From NCBI GenBank assembly GCA_032622095.1, contig CP136069.1:161747043-161811042 (forward strand): DNA of 64,000 bases, read 5' to 3'. The notes beneath the pieces are model-generated. The model was not told where the DNA came from, ran no database searches, and was given only the letters and a program-made list of their open reading frames with translations. The position numbers and the translations under genes are program-made. This DNA comes from Siphonodentalium dalli (Eukaryota; Mollusca; Scaphopoda; Gadilida; Siphonodentaliidae). The first letter of the stretch is position 1. Every line of letters starts with the position of its first letter. This document shows positions 1 through 64,000 of this stretch, one piece after another.

Positions 1-1895
1 TGAGTCCCGCCGGATGCTTCGTAGAAGGGTTGAATTTTCTGGAACGCTCAGCGGACGAAATGAGTTTATTTGGAGGCTCCATGGAGGAATGAGTTGATTC
101 AGATGCTCTGTAGAAGAATTGGATTCCTCGGAACGCTTCGTGGACGAAATGAGTTTATTCGGATGCTCCGTGGAAGAATGAGTTTATTCGGATGCTCCGT
201 GGGACAGGAAATAATGCAGAATATACATATGTACAACATGATGCTCCCTTGAGGATTCTACTCAGCTTAAATCTTCGGGTAGACGCCGACCGTCGTCATC
301 AGGACCCTGATCCTTCCAACTAGACTAGTGCCTTTGCTATTCGTTGTGATTTGCGAATTATGGTGGCATAGACGATACAGGGAATCAATACATCAGACCC
401 AAGAGTCTTCATCGAGATTCCTTTCCTGGGTTAGTCATGGTTCGGACGGATTGAGGCGGCAAAGACGATATAGAGAACCACTACATCAGACCAGGAAGTC
501 TTCATTTGGGGTTCATTTCTCGTATCGATCTTGGTTCGGACGGATTATGGTGACAAAGATGATATATAGAACCACTACATCAGACTAGGAAGTCTTCATT
601 TGGGGTTCATTTCTCATGTCAGTCTGGGTCGGGTGACCTCGTTACCCAAGATTGTTGTGGAGCTGTTTCCTCTCTCGAGTGCATTAAACAAAGAATATAT
701 GGAACGATGTGCTCGCTTCCAGGCCGGCATCTGGTTGGGCAAGGCTGTCAGACAAGGAGAATGAAGACTTCTTCTCAGCGAAAAGGACAAGCTCAATACC
801 AAGGAGGACCAGCAGAACGAGAAACTCGCATCTACAATAGTTCCTCGGGCCGGATCAGACAAACTCATAACATATTTACAAAATCTTAGCGACCCAGTAT
901 GACAAAACATAACTGATCGCTGACCGAGCAAGACCCATTCTTGCTATTATAACGAATTAGGTTAAATAGAGAATTCAATGTCCTATTACCTTATTGACCA
1001 TATTATATACAGAGAGTAGATTCCTTTTATTATTTTAGAACAGAACTGAATACCGAGCAAGAAGCACCTATTTGGCTGACATCTTGCTTATCATGAATTG
1101 TGTTATATTAGTATAGAATAAACCATGATGTTAAACCTGAATACAATGTCCTGTTTGGTTTCATTGGCGACGAAGCAAACACGGATCCCCGCGTTGTAGT
1201 GCCAAAAATAGCATAAAGACAGTGGTGTGGTTAAGAAAAGATGTCCAGTTGGCCTGGCCGAAATATGGATGTAGAAAGGACTCCCTGTATCTCCAAAGAC
1301 AGAGGAAACAGAACTGGACACTGAACAAGAAAGACGCACTCTTTCTGACACCATGGCTGACAGGTGGAAATTACCATTTATTATGCTTACTTATGAATTA
1401 ATGTGATTAATAACCTCTGTGTTAAATAGAATAGGGGCTCTGTTTAGTTTCAACTTGACAAACTTAATGTGCTATATAATACTTTATAATAAACCATGTT
1501 AACTTATGAATATAGAATCCCATTATTACTTCCTGACTAAATAAACAATACAGATACTCGTGATTGCTTCCATACACCCAACAATACTATCCAATTTGAT
1601 TCAGTCACCTCAGACTTGTTTAGGGAGCCTACGGGGAAATATATGGAAGAATACTCAAACATTTGACAAATTAATTGGTTTCCAACGTTATCTAAAACAG
1701 GAATCATGATGGGTCCGTCTAGTCCAAGAGGAGTTCCGGAGTATATACGGGAATTCTACTAAAGGGGAAGATGATAATTCTACCATGAAAAACAGGAATG
1801 ATGATTACTTCATTGGTCCGGCTAGTTGAAACGTTACAATATAATACACAAAGAAACGCCGATGTGGCGGTTGGTCCCGACTGAGGGAGAGAATA
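1..1895. repeat. 3' untranslated part of the element with several tandem repeats
   Basis: No gene is seen. Positions 50-215 hold about 30-bp units ending ggatgctccgtgg. Positions about 355-620 hold about 105-bp units with the shared phrase ccactacatcagac and aggaagtcttcatttggggt. Positions about 930-1,560 hold diverged copies of a longer unit (ccgagcaaga, then an AT-rich stretch, then caatgtcct). On the element's strand this is downstream of the third ORF. I cannot point to a polypurine tract or LTR edge. Confidence 0.5.
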
Positions 1896-4800
1896 TTAAA
1901 GGAAGTTCCCCGGAACAGGTGTTCCGTAAAACCGGCTAGTATTCAGAATCGTTGCTTGTAAGATGTCCTGAAGACTTTCGTTCCGGATGTCGGAGACGAC
2001 TCGCGCAACATTTCCAATATAGGCGGGGCTACTGATTTCGGCTCCCCAAGGTTGACCAAAGTAGGGAGAGTCTGTTTCCAACAAAAGACGGGAAGAAGGT
2101 ATGGCTTGCAACGCCCTTTTCTGAGACACGTTGAAAAATGTCACAGCAGCCGTAAAACCAAAGTAGCAATGGGGAAAAGAGTTGCTCCACTGTTGGAACT
2201 CCTCCACGCCAGCATTGAAGCAGTGAAGATGAATTAGTTGGTTAGGAGGACAGACGTCGGAGACAATCTTGTGTCCTCGGGCATAGACATCAGCAGGGAA
2301 ATTCGCAAGACCTCGTAAATGAAGAACTATGGGCTTCTGATATAGTACTGCAGACTTGACGATATCCCTCAAGACAGAATCTTGTTGCTCCCAGTAGCTA
2401 GGTGCCATAGTCCGGTCCAGTCCAATTTCGCCAATTGCGACCGTACCGGGATGTGCAAACAATTCATCGAGACGTTTATGGTAAGATGAATAAAGACCGG
2501 CTTTCTTTGGATGGAGACCAACGGCCGTCTTAAACGGGGTATCAACACGGATATCAACCGGGTAAGTGGAGGGATCACAGAAGATCATCACTCCACCTAT
2601 AAGGTTGACAGGAGTCGTCGGGAACGGCGAAGGTCGATATTGGAGCATGTCGTCTATGTCAAATTTCGGATAGCCTCTAAGACAATCATGCAAGCGATCT
2701 AAATGGAAGTGTGAATCTACAGCCATTCTAGCTAGCCCAAAATCCCGAGGTGGGGGAAGAATAGGAAGAGTGATTCGGCTGATCCTATTCTGCGGAACAC
2801 TGAGGGGAGGCCACTGGCCTGACGGGCTCCCAAGAATACTATCCGCGTTGGCAGAGTCGCTGACCTCCGGTGTAAGGGGAGGGTCACTTCCCAGAACCAG
2901 GGTCGTGTCCATTGACCCAGTGGGAGATTCCGAGAGAATCGGAACTGTCCGTACAGCATCCACAGTAAGTACACCTGGATCCAGAACTGTAGAAACAGCA
3001 TCTGGAGTGTAGATTGGTGGTTGCGGGACAGGTGGAACAGTCTTGTCAGAACCTGTTGAGTGGCTGATCTTAACCTCAGAAGGTGGGGGGAGCGTTGAAA
3101 TCGCAGGATCTGCAGTTGGAGGGGAACAGCTGACAATCCGGGGAGGTCCGCATTCTATCTGGAGTTTATGGGGCGGTGGAAAAGACTCGCCTGATATCTG
3201 GATGTGGAGATTCGGATAAACCGGTTTCTTCTTCGTGGATATGGGTACTCCATCGGACTTCTTTACACTGGTCAGGTTCAATTCAGCGGTCAGATTCTGC
3301 TGGTTCAGTCGAGCTTTCCCAGATCTGGTTACAAAATTGCAAAGGCGACCTGGGCAAAGATTACGAAAACTCTTCTGTCCCTCCAGGGGAATTTGGAGTA
3401 GTAAATTGCAAAGAGGTCTCCAGTGCAGAAGCACGGCCACAGAGTTTATGGGATGGAGAGAAAACTTGTCCACCACTGGCCAATCATACTGTGCGTGAAG
3501 AAAAGACTGAAATTCTGCCATCATGGTCAAACAATCGGGTGTGATGCTCGAAGACGGCATCCTTACGGAGCTGTTGTTACACTTTCCAATCAACTCCGCG
3601 AGACTACAGTTAAGACGTTTAGCAAGGAAGAGCAAAAGAAATTCCCAATCTTCCGGTTGGGGTTGATCTGCTGTCCTAAATTCCCAGACTGTTTGAGGGA
3701 GATGATGGACCATGCAATGCCGTTTCATCTTCTTAGACGGTTGACCGCACAGAGGACACTTGGTGTCGTTACGAGGTGGAACTTTCCTGCTAACCTGCTT
3801 CTCACCTGGCTCAACAAGAGAGGTCTCGAAAGAAGGAAGAGAATTGACTTCCTCAGTCAGTAACTCCATGGGAAGAATTACCCGAGAATCTGTAGATCTA
3901 ACAGAGGTATTGATCTCTGTCGTAGCTCCCCCAGTCAATGGCATGACGTTAAAACTGGAAACCTCAGAATCTCGGGATTCGAGACGGGGTAGGTTCCCCA
4001 GAACAGAAGAATATGATGATGGGCCCTCAGAATCTCGAGAATCGAGATTGGGCGAATTCCTCATAATAGAATTATTTAATGGTGCAACCTCAGAGCCTCG
4101 AGATTCGAGACGGGGAGGATTCTTCAGAATAGAAGAATATAACGGTGAAGCCTCAGAGCCTCGAGATTCGAGACGGGGAGGATTCCGCAAGATAAAAGGT
4201 GATGGATGGACCCCACTATCCTGGGAGTCAAGACGAGACGGGTCTATCCGGGAAGACTGAAACGGAGGAATCCCAATGTCTCGGGAGTCGAGACGAGACT
4301 GATTCTTCTGGGAAGAAGACTGAGATGAAGGAATCCCAATATCTCGGGAGTCGAGACGGGGCGGGTTCCTACGAAAAGACTGAGCTGAAGGAATCCCAAT
4401 ATCTCGGGAGTCGAGACTGGGCGGATTCCTACGAGAAGACTGAGCTGAAGGAATCCCAATATCTCGGGAGTCGAGACTGGGCGGATTCCTGCGAGAAGAC
4501 TGAGCTGAAGGAATCACAATATCTCGCGAGTCGAGACTGGGCGGATTCCTACGAGAAGGAGAAGACCTTGATCTCCGCAATGACATGTTACCCTGATGTG
4601 ATCGAAAGGGTGCGACCGAACGTTGACGTTCTCGAAGGGGTGGTTCATAAGGCTGTGCCCTCCCTGACCCCTGAGATCTCGGATATGGTGAGTGGCGCAT
4701 TGAAGATTTCCTTACTGGAGAATGGCGATAGGGAATGGTTGCCCTAGAGTCCCGCCGTCCATGGTTTCTGGAAATACGTGGTGAATGGCGTCTATCTGCA

Positions 4801-5516
4801 CGAGATGCACCCTGCGGTTGTCGAGATTCTCTATGAGAGGAATGACTTTGTCTTTGATGTGAGTGAGACCGGTTCCTTTCGGCTTCGGTGCGTGGTCGCA
4901 GTACGCGGTACGGTCGCATCGGTTGATCTAACGAGGAAGAAGACATCGACGCAGAAGGTATGGCAGGTCTCTGACCGGAAGGACTGGAAGAAGGAGGCTG
5001 CTCCTGGTTAAGCAGTACGGATGACTGTGAAGATGATGCTGCGGAAGGCGGTGGCTTTACTGAGGAAGACGTGGAAGAATATGAAGAATTTCTAACCTCG
5101 GTGTCGTTTCTTCGAGAGGAAGAGATTTCATAAAGGACGGTGGTGTGATCTCTGGTATCTATGGTTTCTGTTTCAGTAGGGCGTCTTGTAGCCGGGCGCT
5201 GGCGAGAAATTTTCTGTTTTCCGTCGAGACTTGGAAGCTTGTTATCTATCCAGGTATCATCCAAAAATAGTCTAGCATCTTGTCTACATCGCGTGATCCA
5301 TCGAGCGTTTTTCTGGTACACCGCGAGCCGATATTGCATCAGGGTCAGATCCTCAATCTGAGGGGCGTGCAGGTTATCATCAAACCCAATCTCATTGAAC
5401 AAGGTGGTGACATCCATCAACGAGTGGTTGCGACATGCCTTCTGGACCCTCTCCGTGATAGACAATTTTGGGCGCCAATCCCTTCTAGGGCTGATATTTT
5501 CCTTATCCACGTCCAT
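1896..5516 (-). CDS. Third ORF of the element: Ser/Arg-rich repeat protein with C2H2-like finger and C-terminal TatD nuclease domain, 1206 aa
   Basis: Residues 1-130 are a mixed, possibly folded start. Residues 130-320 are Ser/Arg/His-rich and probably disordered. Residues 321-520 are about ten copies of a 20-residue unit (type SRRNPPSLDSRDIGIPSAQS). A C2H2-like finger is at C587, C590, H600 and H604 or H605. Residues about 610-720 look folded but I do not recognise them. Residues 931-1206 are a TatD-family metal-dependent DNase: DSHFHLD with H936 and H938, GEIGLD with E1030, H1066, H1096/H1098, and the hallmark TDSPYF with D1149. All expected metal ligands are visible. Animal TATDN2 also has a long disordered N-terminus before TatD, so capture of such a host gene is one possible origin. 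The role is unknown: degradation or processing of nucleic acid in the element's cycle is inference. It lies 1.6 kb after pol, in the env position. Confidence 0.85.
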   Translation of the reverse strand: MDVDKENISPRRDWRPKLSITERVQKACRNHSLMDVTTLFNEIGFDDNLHAPQIEDLTLMQYRLAVYQKNARWITRCRQDARLFLDDTWIDNKLPSLDGKQKISRQRPATRRPTETETIDTRDHTTVLYEISSSRRNDTEVRNSSYSSTSSSVKPPPSAASSSQSSVLLNQEQPPSSSPSGQRPAIPSASMSSSSLDQPMRPYRVLRPRTEAERNRSHSHQRQSHSSHRESRQPQGASRADRRHSPRISRNHGRRDSRATIPYRHSPVRKSSMRHSPYPRSQGSGRAQPYEPPLRERQRSVAPFRSHQGNMSLRRSRSSPSRRNPPSLDSRDIVIPSAQSSRRNPPSLDSRDIGIPSAQSSRRNPPSLDSRDIGIPSAQSFRRNPPRLDSRDIGIPSSQSSSQKNQSRLDSRDIGIPPFQSSRIDPSRLDSQDSGVHPSPFILRNPPRLESRGSEASPLYSSILKNPPRLESRGSEVAPLNNSIMRNSPNLDSRDSEGPSSYSSVLGNLPRLESRDSEVSSFNVMPLTGGATTEINTSVRSTDSRVILPMELLTEEVNSLPSFETSLVEPGEKQVSRKVPPRNDTKCPLCGQPSKKMKRHCMVHHLPQTVWEFRTADQPQPEDWEFLLLFLAKRLNCSLAELIGKCNNSSVRMPSSSITPDCLTMMAEFQSFLHAQYDWPVVDKFSLHPINSVAVLLHWRPLCNLLLQIPLEGQKSFRNLCPGRLCNFVTRSGKARLNQQNLTAELNLTSVKKSDGVPISTKKKPVYPNLHIQISGESFPPPHKLQIECGPPRIVSCSPPTADPAISTLPPPSEVKISHSTGSDKTVPPVPQPPIYTPDAVSTVLDPGVLTVDAVRTVPILSESPTGSMDTTLVLGSDPPLTPEVSDSANADSILGSPSGQWPPLSVPQNRISRITLPILPPPRDFGLARMAVDSHFHLDRLHDCLRGYPKFDIDDMLQYRPSPFPTTPVNLIGGVMIFCDPSTYPVDIRVDTPFKTAVGLHPKKAGLYSSYHKRLDELFAHPGTVAIGEIGLDRTMAPSYWEQQDSVLRDIVKSAVLYQKPIVLHLRGLANFPADVYARGHKIVSDVCPPNQLIHLHCFNAGVEEFQQWSNSFPHCYFGFTAAVTFFNVSQKRALQAIPSSRLLLETDSPYFGQPWGAEISSPAYIGNVARVVSDIRNESLQDILQATILNTSRFYGTPVPGNFL
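3957..4556 (-). repeat. 60-bp coding minisatellite inside the third ORF
   Basis: About ten tandem copies of a 60-bp unit encode the 20-residue repeat at residues 321-520. The three N-terminal-most copies are almost identical, and identity falls toward the C-terminal side. This pattern fits recent expansion at one edge. Confidence 0.9.
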
Positions 5517-5544
5517 ATTTTAGGGAGGAAAAACTTTACAAAGA

Positions 5545-5570
5545 ACTAGGGAGATGGAGATCAAGGTAAT
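5545..5570 (-). promoter_or_regulatory. Predicted splice acceptor before the third ORF
   Basis: On the minus strand a pyrimidine-rich run ends in CTCCCTAG (AG at 5,547-5,546), leaving about 29 bases before the ATG of the third ORF at 5,516. Together with the donor at 14,910 it could yield a subgenomic mRNA that skips gag and pol. Confidence 0.5.
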
Positions 5571-6119
5571 CAAAACAATCTTGGAAATACAGTACCCATA
5601 AGAGATTGAATTACGACGGCAACATTTTTAACCGTGTAAACAGAAGAACAATACCAATAGCCTAACCGAAAAGACCTATTACGATGAGATATTAAAATTA
5701 CCTCCTTATGACAACTTAATATAGAATATTTCTTTACCAATTTTCAATAATTCATTACAATCTGCAAACTCATTATCCTCCAAAACTACAGATAGGGACA
5801 CACTCGACATACAACCAACATTAGAGCTTTCTGCCCAGATTTGGATACTGATGAACCACGGGAAAGTGTAACTCTGATCTGCGGTCAGCTTGAGTGTTGA
5901 GATGGACAACGCCTCAGCTATGAGTGACTATTCTGACACTGATACTGATCTTTTCTCGAGATGCTGATCCAGGTAACAATATGAATTTCAATAAGTTTTC
6001 ACCGGAAGGTGGACGATCTTCTTTAGAGACATGGTCCAGATTAAATGTCACTTTAAACAGTTTAAACAGAAATTTAGCTGATTTTCTTTCAAGACATCGA
6101 TGTATCCTACTTAACGGGA

Positions 6120-6580
6120 ACGGGAGGGTCTTCTTCGAAGATACTGATGCTGATGCAGATGTTGGATGTTGGATGATCTTCTTTGAAGATGCTGATGCAG
6201 ATTACTTAACACGATGTTGGGTGATCTTCTTTGAAGATACTGATGCTTGACGTTTTCAAGAAGATTGGTTTTCTTCGAAGATACTGACGCTTGAAGATTT
6301 CAAGAAGGTTGATTTTCTTCGAAGATACTGACGCTTGAAGATTTCAAGAAGGTTGATCTTCTTCGAAGATACTGACGCTTGAAGATTTCAAGAAGGTTGA
6401 TTTTCTTCGAAGATACTGACTGTTGAAGGTTTCAAGAAGGTTGATTTTCTTCGAAGATACTGACGCTTGAAGATTTCAAGAAGGTTGATCTTCTTCGAAG
6501 ATACTGACGCTTGAAGATTTCAAGAAGGTTGATTTTCTTCGAAGATACTGACTGTTGAAGGTTTCAAGAAGGTTGGGTCG
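6120..6580. repeat. 44-bp minisatellite between pol and third ORF
   Basis: About eight copies of a 44-bp unit (plus-strand core ttcttcgaagatactgacgc) lie in the 1.6-kb gap between pol and the third ORF. Copies alternate between two variants (cgcttgaagattt and tgttgaaggttt), which implies higher-order duplication. More diverged copies run left to about 6,120. No coding role is evident. Confidence 0.85.
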
Positions 6581-6740
6581 TTATGTTTTGAAGCCAACAT
6601 ATATTATGTGCTGTGAGCAGTTGAAAGACGTTTGACAACCGAAGACTTTGACAGCAGAAGATGGGAAGACGGAAGGCTTGTGGCCGCAGAAGATTTCAGA
6701 CTCGTGGCAGCGGAAGACTGGAAAACTGTAGACTTGCGAG

Positions 6741-6830
6741 GATGGACGACGCGTGGCTACGGAAGACTGGAAGACGGACAACTGGAAGACGGAAGACTGG
6801 AAGACGGAAGACTGGAAGATGGATGGAATC
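6741..6830. repeat. Short tandem repeat, about 15 bp (gactggaagacggaa)
   Basis: Several tandem copies of a GA-rich 14-15-bp unit lie within the pol to third-ORF gap. The rest of 5,571-7,143 holds no gene that I recognise. Confidence 0.7.
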
Positions 6831-7143
6831 CTCGTGTGTTCGAGCCTGAAAAGCAAAGGCATCTTTAAGGGCCCATTCCACCTCTATTCCTTGATACTGT
6901 ATATCAAATAAGATTGTAATTTTGACGTATTAATGATTGTTTGGCGTTACCGGTCCCCGGTTAATTTACGTATATCCCTTTAAATGATAGCAAACCTGAT
7001 CATCAGGCATTACCTGTTACATTTTCATCTAGCCTATCTTAACCAATAAACTCGTACGGATCTAATTTGGTTACAAGCTTTACCAGTCGGATAGGCATTC
7101 ACGGGGATAACATGTCCGGAGATTTAGTGAACCGCGCTCAACC

Positions 7144-10100
7144 CTACGTTTTTCCGCTTTGATTTAGGCAGTTCCGACAACTGTAAATATCCAGATGTCT
7201 CGCGTCTTCTTCGGAGATTCGCACGCAAGGCCCATGAAACCATTCTTCGCAGGTGTTACACTGAATCATAAATGTTCCTTTGTCCGGCTTTCTACAGAAA
7301 CAATATTCGGAGCGCGTCTTGGTTCCCAAAATGGGTAGTTCCTTGCGGATGGCTTTTATCCATGTCGGCATCTTACCTTTGTGTTTTCTTAGTCGGTCAG
7401 GCAGAAGACGACTAACGATGGTTTGGTCTTTTGCCTCGTACAGAAAAGGTGATAATTTCTGAGTGATAATCTTCGGCCCCTGCCAGTCCGGACTCACCTT
7501 TTTCCCTTTACCCTTTAGGACTGATGAATAACTATCCACAACCTCCCCCAAGCTGAACCCATTATCCACAAAGGTCTTCAGCCAAGGTGGGATTTCCCGG
7601 TTCCGGCATAGCTTCATCTTGTCGTGATTAGTGACGAATTGGGCCTTTTGCAACTTGACTTTATACAAGAAGGGTGTTATCTGGTCAACCACAATTCCCG
7701 GACCTTTCCATACCGGCTGAAGCTTCTTGGGTTTTCCCTTTATGACGGCTGTGTCCAAAATATACACTAATTCCCCAGGATGGTATACCTTCTGTAATAT
7801 TTTGGTGTCATAATCTCGCTTCATTTTCTTCTGCGTGGTTACCAGAGTTTTTCTTGCTATATCGTGAGCCTCACGCATATTCTTACTCAAGACCTTTAGA
7901 TACTCGTGGACTTCTTCTTCTCCCGGGCTGGGATCTCCGAACATCAATGCAGCTGGATGGTTCACTTCCCTCCCCAACATTAATTTGTTCGGCGTGAATC
8001 CTGTGGATCGATTCACAGATGAACGTAGTGCCCCAGCTATCTGAGAAACGTACTTGTCCCATTGATTTGGGCATTTCTCCACAAAGCATCTAACAGCTGC
8101 CATCAAGGTCTTGTTGTGATTCTCACATTGCCCATTCGCCGATGGTCTATAGGCTGTAGTTTTAGTCTTATGTATCTTCATCAGGTCACATAGTGCCGTA
8201 AACAATTTACTTTGGAAATTGGCACCCTGGTCAGTAAATATTTGGAACGGGTACCCGAACCTAGTAAAAAACTCGTTCACGGCTGCCTGGGCAGTCGTTT
8301 CCGCAGTCTGGTTAGGTAACGGTACGCATTCCACCCATTTAGTGAATTGATCGACCATCACCAGGATATGCTCATTGCCACGATCCGTGGCTGGGAGCGG
8401 TCCCAGAAAGTCTAGATGAACTCTCTCCATGGGGTAACCTGAATGAAACATAATCATGGGGTTCTTTGCTTTTCGGTTCAACTTCTTACTTGCATTGCAC
8501 TGTTGACACCCCGAAACATATTGGCGGACGCTTTCCGACATGTGGTACCACGTGAAATTCTGTTTAGCTCTTTCCAACGTTCTTTCCATCCCTTGGTGCC
8601 CTGATGCTGGTAAATCGTGGCACACTCTTATCGCTTCACCTTGTAAATTCCAAGGGAGAACTCTGACTGTCTGCTCTTGTCTGTTTATCATCCAGAGTAC
8701 TCCCTCTCTCATCTTCAAGCGATCTTTATTTATCCACAGATATTTCACCCAAGGACTGCATCTAAATAATTCTCCCTCTTCAGGATCCTTCTTCTGTTGT
8801 ACCCACTCTATAATTTTGTGTAAATCCACGTCCTCGCCTTGTGCTTCTTTCAGGTCGTCAGCCGTATACAGTTGAAGCGGGCATGCGTCTGCCACGACCT
8901 GACTCACCGTAATGATTTCCATATGGGGTATGTCAATGGAACCGATAAAATGGACTTTTCCTAAGTCGGTCGCACTTACCTTTATTAACCCGCATTCGGG
9001 GTTCCCTTGAACTTCCCCTATTGTCGCTTTCGCAACACCTACCCCAACTTGGTGGGAGATTTCCTCCCCATTTGTCACTTTCGCAACACAGGTCACGGTA
9101 GGGTGGGATCCTAGTTCCGAACCCCAGTCGGGAATTAAGGTAAGTTCCCTTATTTCCGTCCGGTGTTCTTTCATTCTTGACCCCCCTGGATCCCATGGCC
9201 ACAGCATGGGACACGTCACGTCCATAACTTGGTGCTCCAAGTTTATGGACTGTGCCCGGACCTGAGCCAAGGGGATCACGTCATCCACCGAATCAATGAA
9301 CGCTCCCCATTTCTCTTCTGCCTTTTGGCAGTATTTGCACCCACCACAGGGCAAATCTTCTAATATCACCCCTGCCTTGAAACAATGACAAGGATCTTCA
9401 TCCACTAGGCGTGATATTGCGTCTGCGTTTTGATGACGCGCTCCTGGGCGATGCTTAATTGTCATTTGGTATTGGCTCAGTTCTTCCAGCCATCGTGCAA
9501 TCTGGCCTTGGGGGTGCTTGAAGCGTAGGAGCCATGTCAGGCTGGCATGGTCAGTTCGCACCACAAAAGGTCGCCCCAGCAAATAGTGCCGGAACGTCCT
9601 GGCAAAAAATACCACGGCCAGTAATTCTTTACGAGTCGTGCAATAGTTCTTCTGCTCACGACTCAAAGATATGCTTCCATACGCAATGACTTTCTCCACC
9701 CCTTCCTGGACTTGGATTAGCTCTGCGCCTATCGCCCCGTCCGAGGCATCCGTATCCAGTATGAATGGGTCCTCTATTGTCGGTAGAGCAAGAACCGGGG
9801 GTGTCATAAGGGCTTCTCTTAAGGCAAGGAAAGCCTCTTCTTGCTCGTATCCCCATTCAAATTTTGGATTCTTCCCCGTGAGCTGGTGTAGGGGGGCGGC
9901 GAGCTTCGAGAAGTTCTTTACGAACATTCTGTGGTATCCTGCTAATCCCAAAAATCTTTCTACGTCCTTGCTATTTCGAGGGGTCGGCCACTCCTCGATG
10001 ACCTTGCAGGAGGCATCTGTCATCGTCATGCCCTGGCCGTCTATCGTTCGCCCCAAGAATTCTGTTTTTCTTTGAAACAAGCCACACTTTTTGGGTTTTA

Positions 10101-12054
10101 GGCGGAGTTGGTATTTCCGGAATCTTTCCAGGACCCTCTTAAGGTTGACGACGTGGCTAGAAAAATCCGACGCCATCACCAGAACGTCGTCTAAGAATGC
10201 CAATGCTATATTCCAGTTTAACCCCTGCAGCACAAGGCTCATGGCCCTGGAATAGCAACTTGGCGCGTTACAAAGACCGAAAGCGAGTTGGACGTGATGG
10301 AAGGTCCCGTATTTTGTCAGGAAAGCAGTCTTGTGGCGGTCTTCCTCTCGAATGGGAATCTGCCAATACGCAGAATTTCCATCCAGATGGCTAAAATACT
10401 GTTTCTGGCTTAACAAATCCACACATTCTGAGAACAGGGGAATGGGCCAGACATCTTTTTTAGTCACCGAGTTCAGACCGCGGTAGTCGAGGCACCAGCG
10501 AATACTGCCGTCCCGTTTCCGGATCAGTACTGGTGCAGCTGCCCATTCTGAAGTGCTGGGTTCAATCACGCCGGCCCTCAGCATTTTGTCCAACAGCTGT
10601 TTTTCTTCATTGACAAAAGCCACGGGGGTTCGGCGGAGGTTCATTTTAATGGGCAGAGCATCTCCGGTATCAATAGTGTGTTCCATTGCCGTGAAGTTCC
10701 CCAGATCATATTCGTCTATTGCGAAAACATCAGCGTACTCACTTATGAGTTGAGCCAGAGCGTCCTGCTGGCTTGCCTCTAAATTTTCCGCTGAACGATT
10801 GTACAAATCCATCAGATGTTCTGGGATTTTGTACGGTTCTGTTCCGACTCGCACTGCTGATACACTGGCGCCGCCGTCACAGCGCAATACTTCCACCTCA
10901 GATGCTGCGGCGATAACTTGCCCTCGCTTGAATTTAATATATCTCTCTGAAGTGTTGACGAGACAGATCACTGGGGTTTTCCCGGCACTGTGAACAGTTC
11001 TCGGAATGATGATACTAGGATGCTCCGTTCCTTCCAGGATGTATGGTTTGAGATTTTCGGCCATGACACCCTGGCACAAGCGCACCTGACCTGGAGGTAC
11101 CACAGTCGCCTTGGAAACTCGTACTTGGATTTGTCCATCATGGGCAGCATCCCCTAAGCGTTCCATCTTGATAGTGATTCCTCCCAATTCGATAATATCC
11201 CGGTCTAGGTTTATACGGGCAGAATGTTTCTTCATGAAATCCAACCCCAACAGCATATCATCGCCCACGGGAGCAACATATAAGGGGTGGCTGTATGTTT
11301 TTCCCCCTATTAGCAAGTTGGTCGGCTGGGTGATCCACGCATTCATGCATAAATTCCTGCCTGCCGTATGCATCTTCGCCTTTTTCTGGATGTCAGGTGG
11401 TTTCTCCAGCCTCTTGAAAGCCTTATCCGATATGATGGTTACTTCTGCACCACTATCAACAACGGCATTCAATCTGCTCCCATTGATTTCTACTGGGATG
11501 TACAGCATGGTTCCCCTAACTTGTTGGATCGTGAATTCATCGGGTAATTCTTCGTTGTTTAGCGTACCCGGAGATGGTTCGCTAGGCTGAGCGATTTCCA
11601 ATTCTGGGGAATCTACCAGATCCGTTTCATCGTGATCCTCTGGGTTCCCCATCTCGTTGATCTCAGCCTTTCTTTGACTAGGGGGTCCACTCATGCTGTT
11701 AGCTGGCATGATCCATTCTGTTTTCTCTTCCGATAGGATTTCGTCGTCACCCTTCCACGAGTTTTCTTCGACTTGCTCTACCCCTCTACCAGTCGTGGGT
11801 ATTTCGTCCCTTGCGTCACCTATCGGTTCCTTCCTAGGTTCTGGTCTACTCCACTTATTTCTTTCATTGGCTGATATCAAGATAGGCCCACTCATGTCCC
11901 TATCCTCCTGGTAAGCCGGCTGAGCATCGGATAACGATGCATCGTCCAGCTTCACCATTGGGCTAGGGCGGTTTGATGTACCTACCTCGTTCCCGGGCTT
12001 GCTCACAACTTCTTTGAACCCACTACCTGTTTGGTCAGAGTCAACATCGAACAT
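7144..12054 (-). CDS. pol: Pol polyprotein (protease, RT, RNase H, integrase, PHD finger), 1636 aa
   Basis: Replicates and integrates the element. The order is: acidic linker (1-170); aspartic protease with DSG at 200-202; reverse transcriptase with D558 and the FLDD box (D622, D623); RNase H with D769, E810, D835 and D878; a linker rich in Cys and Gly (about 890-1060); integrase zinc domain H1146, H1153, C1183, C1186; and integrase core D1215, D1275, E1311, with the usual 35-residue gap in the last pair. Two related C-terminal modules follow (about 1424-1468 and 1500-1545), then a C4HC3 PHD finger (C1585, C1587, C1599, C1602, H1607, C1610, C1626, C1629) closes the protein. The frame is open upstream of the listed Met through the gag stop and lies -1 to gag, so expression by frameshifting as in related elements is likely and the true N-terminus may differ. 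Confidence 0.95.
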   Translation of the reverse strand: MFDVDSDQTGSGFKEVVSKPGNEVGTSNRPSPMVKLDDASLSDAQPAYQEDRDMSGPILISANERNKWSRPEPRKEPIGDARDEIPTTGRGVEQVEENSWKGDDEILSEEKTEWIMPANSMSGPPSQRKAEINEMGNPEDHDETDLVDSPELEIAQPSEPSPGTLNNEELPDEFTIQQVRGTMLYIPVEINGSRLNAVVDSGAEVTIISDKAFKRLEKPPDIQKKAKMHTAGRNLCMNAWITQPTNLLIGGKTYSHPLYVAPVGDDMLLGLDFMKKHSARINLDRDIIELGGITIKMERLGDAAHDGQIQVRVSKATVVPPGQVRLCQGVMAENLKPYILEGTEHPSIIIPRTVHSAGKTPVICLVNTSERYIKFKRGQVIAAASEVEVLRCDGGASVSAVRVGTEPYKIPEHLMDLYNRSAENLEASQQDALAQLISEYADVFAIDEYDLGNFTAMEHTIDTGDALPIKMNLRRTPVAFVNEEKQLLDKMLRAGVIEPSTSEWAAAPVLIRKRDGSIRWCLDYRGLNSVTKKDVWPIPLFSECVDLLSQKQYFSHLDGNSAYWQIPIREEDRHKTAFLTKYGTFHHVQLAFGLCNAPSCYSRAMSLVLQGLNWNIALAFLDDVLVMASDFSSHVVNLKRVLERFRKYQLRLKPKKCGLFQRKTEFLGRTIDGQGMTMTDASCKVIEEWPTPRNSKDVERFLGLAGYHRMFVKNFSKLAAPLHQLTGKNPKFEWGYEQEEAFLALREALMTPPVLALPTIEDPFILDTDASDGAIGAELIQVQEGVEKVIAYGSISLSREQKNYCTTRKELLAVVFFARTFRHYLLGRPFVVRTDHASLTWLLRFKHPQGQIARWLEELSQYQMTIKHRPGARHQNADAISRLVDEDPCHCFKAGVILEDLPCGGCKYCQKAEEKWGAFIDSVDDVIPLAQVRAQSINLEHQVMDVTCPMLWPWDPGGSRMKEHRTEIRELTLIPDWGSELGSHPTVTCVAKVTNGEEISHQVGVGVAKATIGEVQGNPECGLIKVSATDLGKVHFIGSIDIPHMEIITVSQVVADACPLQLYTADDLKEAQGEDVDLHKIIEWVQQKKDPEEGELFRCSPWVKYLWINKDRLKMREGVLWMINRQEQTVRVLPWNLQGEAIRVCHDLPASGHQGMERTLERAKQNFTWYHMSESVRQYVSGCQQCNASKKLNRKAKNPMIMFHSGYPMERVHLDFLGPLPATDRGNEHILVMVDQFTKWVECVPLPNQTAETTAQAAVNEFFTRFGYPFQIFTDQGANFQSKLFTALCDLMKIHKTKTTAYRPSANGQCENHNKTLMAAVRCFVEKCPNQWDKYVSQIAGALRSSVNRSTGFTPNKLMLGREVNHPAALMFGDPSPGEEEVHEYLKVLSKNMREAHDIARKTLVTTQKKMKRDYDTKILQKVYHPGELVYILDTAVIKGKPKKLQPVWKGPGIVVDQITPFLYKVKLQKAQFVTNHDKMKLCRNREIPPWLKTFVDNGFSLGEVVDSYSSVLKGKGKKVSPDWQGPKIITQKLSPFLYEAKDQTIVSRLLPDRLRKHKGKMPTWIKAIRKELPILGTKTRSEYCFCRKPDKGTFMIQCNTCEEWFHGPCVRISEEDARHLDIYSCRNCLNQSGKT
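7165..7305 (-). other. PHD finger at the C-terminus of Pol
   Basis: Pol residues 1584-1630 form a complete C4HC3 PHD zinc finger. The CRKP, FMIQC and CEEWFHGPC stretches closely resemble PHD fingers of the PHF8/DIDO1/CXXC1 type, which read trimethylated H3K4. An aromatic Y1584, M1596 and W1605 occupy positions that line the methyl-lysine cage in that group. Its place after integrase is analogous to the chromodomain of chromoviruses. Confidence 0.85.
7420..7785 (-). other. Tandem duplicated integrase C-terminal (SH3-like) modules
   Basis: Pol residues 1424-1468 and 1500-1545 share the same pattern: a PGE/LGE start, a GKxKK stretch, a W-x-GP core and a PFLYxxK end. The first copy matches the usual GPY/F-like end of Gypsy integrases. 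The second is a diverged duplicate placed between it and the PHD finger. Confidence 0.65.
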
Positions 12055-12191
12055 CGATGCATTGAACTCTTCGTCCTCCAGGCTATAAGTTCTACAACTT
12101 GGTTGTGCCTTACCCTCTTTACTTATAATGGAGCTTCCACGTTCTGAAGGCTTGTTGTCTTTGCTTGGGCCTTCTTTGATTCGGGTCGTTT

Positions 12192-14897
12192 CTAGGCCTC
12201 GATGGACGACCCGCTCTCGTTTAACTCCTCGTTCTTATTGAATGATACTTTCTTCTGGAATTTGTCCTGTGGTTCATTCTGGGGACAGTTACGGCGAAAG
12301 TGGCCTGGTTTTTCACATTTGAAGCAAATCAATTCCCCATTTCGCCTAGGTGAAGGGCTTCTCGATCTGTCCCCATAGTTGGAATAATTCCGGTATCTTG
12401 ACTTCTCCTCTACTAGGCCCATCAGCTTCTTAATGTTCGCTGCCATCTCACCCATTCCTCCCTCTATTGAGCTCATTCTTGAGTTGACATCCGAGGATTG
12501 GTTTGTGGATGACCTGTTTTTGGCAGCGTCTCCATCTCTGGTAGTTCCACTCTTGCCCCATGGAGTGGAATCATTTGTCGGCTTCGTATTTTCTGTTGTT
12601 CGGGACCGGTTATATCGGGAATTTTGGTCATACCCCGAGTTCTTTGGACTTTCCGACCCCCAATGCCGGTCATACCCGGAGTTTTTCGGGCTCTCCGACC
12701 TCTGATTCCGGTCATACCTGGAATTGTTCGGGCTCTCCGACCTCTGATTCCGGTCATACCTGGAATTGTTCGGGCTCTCCGACCTCTGATTCCGGTCATA
12801 CCGGGAATTGTTGGAACCCTCAGATCTCTCTGACCTCCAATTCCGGTCGAACCTGGAATTGTTCCTTCTTCCATCCCCTCGTCCCCTATTGTCCCGATCC
12901 CTATACACTTGGCTGATCTGGGCCCCATCCGAATCTGAATCCGAATCTACCCATGTGGCCTTTACCTCTTTCTTCAGTCTCTTCCCATATATCGCCTGCG
13001 TGGTCTGCTGGAAGAGCTGCGCCTTTTCTACTGCCATTTTAATAGTTGGCTGGGCGGAAGTGGCAACATGTTGCCCTGTTTCCTTGTCCAGTAGTCCTTG
13101 GCAGAACTTTAATACGGCCTGTCTCTGCTGGACTGCCCCCGGCGCATCACTGAAGGCCTGTATTGACAGCTTCTGGACTCGGTCTGCCCAGTCCTCTAGA
13201 GGTTCATCTGTATTTTGCTTGGCCACTGCTAGATCTGTCTGGGCCTTCTCAGGACGATCATGTTCCTCATATCTGCTTCGGAGTTCTCTCAGAAGTTGTT
13301 GATATGACATTTCATCCTTTCGGTCGACCATCGCACAGAATTCGGCCGCCTTCTTCTCCAAACACCAGACCAGTTTCTCTTTCTTTTCTTCCTCCTCCCA
13401 GTTCTGGCGCTGGGAGAAATGGACGAATCTCTTTTCAAACACCAACCACATGGAGGTTCCATCGAACTTTAGTCGAGATGGTATTTTCTCAACCCCTATC
13501 CTGTCCCTTCTATCATATCTTCCCCGGTCATTACGTTCCTCTCTATAATGCTCCCGGTCCTCACCCCATCTCTTTGGTTCATCATTCTCCCTTCTTTCAT
13601 TTCGTTCCGGCTCCCTCTCCCGTCTCCCTAGATCGACCACTGCCTGTACCGCTGGTGTCACTGGTGGTATTGTGGCTGGTGGCATCTGTGTAGCTGGGGT
13701 CGCCACCTGGTTAGACGGGTATTGGTACTGTTGATTGCCTCCATGAATGAATGGTGGTTGTTGCCAGATGGGTGGAGGAAAATGGGTGGGGTGTCTTGGT
13801 TCAGGCACCACCCTAGCTTGTTCATAGCTTTGTTTATCCTTCCGGCGCCCATCTCTCTCGTCCCTCAACTTTTCTTCATAACTTTGAGCCTGAGCCCTCT
13901 TTTCTTCTTTCAAGTAAGTTCCTTCTTCTTTCAGGGACTCACATTCTTGTGTTTTCTCCTTGATTGCTTTCTTCAGGGACTCACTTTCTCTATTCAGGAA
14001 CTCATTTTCTCTTTTCAGGAACTCATTTTCTCTTTCCTCCTTATCCATTCGTATGTGTATTTCCTCCCACCCTTTTCCGGTTCTTTCTTTTTCCCTTTTA
14101 AGACCTTTATTTTCTTCTTCCACATTCCCCAAACTTCTTCTTACCAGTTGATTCTCACTGTTAGCTTGTTGAAGCTGGTCTTCTTTTTGGCGTATTTCTA
14201 GGTCAAAATCCCTCTGCATTCTCTCAAAATCTTTCTGCATACTAGCCATTTTCCCTTTCCACTTGTATCTCTCCTCTTCTACTCGGTCATACCTGTCCCC
14301 ATGCTGTTCTTCATACGATTTCCACCCTCTAGCCAATTCATTTCCTCGACTTTCCTGTTGGCCCCTTGGTTGGATATCGCCTTGCTCCTGGCTGATTGTC
14401 TCACGTCGCAGGTCTTTTTCTTCCTGTTCTCCATCTTCCCTTCGTGGATCTTTATACTCTTCGCATTCATGTTGCCTCTTTTCATTTTTTGTCATCTCTT
14501 TCTGTGTTTCTCTTTTTACAGAGGCCATATCTTCTGTTTCTTTTCTGTAATGGGCCACATGTTCTTCCCTTTCTTTTTCTTTTATACTTCTCGTACTGAT
14601 TGGAGAGCTGTAATATTTGGGTTCTTGCAAGTTCTCCTCAGAAATAGATAAATCTTGGTACTCCCTGCTGTCGCTCTGGGTTTCCAATTGTTCCTTGCTT
14701 ATTGTATAGCCAATTGGCCCCTTAATTCTGGCACATAGGTGGGGGGTGAGTACCTCTCTCAATTCATTGATATCTCTGATATCACCATGTCGTGCCCTAT
14801 GGAGTACTATCTTTGTTGCCGAATCATCGGAAATGCCTACTATTTTACACAACTCCTTGGTCGAGCAAAGATTTATTTCCACTCCGGTGGTTGTCAT
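12192..14897 (-). CDS. gag: Gag polyprotein of the Gypsy-type element, 901 aa
   Basis: This would be the structural protein of the element's particles. Residues about 5-58 fit the double helix-hairpin-helix pattern of ComEA-like DNA-binding proteins (INLCSTKELCKIVGI, then an A-x-x-I-V-x-x-R segment). Residues 100-350 are highly charged and should form coiled coil from about 205. Residues 365-420 are Pro-rich. Residues about 470-640 resemble the retrotransposon-gag capsid region (FEKRFVHF ... LEDWADRVQKL). Residues about 690-765 are six or so near-identical units of the NSRYDRNQRSESPN type. A CCHC zinc knuckle sits at C858, C861, H866 and C871. It is longer than usual for Gypsy Gag because of the coiled coil and repeats. 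The first ATG follows directly after a strong splice donor (14,906-14,914). Confidence 0.9.
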   Translation of the reverse strand: MTTTGVEINLCSTKELCKIVGISDDSATKIVLHRARHGDIRDINELREVLTPHLCARIKGPIGYTISKEQLETQSDSREYQDLSISEENLQEPKYYSSPISTRSIKEKEREEHVAHYRKETEDMASVKRETQKEMTKNEKRQHECEEYKDPRREDGEQEEKDLRRETISQEQGDIQPRGQQESRGNELARGWKSYEEQHGDRYDRVEEERYKWKGKMASMQKDFERMQRDFDLEIRQKEDQLQQANSENQLVRRSLGNVEEENKGLKREKERTGKGWEEIHIRMDKEERENEFLKRENEFLNRESESLKKAIKEKTQECESLKEEGTYLKEEKRAQAQSYEEKLRDERDGRRKDKQSYEQARVVPEPRHPTHFPPPIWQQPPFIHGGNQQYQYPSNQVATPATQMPPATIPPVTPAVQAVVDLGRREREPERNERRENDEPKRWGEDREHYREERNDRGRYDRRDRIGVEKIPSRLKFDGTSMWLVFEKRFVHFSQRQNWEEEEKKEKLVWCLEKKAAEFCAMVDRKDEMSYQQLLRELRSRYEEHDRPEKAQTDLAVAKQNTDEPLEDWADRVQKLSIQAFSDAPGAVQQRQAVLKFCQGLLDKETGQHVATSAQPTIKMAVEKAQLFQQTTQAIYGKRLKKEVKATWVDSDSDSDGAQISQVYRDRDNRGRGDGRRNNSRFDRNWRSERSEGSNNSRYDRNQRSESPNNSRYDRNQRSESPNNSRYDRNQRSESPKNSGYDRHWGSESPKNSGYDQNSRYNRSRTTENTKPTNDSTPWGKSGTTRDGDAAKNRSSTNQSSDVNSRMSSIEGGMGEMAANIKKLMGLVEEKSRYRNYSNYGDRSRSPSPRRNGELICFKCEKPGHFRRNCPQNEPQDKFQKKVSFNKNEELNESGSSIEA

Positions 14898-14905
14898 TAT
14901 GTATA

Positions 14906-14914
14906 CTCACCTGG
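14906..14914 (-). promoter_or_regulatory. Predicted splice donor just before the gag ATG
   Basis: On the minus strand the sequence reads CCAG then GTGAGT, a near-perfect donor, about 8 bases before the gag start codon. Retroviruses and errantivirus-like elements use such a donor to make the spliced mRNA for the downstream third gene. Use here is inferred. Confidence 0.5.
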
Positions 14915-14929
14915 TTGTGTTTTGGTAAA

Positions 14930-15091
14930 AATAAACGGATTTTCCGCCTTACCTTTAATAGTCGCCTTCGATAGTTTTGGTCTTATTAGCCTTTCTCAAC
15001 CTATCAAACGGATTGTCCGCGTTTATCTGACGGTCGAGACTAAATCACACTGGTATTACTTTAGCAAAATAAACGGAACGTCCGCTTTAAT
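14930..15091 (-). repeat. Three spaced copies of a small palindrome in the gag leader
   Basis: Three related sites, each with an A-rich flank and a core of the form cgga-nnn-tccg, lie about 70 bp apart (near 14,936, 15,009 and 15,077). They are just upstream of gag on the element's strand. They could be protein or packaging sites. Function unknown. Confidence 0.5.
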
Positions 15092-17330
15092 TATTGACTG
15101 CGAGTAACACCTGTGAAGGCTTCATTAATTGGAATACTGATGTTATGCTATTCCCTTTTAAATTAATACATTCCTCATCATATCTTATCTTATAAAAATT
15201 AATCTACGAGCAGCAAAAATAAATTAATACAAAAATCTTATTACCAAAACAATTATCACACATAAATTATAAGCTGCTCATTTACTCAGACAATTGAATA
15301 ATTTACTACACAAAAACAAATTAATCTATGAAGGTATATCACACAACAATTACAATACAAAATTTACGTGATATACATTAATCTGTTTAGAAACAGATTA
15401 ACTGATTCTGATTTAAGTGCGTTACACTTATGCTGCTCGGCTTCCTAAGTAACTAACTTATCGGAATAGCAGAGTAATTGAAAAAAAGTATTAAATTAAT
15501 CTGCATTAATCCAAAGGGAATAGATCAGGTTCATCAAGACCCGCGTCTCTTGCTCGGGAAGAATTGAAGAGAACGGCATGATTCGAGAAGTGGGTACCTT
15601 TTTTTTTGACATGTGCCAGTGGTTGCACATCAACACAAGTAGGGTTCAATGGGTAATACAATATAAATATAGGTTGCTGCAATCTGTTCAGTTCACAATG
15701 CTTTATATTATCAATTATTCTTTATCACAATCACAAAATTAATAACCAAATTATTTATCACAAGACAATTTCAAGAAATGTAAATCACAAAAAGTTCAAA
15801 CAATTTGATAGTAGTTATTTGTGTGAACTGGACAGCTACTAGTAATACATTACATACAACAACAATATTCAGCTGAAAATTATTAATTTAACTGGCACAG
15901 TTATATCGCGCACAAAAAAAACACAGATTACGCGTGTGTGGTCATGTCATCCATGAACACCGAATACAAAATGTGCCAGATAAGTCTACCAATTCAAATT
16001 AATTATAACCTAGTTTATAGACGAAAAAATGGATACCAGGTTTATTGCAAAAATTTAAATCCCTATTCCGCGCTGTCTAATTTACTAATTGACCTCTTCT
16101 ATGAAATTTAACAAGTTTATTGGAAGTTCTATTCCTGCGAAGCGCGATCGCCACAACAGAGATAGCATCCTCCTTATTTTATGTTAATTAATTATGTCAT
16201 GAAAATAAAAGTACTGTTTAGACTTATTTATTACATCAAGTAGCTGCTTTCGGACAGTTATTCCACCACGCAAAAAACAGCTCTCAATGAGTTATCGTAC
16301 TTATTGCAAAAATAAGTTTTATTATGAGTATTTCTGTATTTCGAATATTCGCACTATATCATAAGTGACAAAACATGTCACCCAGCATTTCCAACAACAA
16401 TTTATGTGATTTAGCAGCAAGGCTCCAGAGTGCAACACCCGTAGAATTTACCTTTTACATTACATTTAAATTACAAGCCAATTTGCTATGTTCAACGTTG
16501 CGAATATTCGAGATAACCAACGAAACATCATTTAGTGGGTGCTAATGTTATTCCGGTTTCTGCCGAGAGAATAACATAAAAAAAACAAATCGTTTATTGA
16601 ATCATAAGAGTACGAAATACATTGACAAGAAAATTAAACAGTGTTGTGCAAGTTCCAAAGTTGGCCTATTTCGATGAAATAAATAAAACATGGCAAAACA
16701 CTGCAGAAAGAATTTGAACAATGAATTGTGCGCTCATATGCACGACTCAAATTCAGGGAAACAGTGTAGAATTAATCGTCGGCATTGGGCCTATCTGAAA
16801 GAAAAAATGTCCATTAAATACGAGATTACCAAGTGCATTATTGTAAATGTAGGTTTTATAATAGAATGTTAGTTTACTTTATGGTTTATGTTGCTTTACG
16901 CGTGTTCTTGGAAAATTCCCATCATTTCCGGAAATTGCCGAAAATTCGGGCAAGAAGGCAAGATGGCGGCGCTTGGCGCGCCAAAATTTTCCAAGAGAAA
17001 AATTCAGAAATTCATTTATAATTTAATTACACTCTACTTTACATTTTATTTCACACACGTTAAATTCGAAACACCTCGTCGCCAATATAACATGATTAGG
17101 GTTTATAAGTGATGTTATCTAATGAAATTACCTATTATAGAAGTCTTGAGCGCGGAGCGATGTTGTCGGTTTGAAGGCTGTCGTTGAAGTGTCGTGAATT
17201 CCCGGATGACGTCACCTTCGGGAAGAGTCGGGTCACGTGAGTCGTTCCGAGTGGTGTAGATACATCTCCGTGGGTTTCCGGAGGATCTCGGTGAAACAAG
17301 AGGCCAAAACCGCTACACCTCAGACCGTTC
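15092..17330. other. Upstream region of the retroelement, no gene
   Basis: 2.2 kb, mostly very AT-rich, with no convincing frame. It probably contains the 5' LTR and leader of the minus-strand element. A small hairpin lies at about 16,547-16,576 (gttattc ... gaataac). From 17,130 to 17,330 the GC content rises and includes a CRE-like tgacgtca and an E-box cacgtg, so this may be the promoter part of the LTR. No primer-binding site could be assigned. Confidence 0.4.
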
Positions 17331-17744
17331 TCATAATTATAATCAATATATCACTTTCGCCAATCTACCGGTTTATATGATTCACAGTCATAGCCACATA
17401 CTCTACCGCCACCTGTATGCAATGGATCATGGATGGTGCTCATTGTTCGTACATCGCCATTACGGACACTAGGGACACAATTCTCCAAATCAATCCTATA
17501 CGTTTTTTTCTTTTTTTTCTGTACAACATCGTCACATTCGTTAGTAGCTGATTTATATAAAGACGAGCGTCTCCATAAGGTTCATAACTTGTGCCCGATC
17601 CTCTGTGCATCATGCACATTGTTGTATGTTCCATGTATGGTATAATGTTGTTTCATGTGGGTCACAGTACATAATTATGTCCAGTCAGTTAAAGCTTATG
17701 TTAATTCCATATGCACCGCACAAATAAGTACTGAACGAATAATA

Positions 17745-18177
17745 TGTGACCCGCCATATTAAAACCAGTCGTAATGCATTCTCTTATATATGCGAGTCGA
17801 CCATAGGTCGCCTCGCATATATAAGAGAATGCATTGGCCTAACAATTTTTACAATTTTAATATTTTTTTCTTGTATTCTTTAACAATTTTATAATTTTAC
17901 CCATACAGAGCCCCAGTCAAACATGAGCAGACGACACTCTTCTATGAGCTTCTATATATGTGTGGGGCTCCCTGCAGGGTAATGGATGTTTTTTTTATTT
18001 TATGTCCTAAAAATTGTAAGAAACATTTATTTAAAAAACATGATAAAAAATTGTTAGGCCAATGCATTCTCTTATATATGCGAGGCGACCTATGGTCGAA
18101 TCGCATATATAAGAGAATGCATTGGCACAGGGTAAAGAAAATCCCGACTTACGCTGGATTTGATATGGCGGGTCACA
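17745..18177. mobile_element. TA-flanked palindromic MITE, copy 1
   Basis: Terminal inverted repeats start tgtgacccgccatat and end in the complement. Inside each end sits a palindrome of about 65-70 bp (gcattctcttatatatgcga ... complement). The core between holds a hairpin with stem gagccccag / ctggggctc-like arms. No coding capacity, so it is non-autonomous. The family behaviour (TA at the edges) resembles Tc1/mariner-type MITEs. Confidence 0.75.
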
Positions 18178-18419
18178 CATGTTCACTATTACTTCACAGT
18201 ACAGACAATGGGACCTCAACAGAATATCCACGTTGAGACGGCTGGAAGTGAAATTTTGATAAAAATTCCACCAACATCGAGTGGCCCAATGGAAATCCGG
18301 CTGCTCGTGGAAACACCACTGCCGACAGAATCTGCACCAAAGTGGGTGTCTGCTGGCACTCAAACGGGTTAGTGTATAGACTCCACAATTAAAGGGGCTC
18401 AAATCCTTTATAATGGGTA

Positions 18420-20240
18420 CATGTCATGCGAAAAGTCATGACCCTTATAAAAAAAAACACACTGGTAAAAAAGTCATGACCCTTATAAAAAAAACACATA
18501 TAAAAAAAAACACACTGGTAAAAAAGTCATGACCCTTATAAAAAAAACACGCTGGTAAAAGCCAGGTAAACCATGGTCATCAGGCTCTACTCTGGTAATG
18601 TCAGGTTTACAATGATATACTCTGGTAAAAAGCCATATAAAAACCCCATGTAAAAATGACATACCATTGTAAATTCCAAGTAAAGGCATGTTAAAGTCAG
18701 GTTTCCATTGATATAATATGGGATAAGCCATGTAAGATGGACATACCCTTGTAAAATGGACATACCCTTGTAAGATGGACATACCCTTGTAAATTCAGTG
18801 TAGATAATGTTAAAGCCAGGTATACTCTGGTAAAAGCCACGAAAAAGCCATGTAAAATGGACATACCCTTGTAAAATCCAAGTATAAATTGGTAATTCCA
18901 GGTTAACAATGACATACTCTGGTAAAAGCCATGTACCCAAGGTAAATTCCAAGTAAATCATGGTAAAATCAGATTAACCGTGATAAACTCTGATAGAAAC
19001 CATGTACAACCATTTGTAAAAAAGACACACTCTTGTAAATTCCATGCAAGCAAATGCATGCATGGTGTACCCCACTTTACTCTCGTAAATGCTGGCGAAA
19101 CAGGACAGACATGCATGGGTAAAACCCATGTAAATCAGAACAAATTGTAATAAATCACTTCCTCTGAAAAAAATTATCTTTAAAAAACGCTTTTTAATTG
19201 TTTATTATTTGTTTTCATTTCTTCGAGGAAAAAAATCGCTTTTCAAAAAACGCTTTACTTCAAAATTCGTCACTTACTTAAAAACGTGGCGCTATAAAAC
19301 CATGGTGCTTTTTATATGGATTGGTTCCAGTCAGAGATGAATTTTGTGAATAACTGAGTTCTACATTCTCCAGTATTTGTGTAATGTGGCAGATAATAAC
19401 ACATATCCTTTGATTTCGAATGAGGTGAGGTAATGCCAATAATATACAAGTGATACTAAGGGAATGAAATTATGAATCTGAGTCCTATTTCTAGACTAAA
19501 GTCTGGTATGCTATCCTTGTAGCAATTCAGACTTATACCGATCCTACAAAACGTATTTCAACCAGGGACAAGAATTTACGTGGGTTGGGTTTTTGTATAT
19601 TTAAGTCCAAAACGGAAACAATTATGCAAGGTGAGCCCAACCAATCTCATAATTGCTGGTACATAGGCCCCCATGTTGGTTAATGTGTTGTATTTAATGG
19701 TAGTACAGCATGATTTACCAGAGTATAATGTGGGGTACATAATGCATTTAATTGGAATTTACACGGGTGTGTCCTTTTTATGTGGACTTTACATGGCTTT
19801 AAACCAGAGTATATAATTGTCTACCTTACTTTACCATATTTTACCAGAGTAGAGCCATGTGAACCATGATTTGCCTGGCTTTACCAGAGTAAACTTTACA
19901 CGTATATGAGCGATAACTCTTTTTCACAATAGCACATTTCTCAGATGAGGTGTTTGTGTCTCTTTTGTGAGAATAAATTAATATTTTGTTCATTAATCAG
20001 TGCAAATTAATTGCACCACTCTGGTATGATAGAATCTCACATGCATACTTACATCCCGATAAAATACCTTGGTGAAATGCATTGGTGGAAACATTTGATT
20101 AGAGTAACAATACATGGGTGGGTCTACATGTGTGCGTATAATATGGTGACAATTCACTAGACGACTTTTACCAGAGTAAAATGACCTGGTTCAAATCACC
20201 CTGGTAGAATACTACAGAATACCAGAGTGTTTTTACCATC
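18420..20240. repeat. Fold-back region built from short ctctggtaaaagccatgtaaa-like units
   Basis: From 18,420 to about 19,130 there are dozens of degenerate units containing ctggtaaa, gccatgtaaa and acccttgtaaa. From about 19,680 to 20,240 the same motifs occur in reverse complement (tttaccagag, tttacatggcttt). The spacer 19,140-19,680 is unique by eye. The whole reads as one large imperfect fold-back rather than a simple minisatellite. No gene. Confidence 0.7.
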
Positions 20241-20343
20241 AGCGTGTTTATGTTTTATAAGTGAAAGGTCTGCAAAACAATTCTCATCAACAAGTACATG
20301 TAAAAATGGATAAAATTTGCTCTTATTTTTTTTAATTAACCAT

Positions 20344-20460
20344 TCTGTGGACCTCCGTGGTCAAACGATTAGCGTGTCCCACCTGTCTTCATTGTCAATA
20401 CATCGAGATGAGTTCGCAGCCCGCAGTTAGTGGATTATTGGGTTTCACAAAACAGTGCCT
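20344..20460 (+). repeat. Possible tRNA-derived SINE remnant
   Basis: ctccgtggtcaaacgattag followed about 40 bp later by gagttcgcagccc resembles an A-box/B-box pair of a tRNA-like SINE head, as in many 'cctccgtggtctagtggtta' SINEs. It is degenerate, and no A-rich tail or target duplication was seen. Confidence 0.35.
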
Positions 20461-20898
20461 TGGTCGAATTAAGCTATTCAAGTAAGATTTGAATTGAAGC
20501 AAATACATGGTCCGTCCAAAACAGAACCTCGACCAAGGTGAATCTGTTGGTCACTGTATATCATTTACAGTATTTTATTATATATGATTAGTTGTGTCAC
20601 TTGTCTTTTATAAAATTATCAATTACTGTTGGATTGTTCGTGTAAATATACATGTTTCCTTTGTAGACTGTTGCAAGATAAATGGGAGAAGACCCAGCAT
20701 GTGGAGCAGATTCAAGAAATGGATTATGAGGAAAAAGTAGAAAATATTATTCTCATGTCCAAGAACTCGATCTTTACTATACATCACTGTATTCATAATT
20801 TGACTGACATTTCTGCTTCAGATGCCGAACCGTTGGGCTATAACTCCGTCTCTCCGTTACACGTGCCATGATCTCTCCCGTGAAATGCACATGAACCA

Positions 20899-20969
20899 GG
20901 AACAAAATGACCCCACTCCCAAAATATGCTCTATGTTGTATACTTTTGGGAGTGGGGTCTTTTTGTTCC
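20899..20969. repeat. Short hairpin palindrome
   Basis: ggaacaaaatgaccccactc at the left is mirrored by the complement at the right with an 18-bp loop. It lies at the edge of a duplicated block (see 20,985-22,320). Confidence 0.8.
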
Positions 20970-20984
20970 AGATACCTGTGGTGT

Positions 20985-22320
20985 AATGTCGTGACGGACT
21001 TTTAGCCGAACAGCTCGGGTGTTTTTTGTTCTAATTATTTGTAATTTCTTGTGTCACACCACTCCTGATGTGTTTTTAGTTTTCTTGGGTATCAGCCTGA
21101 AGTAGAAAGGTCCGGATCGGTATATTACGGCTTCAGTTCACGGTCCAGAGAAATTTCAAGTCTTTATGTAACCTCAGAATTTCTACACATCTCATAACCC
21201 ATACATGATCTGCTATATATAGGCCTCGTTTCCATACAGCATGACTTGGTAACGCTGAAGAGGTCACTCTCGCCAAAAAAATGTGCTGGAGCTAGGGTAC
21301 ACAGATTTTGAAAATGTGCTGGTGTACTATAAGGGTTTGTGTACCTGAACGTATGGCGCCCATCAACAGTTCGTTTTCGGTTCAATTTAATTTCCATTGG
21401 AGCATATACAATTATTCTCTAGCAGTAATCATGGCAGACACGAAAACTAAAAGTCATTTAGAACGAGATTTCAAAACCTGTGTACCCTTCAGAACATTTT
21501 CAAAACATGTGTACCCTTCAGCACTTGTTAGGTGAGAGTGACCACTTCAGCCTTAGTAACTAACCGTTGATAATACATTAAAAAAGTAATTAAAGTTGTG
21601 ACTTGTTTAATTGAATTCAGCATTAATATTGATTGTACCTGTATAACTTGCTTTTGATGAGGAATGGCATGTGGCCGAATATTTCCAATAAGATTGTTGC
21701 GTTGTTAATTGTAGGATCACCACGAAGTCCTCCGGACTGGACTATCTATTGCATTAATTAATAATATTAGCCTCAGCATTTCTACACATCTCATAGCCCA
21801 TATATACATGTCGCCGTATATACAAACATCGTTTCCATAAGACTCAGCACCTAACATTTGATAATGCCTGCATGCTTGGGGGAATCTTCGCCACAAGAAG
21901 CAGATCGATGCGGGGTTAAATTGTTCGCGTTCAAGTATCAAACCCTTTCATTTTTTCCGGAATCGTCCCCACTTCACTTGTATTCTTATAGATGAATGAA
22001 TCTTCCTGCTTCTGGTGCCGGACTGTTTGTCTACAAATCCGTCTTTCCACTACACATGTGATGAACTGTGTTGTGTTGTAGTTGCATGGTCATGAACTGT
22101 GTAATGTTGTAATTGGTCATGTACTGTATAATGTTGTGACGGTTTTGTAGTCAAACCGGTCGGACGTTTTTCCTATTTATTTATAATTTCTAGTGTCACA
22201 CCACCAGTTTTCTTTGGTATCAGCCAACCAGAAGTAGGAAGTTCAAACTCAGTAATCGGCTTCAATTTTCGATCCAAAGCTACTTCATTGTGTAACCTTT
22301 TCAGAGCGTGAACATTGTTA
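20985..22320. repeat. Rearranged duplicated block
   Basis: A segment with gtcacaccac, atcagcc and agaagtagga-like phrases (about 21,000-21,160) recurs at about 22,130-22,310. A second segment (ttctacacatctcata, gtttccata) at 21,180-21,260 recurs at 21,780-21,870. The order is A-B, B', A', so this is a duplicated and reshuffled repeat. An open frame at 20,629-20,871 runs into the same material and is not counted as a gene. 22,320-22,820 holds nothing recognisable. Confidence 0.55.
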
Positions 22321-22824
22321 CATTATGTTCGCACTACTCCACAACTCGGAGTTGTTAGTCGAAGTCTCTTCTCCACACAGCTATAATACTTAAGTTGTCC
22401 TCCCTGTTCAATACTGGGCTCACTGGGTGAAAAAAAAAATAGTTTGTATCAGTCATTATGCCATTACTATGGTTACGAACGGCATAACATGTTTTCCTCC
22501 TGATATTGTGTGAATACCTGTTGCACTCTTTTCATTTGATATGTTCTCTTGATCTCAATTTGTTTTTATGTATTATGTGATACAGTCTATATCGTACTGC
22601 TTTGCGTACATTATGACTATACCATCCGCACAAGAATACAATTGTTTTCATGCACACGATCACTTCACTGCCAAGAATTAAAGTCTTGTTTCAAATTAAC
22701 AGTACAAAAGTGCCACATCACGCAATTTAGCTCAAAGAATTCACCTACAAATAAGAATTTTACAACATCAAAAAAACTTGAAATTGTCTATTATTCAACT
22801 GTATGGGTGATCAGGGCACATCAG

Positions 22825-23209
22825 CAGACGACAGATAATATACAAGTACAAAAGGATTCCTATTCAATTGTGGGCAATGTTCTGATAATAAGTTCAAAAC
22901 GGCCGCATCTGAACTTATTATCTGAACATTTCCTAAGGGGGCTACAAGCTGCGCCTATAGCTCATGGCTATTTTCCAGGTGGTATTCATAGTTGTTGATA
23001 TAATTATACATCAGAGAACATAAATGTATAAACAAATATGTTCATAAGGAATATTACTCATTGACGAGTAGTCCACTTAGGAATTAATGTTGAGATAATA
23101 AGGTCAACAAACGGCCAATTGTTGAACTTATTATCTCAGCATGTCCCACAAAAGAATGTGAATCCTTCTGCACTTAATTGTATTATAGGATCGTCTTACT
23201 GTCGTCTGT
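22825..23209. mobile_element. Fold-back MITE with nested hairpins
   Basis: The outer ends (cagacgacag ... ctgtcgtctg) are inverted, and the repeat continues inward through aaggattc and tgtgg. Within each half lies a second hairpin around aacggcc, with arms ctgataataagttca and ctgagataataagttcaac. No coding capacity. Confidence 0.7.
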
Positions 23210-24269
23210 CAATTTTTCTTGAACACCCCTTCTAATGAATATTTTACCATTCCAATATATACTTTATAACAGTTACTGTGTCGGGTAATCCATTCAATAA
23301 AGAAAGTGTTATATATAGCAAGCATGTTTCACATTCTAAGTAGGATCCTTCATATATATATGTATAATGCAATTGTATAAATATATTGTACACTTAGTTT
23401 GTTATTTAGTCTTACATGCTGTGACTTATTGTACAATTTATAAAGATTGTAAATAGCTCAAAACTATTTGCAAATGACCCAGAATGTCCAGTCATTAAAT
23501 CTATTCATTCAAACATGTGTATATTCATTGACAACTTCACTTGTCCAGTCATTAAAGGCACGTGAGGCCTTTATTGTCGAAAATATTAATATTTGTTCCA
23601 AACACCGTAAACAGAAAAACATTAAAACGCATACAGTTTCGTTCATATATACCATGACCATCGCGTAAACAGCATGTTATCATAAATACCTACTATATTT
23701 TACCCAAGCAAGAGCATGATTGGGTTACAGAGGACAGCACAATGCTGCTGGCTAATCACACACAAATGGCATAAACGCTCTTTATTAGTTCCATATCAGG
23801 AATTCACCAACAAAGAACGCTCTTTATGTTTACCATCATAATATAAACAAACACCAGAAAAGTAACTTTTTATGCCTTTGTTTACATAACAATGGTTAAA
23901 CATATGAGAATAACATACTGCTTATGTGATATTTCTTATTTATATACGGACAAAGTCTGTCTACATTTTGATGTTCTTTCTGTTTGAGGCGGTTTTTGAC
24001 GGGTGGAAATATTTTCACAGGATACCCACCGCCAAGGCCAACCGTACCTTTAAATCTTTTCATTCAAACATGTGTATATTCATTGACAAATCCATCTTTC
24101 AAGACCTCATCCGACCCCACATTAATTTGATAAAAAAAATCCCAAGTAATGTACATTCGGCTACATGTTAATAGATTATGTGCATATCATTTTACTCAAA
24201 GCTGGGACTAATATATATTAGTCCCAGCTCAAAGTAACACTTTAATTTCTAGTCGGAGGTAAAATATAT
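23210..24269. other. Intergenic, nothing recognised
   Basis: AT-rich sequence without a supported gene. One short perfect palindrome (ctgggactaatatatattag + complement) sits near 24,201-24,230. The phrase cattcaaacatgtgtatattcattgacaa occurs twice (about 23,505 and 24,060), which marks an old local duplication. Confidence 0.5.
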
Positions 24270-26250
24270 ATATACTAGCAGGTGGTCCGACTTCGTTCGG
24301 GCTTTGACCTTGAATTGACCATTTTGAAGGTCAAGGTCAGGTCGGGGTAACGATTTGACCCGTCCAAAACACTCCCCCGAAAAAAGTATCCCTAGGTATT
24401 AAATTTCGTCGCAATTCGTTAATTTTTTAATTTAATTTGAGTTAATTCTGCCTTTTTAATCAAGAGAAATGATGGTACCCGTCCCGTGATGGTACCCGTC
24501 CCTAAAAGAGGTACGTTTGTGGGTACCCGTTTCAAGGTGAAGATCATGCACCTCGGGAGGAAAAAATTACCCGATGAAAATCTCCCCCGTTGCTTGGAAC
24601 CCCTAAGTACGAAGACAGACATAAGAATCACACAACACGATGATGTATGGATACGGACACACTCACGTCTGGCCCCAGACATACGAATCACACTACACGC
24701 AATCTGATTTTCACAACTGCAGAGAAAAGTGAGAGGTTGCAACGTCTGTGATAGTCAGACTGTGGAGAACCCCAGAACCAGAGCGAGTGGACAGAAGTGA
24801 TTCGACTGAATTCTAAATGCGAATATACGCTCTTTACCAATGACACTACGGATACGAACGCTCGTTAACTATCAACGCGATTAACCCCACAGTGCAAATG
24901 ACGGCCATTTTGGTGACTGAGGGTGGAGAAGGGGTGCTGGGAGCTTCTCCAAAACTGCCCGTGTGTTTTTAACCTTGGTGGGAAGTTTGAGCTCAATCGG
25001 TCCAGCCGTATTCCGGCCATATATAGCTAACAGACAGACAAACAGAAGTCCCAAAATATATATTAGACTAGCAGGTGACCCGACTTCGTCCGGGCTTTGA
25101 CCTTGAATTGACCATTTTGAAGGTCAGGTCGGGGTAACGATTTGACCCGTCCAAAACACTCCCCCGACAAAAGTACACCTAGGTATCAAATTTCGTCGAA
25201 ATCCGTTAATTTTTTAATTTAATTTGAGTTAATTCTGACTTTTTAATCAAGAGAAATGATGGTACCCGTCCCTAAAAGAGGTACGTTTGTGGGTACCCGT
25301 TTCAAGGTGAAGATCACATCGGGCGGAAAAACTTACCCGATGAAAATCTCCCCCGTTCCTTGGAACCCCTAATGCTGATGTCTGGATACAGACACACTCA
25401 CGTCTGGCCCCAGACATACGAATCACACTACACGCATACGCTCTTTATCAACGACACTGCGGATACGAACGCTCTTTAACTATCAACGCGAATAACCCCA
25501 CAGTGTCAATGACGGTCATTTTGGTGACTGAGAGTGGAGAAGGGGTGCTGGGATCTTCTCCATAACGGCGGTAAACACTGCCCGTGTGTTTTTAACCTTA
25601 GATTGGAAGTTTGAGCTCAATCGGTCCAGCCGTTTTCCCGGCCATAGCTAACAGACAGACAGACAAACAGAAGTCCCAAAATATATATTAGACTAGCCGA
25701 TGAGCCCGACGTTGTCCGGGCTATTCAAAAACCAAATTTCAAGTCGATAGCTCTACCCAGCCCGAAATTTCAAGTCGATAGCTCTACCCGTTTCCGAGAT
25801 CTGGTCTGCGCATGCGCGAAGCTGGCGTCGCATGTGCTCGGCGACCCGATAAAATTCGTATCCGGGGCAAGATACATTCACATAGGAAATTTCAAGTCGA
25901 TAGCTCCACCCGTTTCCGAGATCTCGTCTGCGCATGCGCGAAGCTGGTGTCGCACGGGCTCGGCGACCCGATAAAATTCGTATCCGGGGCAAGATACATT
26001 CACATAGCAAATTTCAAGTCGATAGCTCCACCCGTTTCCGAGATCTCGTCTGCGCATGCGCGAAGCGGGCGCCGCACGGGCTCGCCAATACGACAACGTT
26101 CACCGCCTGGTCAAACTACACACACGTACCAAGTTTCGTCCCGATCGGTCGAGAATCGTAGATTTGTATTAATGACAGACAGACAGACAAACAAACAAAC
26201 AAACAAACAAACAAACATACATACAGACAGAGGTCTTCAAAATATATATG
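24270..26250 (+). repeat. Head-to-tail array of three related repeat copies
   Basis: Copies begin near 24,274, 25,073 and 25,693, each with actagc then a gc-rich stem of type cccgac-ttcgtc-cgggc. The first two end with acagacagac...aacagaagtcccaaaatatatattag. The second copy is shorter than the first. The third has a 119-bp subrepeat (about 2.5 copies, 25,760-26,090, core tttcaagtcgatagctccac) and ends in (acag/caaa)n and atatatat. No frame survives. A reverse-strand relative lies at 49,600-49,885. Confidence 0.75.
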
Positions 26251-26276
26251 AGATATCTGGAGATGTGCAAGTATTA

Positions 26277-28303
26277 GTCCAGTGCATTTATGAGAATAGA
26301 GTGCCAAACCTCAAACTAATTGCAACACAATGTTTCTTAGCAGGAATAAGTCTATTAACCAATTATAAACAACATACTAAAAATCAAAAAGGATCAAGAA
26401 AGGCGAAATTGATAAATTTTGTGAAATAAATTTAGTTAAATTTGGTGAAATTGTATAGCTTTTCAAGGATGTTTATAAAAAACTTCTTTTCACATGTGCT
26501 TCCATTTATATAACCATTTTGTTGAGTACACAATCCTGATTACAGAACAGAAAACATTTTCCAGATACGTTGAGAATTGTTCGAGTTATGTGCCTCCAAA
26601 ATTGGGAGTTTGTCTAATTTCGGAGCCTCAATTTCTGAAGAAATAGCGAAAAATCCATATTTTAGGGTCTAGTATTTTAAAAACTAGAGAACAATGAAGG
26701 GATATCTGTTGTATTAGTTGCCTCACTATATTGTGCACAAAAAATGATTTCTTTATGCATCTATGATCGAGAAGACAAAAATATTCTTAAACAAAATGTG
26801 TGTTCCATTGTATGGACTTAGCCAAATTTGCCTTGTGACACAGAACTGGTGTGATGAAATACCATATTTGAGGTCATACAACTCAATAAATTTATATCCA
26901 TATGCCCTGTATTTCTCATAACCTCTTACGTATACTAGGTTAAATACCAATTGCTAAACACATATGTGCCATGATCAACTTATGGCCCTATGAATCCTTT
27001 GTATTGACTCTTTTCCAAAAATGCCATTTTGGACTGTTTTGTGGTGTTTTTGTCCATTTTAAAGTTTTTTTTTAGCACAAATAGTAAACAACAATGAATA
27101 CAATTAGTGTTTAATGTGTAAAATCATTTGAACGTTCCTCCTAAAACACTTAGTGTTTGGAAAAATATGATTACATTGGTTATGCCAATCAACAGTCACT
27201 GGATTTCACATATTTTTCAAGAAACTGACTCCAAATTTGAATGTTGATAATGGGGTAGGTCACCGTAGGTGAAATCACAAAGGCTATGATCTTGTCACCA
27301 TATTCTAGTCATTGGAGACAAAGGGTTGTTTTATTCCAGTTTGTGCAGATTATTCTTGCATGGTAAACAGTTTAGTACTTTAATAATTATTAGATGTTTA
27401 TTTAGAACTTTTATCAGCATGTTATATATTTATTTCAACACTAAAGTGTTTCAGGAGGAAAGTTCAAATGATTTTGCACATTAAACATACATTGTTTTTA
27501 CAATTTATACACAAAAACCTTTAAAAATGAACAAAAAATGTCCCAAAATGACATTTTTAGATGAGTCAATTCTAAAGATTAATAGGGCCATAATTTGATT
27601 TTCTACACCATGATTTGGGAAATTTCTTTACAATGTGTTTAACGATGTATACTTAAGTGATTATGAGAAAGACAGGGAATATGGATATATAATTATTGAT
27701 TTGTATGACATCAAATATGCTATTTCATCACGCCGGTTCTGAACCACAGGCAAATTTGGCTGTCCATACATTGGTGGAACACACATTTTGTTTAAGAATA
27801 TGTTTGTCCTCTCAATCATAGATGCATAAAGAAATCATATTTTGTGCACAACCTAGAGAGGAAATGACTAAAACAACAAGGAATCCCTTCATTTTCTTTA
27901 TTTTTTTAAATACAAGACCATAAAAAATGGATTTTAACTAATTTTGAGAAATTGAGCCTCCGAAATTAGACAAACTCCAAATTTTGGAGGCACATAACTC
28001 AAAAAATACTGAACGTATCTAGGAAAGGTTTTCTGTTCTGTAATCAGGGTTGTGCACTCTACAAAATGGATATATAAATGGAAGGACATGTGAAAGGAAG
28101 TTTTTTATAAACATCCTTAAAAAGCTATAAAATGAGTATTTTACCAAATTTCGACAAATTTATTTCACAAAATTCATCTATTTCGCATTTCTTGATTCTT
28201 GTTGATTTTTAGTAAATTATTTGTGATGGGTTAAAGTACTTATTCCCACTGGGAAACTTTGTGTTGCAATTATTTTGAGGTGAAACCATAAATGCACTGG
28301 ACT
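26277..28303. mobile_element. 2.0-kb fold-back DNA element with TA target duplication
   Basis: The left end gtccagtgcatttatg and the right end cataaatgcactggac are exact inverted repeats flanked by TA. The inverted similarity runs through nearly the whole element (left arm to about 27,160, right arm from about 27,437), so arms of about 870 bp enclose a loop of about 275 bp. The arms are diverged by small changes. No coding frame. Probably a Tc1/mariner-type non-autonomous element. Confidence 0.85.
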
Positions 28304-29219
28304 ATATGGCGAGGTGGGACGTTGACCCTCCATATGTAGATATTTATCAATTGCAATTAAAATGTCGACAAATAAGAAATTAAAGGTAAACACGTAGAGT
28401 ATAGGCTATATATGCAAGCACAATTTAACCGGCCTACCCATTGACAATTTGACATACCGGTAATAATTTACATAGGCTAGTAGGCCCTAATTAGTGCATG
28501 TAGATCGATTCAGTTTTTCACTTCCATGATACCAAAATGAGTTACTAGTTGATACATTGTTGCTGGTAATGCTGGAACGTGTTGAATACCAAAACATTGG
28601 GAGTTTGTAAACACCTTTTACCTGGATATATTATTTTGCGGAGACTCCACGGAATATATCATATTATGATAGACGAGCGCAGGATGAGCGCAAGGAGAAG
28701 TAATCTGAACTGGGCAATGTGGTCAAGGGATTCGGGCCGGTTTATGGAACGTTTCGTTCCGGAAAAATAAATGCCGTATTTTTAAACGTTTGTACTTTGA
28801 AGTCGCCTATTTTCGTGGGACCATGTCTGTTAGATTTTCTCGATTCAGTGCAGAACTCTTACACCATATGTGAGCATGATTAGTGCTAAATAGTTCAAAT
28901 ACCAGTCATAGCTTTCTGGGATTTGTCTAGCATATTTATAACACACACAAGGGCTCTGTGTTGAGGCAAACTAGATTTAAAGCGACACATTCACATTGTA
29001 CTTTTGTAAATTCGTCAACTTCCCAAACTCATCACTGCTCAAGTTCAACCAGGTGACAGGTCTAAGGCTGGCAGATCATGCCATTCATGGATTCAACTAA
29101 AATAGTTATATTCTAGCTATAATTCATCTATTTTAGTTGAATCTTTCTATACCAAATACATTTGTTCTTTGTTGGCATCGTAAATAGGAGATGGCAGTAG
29201 GCACACGCTGTAGCAGCGG
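28304..29219. other. Intergenic, no supported gene
   Basis: An unremarkable AT-rich stretch. A 63-codon frame at 28,579-28,770 has no recognisable domain and is not called. A short palindrome lies near 29,091-29,146 (gattcaactaaaatag ... ctattttagttgaatc). Confidence 0.5.
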
Positions 29220-29352
29220 TCCTACTAAACAACGAACATAAACGAACACAGGTCCAAAAAGCGGAATAGAAGGGTGAAATTTGGTTTGTGTGTGCGTGGG
29301 GGGTCCAATCTATGTGTATGTGGTGTTATTTCCAACTTTGGTGACTTATTAT
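29220..29352 (+). repeat. Left arm of a widely spaced inverted repeat (partner 34,279-34,394)
   Basis: actaaacaacgaacataaac ... through ggtgttattt and ggtgacttatt is the reverse complement of 34,279-34,394, about 4.9 kb away. The pair may be the ends of a composite element that holds the repeats between them. Confidence 0.7.
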
Positions 29353-29368
29353 GTGTACCCATACCATA

Positions 29369-29772
29369 GTACTCTTGACTCGAGTGCCTAATAAACATAC
29401 ATGTACGATTATTAAAATCGAGGTAAAATTCCCGCCTGTACGATCGTTATTTGGTCCTGTACGTTTATTAAATTAACCAAAAGAAATAATTCACCAATCT
29501 TAAATTGTGTTACTAGTATTCATAGATAAATGAACTCTGATTGTTGACAGTGATCAGCACACTGTAGATTCACAGACCTGGCTATCCATCAAAACTATTT
29601 CTGTCACATGGCATCAGTAAACCAGTCAGATGGTGCGTTTTGTTGGGATGTATGGTACTAATATTTCCTGTCTGTACGTTTATTCCGCCCTGTACTATTA
29701 TTCAGTTACGCGAAATTTTCCAACCTGTACTATTATTCCACCCTGTACTTTTATTAGGCACTCAAGAGTACA
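29369..29772. mobile_element. Small MITE-like inverted repeat
   Basis: gagtgcctaataaa at the left and tttattaggcactc at the right are inverted. Inside, several cctgtac-n-attatt units point both ways. No coding capacity. Confidence 0.6.
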
Positions 29773-29879
29773 TGTACATGTTAGTCCGTAAACCTGACTT
29801 TTATTATCAGAGCATAGCTCTAGCTCTGTTTGAATAGTTGGGTCCACCAACTAAGTACATGTATGGTACACATACACAT

Positions 29880-32490
29880 GTAGTGTTGATGTCCGGATTG
29901 ACCACTCGTCGTTTGTCAGTCCGTCTGTCCATAGACACTTTACGCATAATGCGATAACTGAAACATTTTCTATCTGATCAGAACCAAATTTAGTATGTGA
30001 GTTTCTCAGCCCAAAATACAGATCGAGTTCAAATATGGGTTTGATCCAAGTTTTTTTTTACAGAGTTATGGCCCTTTTTTTACTTATAATTCACGAATGC
30101 TACGATAAGTTGATAACTAAAAAAAAATTTATCTGATCAGAACCAAATTTGGTACAGTTCGAGTAGGGCCCTGCGAACCTTATAATTTAGGTCGAACCGA
30201 ACCTTGAAACCGAATCATCGTCTTGGTTTCGAATCGAACCGAATCTCGAACCTCGAACCCAATTATCGACCGTGTCATTGAAGAGAGTCCAAGCGACGTA
30301 CTCATAATACTAGTAGCCAGTTAGAACGTATGTGGATCATTATAATAGTACAATCAACGTGTTATATACAAATTTATCGTATACGATATAAGATAATTAC
30401 ATGTTGAAGAATTATTTTATATTGGAGATGAATGACAATCCGATAAAACGTTGATTTTATGTTCCGTTTATGTCCATTCATTATATTACATAACCCCGAT
30501 TAAAACAAATATCCGATTATCATTCTCCGTATATACCCGCGTCCGCTCACTGAGCATCACTCATGAAAAATCATAACTTATGACTTATTCTAACAGTAAG
30601 TGAGACAGACGTCTGATTGAATCATCGGTCAAGCTTCCAGTAGTACATATGTACAATGTAAACAACGCGATAAACGACGCATTGAACTCCTAACACACTG
30701 ACAGTATGAACACGCCACGTGGCATAACTCGGTAACTATTAACAGACTCGTCAATCTGTAACTGCGACAACACATGACAAAGATCAAAGCGTGCCGACGT
30801 CGTGTTGTAGCAATTAAGTGTCACAAGACAAATCACATCGGGTTACATAATCATGTCAATCATTTATGCTCATAAACAATGGCCACACCTTCTCCTCACT
30901 GTGATTGGTTGACTCCAATTGTTGACACAGAAGGCTGCCGGAAATACCTATTCACTTTCAGCCAGTTTACGGAATTCAAAAAAGCTTGTTCGATCTGTAT
31001 TCATCAATAATCATAACTTATTGTCTCGTTTGTTAGGTATAATTATGTCTATTAGTAAAGTTATATGGAGAATAAAACAAACTTTGACGAGGTAGAACTT
31101 TGACTGAGATAGAAATGTTATAGTTTTACTAATTAATTATCACGAATTTGACATGTCCGACTCGACCGTTTAGCGGGAGCGGAATAAAGTTATGCCAAAA
31201 GACCCGTTCAATGAAATATCACCCAGCCCGAGTAATGATCAAAGTAATTATGTCCAATGTAAACATAAATCATAGTATCACACAGTTGGATGTAAACCAA
31301 TTAATAGACGGTATATAATCAATAAACAATTCCCAGTACGCAAAATTTGCCCATTTTGCGGGACTAAAGAAAAGGTTCGATATAAACGAATCCCGTCTAA
31401 GGTTTCGAACCGGACCGAATCATCACAGTGGTTTCGAAACCGATACCGAACCTCGAACGGTTCGCAGGGCCCTAAGTTCGAGTTCGAATATGGGTTTCAT
31501 CAGATTATTTTTAATGGAGTTATGGCCCTTTAACATAGAATTCATGCATGCTTCGATAAATCAACCAGTTTTCTTCTGATAGGAACCAAATTTGGTATGT
31601 TAGTTTCTCAACTCAAAATACAGATCGAGTTTGAATATGGGTTAGATCCTGTTCTTTATACCAGAGTTATGGCCCCTTTTTAACTAAGAATTGAACAGAT
31701 TTGAGATTTTTATGCTTACAATACATGTATAACCATAGCAGCTTACAATTAATTACCTGTGATATCAATTAGCTCTAAGAGAGAGACAGATAAACCTGTA
31801 TTATTGGAATTAGAGTTATTTTTAGCCATCATATGTTCAGCACAGCAGTGAAAGGTGTAACTCATTCATGAATCAATGGATTCTCCCATTCAGTTCTAAA
31901 AGTATAAATTGGAATAGTCTACTGTTCATTTGTAGGGATGTTCTCAGAATTTGATCAGACAGAGAGAACCGCATTTAGTAGCACTATTTTTATAAATTAC
32001 ACAGTCCTATAATGATATCTGATGCTCACTGCTGCACATATAAAATGACTTTAATAGCCATCTGTTGTTTATTGCATTTCCATAGTGTGTGGACAGTGTT
32101 GGCCCAGGTTTTATCAACTTCTACATAGCTCTCTGGTTTAGCCTATCAATGCAGTATTCAAGTGACATACCTGGTGCAGTCCCCTAATTTATAGAGTTAA
32201 AATTGTTAACCCCAGGTGGTCATCAATGTTATGCTTTTGTATATTTTTCATGTAATCATTCTCCTATTATATTTCCTTCACTTGTATGGATTTTTGTAGT
32301 TAAAATGAACCCTTCTCAACATTCCTGATACTTTAGTAGAAATATCTTACATCTAATATATCTCATTTTATTGAGATGTATGCAAATTTGGTATGTGAGT
32401 TTCTCAGCCCAAAATACAGATAGAGTTCGAATTTGGGTTTGATAAATTTTTTTTAAACGGAGTTGTGGCTTATGGATTTTCGAGTCCAAA
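29880..32490 (+). repeat. Tandem repeat units of about 120 bp, split by a hAT element
   Basis: Units share atctgatcagaaccaaattt, gtttctcagcccaaaataca, gagttcgaatatgggtt and gagttatggccc. They occur at about 29,950-30,100, 30,125-30,163 plus 31,475-31,545, 31,560-31,690 and 32,375-32,470. The second unit is split by the hAT-type insertion. Confidence 0.75.
30164..31474. mobile_element. Non-autonomous hAT-type DNA transposon
   Basis: The terminal inverted repeat is tagggccctgcgaacc at the left and ggttcgcagggcccta at the right. It is flanked by an exact 8-bp target duplication, agttcgag (30,156-30,163 and 31,475-31,482), as expected for hAT transposases. Subterminal repeats of gaacc/ggttc type lie at both ends. 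1,311 bp with no transposase frame. Confidence 0.9.
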
Positions 32491-32561
32491 GTGAAAATAG
32501 CTGATCACTATTGCCAAGGTATGGGTTAAACATCTGTCAATCGTGATCGGACTCTCGTTTT

Positions 32562-34282
32562 TAGAGTTATTAGCGTTCTTTGAATACAAAGCTACTAAAC
32601 AACATTTTGAACACAAATGAACATAACACTGGCCGTATAGCTCTATATAAGGCGTTAATCAAGGTGTTAATTAACTACCGCTTACTCTGTCTCCTTGTTA
32701 ATTACTCATCTCTGAGTTGTTTTGACTTTATTTCATTCACTATGAGACTTTGTTTAACTCCCATCAGCCTTTATCTGAGCTTGCAACCAGCAGACTTCAG
32801 TTCAGTTTAGAATTAGCTTTAAAATCCCAATATTTTAAGGATATAATTCAAATGAAATGCCTATTCTGCATGTATCTGCACTGGGATCGTACAAGTTTTC
32901 AATACTACCGGTAGAAAGCAAAATTCCAAAATGTTCGACAAATAACAATTGTGAAAGCCTTAACAAAAATAATATATTAGAAAACAATTGAAAGGCAAAA
33001 TAATTATCTGATTTGACAGACAATTTAAATTAAATAGGGACTGACCAACTGTGTGATATTCGAGGAGCCCTCCGCGGTGGCGGGGATTTTACCTCATCAG
33101 ATATTGCATCTTCGAAAGTCAGACACAAAATTTGGACAAACATGACAGCAGAACAACAAGACATATGGGTGTGAAAAATACTTAATTTTGTAATTTCAAA
33201 TTGCAAACTTCAACTGATTGACAATTAGCAAGCTCTACTGAAAGAGAAGTGTGATATATATATATGATCCATCTGTACCAACTTTCCAAGATAACTTCTA
33301 GCTAACAAGGAATGCTCTTTACAGATCCCATGCAAAAAATGTTGTGTATACAATATGTGACCAACGAATGTCCAACCATCTCTCAGATATTCGATTAGAT
33401 AATGATTTTTTGTGTTGCAAAGTATTTCAATTTACCCAACCATGATGTAAGATTCCATTTCAGCTTTCAGCCAATAGAACAAACACATGATAAAATTTCT
33501 AACCAAGGAGGATGCAACTAAATCAAAACTCTTGGAACGAGAAAATCTGTTGTTCAATCGCAGAAATGTTGGAATCACAAGCATTTTCAAATGAATTTTC
33601 ACAGAATTAAACTCTCAATTGCTGAGATTCTCGACAAATGAGTAATTATAGCTTAAAGAAAAAATCTGAGTTTGCGCGACATGCTTGTTCGATCAAAGTC
33701 AGTCATGTTGAAAAATAATTAACAGTACTTCTCATAATCGTTCATGTATCAATGGCATATCTTAAACTCATTAGCGAGTTCCAAAGATGCATTTACGATG
33801 CTACTTAATTTTGTTTTAAAATTATAACTTTAAATCCGGATGACTTTTACGAAGTCTTCTGGTCCCAAGCCCAGATAAAGACTGAGGGGAATTAAACAAA
33901 GTCAACACAACTCAGTAACAATTTAACAAAGATACAGAGTATAAGCCGTACAGAGTAAGCGGTAGTTAATTAACACCTTGATTAACACCTTATAGAGCTA
34001 TACGGCCAATGCTTATCGTCCTTATTATTTATGTGGGCAGTGGCCTCTATACGGGCGCCTGCGGCGCATAAGATACTATGGGTGGCGGGATGGGGTGGTG
34101 GGTGGGAACTTATCGTCCTTATTATTTATATGGGCAGTGGCCTCTATACGGGCACCTGCGGCGCATAAGATACTATGGGTGGCGGGATGGGGTGGTGGGT
34201 GGGAACTTATCGTGCTATGTTCGTTTGTGTTCATTGTTTAGTAGCTTTGTATTCAAATAATGCTAATAACTAAAAAAAATAA
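32562..34282. mobile_element. Fold-back element, about 1.7 kb
   Basis: The left part (gaatacaaagctactaaacaa ... gccgtatagctctatataag ... ttaattaactaccgcttact) is mirrored at 33,940-34,260. Looser mirror similarity extends to about 32,790 and 33,846. Its ends share the actaaacaa-cgaac motif with the repeat pair 29,220 / 34,394, so the two are related families. The interior 32,800-33,840 has no gene. Confidence 0.7.
34012..34205 (+). repeat. Two tandem copies of an approximately 95-bp unit
   Basis: acttatcgtccttattattt ... ggtggtgggtggga occurs twice in direct order with about one change. It lies inside the right arm of the fold-back at 32,562-34,282 and interrupts the arm symmetry there. Confidence 0.85.
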
Positions 34283-34394
34283 GTCACCAAAGTTTGAAAT
34301 AACACCACATACACATCGAATGGACCCCCATGCACACACAAACCAAATTTCACCCTTCTATTCCCCTTTTTGGACCTGTGTTCGTTGTTTAGTT
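34279..34394 (-). repeat. Right arm of the widely spaced inverted repeat (partner 29,220-29,352)
   Basis: Reverse complement of the left arm. It directly abuts the right end of the 32,562-34,282 fold-back. Confidence 0.7.
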
Positions 34395-35813
34395 GGACCC
34401 ATGGCAGAGCAAGTTTTAAGTGTGCACTGAAGCAAACTCGGTCATGCTAAATGCAGCAAGTCCTTCAAAATGCAGCATGTGATGTCCCTATAGAAACGCA
34501 GCAATTCCTTATAGAAATGCAGCAAGTCCCTGTAATGGCGGGTGGATTACAGCGGATTAGTCATGCATGTTTACACAACCATATGTTTCACTGTTTAATC
34601 AGTGGAGGTTACAGTTGTTGTCCATTACAAATAGATATTAGCCCTAGAATACATAATACTAGTAGAAACAGTTTGGAAACAACATATTCGAGTTACCCTC
34701 CCTTTTTGTAATTGAAATTTCATCAAAACAAATCCGCTTTGGACATAAAACCTACATATACAAAACTATCTAATATAAAAAAACATTCTTACCATATACC
34801 CCTTGACAGGTTTTTCCCGAATAACAACTTTTATCAGCTGAATATAATAAAAAAAATATGATTAAATGTGTATGACACGACATTAGCACCCGCAGGTCGG
34901 AGATTATCGCAAAACGATAGGGGAATACCATGTGCATAACGTAACTATCACTAAATTATAATGTACTCTATGGGAACAACTTATCGCCAATTTCATGCAA
35001 AAGAAATTTTAAACATCATATTCAACTTGTTTTATTTTAAGTTCATGAAAAGGAATAATAAATAGGGTGATAAGTATATATTTAGAATGACACATAGATT
35101 CAATTTAGCCATTTTCCCGTGAAACTTAGGCAAGGCAAGCGAGGTACGATAATTGATGATATTTGGGTGCATATGTCGAAGTGTTACATTAAAGGGGAAG
35201 AAAACTATCGCATAATGAACAGGCACAGCAAGCTGCTCTCTGTTCGTGTGTAAAGTTTATAGTGGAGTAGATTAAGTCAAATTTTCAAGACAATTGTTCA
35301 AATTGTGACTAAAGCATGAAACTTTGCGCAAATGTACATATACATAATGCCACATTTTTAAGGTAAAATTGGAACTACCATCCAAGATGGCTGTCAAAAT
35401 GGCAGCTAAAAGAGGAAATTGGACATTTTTTTACTAATATCTTCTAGATCAGGTTCTACTGTATGGAACTGGTTAGGAAATGTGACTTTATTTTGTATTT
35501 TTCATGTTAAGTGATCATTGGAGCAATGAAATATGCCATTCATGTGATCCCAGTCCCTTCCAATCGCTCAATAATTTGCTTATACAGATCTCGGTATGAA
35601 ATTTCACCAAAAATCACTGTTTGAATTCTAGTCATATTTTAACAAGAAATTGACAGAACTGAATTAAGTGAGGCATGCAATTACTTATGAATATTTTAAC
35701 TCAATGGATAAAAATTGTGGTGGTGGTGGTAAGAATAATAAAATATTGACAGATTCTTATACCAATCATAAATATCATGTAAATAGCATGTTATTGTAGT
35801 TTGTACATAGATA
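34395..35813. other. Intergenic, no gene seen
   Basis: AT-rich sequence. A few short degenerate aaatgcagcaagtcc units lie near 34,450-34,540. Nothing else recognisable. Confidence 0.5.
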
Positions 35814-35970
35814 GAACCGCATGAGTGTCTGGATTTTTACGAAATTATCGTGCGAGATTTGTTGGCGGAGCGATACATCGAGTGCGGGACGCAGTGCCGC
35901 ACGAGAGGTATCGCGTTCCGCCAACAAATCGAGTGCGATAATTCGTAAAAATCCAGACACTCATGCGGTT
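35814..35970. repeat. 157-bp near-perfect hairpin
   Basis: aaccgcatgagtgtctggat at the left is matched by its complement at the right, and pairing continues through ttgttggcggaacgcgata-like arms to a small central loop. No coding capacity. Probably a palindromic MITE. Confidence 0.85.
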
Positions 35971-36398
35971 TTATTATTATTACATATCTCCGTGTCATAG
36001 TAAGTTGACTCACAATCGTACATCTCCGGTACAGAAATGTGAATTTAATTGAGTTTTAACGGCATTTTAGGGTTAACGCAACAATCAGACAGGGAGCCCG
36101 TCTATCCGCGAGTGACATTGACCCATCTTTAATGATGCGTTTGAAATTAAATTCTGATAGATTTTCCAAAAATATAGCCCAATCAGCGCGCTGCGATTTC
36201 GGCAAGTGGGTTGTCACCCTCGCGTTTAAAAAGTAAAAATAGTTGTCGAGAACCAGTCTAACAACACTGAATGAAATAGTTCCGTCGGTAGATTGCACTA
36301 GTGTGATTCTGAGAATTATCACACGCCTGGAAACTCTTGCGATCATGCGAATTATGTTGATAGATATGTAATAAAATGTATGCTGTGTTATGTAAACA

Positions 36399-36625
36399 AA
36401 CAGTATGCAAGAGTGAGCGATAAGCAAAACACTCAACACTGGGGAAACTTTGGTTACAACTTTGGTTAAAATTGCCACCATGATGTTTACAACATACTGA
36501 TATAGTCTTTGCTAATCATTGCCACTCAAAATTTTGATGTAGAATGGGAAACCATGAACCAATCTATCAAAAATATCGCCAGGGTGTTGAGTGTTTTGCT
36601 TATCGCACACTCTGTGTGTGCTGTA
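36399..36625. repeat. Inverted repeat of about 45-bp arms
   Basis: gagcgataagcaaaacactc at 36,413 pairs with gagtgttttgcttatcgcac at 36,589, separated by about 140 bp. It lies at the edge of an open minus-strand frame (36,056-36,481) for which I see no support as a gene. Confidence 0.7.
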
Positions 36626-37599
36626 TATAAACAAACGACAGGCTCACACAAAGTGTTTTTTGTGGATAAGTGTTAATGACAGCTGAAACTACCATTGTGT
36701 CATTTTGTTGTGTAAATAATTGCTGAAGAATATAAAAAAATATATTGCATATCCCGAGGTCCTTATCAGCTAGTGTCCGTATCATCCGACGGCCATGTAC
36801 ATGTAAGCCAGGGTCCATATCAGCCAGGGTTCGAATCAGCAGAAATCAACATAAAAAATATCAAATAATAACCTGACTCTTAAATTCCCATTTTTACAGA
36901 TGCCATACTAATGGTAGGTATACATTCGCTCGCTGTTATGCTACACTCTTGGGATCTCAAAGTGATGGACCAATTACAATACAGCAAGGTATAATACATA
37001 AGGCTAAATAAAAATAATACCTGTGTTTAGGGTAACAGGAGAATAAAAACAGGTGTGGGGGATGGTAAAGTCATTTTATTTTATTTTTTCATTTTATTTT
37101 TCTCTTATCAACATTATTTCGGCCATTCTGTTCCAGGGGGGAATTGGAGAACAAGCTTTTTTTCTGGATGTCCGAGGGTACAGGAACTGGAAGGTGGGGT
37201 CACTTCCTAAAGCGATTTATGGTATTCAGCTGCATAAAATGACAAAATAATGACTGTTGTTCATTATTTTTAAAGAAACAGCTTATTCCAGTCGCCACCT
37301 TCCGTTCGCATTATTAGTATTTTAAGTGAAAAAAAAATGAGTCTGGAGGAAAATTTTAATTAAAACAATAAAATGATGGGTATATAGCGGCCCGTTACTG
37401 GAGGGGTAGGTGGATTCCCTGAACACAGGTGTTATTTTATTTAGCCTAAGTAAAATAGTGCATTTACTTCAGTGGTTTTGAAGAGTGCAATTTTTCCCTG
37501 ATGATTTCAGAAAATGTTCAATCTGGCAAATCATCCTGATAACTTAATTTCTCAGCACGTGTTCAGTACTTCGCAAAGTCATCAATAAATAGACGATCT

Positions 37600-38753
37600 T
37601 TAACTCTTTCACTGCCGATCGCGACTTAAGTCGAATTACCCATACACTGCCGATCGCGACTTGAGTCGAATCCTGACACCTTCGTCCCGTAACATCAGTC
37701 CATGGGAAGTAACTCTATATTATTCTGTGAAAACAGTGTACGTAATGTAATAAATTTTGTAACGAGAAACTCTCGGTTTATTTTTTTATATTTCGGGATG
37801 TCGGCCATCTTGTTTTGTGATTAAGTGGTCACGGTCACATGTGACCCTCCTGGTATGGGAAGTGTTTTCCATTCCACAGAGACCAATACCTACCCTACCT
37901 GCATACCAAGTTTCAGGAATATACCTCTGCATATACAAAAGCTTTTGCGAAATACCCAATAACATATGTATTTAGCAGAAATATACTAACTTGTTTTCGG
38001 TTCTCAATATTAACACCAACTTACATACAAAATTTCATCAAAATTTCTCTGCAATTACAAAAGTTATTGAGAAATAATGAATTATCCTTATATTTCGGTG
38101 TGGCGGCCATCTTGTTTTGTGATCATGTGGTCACGGTCTCGTGACCCTCCTGTGGTCACGATCTCGTGACCCTGGCAGACTGGTAAGTGTTTTCAATTCG
38201 CAAGTCCAATATCTAACTGTGCACCAAGTTTCACGAACATACCTTTACAGATACAAAAGTTATTGAGAATTACCCAATCAATATGTATTTAGCAGCAATA
38301 TACTAACATTATCTTATATTTCAGGATGGCGGCCATCTTGTTTTGTGGTCACATGATCGTGATCACGTGAAATGTGACACTGGCGGACTAGAACATATTT
38401 TCTATTCCCAATACTGATACATACTTACATACCAAACATTCATGAAAATATCTCTACAAATACAAAAGTTATTGAGAAATACTGAAATTTTCTTATATTT
38501 TGGATGGTGGCCATCTTGTTTATGGACACGTGATCGTGGTCACATGACAATGGTGGACTGGGGCTTTATTTCGATTCCCCAGACCAATACCTACCTGCAT
38601 ACCAAGTTTCATGAAAATAGCTTGGCAGATACAATAGTTATTGAGAAATACCCAATCCATATGTATTTAGCAACAATATGCTACATATACATGTACAGTA
38701 TGCTTGGCAGTAGCAGATCTGTCTGTAGTGCTACATGGCAGTGAAAGAGTTAA
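37600..38753. mobile_element. TTAA-flanked (piggyBac-like) non-autonomous element with internal tandem units
   Basis: Begins ttaactctttcactgcc and ends ggcagtgaaagagttaa. The TTAA target and CCCTTT/CTCTTT-type end are typical of piggyBac-like MITEs. The interior holds about five diverged units of about 200 bp, sharing ggcggccatcttgttttgtg, gtcacgtga-type phrases and ataccaagtttca. No transposase frame. Confidence 0.8.
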
Positions 38754-39265
38754 TGAGTCGCAATTCTATACAATATTTATTAACTGAGTGCACTAAATTT
38801 AATTTGATTAGAGAGGCTCGATTCAAATTTAGTCGATGATGTTAATAAAAAATTTCATATAGAATCCTTTTTATCACATAATCACATTTTAGCAAGGAAA
38901 AATGATTTTGAAATGACTGGGGTTATAAATTTAAGATTTATTTCCTTATCACAACCAAAGAGGAAGTAAAGACACCTTCAAGAAAATATGTGTTACATTT
39001 TAAATGTGTCTTTTCATGTTGTCAAAATTGTTATCACCCACGTTTATGTCAACACTAAATAACCCAACAGAAAATGAATATCAAAATTATATTCTTATTA
39101 ACACAGTAATAACATTGATCGATGTCATTGTGCTAAGCGCTTATATATGTCACTGCACGTGCTGATAATACATGTGTGTCTTACTAAAAAATATGAGGTC
39201 AGATTTAGGGGCTAATTATGTGATAAACCATTATTATAGATACATGTAGGGTGTCAAAAAACTGG

Positions 39266-39868
39266 ATGAGTGACAGACCAAGTCTTCTCGTTCCACAACA
39301 GCTTGGGATATCGGTTGTGATGATGCTGTTTTTGGACCGAGTCCCCTCCCGTAACTTTTCCATAATGGCTTTATGCCCAGAATCGTGGCCGGGAGTTATC
39401 TTGCTTGTATGTCTTCGGATAAGGTCAAATGGAGAATTTTGCGAACACAGAGTGCAGCCTTTCCCAAGCATGGTGATATCAAACATGCGTGTATCAGAGG
39501 TCCGTTAAATGTAAAATCAACAAGATTTATATTAAACAAACCCTTATTTTCCAGAGAATTTCCATTTGTCGTGCTATCAGAAAATGCATGTAAACAATAC
39601 ATTAAACGATTGTATCATTACTTTACCTTTTTATATCGAGGAAAGCGATATACTTTTTTGAAGACAGATTAATGGTGGACATGTCAGGTGATTAATCACA
39701 GTCATGGGTTCACGTGAATGTCATGGCTCCACATGTACATTTAATACGTCTTTTGAATGAAAGTCCATTATAGAAGATTAACGGGAAGGGACTCTGTCCA
39801 AAAACAGCATTAAGCCAACCGATATCCCAAGCTGTTGTGGACCGAGATGACTTGGTCTAGATGAATGA
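39266..39868. repeat. Inverted repeat with about 95-bp arms
   Basis: ccacaacagcttgggatatc (39,293) and its complement at 39,819 lie in arms that also share the ctgtttttggac and gggactc phrases. The spacer is about 410 bp. A third, single arm-like copy lies at 41,703-41,760. A minus-strand frame (39,205-39,486) crosses one arm and is not called as a gene. Confidence 0.75.
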
Positions 39869-40495
39869 TAGCAATTATTTGTACCTGAACATTTAGTGTT
39901 GTGAATGATTTATTCTCATAATCACTTGAACATAGAGAAATACAGAAAGAAGTATTTACAAAGAGAATATGATGATGTATATACATCATAAACATGTATC
40001 CCATGTAATGGGGATATATAAACATGTATCCCAATAGTATCATTAGTATGATATAAGCTGTTATCATGTTTTGTTTGGCCTTGGGGTACGAAGTTGTCTG
40101 GTACATATACACATTTATTACATGATCCTACCCTTATTCCAGTCAATAAACCCATTCTATAAATTGTGATATTAAACGTTTGTTTAATAAGAGGAAATAG
40201 TGCCAGGTGGCTTTTGACATCTGGATTGTTGTCTGTTTACAATCTGTATGCTACGTCTCAAAATAATATGGCTTCCAATATATTTCTAACAAATTACAAT
40301 GAATGAAGATTTTGAAAAGTTATGTCATTAAATATACGCCATTAAATACCCCAGAGTCGTTATTTATCTGGGACTATTTCTTTATGCAGGAAAACAACCC
40401 GAAGTTACTTGAAAATCACATGACTTGTTAGTTTTGCGTCCCATTTGTTGATGTAAGTATGTTTTGTCTAGGATGTAGATCATGTAATAAATAGA

Positions 40496-40640
40496 ATCTA
40501 CAACTCGTCCCCAGTTCATAGCAGAATTTACAAAACTTGTCCAGTAAATTAGGTCTGGACCTCACCAAAGGCTCGCTCCACACCTAATTTACTGGACTCG
40601 TTTTGTAAATTCCGTCATAAACTGGGGACTCGTTGTAGAT
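40496..40640. repeat. 145-bp near-perfect hairpin
   Basis: atctacaactcgtccccagt is mirrored at 40,621-40,640, and pairing continues through ttaca-aaac and ccagtaaattaggt to a loop of about 27 bp. Non-coding. Confidence 0.85.
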
Positions 40641-40979
40641 CCTCTATATACAAATTTGTTAGTGTGGCTTCCTGAAATGAATGACAACTGAAACACATGT
40701 GACACCATTTACATCTCTTGTTTTGATGGCAATATATCAATTATTAATTTGTTTTAGCCATTTTGTGGATAAACAGATTTACCATAGTATGTTCAACATC
40801 ACTTTTGATTTTAGGTGTGACAATAATTATAAAGATATTTATCAAAACCAAATTTACAAGCATATGAGCAATTTCTCTCTTACTGTATGTACTGTAACGA
40901 ACTGGCCAGCATTAATTGAAGTTATTGTTTGAAAGATGTCTACCTGGAGACTGATTATGGTATGAATGAGAAAATGCTA

Positions 40980-41197
40980 TCTCCCACTTTACATCCATGA
41001 CTGGAGCCTAATGAAAATTTTGCGAAAACCCTTTGCCAAGCAATTCTCTTATATATGCGAGTCTCCCATTGGCCTAATAATATTTACCTTGACCTTGTAA
41101 GCCAGTGCTTATGGGAGACTCACATATATAAGAGAATGCACCGGCACAGGGTCTCTAATGCTGCACCATTGCGCAGTTCCCATCATGAAAGGGTTAA
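40980..41197. mobile_element. Degenerate TTAA-type element
   Basis: The right end catgaaagggttaa and the left end catgactggagcc match the TTAA family seen at 47,410-47,675 and 61,706-61,843. It carries diverged copies of the ctcttatatatgcgag palindrome half-sites. The left TTAA is not clear. Confidence 0.55.
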
Positions 41198-41517
41198 CTT
41201 AAGTGCTTGCACGTTGTTAATAACATAAAGGGCTGATGGGACAATATCTTTGACAATAACTTTTGTTTTCTTCAGCAGAGAAGTTACTTTTGCCAAATAA
41301 AAGGGTATTTGGTTTCATAAATTTGTCAGATGACTTGCAATATGCCTTTTTAGTGAATGATCTGAGACTTTTTGGGGTTATTTAGTGTAATGGTAAAATT
41401 TTCCTGCATAATCTACAAACTTGTATGTTGTAGTAATATATGATACTTTAGATATGGATAACTCAGATTTTTCATGTAGATATAATCATCTAACCAATAT
41501 GTTATTTTTATTTTCAG

Positions 41518-41566
41518 CAAGGGAGCAGTTGAAGAACATATCAGTAGGTGCTCGAAAGCAATTTGA
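41518..41566 (+). CDS. ACOT9: ACOT9-like, internal exon a
   Basis: A 49-bp exon after a ttttcag acceptor and before a gtaagt donor, encoding REQLKNISVGARKQF. This corresponds to the RDKLREIVGAS region of human ACOT9, just after the targeting peptide. It begins with two bases of a split codon and ends with two, and the latter joins correctly to the exon at 45,025. Short, so support comes mainly from phase and splice sites. Confidence 0.7.
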
Positions 41567-41831
41567 GTAAGTAATAATATAACATCACAGCTAACTAATA
41601 TAGTTTGTAATATTTTAATACATGTATATTACAAGCCTATAATTAAATATACACATGATATTTATATATAAGATATTGTACACATTCATAACTAAACTTT
41701 GCTTCCTTCATCCACACCAGCTTGGTATATCGGTTGTGGTAGATGCTGTCTTTGTTAAAAATCTAGCATGTACTACTTACAACAATCTCATCGGGTATAT
41801 TGGGACCAGAATTGGGTATGATTAATTTAGA

Positions 41832-42230
41832 TTAACCCTTTACCCAACAAACCGGCCAAAACCGGCCAAATAAAGCTTCAACAGCCTAAAATATCTTCGG
41901 TCTGTCTCAATAGAACCATACACATATGGATATCATTGGAACCGGCTCATTGACCACATTGTGATAGTTACAGTTAGCCCTGTGCCAATGCATTCTCTTA
42001 TATATGCGAGTCGACCATAGGTCGCCTCGCATATATAAGAGAATGCATTGGCCTAAAAAATATCTTTTTTTAACACTTTTTACCATTTTTTCTTACATTC
42101 TTTAACAATTTTATAATTTTTAATGTGTTAAGCCAATGCATTCTCTTATATATGCGAGGCGACCTATGGTCGACTCGCATATATAAGAGAATGCATTGGC
42201 ACAGGGCCCTTCTGTTGGGTAAAGGGTTAA
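41832..42230. mobile_element. TTAA-flanked (piggyBac-like) MITE
   Basis: The left end ttaaccctttacccaaca and the right end tgttgggtaaagggttaa are exact inverted repeats with the TTAA target. It contains two copies of the 70-bp palindromic module (about 41,984-42,054 and 42,135-42,201), the same module as in the TA-flanked family. Non-coding, intronic. Confidence 0.9.
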
Positions 42231-42313
42231 AGCAACTTGTATTGCTCAATTTTCATTACAACCTAATGATTTATCACATGTAATTCAGTCTAATTAAAAT
42301 CAGACTCTCAAAC

Positions 42314-42528
42314 AAGCCTGCAAATAGTGTCTGTCATTTGCAGAATGACGTCCCCAGAGGGTGAATTTAGTGATGCTGTTTGCACAGGGGGCTAGCATTA
42401 CCAAATTCACCCTCTGGGGACCCCAAATTTTCAGAGCGGGATATAATAACTAAATTCACCATCTGGGGGGGGGGGGGGGGGGGGGGGGTGCTCATTCTGC
42501 AAATGACAGACACACTATTCGCAGGCTT
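42314..42528. mobile_element. Palindromic MITE with nested hairpin and 24-G run
   Basis: The outer arms aagcctgcaaatagtgtctg ... complement enclose an inner hairpin whose arms contain ccccagagggtgaatttagt. An uninterrupted run of 24 G lies at 42,465-42,488. Same family as 45,875-46,127 and the rearranged copy at 51,706-51,984. Confidence 0.8.
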
Positions 42529-42898
42529 CCTCTCGAACAACTCGAACTAAACGATTTCACTATCAATCATAACTGATAAAAGTTAAATTAGCTGACATAA
42601 TGATTCTTGGAAGTAATGGAATTCCCCACTATTTTGTAACAATTTTTGTTTAGACTTTGTAATGCGTACATGTAGTTTGTTCAGAATCACAATTTAATTA
42701 GCCTGGTCATTTCTTAAAGACATGGGTGGCCTTCGTGATGGGTATAGCTATTAAAATAGTCACATCTGCTGAAACTGCCATAAACAGAAAGAATATTATA
42801 GAATAGACAGATGTTGTTGTTATACCAATCATAATTATCATGTACATTCAATGTTATTGTCACATTTGTACTCATTGTTTTGTAAACGAACATAAAAA

Positions 42899-43093
42899 AT
42901 GTTACAGAACTATTCGGAACTACTGGATCGTCCAATGAAAATGTTCTACTGCGCTGTGGAAGGCGAAGATAAAATTATTGGCGCCATCAAAAATTGCATT
43001 CAAATCACACCAAATTATATTTTAATGTACCCATTCTACCCACTGTCAGTTGAAAATCCAGCTAATCCACGTTACTTCGTGATTTTGAAATGA
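42899..43093 (+). CDS. Unassigned open frame, 64 aa
   Basis: The frame follows a plausible ttacag acceptor at 42,901-42,906 and has balanced composition. I do not recognise the product, and its phase does not fit the ACOT9-like exons on either side. It could be a gene fragment carried by a repeat, or chance. Confidence 0.15.
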   Translation: MLQNYSELLDRPMKMFYCAVEGEDKIIGAIKNCIQITPNYILMYPFYPLSVENPANPRYFVILK

Positions 43094-43788
43094 TCAGACA
43101 GAAAACTTGTCCATAATATGATTGTTCTTGCAAAGAGACGAATATTTTTCAATCAAGTTAGTATTTTCTCCTAACCTATATTTAATATATGATAATACAT
43201 ACCAAATAACAAATTTACTGTGATAATATTGTGGAGTTGTATGTTGTAGACACACCAAATTAGGGATTTTACAAATGACGTATATTGCCACAATTCTAAT
43301 TATATAAAAAAGGAAATAACGCAATATCTTGACACTGCTTATAAACACTTTGCTACACTTTGCTACACTTTTTGCGAGAAACTAAACAACACTTGACATG
43401 TATTTTCTCTGACACAAACCATGTTTTGTGAATATCGCATTCATATCATAGTTATGCTATACTATTAGTATATTCTTGAGGAAATTATCATAATTTAATA
43501 AATGTTATTTCTAAATTATAACCTACAATGAAAGCCACCCATCCCTTTAACTCGGCAAACATAAATAGTGTTTGTATCAATTGTGTGCAGACAGTTGAAA
43601 ACTTCTGATAAATTTTTACGACTCCGATATAACTTTTCAGTGTATATAAAGTCTGAATATTAGTAGTTTTATGTCTTTGTCAAACTATCTTGATCACAGG
43701 AGCATGACAATAGCAACTTCTAATCACTATGTCATAATTGTGACCTGAAGATTATGAGTCGCTTTAACTCCTGACTTATAAATACCAA

Positions 43789-44283
43789 TTAACTCTTTCA
43801 GTTACGGTCTGTAGAGTGCCAGGGCCAATAAAATCGGGCCCTAAAAAAATAAAAAAATAAATAAATTTTGTTTAGATTATTTTTAGAATTTTTTTTTTTT
43901 TGTGTTGAATTTTTTTTGGGTATGCTTAAGCATGCTATAGCAAATTTAAAAACAAACTGGATAAAACCTTAGGGGCATGTTATAACTCAAAACTATCACC
44001 AAGTATTCATAGTAATAATTTTGATGCCCATGAAAAACGTAAGATTCCCTGGCACTAAACCTACAAAATGAGTCTGGTACTGAAAGAGAGTAGAATATAA
44101 GAAAAAATTATTAAAATTGTAAATAATTGTAAAAAATAATAACAAATGATGACAAATTGTTAGGCCAATGCATTCTCTTATATATGCGAGGCGACCTATG
44201 GTCGACTAGCATATATAAGAGAATGCATTGGCACAAGGTATATGGGTTGATACAAAAATCGAACTTGGCACTGAAAGGGTTAA
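43789..44283. mobile_element. TTAA-flanked element
   Basis: Begins ttaactctttcagt and ends actgaaagggttaa. It contains one copy of the palindromic module at about 44,166-44,233. Its right TTAA is at the same time the left TTAA of the next element. Confidence 0.8.
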
Positions 44284-44991
44284 TGCTGTCATGACGGGAG
44301 CTGCATTGACTGGTGCAGCATTAAAGCTCCTGTGCCAGTTCATTCTCGCATATATGTGACCCGCCATATCAAATCCAGTCGTAAGTCGGGATTTTTTTTA
44401 CCCTGTGCCAATGCATTCTCTTATATATGCGAGTCGACCTTAGGTCGCCTCGCATATATAAGAGAATGCATTGGCCTAACAATTTTTTATCATTTTTTTA
44501 AAATAAATGTTTCTTACAATTTTTAGGACATAAAATAAAAAACATCCATTACCCTGCAGGGAGCCCCACACATATTATAGAAGCATATAGAAGAGTTTCG
44601 TCTGCTCATGTTTGTCTGGGGCTCTGCATGGGTGAAATTATAAAATTGTTAAAGAATACAAGAAAAAAATATTAAAATTGTAAAAAATTGTTAGGCAAAT
44701 GCATTCTCTTATATATGCGAGGCGACCTATGGTCGACTCGCATATATAAGAGAATGCATTGGCACAGGGTAAAAATATCCCGACTTACGACTGGATTTGA
44801 TATGGCGGGTCACATATATGCGACGCTCACATAGGGAGCCTCGTATATATAAGAGAATGCAATGCTTACAAGGTCAAGGTAAATATTGTTAGATATGCAA
44901 GACTCCTTATTGGAGACTCGCATATATAAGAGAATGCATTGGCACATGGTTTTTGCAAAATTTCAGGAAGCTCCAGTCTTGGAAGGGTTAA
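44280..44991. mobile_element. TTAA-flanked element carrying a nested TA-type MITE
   Basis: Starts ttaatgctgtcatgacggga and ends ctccagtcttggaagggttaa. It holds the younger TA-flanked MITE at 44,355-44,814 and a further diverged palindromic module at about 44,815-44,942. The end lies 33 bp before the exon acceptor at 45,025. Confidence 0.75.
44355..44814. mobile_element. TA-flanked palindromic MITE, copy 2
   Basis: Same family as 17,745-18,177, with ends tgtgacccgccatatcaaat and complement flanked by TA on both sides. It sits inside a TTAA-flanked element (44,280-44,991), so it inserted later, in the first intron covered here of the ACOT9-like gene. Confidence 0.8.
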
Positions 44992-45024
44992 TTATTATTC
45001 ATTAGATTCCCTCTTCATACTTAG

Positions 45025-45227
45025 TTCCGAACCAGATGATTTCCAGCAATTCGTGGAATCTCATTCGCCAAAGGATGTCTCTGAGCTACCTGTCCGGCGG
45101 ATGTCAGACAGCTTGTGTGAAGCAGTTATTCCCCTTGGTACAGATGCATTTGTTCGACAGAAGTACCTCAATGTTCACATGGGAATCAGATTTGGTCGGA
45201 TTCTTGAAGACCTCGATACCTTTGCAG
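45025..45227 (+). CDS. ACOT9: ACOT9-like, exon b (first HotDog domain start)
   Basis: A 203-bp exon after an acttag acceptor and before a gttagt donor. It encodes residues including LPVRRMSDS, LGTDAFVRQKYLNV and VRFGRILEDLDTFA. These match human ACOT9 (PPRRMKDSY, LREKYLTVQ, VRFGRILEDLD), where the last stretch opens the first HotDog domain. An in-frame Met upstream at 44,939 lies in repeat sequence and is not the start. Confidence 0.95.
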
Positions 45228-45235
45228 GTTAGTTG

Positions 45236-45748
45236 AGCCTTTCTTTATTGGCCTTATCTCTGTTTACATTCATGCATATACTCATGTGCTTCATTTATAT
45301 ATTTTAGTCTGTTAAAACTTAAGCGGTAAAATAACCATATACTCATGTGCTTCATTTATACATTTTAGTCTGTTAAAACTTAAGCTGTATAATAACCATA
45401 TACTCATGTGCTTCATTTATGCATTTTAGTCTGTTAAAACTTAAGCTGTAAATAACAATAAACTCATGTGCATCATTTATACATTTTAGTCTATTAAAAC
45501 TGGCTGTATAATAACCATATACTCATGTGCTTCATTGATATATTTTAGTCTGTTAAAACTGAAGCTGTATATTAATTATATACTCATGTGATGCATTTAT
45601 ACATTTTAGTCTATATGAGCTACACTCACAACAAAACTGAAGCTGTATAATAACCATAAACTCATGTGCTTCATTTATACATTTTAGTCTGTTAAAACTG
45701 AAGCTGCAAAATAACCATATACTCATGTGCTTCATTTATACATTTTAG
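45236..45748 (+). repeat. About 60-bp intronic minisatellite made from a splice-acceptor region
   Basis: About nine tandem units share actcatgtgcttcatttata and cattttag. The last unit ends in the functional acceptor of the next exon. One unit (45,601-45,645) also has 36 bp very like the start of that exon (gagctacactcacaacaaaa), and other units keep a shortened form (gttaaaactgaagctg). So the unit arose from the intron-exon border itself. Confidence 0.85.
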
Positions 45749-45835
45749 TTTATATCAGCTACACTCACAACAAAACTGAAGCTACATCTGAGAAGTCTCC
45801 CACCAGCATTGTCACAGCAATGGTCGATAGAATAG
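45749..45835 (+). CDS. ACOT9: ACOT9-like, exon c
   Basis: An 87-bp exon following cattttag and preceding gtaaat. It encodes YISYTHNK and SPTSIVTAMVDRI, matching ICYMHNK and SPLSIVTALVDKI in human ACOT9 (core of the first HotDog domain). Its acceptor is the last of a tandem series of copies, so inclusion may be leaky. Confidence 0.95.
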   Translation, partial: FISATLTTKLKLHLRSLPPALSQQWSIE

Positions 45836-45874
45836 GTAAATACCGTACATCACATAATTAGCCCCTAAACCCGG

Positions 45875-46127
45875 CAAGCCTTGAAATAGGGTGTCTGTCA
45901 TTTGCAGAATGAGGTCCCCAGAGGGTGAATTTAGTGATGATACCCCGCATAGCAGGCTAGCATCACCAAATTCACCCTCTGGGGACATCATTCTGCTTAC
46001 ATCTCAGCAGAATGAGGTTCCCAGAGGGTGAATTTGGTGATGCTAGCCGCTATGCGGGGTAGCATCACTAAATTCACCCTCTGGGAACCTCATTCTGCAA
46101 ATGACAGACACCTTATTTCAAGGCTTG
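45875..46127. mobile_element. Palindromic MITE with two nested hairpins
   Basis: The outer arms caagccttgaaatagggtgt ... complement enclose two side-by-side hairpins, each built from cagagggtgaattt-n-gtgatg and its complement. Same family as 42,314-42,528. The structure would fold as a cruciform with two internal stems. Confidence 0.85.
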
Positions 46128-46144
46128 AAACCCGGCCTCATATT

Positions 46145-46490
46145 TTTTAATAAGACAGAATTGGTTGTTATGTCATAATTACAAATGAAAATGGGTTATC
46201 TCATAATTACAAATGAAAATTGGTTGTTATCTCATAATTACAAACGAAAATGGGTGTTTTATATCAGCATTTTCATTTGTAATTATGAGATAACGACCCT
46301 TTTTCGTTTGTAATTATGAGATAACAACTAATTTTCATTTGTACTTATGAGATAACCCATTTTCATTTGTAATTATGAGATTCCAACCCATTTTCATTTG
46401 TAATTATGAGATACCAACCCAATTTCATTTGTAATTCTGAGATGCATTTCATTTGTAATAATGAGATACTAGTAACAACCCATTTTTATA
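46145..46490. repeat. Inverted minisatellite, about 28-bp units
   Basis: From 46,165 to about 46,250 units read cataattacaaatgaaaatg. From 46,265 to 46,490 the same unit reads in the opposite sense (catttgtaattatgagataa). The array switches direction once, giving a fold-back. Confidence 0.85.
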
Positions 46491-46720
46491 TGGAAAGATT
46501 GTCTGTAAGCGATTATTGTAGGATGGTAAAAAAGAAACCCTATATTAGTCCTTAAATGATTTGGCTGTGGTTCTTGGAACAGTTTTTAAATAGGGCTTGA
46601 ATTTGGTTAGCAGAAATAAATGAGAATCGTGTATCAGCTTGTACAGTTATTTTATAGATATTGGACTGGTTTATGTCAATGCTGAAAGAAACAGATCATC
46701 GAGACTGATAGAATAATGTC

Positions 46721-46955
46721 TTAACCCTCCCATGACTGGAGCTTCCTGAAATTTTGCGAAAACCCTGTGCCTATGTATTCTCTTTATATATGCTAGTCTT
46801 CCGTGAGGAGCCTCCATTTATATAAGAGAATACATTGGCCTAACAATATGTACCATGACCTTGTAAGCTAGTGCATTCTCTAATTTCTCTTATATAGACT
46901 CACATATATAAGAGAATGCACTGGCACAGGATCTATAATGCTGCACCAGCGCATA
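46721..46955. mobile_element. TTAA-type element, right end unclear
   Basis: Starts ttaaccctcccatgactgga, carries diverged ctcttatatatgc modules, and ends near gctgcaccagcgca without an obvious second TTAA. Intronic. Confidence 0.55.
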
Positions 46956-47030
46956 AAAATGACTACCCTACTGCCCATCTCCACAAAAGCATCCAGCATC
47001 CAATTTATTTCTGGGATATATAATGTACAT

Positions 47031-47245
47031 ACAGTAATGCTCTAAGTAAGCGACTTCTTAACCACAGCAGAATTATGGGTAACTTTTCAGGATTTAGTCG
47101 AAAATATGGCTTGTTGCCATTCATCGGAAAGCTCTCGGGGAGAGCTTTCCGATGAATGGCAACAAGCCATATTTTCGACTAAATCCTGAAAAGTTACCCA
47201 TAATTCTGCTGTGGTTAAGAAGTCGCTTACTTAGAGCACTACTGT
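47031..47245. repeat. 215-bp near-perfect palindrome
   Basis: The symmetry centre is at 47,138 (gctctcggggagagc). The arms of about 105 bp pair almost without mismatch, from acagtaatgctctaagtaag at the left to its near-complement at 47,226-47,245. It lies 41 bp before the acceptor of the next ACOT9 exon. Confidence 0.95.
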
Positions 47246-47286
47246 ACATGTATATATATAGTTTCTCAAAGCATATCCCTTTACAG

Positions 47287-47390
47287 AGTTGGAAGACCAC
47301 CGCATAATACCCGACAAAGATGTGAGAATGAAGGGTAATGTAACCTGGACAGGGAGCTCGTCTATAGAGGTCACCATGGATCTTGATCAG
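47287..47390 (+). CDS. ACOT9: ACOT9-like, exon d
   Basis: A 104-bp exon after ctttacag and before gtgggt. It encodes DKDVRMKGNVTWTGSSSIEV, which aligns with EQDIKFSGHVSWVGKTSMEV of human ACOT9, a beta-sheet segment of the first HotDog domain. It ends in phase 0. Confidence 0.95.
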
Positions 47391-47409
47391 GTGGGTCATA
47401 AACACGGAT

Positions 47410-47675
47410 TTAACCCTTTCGTGATGGGAGCCGTGCTGGTGCAGCAATAAAGACCTTTTGCCAGTGCATTCTCTTACATATGCGAGTCTCCCTTAGGGAG
47501 CCTCAAATATAAAATAAAAGAAAGCACAGGCTAAGAAGTTCAAGGTAAATATTGTTAGGCCAATGTATTCTCTTATATATGCAAGGCTCCCTATGGGAGA
47601 CTCGCATATATAAGAGAATGAACTGGCACAGGGTTTTCGCAAAATTTAAGGAAGCTCCAGTCATGGAAGGGTTAA
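47410..47675. mobile_element. TTAA-flanked MITE
   Basis: Begins ttaaccctttcgtgatggga and ends ccagtcatggaagggttaa. The interior carries two diverged palindromic modules (about 47,462 and 47,560). Non-coding, intronic. Confidence 0.8.
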
Positions 47676-47729
47676 TTAAGCATTCACTTTGAAGTTCTTG
47701 TAAACTCTAGATTCTTTTATCTTCCTTAG

Positions 47730-47942
47730 CCTGCCACATCACTCATGTTAGACTCTCGGATAGGCGAAGCACCAAGCTATTTGAGGGTTCCCGCAGGGCA
47801 TGAAAATATAGCCCTGCGAATCAGGAATTCGACAACCGAATCGAATCAGAAATCTGATGTTAAAATTGGAATTCAAATCGAATTAAAACCAACACAGGAT
47901 GAAGAAATCTATCGTAGCTTTACATCAGATATCCTCCAATAA
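47730..47942 (+). CDS. Possible alternative terminal exon or unrelated frame, 70 codons and stop
   Basis: After a cttccttag acceptor the sequence stays open in the phase that would follow exon d (47,390, phase 0) and ends with taa. The encoded stretch (SRIGEAPSYLRVPAGHENIA ...) is not part of known ACOT9 proteins, and I do not recognise it. Inclusion would truncate the thioesterase. It may instead be a fragment of another element. Confidence 0.25.
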   Translation, partial: PATSLMLDSRIGEAPSYLRVPAGHENIALRIRNSTTESNQKSDVKIGIQIELKPTQDEEIYRSFTSDILQ

Positions 47943-48009
47943 TTTCACCACATGTGGACCAGCCTCGCATATAGAAGAGAATCCATTGGCCTATAAATAT
48001 TCACCTTGA

Positions 48010-48326
48010 CCGTGTAAGCCATTGCAAGGCTCCCATATGGCACAGGATATTTAATACTGTCCCAGCACAGCTCCCATTATGAAAGGGTTAATGCTGCACC
48101 AGCGCAGCACTCGTCATGAAAGGGTTAAACCAACAATTGCTCACTCAAGGACTTGAAAGTGCCTAAGTTGTCAACATCAATTGCCTGGAGTTTTATCAAT
48201 ACCTGTAGCATGCACTCATTGAACTTATATTTGTAATGAGATAACATGGGAGACTCGCATATATAAGAGAATGCATTGGCGCATGGTTTTCGCTAAATTT
48301 CAGGAAACTCCAGTCATGGATGGTTA
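48010..48326. mobile_element. Fragments of TTAA-type elements
   Basis: End sequences catgaaagggttaa (48,084 and 48,113) and gtcatggatggttaa (48,312), plus half of the gcatataagagaatgcattgg module (about 48,256), show broken copies of the same family as 47,410-47,675. Confidence 0.55.
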
Positions 48327-48355
48327 AATAACTAGGCCTTTCCTTCTAATTCCAG

Positions 48356-48429
48356 CAAGTAGATTCCTCATGGAAGAAAATACTTGGTGCCAAATTTGTA
48401 ATGGTTGCCAGGAATCCAGTAACAAAGAA
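48356..48429 (+). CDS. ACOT9: ACOT9-like, exon e
   Basis: A 74-bp exon between an attccag acceptor and a gtgagt donor. It encodes LGAKFVMVARNPVTK, matching LDATFVMVARDSENK of human ACOT9. It ends two bases into a codon completed by the next exon. Confidence 0.95.
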
Positions 48430-48580
48430 GTGAGTATTTTGCACGATAGTTTTCTCTTCAAAATATCACAGGTGAACATTGTTAGATCAGTGATAATATT
48501 CAGCTTTTGTCACTTTTTGAAGATAAAAATAGGCCAATAATTACATGAAATATTTTACAATCAAGAATGTGAGAGATATA

Positions 48581-49038
48581 TGTGACCCGCCATATCAAAT
48601 CTAGTCGTAAGTCGGGATTTTTTTACCCTGTGCCAATGCATTCTCTTATATATGCGAGTCGACCATAGGTCGCCTCGCATATATAAGAGAATGCATTGGC
48701 CTAACAATTTTTTACAATTTTAATAATTTTTTCTTGTATTCTTTAACAATTTTATAATTTCACCCATACAGAGCCCCAGACAAACATGAGCAGACGACAC
48801 TCTTCTATATGCTTCTATATATGTGTGGGGCTCCCTGCAGGGTAATGGATGTTTTTTATTTTATGTCCTAAAAATTGTAAGAAACAGTTATTTAAAAAAA
48901 ATGATAAAAAATTGTTAGGCCAATGCATTCTCTTATATATGCGAGGCGACCTATGGTCGACTCGCATATATAAGAGAATGCATTGGCACAGGGTAAAAAA
49001 ATCCCGACTTACGACTGGATTTGATATGGCGGGTCACA
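48581..49038. mobile_element. TA-flanked palindromic MITE, copy 3
   Basis: Same family, 458 bp, flanked by TA. It is almost identical in sequence to copy 2, including the central stem with gagcccc arms, so the two copies are young. Located in the intron after the 48,356-48,429 exon. Confidence 0.8.
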
Positions 49039-49158
49039 TATTAACTGCCTTCAAAGTTGGGACAGCACTCTTTATTTTTACCATATCATGCTGTATCATG
49101 AAGAAATAACAGAGATTACTCTTTGCTGTTATCTATTATATATTTTGAAAGATCTGTG

Positions 49159-49162
49159 TGTT

Positions 49163-49201
<39 letters not shown>
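49159..49201. repeat. (GT)n microsatellite
   Basis: About 20 GT dinucleotides, intronic, at the start of a repeat (49,140-49,600) with the phrase ctcaaaaacgactaagcc. Confidence 0.95.
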
Positions 49202-49204
<3 letters not shown>

Positions 49205-49599
49205 AAATCGATGGACTCAAAAACGACTAAGCCAATTTCGATGAAATTTGGTATTTGGATGTGTTTTCGGCCGGAGACGAACATAGGCATATTTATTTGT
49301 CCGTGCGAGGTCAACTTTTCACGTGCGGAGGTCAAATCTGTTTTTACGCCGTTTTTGCGCTAATATATTTCAGTTCGGTGCTCACAAATCGATTCGATAT
49401 AGCGCGAATAATAAATTGCCAGTCATATAATTTGCACGGTTAGAATCTGTGGCGTGTCCTCTTTCCAACGATATATAATATGTATGTATCCGTTTTAGTT
49501 ATCTGCCTCAATTATTAGGTACAAGTGGTCCGATGCTTTTATCGGGATAAAATCAATGCGTAATTTCTATGACGTCGTCAGAGGTCATAAAGTTAGATT

Positions 49600-49885
49600 A
49601 CGTTAACTCTCACCCTGCCGATGCATTTGACTGTGTCGCGTTAACTCATCACCGGCCGAGGTATCCGCAAATGACATTGGGCTATATATCTCGCAAACGG
49701 GTGTAGCTATCGACTTGAAATTTGGTATGTGAATGTATCTTGCCCCGGATACGAATTTTATCGGGTCGCCGAGCACGTGCGACACCAGCTTCGCGCATGC
49801 GCAGACCAGATCTAGGAAACGGGTGGAGCTATCGACTTGAAATTTGGTTTTTGAATAGCCCGGACGAAGTCGGGTCACCTTCTAG
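49600..49885 (-). repeat. Reverse-strand copy of the 25,690-26,100 repeat unit
   Basis: Reverse complement of the unit with tttcaagtcgatagctccac and cgcgcatgcgcaga, ending in cccggacgaagtcgggt. This shows that the family is dispersed and occurs in both orientations. Confidence 0.75.
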
Positions 49886-50114
49886 TATGTTTATATTTAT
49901 AGAAAATGGAATCTTTTTTTCCCTCTTTGAGTTGATAATTTTAATATCATTTAGATAAGTCTTTGTTATGTATAGATAGACCATATTTAAGAGTTTCAAG
50001 TATTTGTCAACTTAGTTTTAGTGACTAATTATAGTATTATGTTGCATAACCTTTGTAACCTTTTGATACATCTGCCTGTTTTGTTTGTTCTACATGTTGC
50101 TCTATTGACCACAG

Positions 50115-50182
50115 GTCTGCATTGGTGAATCCTTTGGTGCCAGAAACTGAAGAGGAAAAGGCCACATTCCAACTTGGAGCTG
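50115..50182 (+). CDS. ACOT9: ACOT9-like, exon f
   Basis: A 68-bp exon between gaccacag and gtaaat. It encodes ALVNPLVPETEEEKATFQLG, matching AFVNPLIPESPEEEELFRQG of human ACOT9, the linker after the first HotDog domain. Confidence 0.95.
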
Positions 50183-50469
50183 GTAAATATCTTCCTGTAA
50201 TGTTTTTTCGCGTTACAGAAGGGACCCATTATGGTGCATGAGATAGGCATGACCATCATAAAATTATTTTTCAATGATTCCTCCCTTCGGTGCAGAGAAA
50301 TTATTGCAATCAGAAATACAGACAAACAACTCTACGTAAACAACTTAGAGAAATTGAATGCCATAGTTTTGTCTTTAGAATCTGCATCCCCTACGATGGT
50401 ATTTTAATTTCTTTACCCGAATGAGTTTTCAAGGTTGTAACATTCCTTGACATTGTTACATGAAATGAC

Positions 50470-50880
50470 GTCTTTATACCCCCACTATCGTAAGAGAATG
50501 GGGGTATACTGGATTGATCTCATCCATCGTACCAGACTTTATCCCCCCCGTATTTCGATCCATCCGCCCGGGCAGATATATCAAACACAGGTTGTTGGAT
50601 CTGATTGAAATTTGGTATGGGTGTTCACTACTATGAGAGCATCGAACAGTGTTCAATCGTTTTTTTGCAGGTTTTCTGTCTAGGGTTATTCATCTTTGTT
50701 TATCTGGAAATGTTGTTTTATTTTGTCTGTACGAGCAGATATTTCCACCACCAGTTAACGAATCTCAATTAAATTCGGTATGGATGTTCAGTACTATGAG
50801 GGCAATCAATTAAGTGTTCAATAGTTTTTTCGTCGGGGGACATTTAGGTCAGCGACCTTTTATGTTTTAGCAAGATTGAG
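50470..50880. repeat. Dispersed repeat with cccccactatcgtaagagaatgggggtatactgg head
   Basis: The head forms a short hairpin of C-run against G-run. It is followed by units with cagatat, aatttggtatggatgttca and ctatgaggg. Related in style to 52,780-53,560 and 63,555-64,000. Confidence 0.6.
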
Positions 50881-51474
50881 TTTCATTACATTTTTTTCTC
50901 TCACCATCGACCAGAGTGGCACTGATCCAGTTCTTGAAATTAGTCGATGCCGTAGAAAAAGCTGTAGATGCCAATATAGAATTTCATGAAGTTCTAAAGA
51001 AATGACATAGAAGAAATAATGTAAATTTCAAGGGCTGCTGATCCAACTTGTGTTTTCACCAGGCACAAAAAATCTTAACATTTAGACACTTGCAGAGCCC
51101 TGTGTAATGAAAACATTTTATTTGAAAATCTCAGGAGACATAAACAGACACAGGCAACTACCGTTTAGAGTATTGGCTGTTATGAAATTATGCCTACAAG
51201 TATTGTGCATAATTGTGCAAGATGTATGTATTAACTCGAAGTTTTGAAATTCCGACATACGTTTTAGTGGAATCTTAGCTACAAAATTGATTTGTAAGGG
51301 GTGAATATCCCACTACATAACATTTTTGGGTATGTACAGCACTCATTTGTCGTTCTAAATAGAACCTCATCTTGCCGACATGAATGAACCTCGGGTCAAA
51401 GGACAACTTTATAATGACTCAAATGCAAATTTCATCTTTAATATCAGTACATGTACAACTTCTTCAAATTTCAG

Positions 51475-51586
51475 AACATAAAATAAAACGACAAAAAGAG
51501 GCCCAACAGTCACTTTTGAAAACACCGCCCAATGAAGAGGAACGACAGCTTGTTCATGACCTGTTCAGAATGACGATAAATCCAAG
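51475..51586 (+). CDS. ACOT9: ACOT9-like, exon g
   Basis: A 112-bp exon after aatttcag and before gttaga. It encodes LLKTPPNEEERQLVHDLFRM, matching LLKMAPSAEERTTIHEMFLS of human ACOT9, the helical linker between the HotDog domains. Confidence 0.95.
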
Positions 51587-51705
51587 GTTAGAATAGTGAT
51601 AATAAAATCCTGTCATTACTTGTATGAGTTTCAATTTGAGCGAAGGTATCACTGAAATGTCATGAAAAGTTGTTCAAATCTTTATTCTTTTACCTGCATA
51701 GAGGC

Positions 51706-51984
51706 AAGCCTGCAAATAGTGTATCTGTCATTCGCATAGTGGGCTAGCATCACCAAATTCGCCCTCTGGGGACCTCAATCTGCTTAGGCCTCATATTCTG
51801 GGAAGTATCAATAGTCTCAAATTAACATTGTTTTAGTGCAGAAGATAAAATGCATAATTGAGGTGGCTAATGGATGAGCATCACCAACTTCAACTGGGGA
51901 ACTTCAATCTGATCCTAGGTCTCCCATAGCAGGTGAGGCCTAAGCAGAATGAGGTTCCCTGAGGGTGAATTTAGTGATGCTAGC
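51706..51984. mobile_element. Rearranged copy of the nested-hairpin MITE
   Basis: Shares gcaagcctgcaaatagtgta, catcaccaaattcgccctctggggac and gaatgaggttccctgagggt with 42,314-42,528 and 45,875-46,127, but the order is broken. Its right part is split by the hAT element at 51,985. Confidence 0.65.
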
Positions 51985-52436
51985 TAGAGCTGGGACGGTT
52001 ATGCGGTTAACCGGTTAACCACCAACTATGGCCGTGACCGGTCACGGATTTGCCGTGGTCGGTTAACCGTAACATCACTATTATAGTGTATGATCACTGT
52101 GATGGTCAGCTATAACTGGCTATAAGAGGGTTAATCTGTCTCCGTCAATTAAAATGAATCCGAGATTGACGGAACAACATCAAACGCGGTGTGTCGGCTC
52201 TTTGAAGGCTACATTTAACAGCCTGCCGACGTCAAAACGAAACATCAAAGGGTCAGCACACGTGTGATCTTACAACATTGTCACATCGCATGACTCGTAT
52301 TCAGTATTATTATCAGGAAGATAATTGTTTTTGTTATCAACGACTAGTTATTTCTTGAGACTCCCGGCCCTTCAATCCATTCCCCCTCCCCCCCCCCCCC
52401 CCCAGTCACGAAAAACCCATAACCGTCCCAGCTCTA
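51985..52436. mobile_element. Non-autonomous hAT-type MITE
   Basis: The ends tagagctgggacggttatg and cataaccgtcccagctcta are inverted repeats. The flanks atgctagc and acgctagc form an 8-bp target duplication with one change. Inside are ggttaaccggttaacc-type palindromes at the left and a C-run at about 52,388-52,403. 452 bp, non-coding. Confidence 0.85.
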
Positions 52437-52779
52437 ACGCTAGCCCACTTTAACGGACCACGGGCTGATAAGGAACCCCAGGTGATACGGACATTTTTTA
52501 TATACTGTACTACTTTCTTTTTATTTTCAAGTAGATAGGAGATAATTCTGTTTTATCTTACAATATAGCTATATTTCATCAAATACACGCGAAAATGCCT
52601 AGGCGGTTTCCGATCTTGTATCCTGGATGGCAACAAGGATATCGTGGATGGCAACAGCTGGTGCACGTGCGTTTCGGCAACTGGCTTGTTTTCAAAACAA
52701 AACGTCTAAATAACCAACTAAAAGTCGTAAAATAATATACTTGTGTGCTACGAATGTAAAATAATCAATAATTATACCC

Positions 52780-53560
52780 CCCGCAACGAAGTTAGGGGGG
52801 GGGGGGGGGTATACTGGAGTCAGCTCGTCCGTCCGTCCGTCGTCCGTCCGTCGTCCGTCCGTGGACACAAATTTGTCCGGAGTTTTTCTCAGTCATTTTT
52901 TGATCAATTTCCCTGAAACTTGGCACAGACATCAACCACCTTGGGAACCTGTGCACCTGTGATTATGACGTCTGTCGGACTTTTTTGTGTGGAGTTATCC
53001 CCCCTTTTTCGACTTAGAAAATATTCGCAACATGTATACTTTTGTCCGAGCTTTTATTCCTACATTTTTCGGTCAATTTTTTTAAAACGTGGCACAGATA
53101 TTTAGTACCATGGGAACTTGTGCACCTGCGATTATGACGTCTGTCCGACATTTTTTGGTGGAATTATCCCCCTTATTCGACTTAGAAACTTTTTTGCAAC
53201 ATGCATAATTTTGTCCGAGCTTTTATTCCTACATTTTTCGGTCAATGTTTTTTAATCTTGGCACTGATATTTAGTACCGTGGGAACCTGTGCACCTGCGA
53301 TTATGACGTCTGTCCGACATGTTTTGTGTGGAGTTATTCCCCTTTTTCGACTTAGAAATCTTTTCGCAACATACATAATTTTGTCCAAGCTTTTATTCCT
53401 ACATTTTTTGGTCAATAGGTTTACGATTAGGGTTATGGTTGTACACCTGCAATGGGAACTGTTATTTTATTATTTTAACTAAATGTTTACTGACATGTGA
53501 AACATCTTAGTATTTTAAAAACAGGGGGTATCTGAAGTCCCATTGGGACAGTCACACCTC
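52780..53560 (+). repeat. Dispersed repeat with G-run head and about 150-bp tandem units
   Basis: The head cccccgcaacgaagttaggg... runs into gtatactgg and (gtccgtc)n. Four units then share tttgtccgagcttttattcc, tgcacctgcgattatgacgt and cgacttagaaa. It ends in ggtatctgaagtcccattggg. Non-coding, intronic. Confidence 0.8.
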
Positions 53561-54279
53561 TAGTTAGTTCAATAAAGTTGACAAAATGTGGAGACAGGGC
53601 CCAAAAAGCTCAAAATAGCCACCCAAAAATGTTTGGAAATCGAAAAAGTAACGAAGTTTACACATTGTTTACAGCGCGCACGAATACGGACTATTTTGAC
53701 AATGTTCTATTTTAGCGAAGTAGGGAATTCCCCGTAATTCAGTATGGTCTTGATCAAAAGCTACTGAACGCATTTTTTATTCGATAAAATACAGAAGGGA
53801 AAATCAAATTAATTTTATCTTATGTTAAGGATATCAAACTGAATACTTACGAAAAGTCTGTGATTTATTGCATTTCCTCTAAATGAAGTTTAATGGGTTA
53901 TTTTAGTGCGAGTCAGAACTCGATTGTCGAAGTGTTGGAAAGTTCAAAATTCACCAAAACTCTGAATGGACAGTCATCTCCGACAATGCCTCTCGCCAAC
54001 ACTATCACTATCCAAGGAGATTGCACCATAAAATAATACAATTATCCTGTTAAAAGTGACAATTACGTCGAACATATGAAACGAAAATATCGTCGCCTCT
54101 TCATTGAATCGGATTCCAGCCAAAGTGAAATTGAATAGTGACGTGAATTTCTCAGAATTTGACTTATCACAACGTCGCGTGCTGAGAATTGTGTACGTTG
54201 TGTGTTGCGCGTAATAAAATAGTTCCTGTTTTAAATTGAGTTTTATTGCATTTTTATGGGACGAATTGTAAGATAAATT

Positions 54280-54438
54280 GGTTATCATCACCCTGTGTGT
54301 TTCCGAGATCCGTATTCAAGTCTTGCTGCCTTCTCTGGGCTGTCTATCGACTCATCCTACGGACTCGTCGATAGACTGCCCAGAGAAGGCAGCTCGACTT
54401 GAATACGGATCTCAGAAACACACATGGTGGTGATAACC
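54280..54438. repeat. 159-bp near-perfect hairpin
   Basis: ggttatcatcaccctgtgtg is mirrored at 54,419-54,438. The arms continue through gatccgtattcaagtc, gccttctctggg and tctatcga to a small loop. Non-coding, intronic. Confidence 0.85.
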
Positions 54439-55597
54439 TATATATATCCATATTATTTGTGACTTGCTGAAACAGGCTCCCTTCTGTTTTTCCCCCACCT
54501 GGAATCATTTGGTACACCATACAGGCCTCACTTATAGTTCAACCACTTCAAAACTTTGCAGAGTTAATTGAGGTAACATCTAAATGGGAAGGAACAACTT
54601 TCTAGTTGGCTTCTGGCTGCCATAAAACAAGACCAACCTCACATTACATGCATGTCAAGGCAATTTGATCGTATTTGGACTTTTGAGTAAGGTACCCAAT
54701 AAGTCAAATGGTCACTTTTGATAAAGACCATTTTTGCTTTTGTTTCTGAGTAGCGATAAATACTAACAAGTGATTCTAATCGTATATATATAATATGCTT
54801 TTGTACTTATTCTAATTAGTGTTGAAATGACTATGGTATTTCGTAGTAAACTAATCGACAGTCAAAAATTGAGTTGCACTCGACTAATCGACAAACCCCA
54901 TTGTCATGGAAAACTTCCATTTTTACTATTTGACTTTTGAGTACTATAAAATCACTATGAGATAACTGCTGTTAACGAGTTCCCATTTTTCGCAGGTGTT
55001 ATGATCAGAAGACGGAAACCGGCCACACAGTGCTAATAATTTGTATCCATCCAGCTAATTAATACTGTGTGTCTTTGTTAAGTTGGCTTGCGTTTCATTA
55101 TTACGGCACATTCATCATACCATATTCAGACACATTAGTCACATGCAGTCACAGAGAATATGCAATAAACATATTGGTATAATTATTTTATTCAATAAGA
55201 ACTTCAAAGCGCGGTTGTCAAGACCATTATTTTTGATCGGCCATCTCGCAACGATGCTATTTTTTAGTAACATTGTCAATTTCATAACTGGTGTTTGCAA
55301 TTGTTCTGTTAATACATAGTGTGTGCACTGCATTCTCAATTTAATGCAACTAATCGACTTGGAATTCTGGAGTCGACTTTTGGTGAACAATACGTCGACT
55401 AATCGTCAAATCGTTTCAACACTAATTCTAATTGTTTTGCATATTCTCCTTTGTCTTCGTGATGCCTACATGTTACTGTTGATTGTAAGTAATTTTCATC
55501 AATAATTGCCTTGTGACCGGAGAACTGACGTTTGACAAATTAGGAGTAAAATCAGGTGGGACATCTTTATACTTCATTGTTTGATTTCTTTTCTCAG

Positions 55598-55688
55598 CAG
55601 TGGATCATTCCGAGTGAGAAGCAAACCAGGAAACAGTGAGTGGATGCAAGATACACTGCTTAAAAATATCACATTATGTCATCCGGAG
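55598..55688 (+). CDS. ACOT9: ACOT9-like, exon h
   Basis: A 91-bp exon after ttctcag and before gtacga. It encodes GSFRVRSKPGNSEWMQDTLL and ITLCHPE, matching ISFRSR ... VWMENSKLKSLEICHPQ of human ACOT9, the opening of the second HotDog domain. Using the first of two adjacent cag acceptors keeps the alignment length exact. Confidence 0.95.
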
Positions 55689-55876
55689 GTACGATTTCTC
55701 TCAATTACATTGAGCATTCTCTTTAATAGAGATGATTTACAAACACATGGTTAGCAGTCACAACTCTGTTTAACCCTTTCATGACACATAGAGAGCCCAA
55801 CATAGGCTGCAGCAGATGATACTCCATATTGCATGCTTCCGTCTGTGTGAGGCTCCCTGTGGGTTTAAACATAATA

Positions 55877-58800
55877 GTACAGCGGCCAAACGCCAAAAGT
55901 GGTCGGGTACCCCTACCCACGGTAGAACAAGTTAACACCAACTTTTTTTGAAGGAGAAATATATACTGTAGACGAAAATGATAGTGAAAAATAACGGAAT
56001 TGGTGGTGTCTATTCTCAAATCGACGATGAACGATACCCACCAGTGACTTTTCATAGAAATTAACGATTTTGGTAAAGTGAGCCCTGCGGCTATGTCCTA
56101 AGTTATTACCCCACATTGTATGCGTTACAATGACTACAGCATACCATATATGTACCTGATATGCAAGAAGTGTTGGTTAATTTGGATTTTCGTGCCATTT
56201 GGAGCCGAAACATTTATTTTTTGTTGAAAAATCACTCTTTTTCAAATAAATTATAGTTTTCGAACATTATCATTCAAACGGATATTGCAATAATATTGAA
56301 ATATTTAGTCCATATGGTGTAGTAGTTATCTGACAAGCATATGAAGAAAGAAGTTAACAAAAATTTTGAACGGTTTGCAAGATATTGGATTTTAGCTACC
56401 CCTCCCCCAAACACGTTTTTGGTCGAAAAAAAATACATATTTTTGATAATGACATTACAAGCATTTTCGAATTGATCTGAATGGGACCCAATATGAATGT
56501 TGTACTGAAAGTGTTGTCCAGAGATGCCGTTTAATCGATTACAGATGGGTTCAGGCTTTCAGACCCCCCAGTTACAACAACAACAATTATTTTATTGATA
56601 ACAGTTAATTTTGCATGCATTAACATCGATGTTAAGTACTAAAACCTTTGTTATAAACAATACGTGACCAACTATATAATTCATATGGCTCAGTAGTTAT
56701 CTGGACATCACAAGTAGAAAGAATTTGACAGAAATTGTCAATGGTTTTCAATATATTGGAATTAGGTACCGCTCCCCCGGACGCGATTTAGTAGAAAAAC
56801 TATATATTTATGATAACAAGACAGACCTTTCTAAATTATTCTAATGAGCATCTAATCATTATTCGTGTGATGAAAACCTGATCCGTAGACACCGCGAGCC
56901 TGGTTTTAGATGACCTCAGGTTTCCAATTAAACCCCCAGTTACAACAACAACACAATATTTTATTTATGACATGTAATTTTATATTAACACATATCGACT
57001 TTGAGCAACTGAAGTATTTGTTCTAAACGACACATAATATAGACTAACATAATCATACAGAACAAAATCATTATTGCTCCCCCGCCCTATTAGACGTCCT
57101 GAACACACCACGAACTGAACAAAATATTATCTCAGTATTAAGAATCATGTAATTATAAAGGACAATTGCATAAGGAAATATACAATGTTTATGGGTGGGT
57201 TTGTTCCCGAAACAGTGTGGCACTTTGCTTGACAAATATGAAGGGCGAATTTGCTATATTTTTCAAGAACACTCTACCCAATTTAAAGGCTTCAACCCAA
57301 TTCGAAATTAAGCTATATGATCTCTATATTAACCAAGAGTGTGACGGGAATGTAGTTCTATCATAGAATACATAATTTGTATGGATGGGTTGTGCATGTG
57401 TCGCTTTACACAAAGTGGCTGATAAATAAGAAAGACGAATTTGCTGTTTTAGGCCCCCCCCCCCCCCCCCCTTCACAATTGAAGTGTTAAAGTTGAACAA
57501 CTCACGAACTGGAATGATTGCTGTAAATATTAACTGAGGATGTGGGCAAAAATAGTAATATCGGGGCGCATACATGGTGTTGATGGATGGGTTGGTTGGA
57601 TCCCGAAAGCCTTTACGAAAATCGGATGGCAAACTCCAAAGGCGAATATTTTTTGTTTTGTGGGACCCTTTATATGCCCATTTAAATTCTTGAACACACC
57701 ATGCGCCGAATAGTCATGCTTTTATTATTAAATCACAGTGTGATCGAAAGGTAGTGCTATCAGGCAATATACATGTTATATGGGTAGTTTGGTTCCCAAA
57801 ATCCCAGGGTACTTTACAAAAGGCGGCTGGCAAAAACCAAAGCTGAATATTTTCTTTGAGCATCCTACCCCATTTAAAGTCTTAAACACACTAATGGATG
57901 GACATGTTCTCAATATTAACTGGGGTGTGGACAAATGGTATGTAATTCGGGAAATATACCTCTCCATTGCACGATGGGTGGGTTGGCTGGCTTCCCAATG
58001 TCTGGGGCACTTTACAAAAAGTGGCTAGCAAAGAGAAGGCGAAATCTCACTGTTTTGGGTACCCATAACCCTTCTGAACTCTTTCGCACACACTGAACCG
58101 AATCTATATGCTCTCATGTATTATTTACAATTTGTATGGGTGGTTTTGTTCTCGAAATCCTGGAACACTTTACAAAAGGTGGCTGGCAAATACGAAATGT
58201 AATGTGTTAGGCCACACAACCCCATTTGCAGTCTTGGGACGCACAATGAACCGAAAGGATGTGCTCCCATTATTAACTGCGTGTGTAGAGAAATGGACGC
58301 TATATAAAGAGTATAGTATTCCAGGGTCTTAAATGTCTGGGTCACTTTACAAAAAGTTGTTGATGAAAGAGAAAGGCGAATACTCACTGTTTGGGGGGGG
58401 GGACCCCATTAACCCATTTAATATCTTGATCAGAGCATGAACTGAAGTTATATTCTCTCATACTTAGCTGAGTGTGTGATCGAAAGGTATTGCTGTCATG
58501 GAATTATTAATTGATATATGGGTGATTTGGTTCCCTCGAAATCCTGGAACACTTTACAAAAAGCGGCTGGCAAACAAGAAGGCGAATTTTCTATGTCTTG
58601 AGGACCACTATCCAACTTGAAGTCTTAACAAAATGATATGCTCTCAATGTTAACTGAAGTTGTGGACAAATGGGATTATTATCTGGCAATACGAATCTGT
58701 TATGGATGAGTTGGTTCCCGATAGCCTATGGCACTTTACAACAAATGGTCAGCAAATGAAAGGGCTAAATTTTACTCTCAGGGGACGCCATCCCTATCTG

Positions 58801-61667
58801 AAGTCTTGAACACAACAGTAGCTCAAGGCATAAGCTATCCATATTACCCGAGATTGTGGCCGAATGGCAATGGTCTCGCGAGCCCGCCGTTCGCGAGAAC
58901 ACCGTGGCACCTTACACAAAGCAGATGGCAAACGATGAAGGCGAATTTTAAGGGACCCCTACCCAATGTAAACCATTGGACCTACCATGAACTGAATGGA
59001 TGTGCCCTCATGGTCAAACGACGATACGGACAAATGGCTATTCTATAAAGAAATACACAATTGTGATATATGGGTTAATACCCGACAGTCAGGGACACTT
59101 TACAAAAAGCGACTGAAAAATAAATAACGCGATTTTTTCAATGTTTGTATTACCCCCTTCCCAATTTGAAGACTAGAACACACCACGGATTGGAACGATA
59201 TCCTCATTGACTGCGTGTATGGACAATGGCGAGTTAATTGTACAAGGGCGTAAACAATGTAAATAGATGGATTTGGGTTCTGAAAGAATGAGCACTTAAC
59301 GAAAAGTTTGGCTTGACCAAAGGTTAGTTTTTATCAGAATATACATGTGTTGGTTCCCGAAAGTCTGCATCATGTGGCACTCTACAACAAGCGGCTGGCA
59401 AATGTTCACTGTTGTATGTACCCCTACCACATTTGAGGTCTTGAACATATTATGTACTGAAGGGATTATGAATTCAATATCAACATATATTGTGGCCGAA
59501 ACTATGCGATTTATAAGTATGTGTTAGTTCTATCCGGAGGTAAACAATTTATCTGGGAAGGAGATTGTATGGGGAAAATTAGGATGTAATCCAGTTGTAA
59601 CTGATTGGATACAATGATATACACATAGTTTCGTTGGAGCTGATTGGACGCAATGCTACACAGATAATGTTGTTTTCGTCATTGATACGCCCGTCGCCGT
59701 GAGATTGCAGACGATCTGGAGGTGCTAAATTTCGCCCTCAGCAGGGTTTCAATGCTTTTAACAAATGACAGCATTATGGAAATCGCTTTGTTTTCGAGAT
59801 AAATGTCTGAATCCCGTCAACTATTTTAATATTTTCGCGCTGACTGAGTTGCTGTACATAAAAATAGTATTTCTGATAAAATTACATTCAGTATGGCGCA
59901 TAGAAGTTCAGTCTTAGGACCACTGTGTTCCAAAAAGTAATGATATGCTTTTTCTATTTGCCATAATGACAGAGAGGGGACGTTTTAATGTGATTACTCA
60001 ATTGGCCATATATATAATAGTTCAAACTACTGCATTTCAATCTTAAACGCGAATGGAGTACTTGTGCATCTATACGTCAGACATGCTGGGTTCTCCAGCT
60101 GTCCAATTATTGTAATCTCTGCATACCATTATTGGTTTTTTGAGAATAAACTATTGATTGGTTGATTGATATGCGACACTTATTGTATGTAATAGCAAAT
60201 AAAATGCGTTGTTGTTGTAATTTGGGGTCTGGAAGCCTGAACACGTCTTTAATCACTTAAGCAATGTCCCTGGGCTCAATTTTCAGCAAAAGAATTATGT
60301 TGGGTCCCAGTATGATTAATTGGGAAATTTGGTAATGTTCTGAAAAAAAATATGTAATTTTTCGACCAAAAACGTGTTTGGGGGAGTTGTAGCTAAAATC
60401 CATTATTTCGCAAATTGTTCAAAATTTCTGTTAACTTCTTTCTGCACATGCTTAGTAGATAACTGCACCACCATAAGAATTAAATATTTGGGCATTATAA
60501 CAATATCCATTTGAATGATAATGTTCGAAAAATAATATTTTTGTGAAAAAGTGTGATTTTTCAGCAAAAAATAAATATTTTGGCTCCAAATGGCAGGAAA
60601 ATCTAAATTAACCAACACTTTTTTCATATCAGGTAGAAGTATGGTATGTTGTAGTAATTTTAACCCCAACAATATGGGCAAATAGGCTAGGACACAGCCA
60701 CAGGGCTCGCTTTACCAAAATCGTTAATTTCTGGAAAAAGTCACTGGAAGGTATCGCTCATCGTCGATTTGACAATAGCCACACCACCTATTCCGTTATT
60801 TTTCAATTTCTGTCAAATTCTCTCTACTTGTGTTGTCCAGATAACTGCTGAGCCATATGTTATATAGTTGGTCAAGTTGTTTATAACAAAGGTTTTAATA
60901 CTTAACATCGATGTTAATGCATGCAAAATTTACTGTTATCAATAAAATAATTGTTGTTGTTGTAACCGGTGGTCGGAAAGCCTGAACACATCTGTAATCG
61001 ATTAAACGGCATCTCTGGACAACACTTTCAGTATAATATTCATATTGGGTCCCATTCAGATCATTTCAAAAATGTTTGTAATGACATTATCAAAAATATG
61101 TATTTTTTTCGACCAAAAACGTGTTTGGGGGAGGGGTAGCTAAAATCCAATATCTCGCAAACCGTTCAAAATTGTTGTTAACATCTTCCTTCATATGCTT
61201 GTTAGATAACTACTACACCATATGACCTAAATATTTCAATATTATTGCAATATACGTTTGAATGATAATGTTCGAAAAATATTTTATTTTTTTAAAAGAG
61301 TGATTTTTCAATAAAAAATAAATGTTTCGGCTCCAAATGGCACGAAAATCCAAATTAACCAACACTTCTTGCATATCAGGTACAAATATGGTATGCTGTA
61401 GTCATTTTAACACCAACAATGTGGGCAAATAACTTAGGAGATAGCCGCAGGGCTCACTTTACCAAAATTGTTAATTTCTGGGAAAAGTCACTGGTGGGTA
61501 TCGTTTATCGTCAATTTGAGAATAGCCACCACCAATTCCGTTATTTTTCACTATCATTTTCGTAAAAAGTATATATTTCTCCTTTAAATAAAGTTAGTTT
61601 TAACTTGTTCTACCGTGGGTAGGGGTATCTCGAAAACTAGAGCTCTTTTTCGATTTGGCCGCTGCAC
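55877..61667. mobile_element. 5.8-kb TA-flanked element with long compound inverted arms and an internal satellite-like array
   Basis: The ends gtacagcggcc and ggccgctgcac are inverted and flanked by TA. The left arm (to about 57,060) and right arm (from about 60,110) pair over more than 1 kb. Each arm contains two diverged copies of a block with ccgaaacatttattttt-type and aaacacgtttttggtcg phrases, so the pattern is A1-A2 / A2'-A1'. The centre holds the tandem array. No transposase frame was seen. Short frames inside are chance. Confidence 0.75.
57130..59420 (+). repeat. Satellite-like array of about 13 diverged units, about 190 bp each
   Basis: Units share gatgggt-n-ttggttcccga, cactttacaaaaagcggctg, gcaaa...gaaggcgaat, gaccc...ccatttgaagtcttgaac and ctcaatattaactg...gtgtggaca. 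Divergence is high and spread evenly over the units, so the array is old. A C-run lies at 57,456-57,472. It is wholly inside the 5.8-kb element. Confidence 0.85.
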
Positions 61668-62089
61668 TATAAACTTTATATATCTCCTCGGTTATTATCT
61701 GTTTCATGACGGGAGCTGCGCTAATGCAGCATTAACGATCAAGTGCCAATGCATTCTCCATATGGAGACTCGCATATATAAGAGAATGCATTGGCACAGG
61801 GTTGTCGCAAAATTTTAGGAATCTCCAGTCATGGAAGGGTTAACTTTTCATCATGGTAAAATTCATGTGGGGCCAAAAATTTGTTTCGCAAAAATAACAA
61901 TGAGGCAGATTATTCTTGGCTAATTGTGCACAATGAGATTTCGTTTTGCAAAGTCTACCTTACTAAGCACATGGTTCACGATAATCCTCTATTCTTTTAT
62001 ATTCTATTCATCCAATTCATGATAGTTCATGCCTGGTTTTACAGGTAATGACTGGATGATACAACTAAACAATTATGGTCTCGACCCCC

Positions 62090-62740
62090 ATAGGGCTCCA
62101 TCCAACCGTCCCTTCTGTCTGTCCGAACATATCATCTTGTAATTTGGGTGTTTATTATCAGATCTCGTTGTCCTTTGGCATGTTGATAGCACAAGTCGGG
62201 GGAAAGGATACCCACATACTACAGGTTTCGTCATTAATTTTTACCAGAGTTGCAGCCCTTGTTTGACCTGGAAATTTGTGTATGTCACCTTATAACTAGG
62301 GTGTTAATTATCGGATTTCTTGTCCTTTTGGCATGGTGATAGCACAGCTTGGGGGGAAATTGTACCCACATACTACGTGTTTTGTCCATTAATTTTTACC
62401 AGAGTTACGACCCTTGTTTGACTTGAAAAATTGTTAATTTTGTCTCTGTATTAACATTTCAGCCTGTAGTTCGGGCATGGATCATTAGGTACGGCTGTGC
62501 TTTGGTTTGGTGATAGCCCAGCATGCGATAAACGATACCCACATACTAACGGTTTTGTCTATACGTTTTTACCAGAGTTACGGAGCCCTTGTTTGACTTG
62601 GGAATTTCTGAATATTGTATTTGTATGAAATTTCAGCTTCTAACTTGGGCATGGATCATCGGAATTGGTTGTGCTTTGATGTGTTGATAGCCCAGTTTAA
62701 GAGGAAAGGATACCCACTTCTTGGATTTAGAAAACAAAAG
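62090..62740 (+). repeat. Four tandem units of about 180 bp
   Basis: Units share ttttggcatggtgatagcac, ggaaaggatacccacatact and tttttaccagagttacggcc. Intronic, non-coding. A minus-strand frame at 62,633-63,015 runs through this material and is not called. Confidence 0.8.
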
Positions 62741-63316
62741 TTTTCCATCCATACAAATATTTAGTATTGCCCAGTCCATCAATCTAAACTGAGCGGCGGG
62801 GGCATATGCCATACTTGGCATTGCACTTCTTTCTTTCTTTTCCACAAACTAAAAAAGATTATAGCCCTATCCATTATGACTGTTAGGACTTTACGGTTAC
62901 TGTTGGAACGTGCACAGAACTTGGTGACGTAGTACCCAAACCATAATCGTATTGATATCCCTGAGTTTTGCAAAACCTCTCTTTTGTGACTATGACAATA
63001 GCCAGGTACTCTCACACATATGCAATGTATTGCTCTTACCGATGAAAGTCATGTGATCTTTACAACTACACATACACTGCAGCCCTTTGGTTAAGGTTTT
63101 TTGGTCAGAGGCAGTCTGTGTAAACAAACACACAGAGTCATACTGGCATACTGAGTCTTATCATACTCTCGTCAACTAACTAATCGTTTCTATGCTTTTA
63201 TCTTTCCGTAAGATCTTGACTAGCAGTTATTATTCAGACTCTCGGGTTCGAAATTGTATTAGTTCTATGCCAAATTATACATAGTTGTATTATATATTAA
63301 TATATTATACTTCCAG

Positions 63317-63402
63317 AACAGAAATATCTACAACAAGGTGTTTGGTGGATTCCTGATGAGATTTGCTTATGAGCTGGCTTGGACAGAAGCCTCGTTATAC
63401 AG
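63317..63402 (+). CDS. ACOT9: ACOT9-like, exon i (second HotDog helix)
   Basis: An 86-bp exon after acttccag and before gttagt. It encodes NRNIYNKVFGGFLMRFAYEL, matching ERNIFNRIFGGFLMRKAYEL of human ACOT9. This is the conserved central helix of the second HotDog domain, with the GG that packs on the acyl-CoA. It ends two bases into a codon, so the gene continues beyond the window. Confidence 0.97.
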
Positions 63403-63554
63403 GTTAGTTAAATACCAGACTTCTCTTTATTATCCACATATAGTAAAAGCTACGGAATGCATTCACGATTGGTATGGCTGAAAAATCTTACAAAGTTTGT
63501 TAAACCATTTTCACCAAGAAGAACATTGAAAAATAAGAGGAATTAGTTGTTATT

Positions 63555-64000
63555 ATCCCCCGCCAAATTGAAAATTTGCGGGGGATATAGGAATTGGTTC
63601 TGTCTGTCTGTCCGTCCGTCCCGAATTTGTAAGAGTCATACCTTGAACAAATGTTAACGGATTTCAAAGATATTTGGTATATGAGTTCACCTGACCATTA
63701 CCTAGAATGAGTTCGCAAGCCAGTTGCGGCCGGATATTTTTACCGGAGTTATTGGACTTTGTTTAGTATTTTTGTCGAATTTACCAAATAGCAAATAGAC
63801 GACGTCACAGGCCTCATTTCCACAAATGTCAACGGATTTCAAAGATTTTTAGTATATGAGTTCACGTGACTAGTATCTAGAACGAGTTCACAAACCAGGT
63901 CCGGCCGGATATTTTCAGTAGAGCTATTGGACTTGGTTATTTTTTTGTGTGTAAATGGACGACGTCACAGGGGTCATTTCCACAAATATCGAAGGATTTC
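63555..64000 (+). repeat. Dispersed repeat, partial at window end
   Basis: The head tcccccgccaaattgaaaat + tttgcgggggata forms a hairpin. It is followed by (gtct/gtcc)n and two or more units of about 180 bp that share catttccacaaatgt, acggatttcaaaga, tatgagttcac and ggccggatatttt. It runs off the window. Confidence 0.75.

Follow-up and report, generated by a model that had tools for sequence, protein, structure and literature searches.

A TatD-domain gene in the third position of a Ty3/Gypsy-type LTR retrotransposon of Siphonodentalium dalli

Structure of the element and its copies

The window, a stretch of 64,000 nucleotides of contig CP136069.1 from the scaphopod Siphonodentalium dalli, holds a Ty3/Gypsy-type LTR retrotransposon of about 17.65 kb on the minus strand. 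The order on this strand is 5' LTR, gag, pol ending in a PHD finger, ORF3 and 3' LTR. The in-window part (positions 1..17317, minus strand) was delimited by the LTRs, at which the main homology between copies stops, together with the primer binding site (PBS), the PPT and a 4-bp duplication; the final 334 bases, including the 3' LTR, lie outside the left edge of the window. The 5' LTR (17086..17317, minus strand; 232 bp, TGTA...TATA) and the 3' LTR (G000:C9:161746709-161746940, about 0.1 kb outside the left edge) show no difference over 232 bp, and the element is bounded by an exact 4-bp target duplication. The PBS region (17064..17085, minus strand; TTGGCGACGAGG...) adjoins the 5' LTR in all six copies that have both LTRs.

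A search within the window alone revealed no LTR pair, because the 3' LTR is outside of it. It was also considered whether an LTR lay between pol and ORF3; this idea was dropped once the comparison of copies placed the ends of homology at the LTRs. No purine runs of 13 or more were found between pol and the window edge; the PPT sits outside the window, beyond the stretch scanned for such runs.

The gag gene (12192..14897, minus strand) encodes 901 aa with an N-terminal HHH_3 motif, a gag core and a CCHC knuckle, according to the ORF list and Pfam. The helix-hairpin-helix HHH_3 covers residues 4-49 (14751..14888, minus strand; Pfam 1.8e-08). The pol gene (7144..12054, minus strand; 1636 aa) encodes protease, RT, RNase H and integrase in the order PR-RT-RH-IN (Pfam spans 180-282, 511-671, 734-862 and 1136-1304), followed by the PHD finger at residues 1585-1629 (7168..7302, minus strand; Pfam 2.7e-08). 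Its open frame, different from that of gag, extends to 12234. A PHD pattern was detected in 102 of 120 pol homologues, these being the best 120 of 1600 listed. The gap between pol and ORF3 contains a 44-bp tandem repeat array found by repeat scan (6175..6614, no strand assigned).

In the host genome there were 53 ORF3 match rows, nine of them full length, 95-100% identical and located on seven contigs. Seven copies were checked upstream; six carried gag and pol in sense with LTRs enclosing all three genes, and the seventh, copy f, was rearranged. An eighth, copy h, was retrieved on the downstream side only and has an LTR there too. Among the six LTR-bounded copies, five LTR pairs had 0-2 mismatches, and the sixth pair had 1 mismatch with 12 gap columns. 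Their PBS and PPT stretches are the same in all six. The exact 4-bp target duplication was present in three, the window copy among them; it was looked for in copies b, e and g, and none was seen. The order gag, pol and TatD on one strand between LTRs, which the original prediction had proposed for a Gypsy-type element whose third gene is a TatD nuclease, was recovered in six of seven copies, the window copy among them. With its paired LTRs with PBS and PPT, short target duplication, PR-RT-RH-IN order and CCHC-bearing gag, the element is of Ty3/Gypsy type, and it is practically certain that it is a recently mobile retrotransposon with ORF3 as a genuine gene.

The ORF3 protein, its expression and selection

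ORF3 (1896..5516, minus strand) is an uninterrupted frame of 1206 aa after pol, and it ends in a TatD domain as was first described. TatD_DNase was its sole Pfam match at E<=0.01 (residues 997-1198, E 1.2e-37, 130.1 bits with a cut-off of 27). Neither a DEDDy nor a GDSL domain was found by Pfam at this threshold, and the Pfam scan gave no env family. Alignments with E. coli YcfH and homologues, together with Pfam, place the nuclease domain with its predicted metal ligands at residues about 934-1198 (1923..2717, minus strand). TatD-family enzymes are nucleases. The best PDB matches of the domain were bacterial TatDs, with human TATDN1 far lower. Bacterial TatD/YcfH have the same domain and ligand residues as ORF3, but are free-standing proteins of about 260 aa.

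All the residues proposed as metal ligands (H936, H938, E1030, H1066, H1096, H1098 and D1149) are present, and H936, H938, E1030, H1066 and D1149 are invariant in an alignment of 13 homologous sequences. As to the two remaining histidines, the YcfH alignments place H1098, within HCF, opposite the YcfH His, which makes it a likelier ligand than H1096. H936, H938, E1030, H1066, H1098 and D1149 occupy positions which we take to bind metal in TatD enzymes. The ligand motifs are retained across the ORF3 copies; in copy L093, HLHC is followed by one additional residue.

Upstream of the TatD domain, AlphaFold2 predicted two folded parts. One is an N-terminal helical domain at residues about 20-100 (5217..5459, minus strand; 22 sequences, mean pLDDT 85.9). 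The other, at residues about 575-715 (3372..3794, minus strand; 34 sequences, mean pLDDT 89.6), joins a C2H2 finger to a helical 'PxNSxAxLLHW' domain. The finger, which had been noticed from the sequence as C2H2-like, is C587-x2-C590-x9-H600-x4-H605, and these four residues are invariant across 34 aligned rows. The 'PxNSxAxLLHW' motif occurs in 47 of 68 long homologues, 46 of the 47 also with a finger pattern. Foldseek gave no clear match in PDB or BFVD for the models of either domain; VIA-align returned no row for the middle domain and only middling helical matches for the N-terminal one. The Arg/Ser-rich repeat region, also noticed before, includes a tandem array of ten units ('LDSRD'), each about 20 residues long, starting at residue 328 (residues about 328-532; 3921..4535, minus strand), inside the disordered region. 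ORF3 is therefore modular, with a helical N-terminal domain, disordered repeats, a C2H2 finger with helical domain, and a TatD domain.

The dN/dS across copies of the third ORF, suggested earlier as a check, was about 0.09 in the TatD domain (0.087), 0 in the N-terminal domain and 0.76 in the disordered part; pol and gag had 0.22 and 0.50. In seven intact copies, there were 5 replacement and 16 silent changes in the TatD domain, 0 and 6 in the N-terminal domain, and 33 and 16 in the disordered part. Constraint was not significant in the middle domain (2 replacement, 3 silent) and the linker (15:10). Nine internal repeat units had pN/pS of 0.94, which is not below two wrong frames (0.83, 0.82) and shows no constraint. 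Purifying selection acts on the N-terminal and TatD domains; most likely, then, the enzyme is still functional and promotes the spread of the element.

The third codon positions of ORF3 are pyrimidine-rich, while those of gag and pol are purine-rich. The codon preferences of ORF3 correlate negatively with those of gag and pol, the opposite of what is expected for a shared history. A separate history of ORF3 is one reading of these differences.

A putative splice donor, CAG|GTGAGT, has its junction 13 nt upstream of the gag ATG (14905..14913, minus strand) and is seen in the window and in copies b, c, e and g. In copies d and f, the gag start was not found with the pattern used for this comparison. 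A putative acceptor, with a pyrimidine tract ending in CTCCCTAG, lies 29 nt before the ORF3 ATG (5546..5575, minus strand) in all eight ORF3 copies compared. No consensus donor was found near gag in the second family. The env-bearing Gypsy/errantivirus elements have a third gene after pol with a splice acceptor before it; the window element likewise has a third gene there and an acceptor-like site, but theirs is env whereas the product here is a predicted nuclease. The conserved splice-like sites suggest an env-like expression of ORF3, which would probably be translated from an mRNA in which the donor just before gag is joined to the acceptor just before ORF3.

Relatives and known systems

At three divergent places in the same genome, the TatD regions are 53-63% identical, and pol lies upstream in sense at all three with 61-65% identity in the best segment. 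An LTR pair is present at the one place inspected at both ends. A gag match was obtained at only one of the three, and the PHD pattern in two of the three pols, with none seen in the third.

The ORF3 family was found in molluscs, echinoderms and hemichordates. In a tree of TatD domains, 122 ORF3-family sequences separated with support of 0.999 from 22 sequences drawn at random from 86 bacterial and viral-contig loci. When viral contigs were searched with TatD and pol, seven loci matched the C-terminal part of TatD (28-34% identity), with otherwise no relative. The search of genome contigs gave at least 549 relatives, and the 80 retained all bear bacterial titles. Contigs of exactly equal length for pol and TatD homologues occurred twice (8390 and 9881 bases), among the best 120 of 1600 pols and the 125 TatD proteins in the matches listed; chance would give 0.25 such matches if all pairs are counted (P about 0.026) and about 0.065 for same-source pairs (P about 0.002). 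These coincidences are circumstantial.

The host protein TATDN2 is an animal TatD-domain protein with a long disordered N-terminal part followed by TatD, an arrangement shared by ORF3. Capture from a host gene of this kind, the source first suggested for ORF3, would be one possible origin. Compared with TATDN2 by description only, ORF3 adds the C2H2 finger and helical domain, is LTR-bounded and is multi-copy. TATDN2 has been described as an R-loop-resolving enzyme (PMC12754012).

No report of a TatD ORF3 in an LTR element came up in the part of the paper literature that was searched. The Vesta/Juno LTR retrotransposons of bdelloid rotifers have an ORF3 encoding a DEDDy exonuclease or GDSL (PMC5408684), and are described there with an enzymatic non-env ORF3 like the window element, a nuclease in some families. 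Their nuclease is DEDDy, and the authors are reported to have found no significant deviation from neutral evolution inside genomes, whereas the ORF3 studied here is TatD and evolves under constraint; the word 'TatD' is absent from the main text of that paper. Orchid Ty3/Gypsy elements, described as having acquired an m6A RNA demethylase domain (PMC9289625), are also Gypsy elements with an acquired enzymatic domain, but differ in enzyme and kingdom.

Possible role of ORF3

We consider it very probable that ORF3 is a selected, probably spliced nuclease gene serving a recently mobile element. How it would serve the element can be proposed only tentatively, in a scheme slightly more doubtful than probable. 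The finger, helical and N-terminal domains might anchor the enzyme to the nucleoprotein of the element itself. There, the element's RNA:DNA hybrids or cDNA termini could lose RNA or 3' ends to TatD, and such trimming would leave the DNA ready for integration.

ORF3 could instead be directed not at the element's own cDNA but at nucleic acid of foreign or host origin or at intermediates of defence, such as competing cDNA, precursors of small RNAs or ligands of host sensors; we regard this as somewhat unlikely. The nuclease nature of the family is in line with such targets and purifying selection fits a trans or cis role alike, but the N-terminal and middle domains, which are conserved, may serve for tethering. 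For the bdelloid DEDDy ORF3, a role in RNA 3'-end processing and silencing is discussed (PMC5408684), which also favours targets of this kind. An action after integration or at the target, in which the PHD finger of pol would guide integration to promoters with marked chromatin and TatD would resolve R-loops there, is decidedly unlikely. It would suit the PHD finger that ends pol and is common among pol homologues, as well as the R-loop activity described for TATDN2, but one of the three divergent pols is without the PHD pattern.

The TatD domain may also be a structural nucleic-acid-binding domain in which catalysis is no longer important. Simple HxH, GExGLD and ETDxP patterns are missing in 15, 17 and 12 of 126 listed homologues, some of which are fragments; against this, five ligand positions are invariant in the 13 aligned homologues and the copies retain the motifs, and we find loss of catalysis highly improbable. 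A decaying host TATDN2-like gene, adjoining the gag-pol element or carried off with it, would have a similar domain type and could account for codon and third-base usage unlike gag and pol. But the LTRs are outside ORF3, near-identical copies are dispersed, the dN/dS of TatD is far below 1, and pol is upstream at all three divergent places, which makes such a gene next to impossible; the LTR-bounded copies already contradict this reading.

Returning to the nuclease gene serving its element, a wider proposal is a Gypsy-type lineage in molluscs, echinoderms and hemichordates, in which a spliced, selection-kept TatD replaces env and acts as an RNA:DNA-hybrid or R-loop factor coupled to a PHD-finger integrase. 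This is speculative and, as a whole, unlikely; if true, the coupling of TatD and PHD integrase would amount to a replication module new to retroelements, and many invertebrate or symbiont annotations as 'TATDN2' or 'TatD family hydrolase' would belong to the element's gene. Annotators should reckon with possible transposon genes among those labelled 'TATDN2-like' in invertebrates and among the TatD 'hydrolases' of symbiont MAGs. A selection-kept nuclease as third gene suggests that gag and pol are not all that some LTR retrotransposons require or benefit from. It can now be tested at what point in its cycle a retroelement employs an enzyme of the TatD family, which has an R-loop-linked animal member, TATDN2.

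Copies of the element in the host genome

Three consecutive long frames are encoded on the minus strand, gag (12192-14897, 901 aa), pol (7144-12054, 1636 aa) and ORF3 (1896-5516, 1206 aa). A search of the host genome (2.23 Gb, 9 contigs), in which the window occupies C9:161747043-161811042, with ORF3 gave at least 53 matches; among those listed, nine whole-ORF matches of 95-100% identity lie on seven contigs, and eight of the nine have no internal stop. Flanks were compared for seven of these nine full-length copies (a to g, a being the window's own, with its upstream part supplied by the window) and, downstream only, for an eighth (h). In copies a, b, c, d, e and g, gag and pol are located upstream of ORF3 in sense, with pol broken in c and d. 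Copy f (C8; L109, L110) is rearranged: most of pol is upstream, and gag with the start of pol is inverted downstream of ORF3.

When the sequences on the two sides of ORF3 were compared within each copy, LTRs of 222-232 bp emerged. The two LTRs of a pair have no mismatch in a, b, c and g, two in d, and one in e, where a damaged end adds 12 gap columns. In all six copies the 5' LTR is followed by the primer binding site, beginning TTGGCGACGAGG, and the PPT stretch AAAGTGAGGGGGAA stands ahead of the 3' LTR. Exact 4-bp duplications were present in the flanks of a (GAGG), c (ACAC) and d (TAAC) and were not found in those of b, e and g; copy h also has the LTR downstream of ORF3. The window's element measures 17,651 bp from LTR to LTR, with the 5' LTR at 17086-17317; the 3' LTR lies beyond the left edge of the window by about 0.1 kb, at C9:161746709-161746940. 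Because the LTRs enclose ORF3 and homology between copies stops at their ends, short dispersed repeats aside, ORF3 is part of the LTR element. The third-gene position claimed for the TatD frame in the original prediction is thereby confirmed, and the order gag, pol, TatD between LTRs, which it had proposed to look for in other copies, holds in all six unrearranged ones of the seven compared, the window's included. What counts against reading ORF3 as a gene of the element is its base composition: third-position T is 0.35, versus 0.19 and 0.21 for gag and pol, respectively, and its codon preference differs from both.

Five divergent ORF3 places had main segments of at most 70% identity among the matches listed, and upstream DNA was compared at three of them. 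At all three, pol lies upstream in sense (best segment 61-65% identical) and the TatD region shows 53-63% identity to the window's. By these identities, pol and TatD show a similar degree of divergence, and the association of pol with ORF3 is old. A gag match (40%) was found at one of the three and the PHD pattern at two; at the one divergent place examined from both ends, a 202-bp LTR pair (99.0% identity) encloses gag, pol and ORF3. In other species, two pairs of pol and TatD homologues are on contigs of exactly equal size, which is only suggestive of adjacency.

Several other repeats were observed. The copy of the second, more divergent TatD-bearing family at C6:17.33M (L119, L120) seems nested in another LTR element: it shows direct repeats of 1137 bp that are 99.9% identical, one of them followed by a TGGCGCC-like sequence. 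In the window, a dispersed family of about 0.4 kb with internal inverted repeats occurs at 17773-18180, 44352-44819 and 48576-49041 (95.6-97.7% identity), and an inverted pair of about 830 bp (93% identity) at 55908-56737 and 60804-61627. Tandem repeats of 44 bp, a period that is not a multiple of three, lie between pol and ORF3 (6175-6614). Over the three genes (1896-14897), purines prevail at the third codon positions of gag and pol, and pyrimidines at those of ORF3.

Protein domains and the ORF3 family

In gag, Pfam models identified a helix-hairpin-helix motif at the N-terminus and a CCHC knuckle; in pol they identified protease, RT, RNase H and integrase, followed at the extreme C-terminal end by a PHD finger (7168-7302, minus strand). 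The PHD pattern is present in 102 of 120 listed pol homologues, so pols of this type are frequent in both molluscan and environmental data sets; the finger is possibly a chromatin-targeting module. The gag motif (HHH_3, 14751-14888, minus strand) belongs to the same Pfam entry as one in the pol-containing homologue P0082.

ORF3 matched TatD_DNase (E 1.2e-37). Alignment to E. coli YcfH placed the expected ligands at H936, H938, E1030, H1066, H1098 and D1149, in agreement with the original prediction, which gave H1096/H1098 for the fifth of them; their roles we take to be those in TatD enzymes. H936, H938, E1030, H1066 and D1149 are invariant across 13 aligned proteins. The finger-plus-helical region and the N-terminal helical domain fold confidently with AlphaFold2 (mean pLDDT 89.6 and 85.9). 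No clear match was found for either in the PDB, or for the former in a viral structure library; this is no proof that the folds are new. The ORF3 repeat units (LDSRDIGIPS..., 3921-4535, minus strand) resemble the single 'SRDIRL' stretch of some relatives and are perhaps an amplification of such a stretch.

An initial protein search gave 12 relatives, and a profile covering the C2H2-to-TatD part then matched 867 of 7996 scored candidates at E<=0.001; the following rests on 120 listed matches plus the first-search relatives. Members include bivalves (Saccostrea, Mytilus, Pinctada, Mya, Dreissena, Ruditapes, Mercenaria, Pecten, Tegillarca), gastropods (Elysia, Plakobranchus, Haliotis), sea urchins, one sea star and hemichordates. 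Some are labelled as symbiont MAGs of Sedimenticola and Thiodiazotropha ('TatD family hydrolase' P0004, P0144, P0152, P0169, P0191, P0196, P0198, P0209), and these are probably contamination from the animal host. Among 126 listed proteins, scanned with simple patterns, HxH was found in 111, GExGLD in 109 and ETDxP in 114. Where HxH starts beyond residue 250 (68 proteins), 47 carry PxNSxAxLLHW, and 46 of these have a C2H2-like pattern ahead of it as well. ORF3 is a member of a family whose architecture recurs, with the complete set in bivalve and sea urchin members. Hemichordate P0174 (Ptychodera) aligned across the whole query with the motif pattern missed, and hemichordate P0233 has TatD only. 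Several 90%-identity clusters have dozens of members (125, 52, 47), as expected of a repeated gene.

Selection and predicted expression

The dN/dS comparison across copies, proposed with the original prediction, came out in its favour. Pooled over pairs of the eight copies, dN/dS was lowest in the N-terminal domain (0) and the TatD domain (0.087), followed by the finger with its helical domain (0.36), the linker (0.54) and the disordered part (0.76), which served as control within the same gene; over four open-frame copies it was 0.50 for gag and 0.22 for pol. Because pooled pairs are not independent, distinct changes were also counted in seven intact copies, the binomial P referring to a simple neutral model that ignores transition bias. 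Replacement to silent changes were 5:16 in TatD (P 4e-7), 0:6 in the N-terminal domain (P 9e-5), 2:3 in the middle domain (P 0.07), 15:10 in the linker (P 0.09) and 33:16 in the disordered part (P 0.2).

A putative sense-strand donor, CAG|GTGAGT, is seen in the window and in copies b, c, e and g, with its junction 13 nt ahead of the gag ATG; in d and f the pattern used did not find the gag start. A putative acceptor, a pyrimidine tract with CTCCCTAG at its end, is near the ORF3 ATG in all eight copies; in the window's copy it stands 29 nt ahead of that ATG. The element has three donor-like sites, where mononucleotide shuffles average 0.3. A natural reading of these sites is that ORF3 would be expressed from an env-like spliced mRNA. 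The second family has no consensus donor near gag.

Possible activity of ORF3

We infer that ORF3 is an active nuclease, since its enzyme part is under constraint and has kept the ligands. TATDN2 is reported to resolve R-loops through RNA degradation (PMC12754012); on that basis, the substrates most likely to be acted on would be RNA:DNA hybrids of the element itself or the ends of its cDNA. Alternatively, ORF3 might act on R-loops at target sites, or it might serve counter-defence.

In the bdelloid rotifer elements Vesta and Juno, ORF3 is described as a DEDDy exonuclease or GDSL enzyme (PMC5408684). Enzymes encoded by ORF3, nucleases among them, are therefore a known kind; theirs is DEDDy or GDSL and the one here is TatD. 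We found no report of a TatD ORF3 under purifying selection in the literature searched. What appears to be new, as judged from that literature, is therefore not an enzymatic ORF3 itself, which was already known, but TatD as the ORF3 enzyme under purifying selection.
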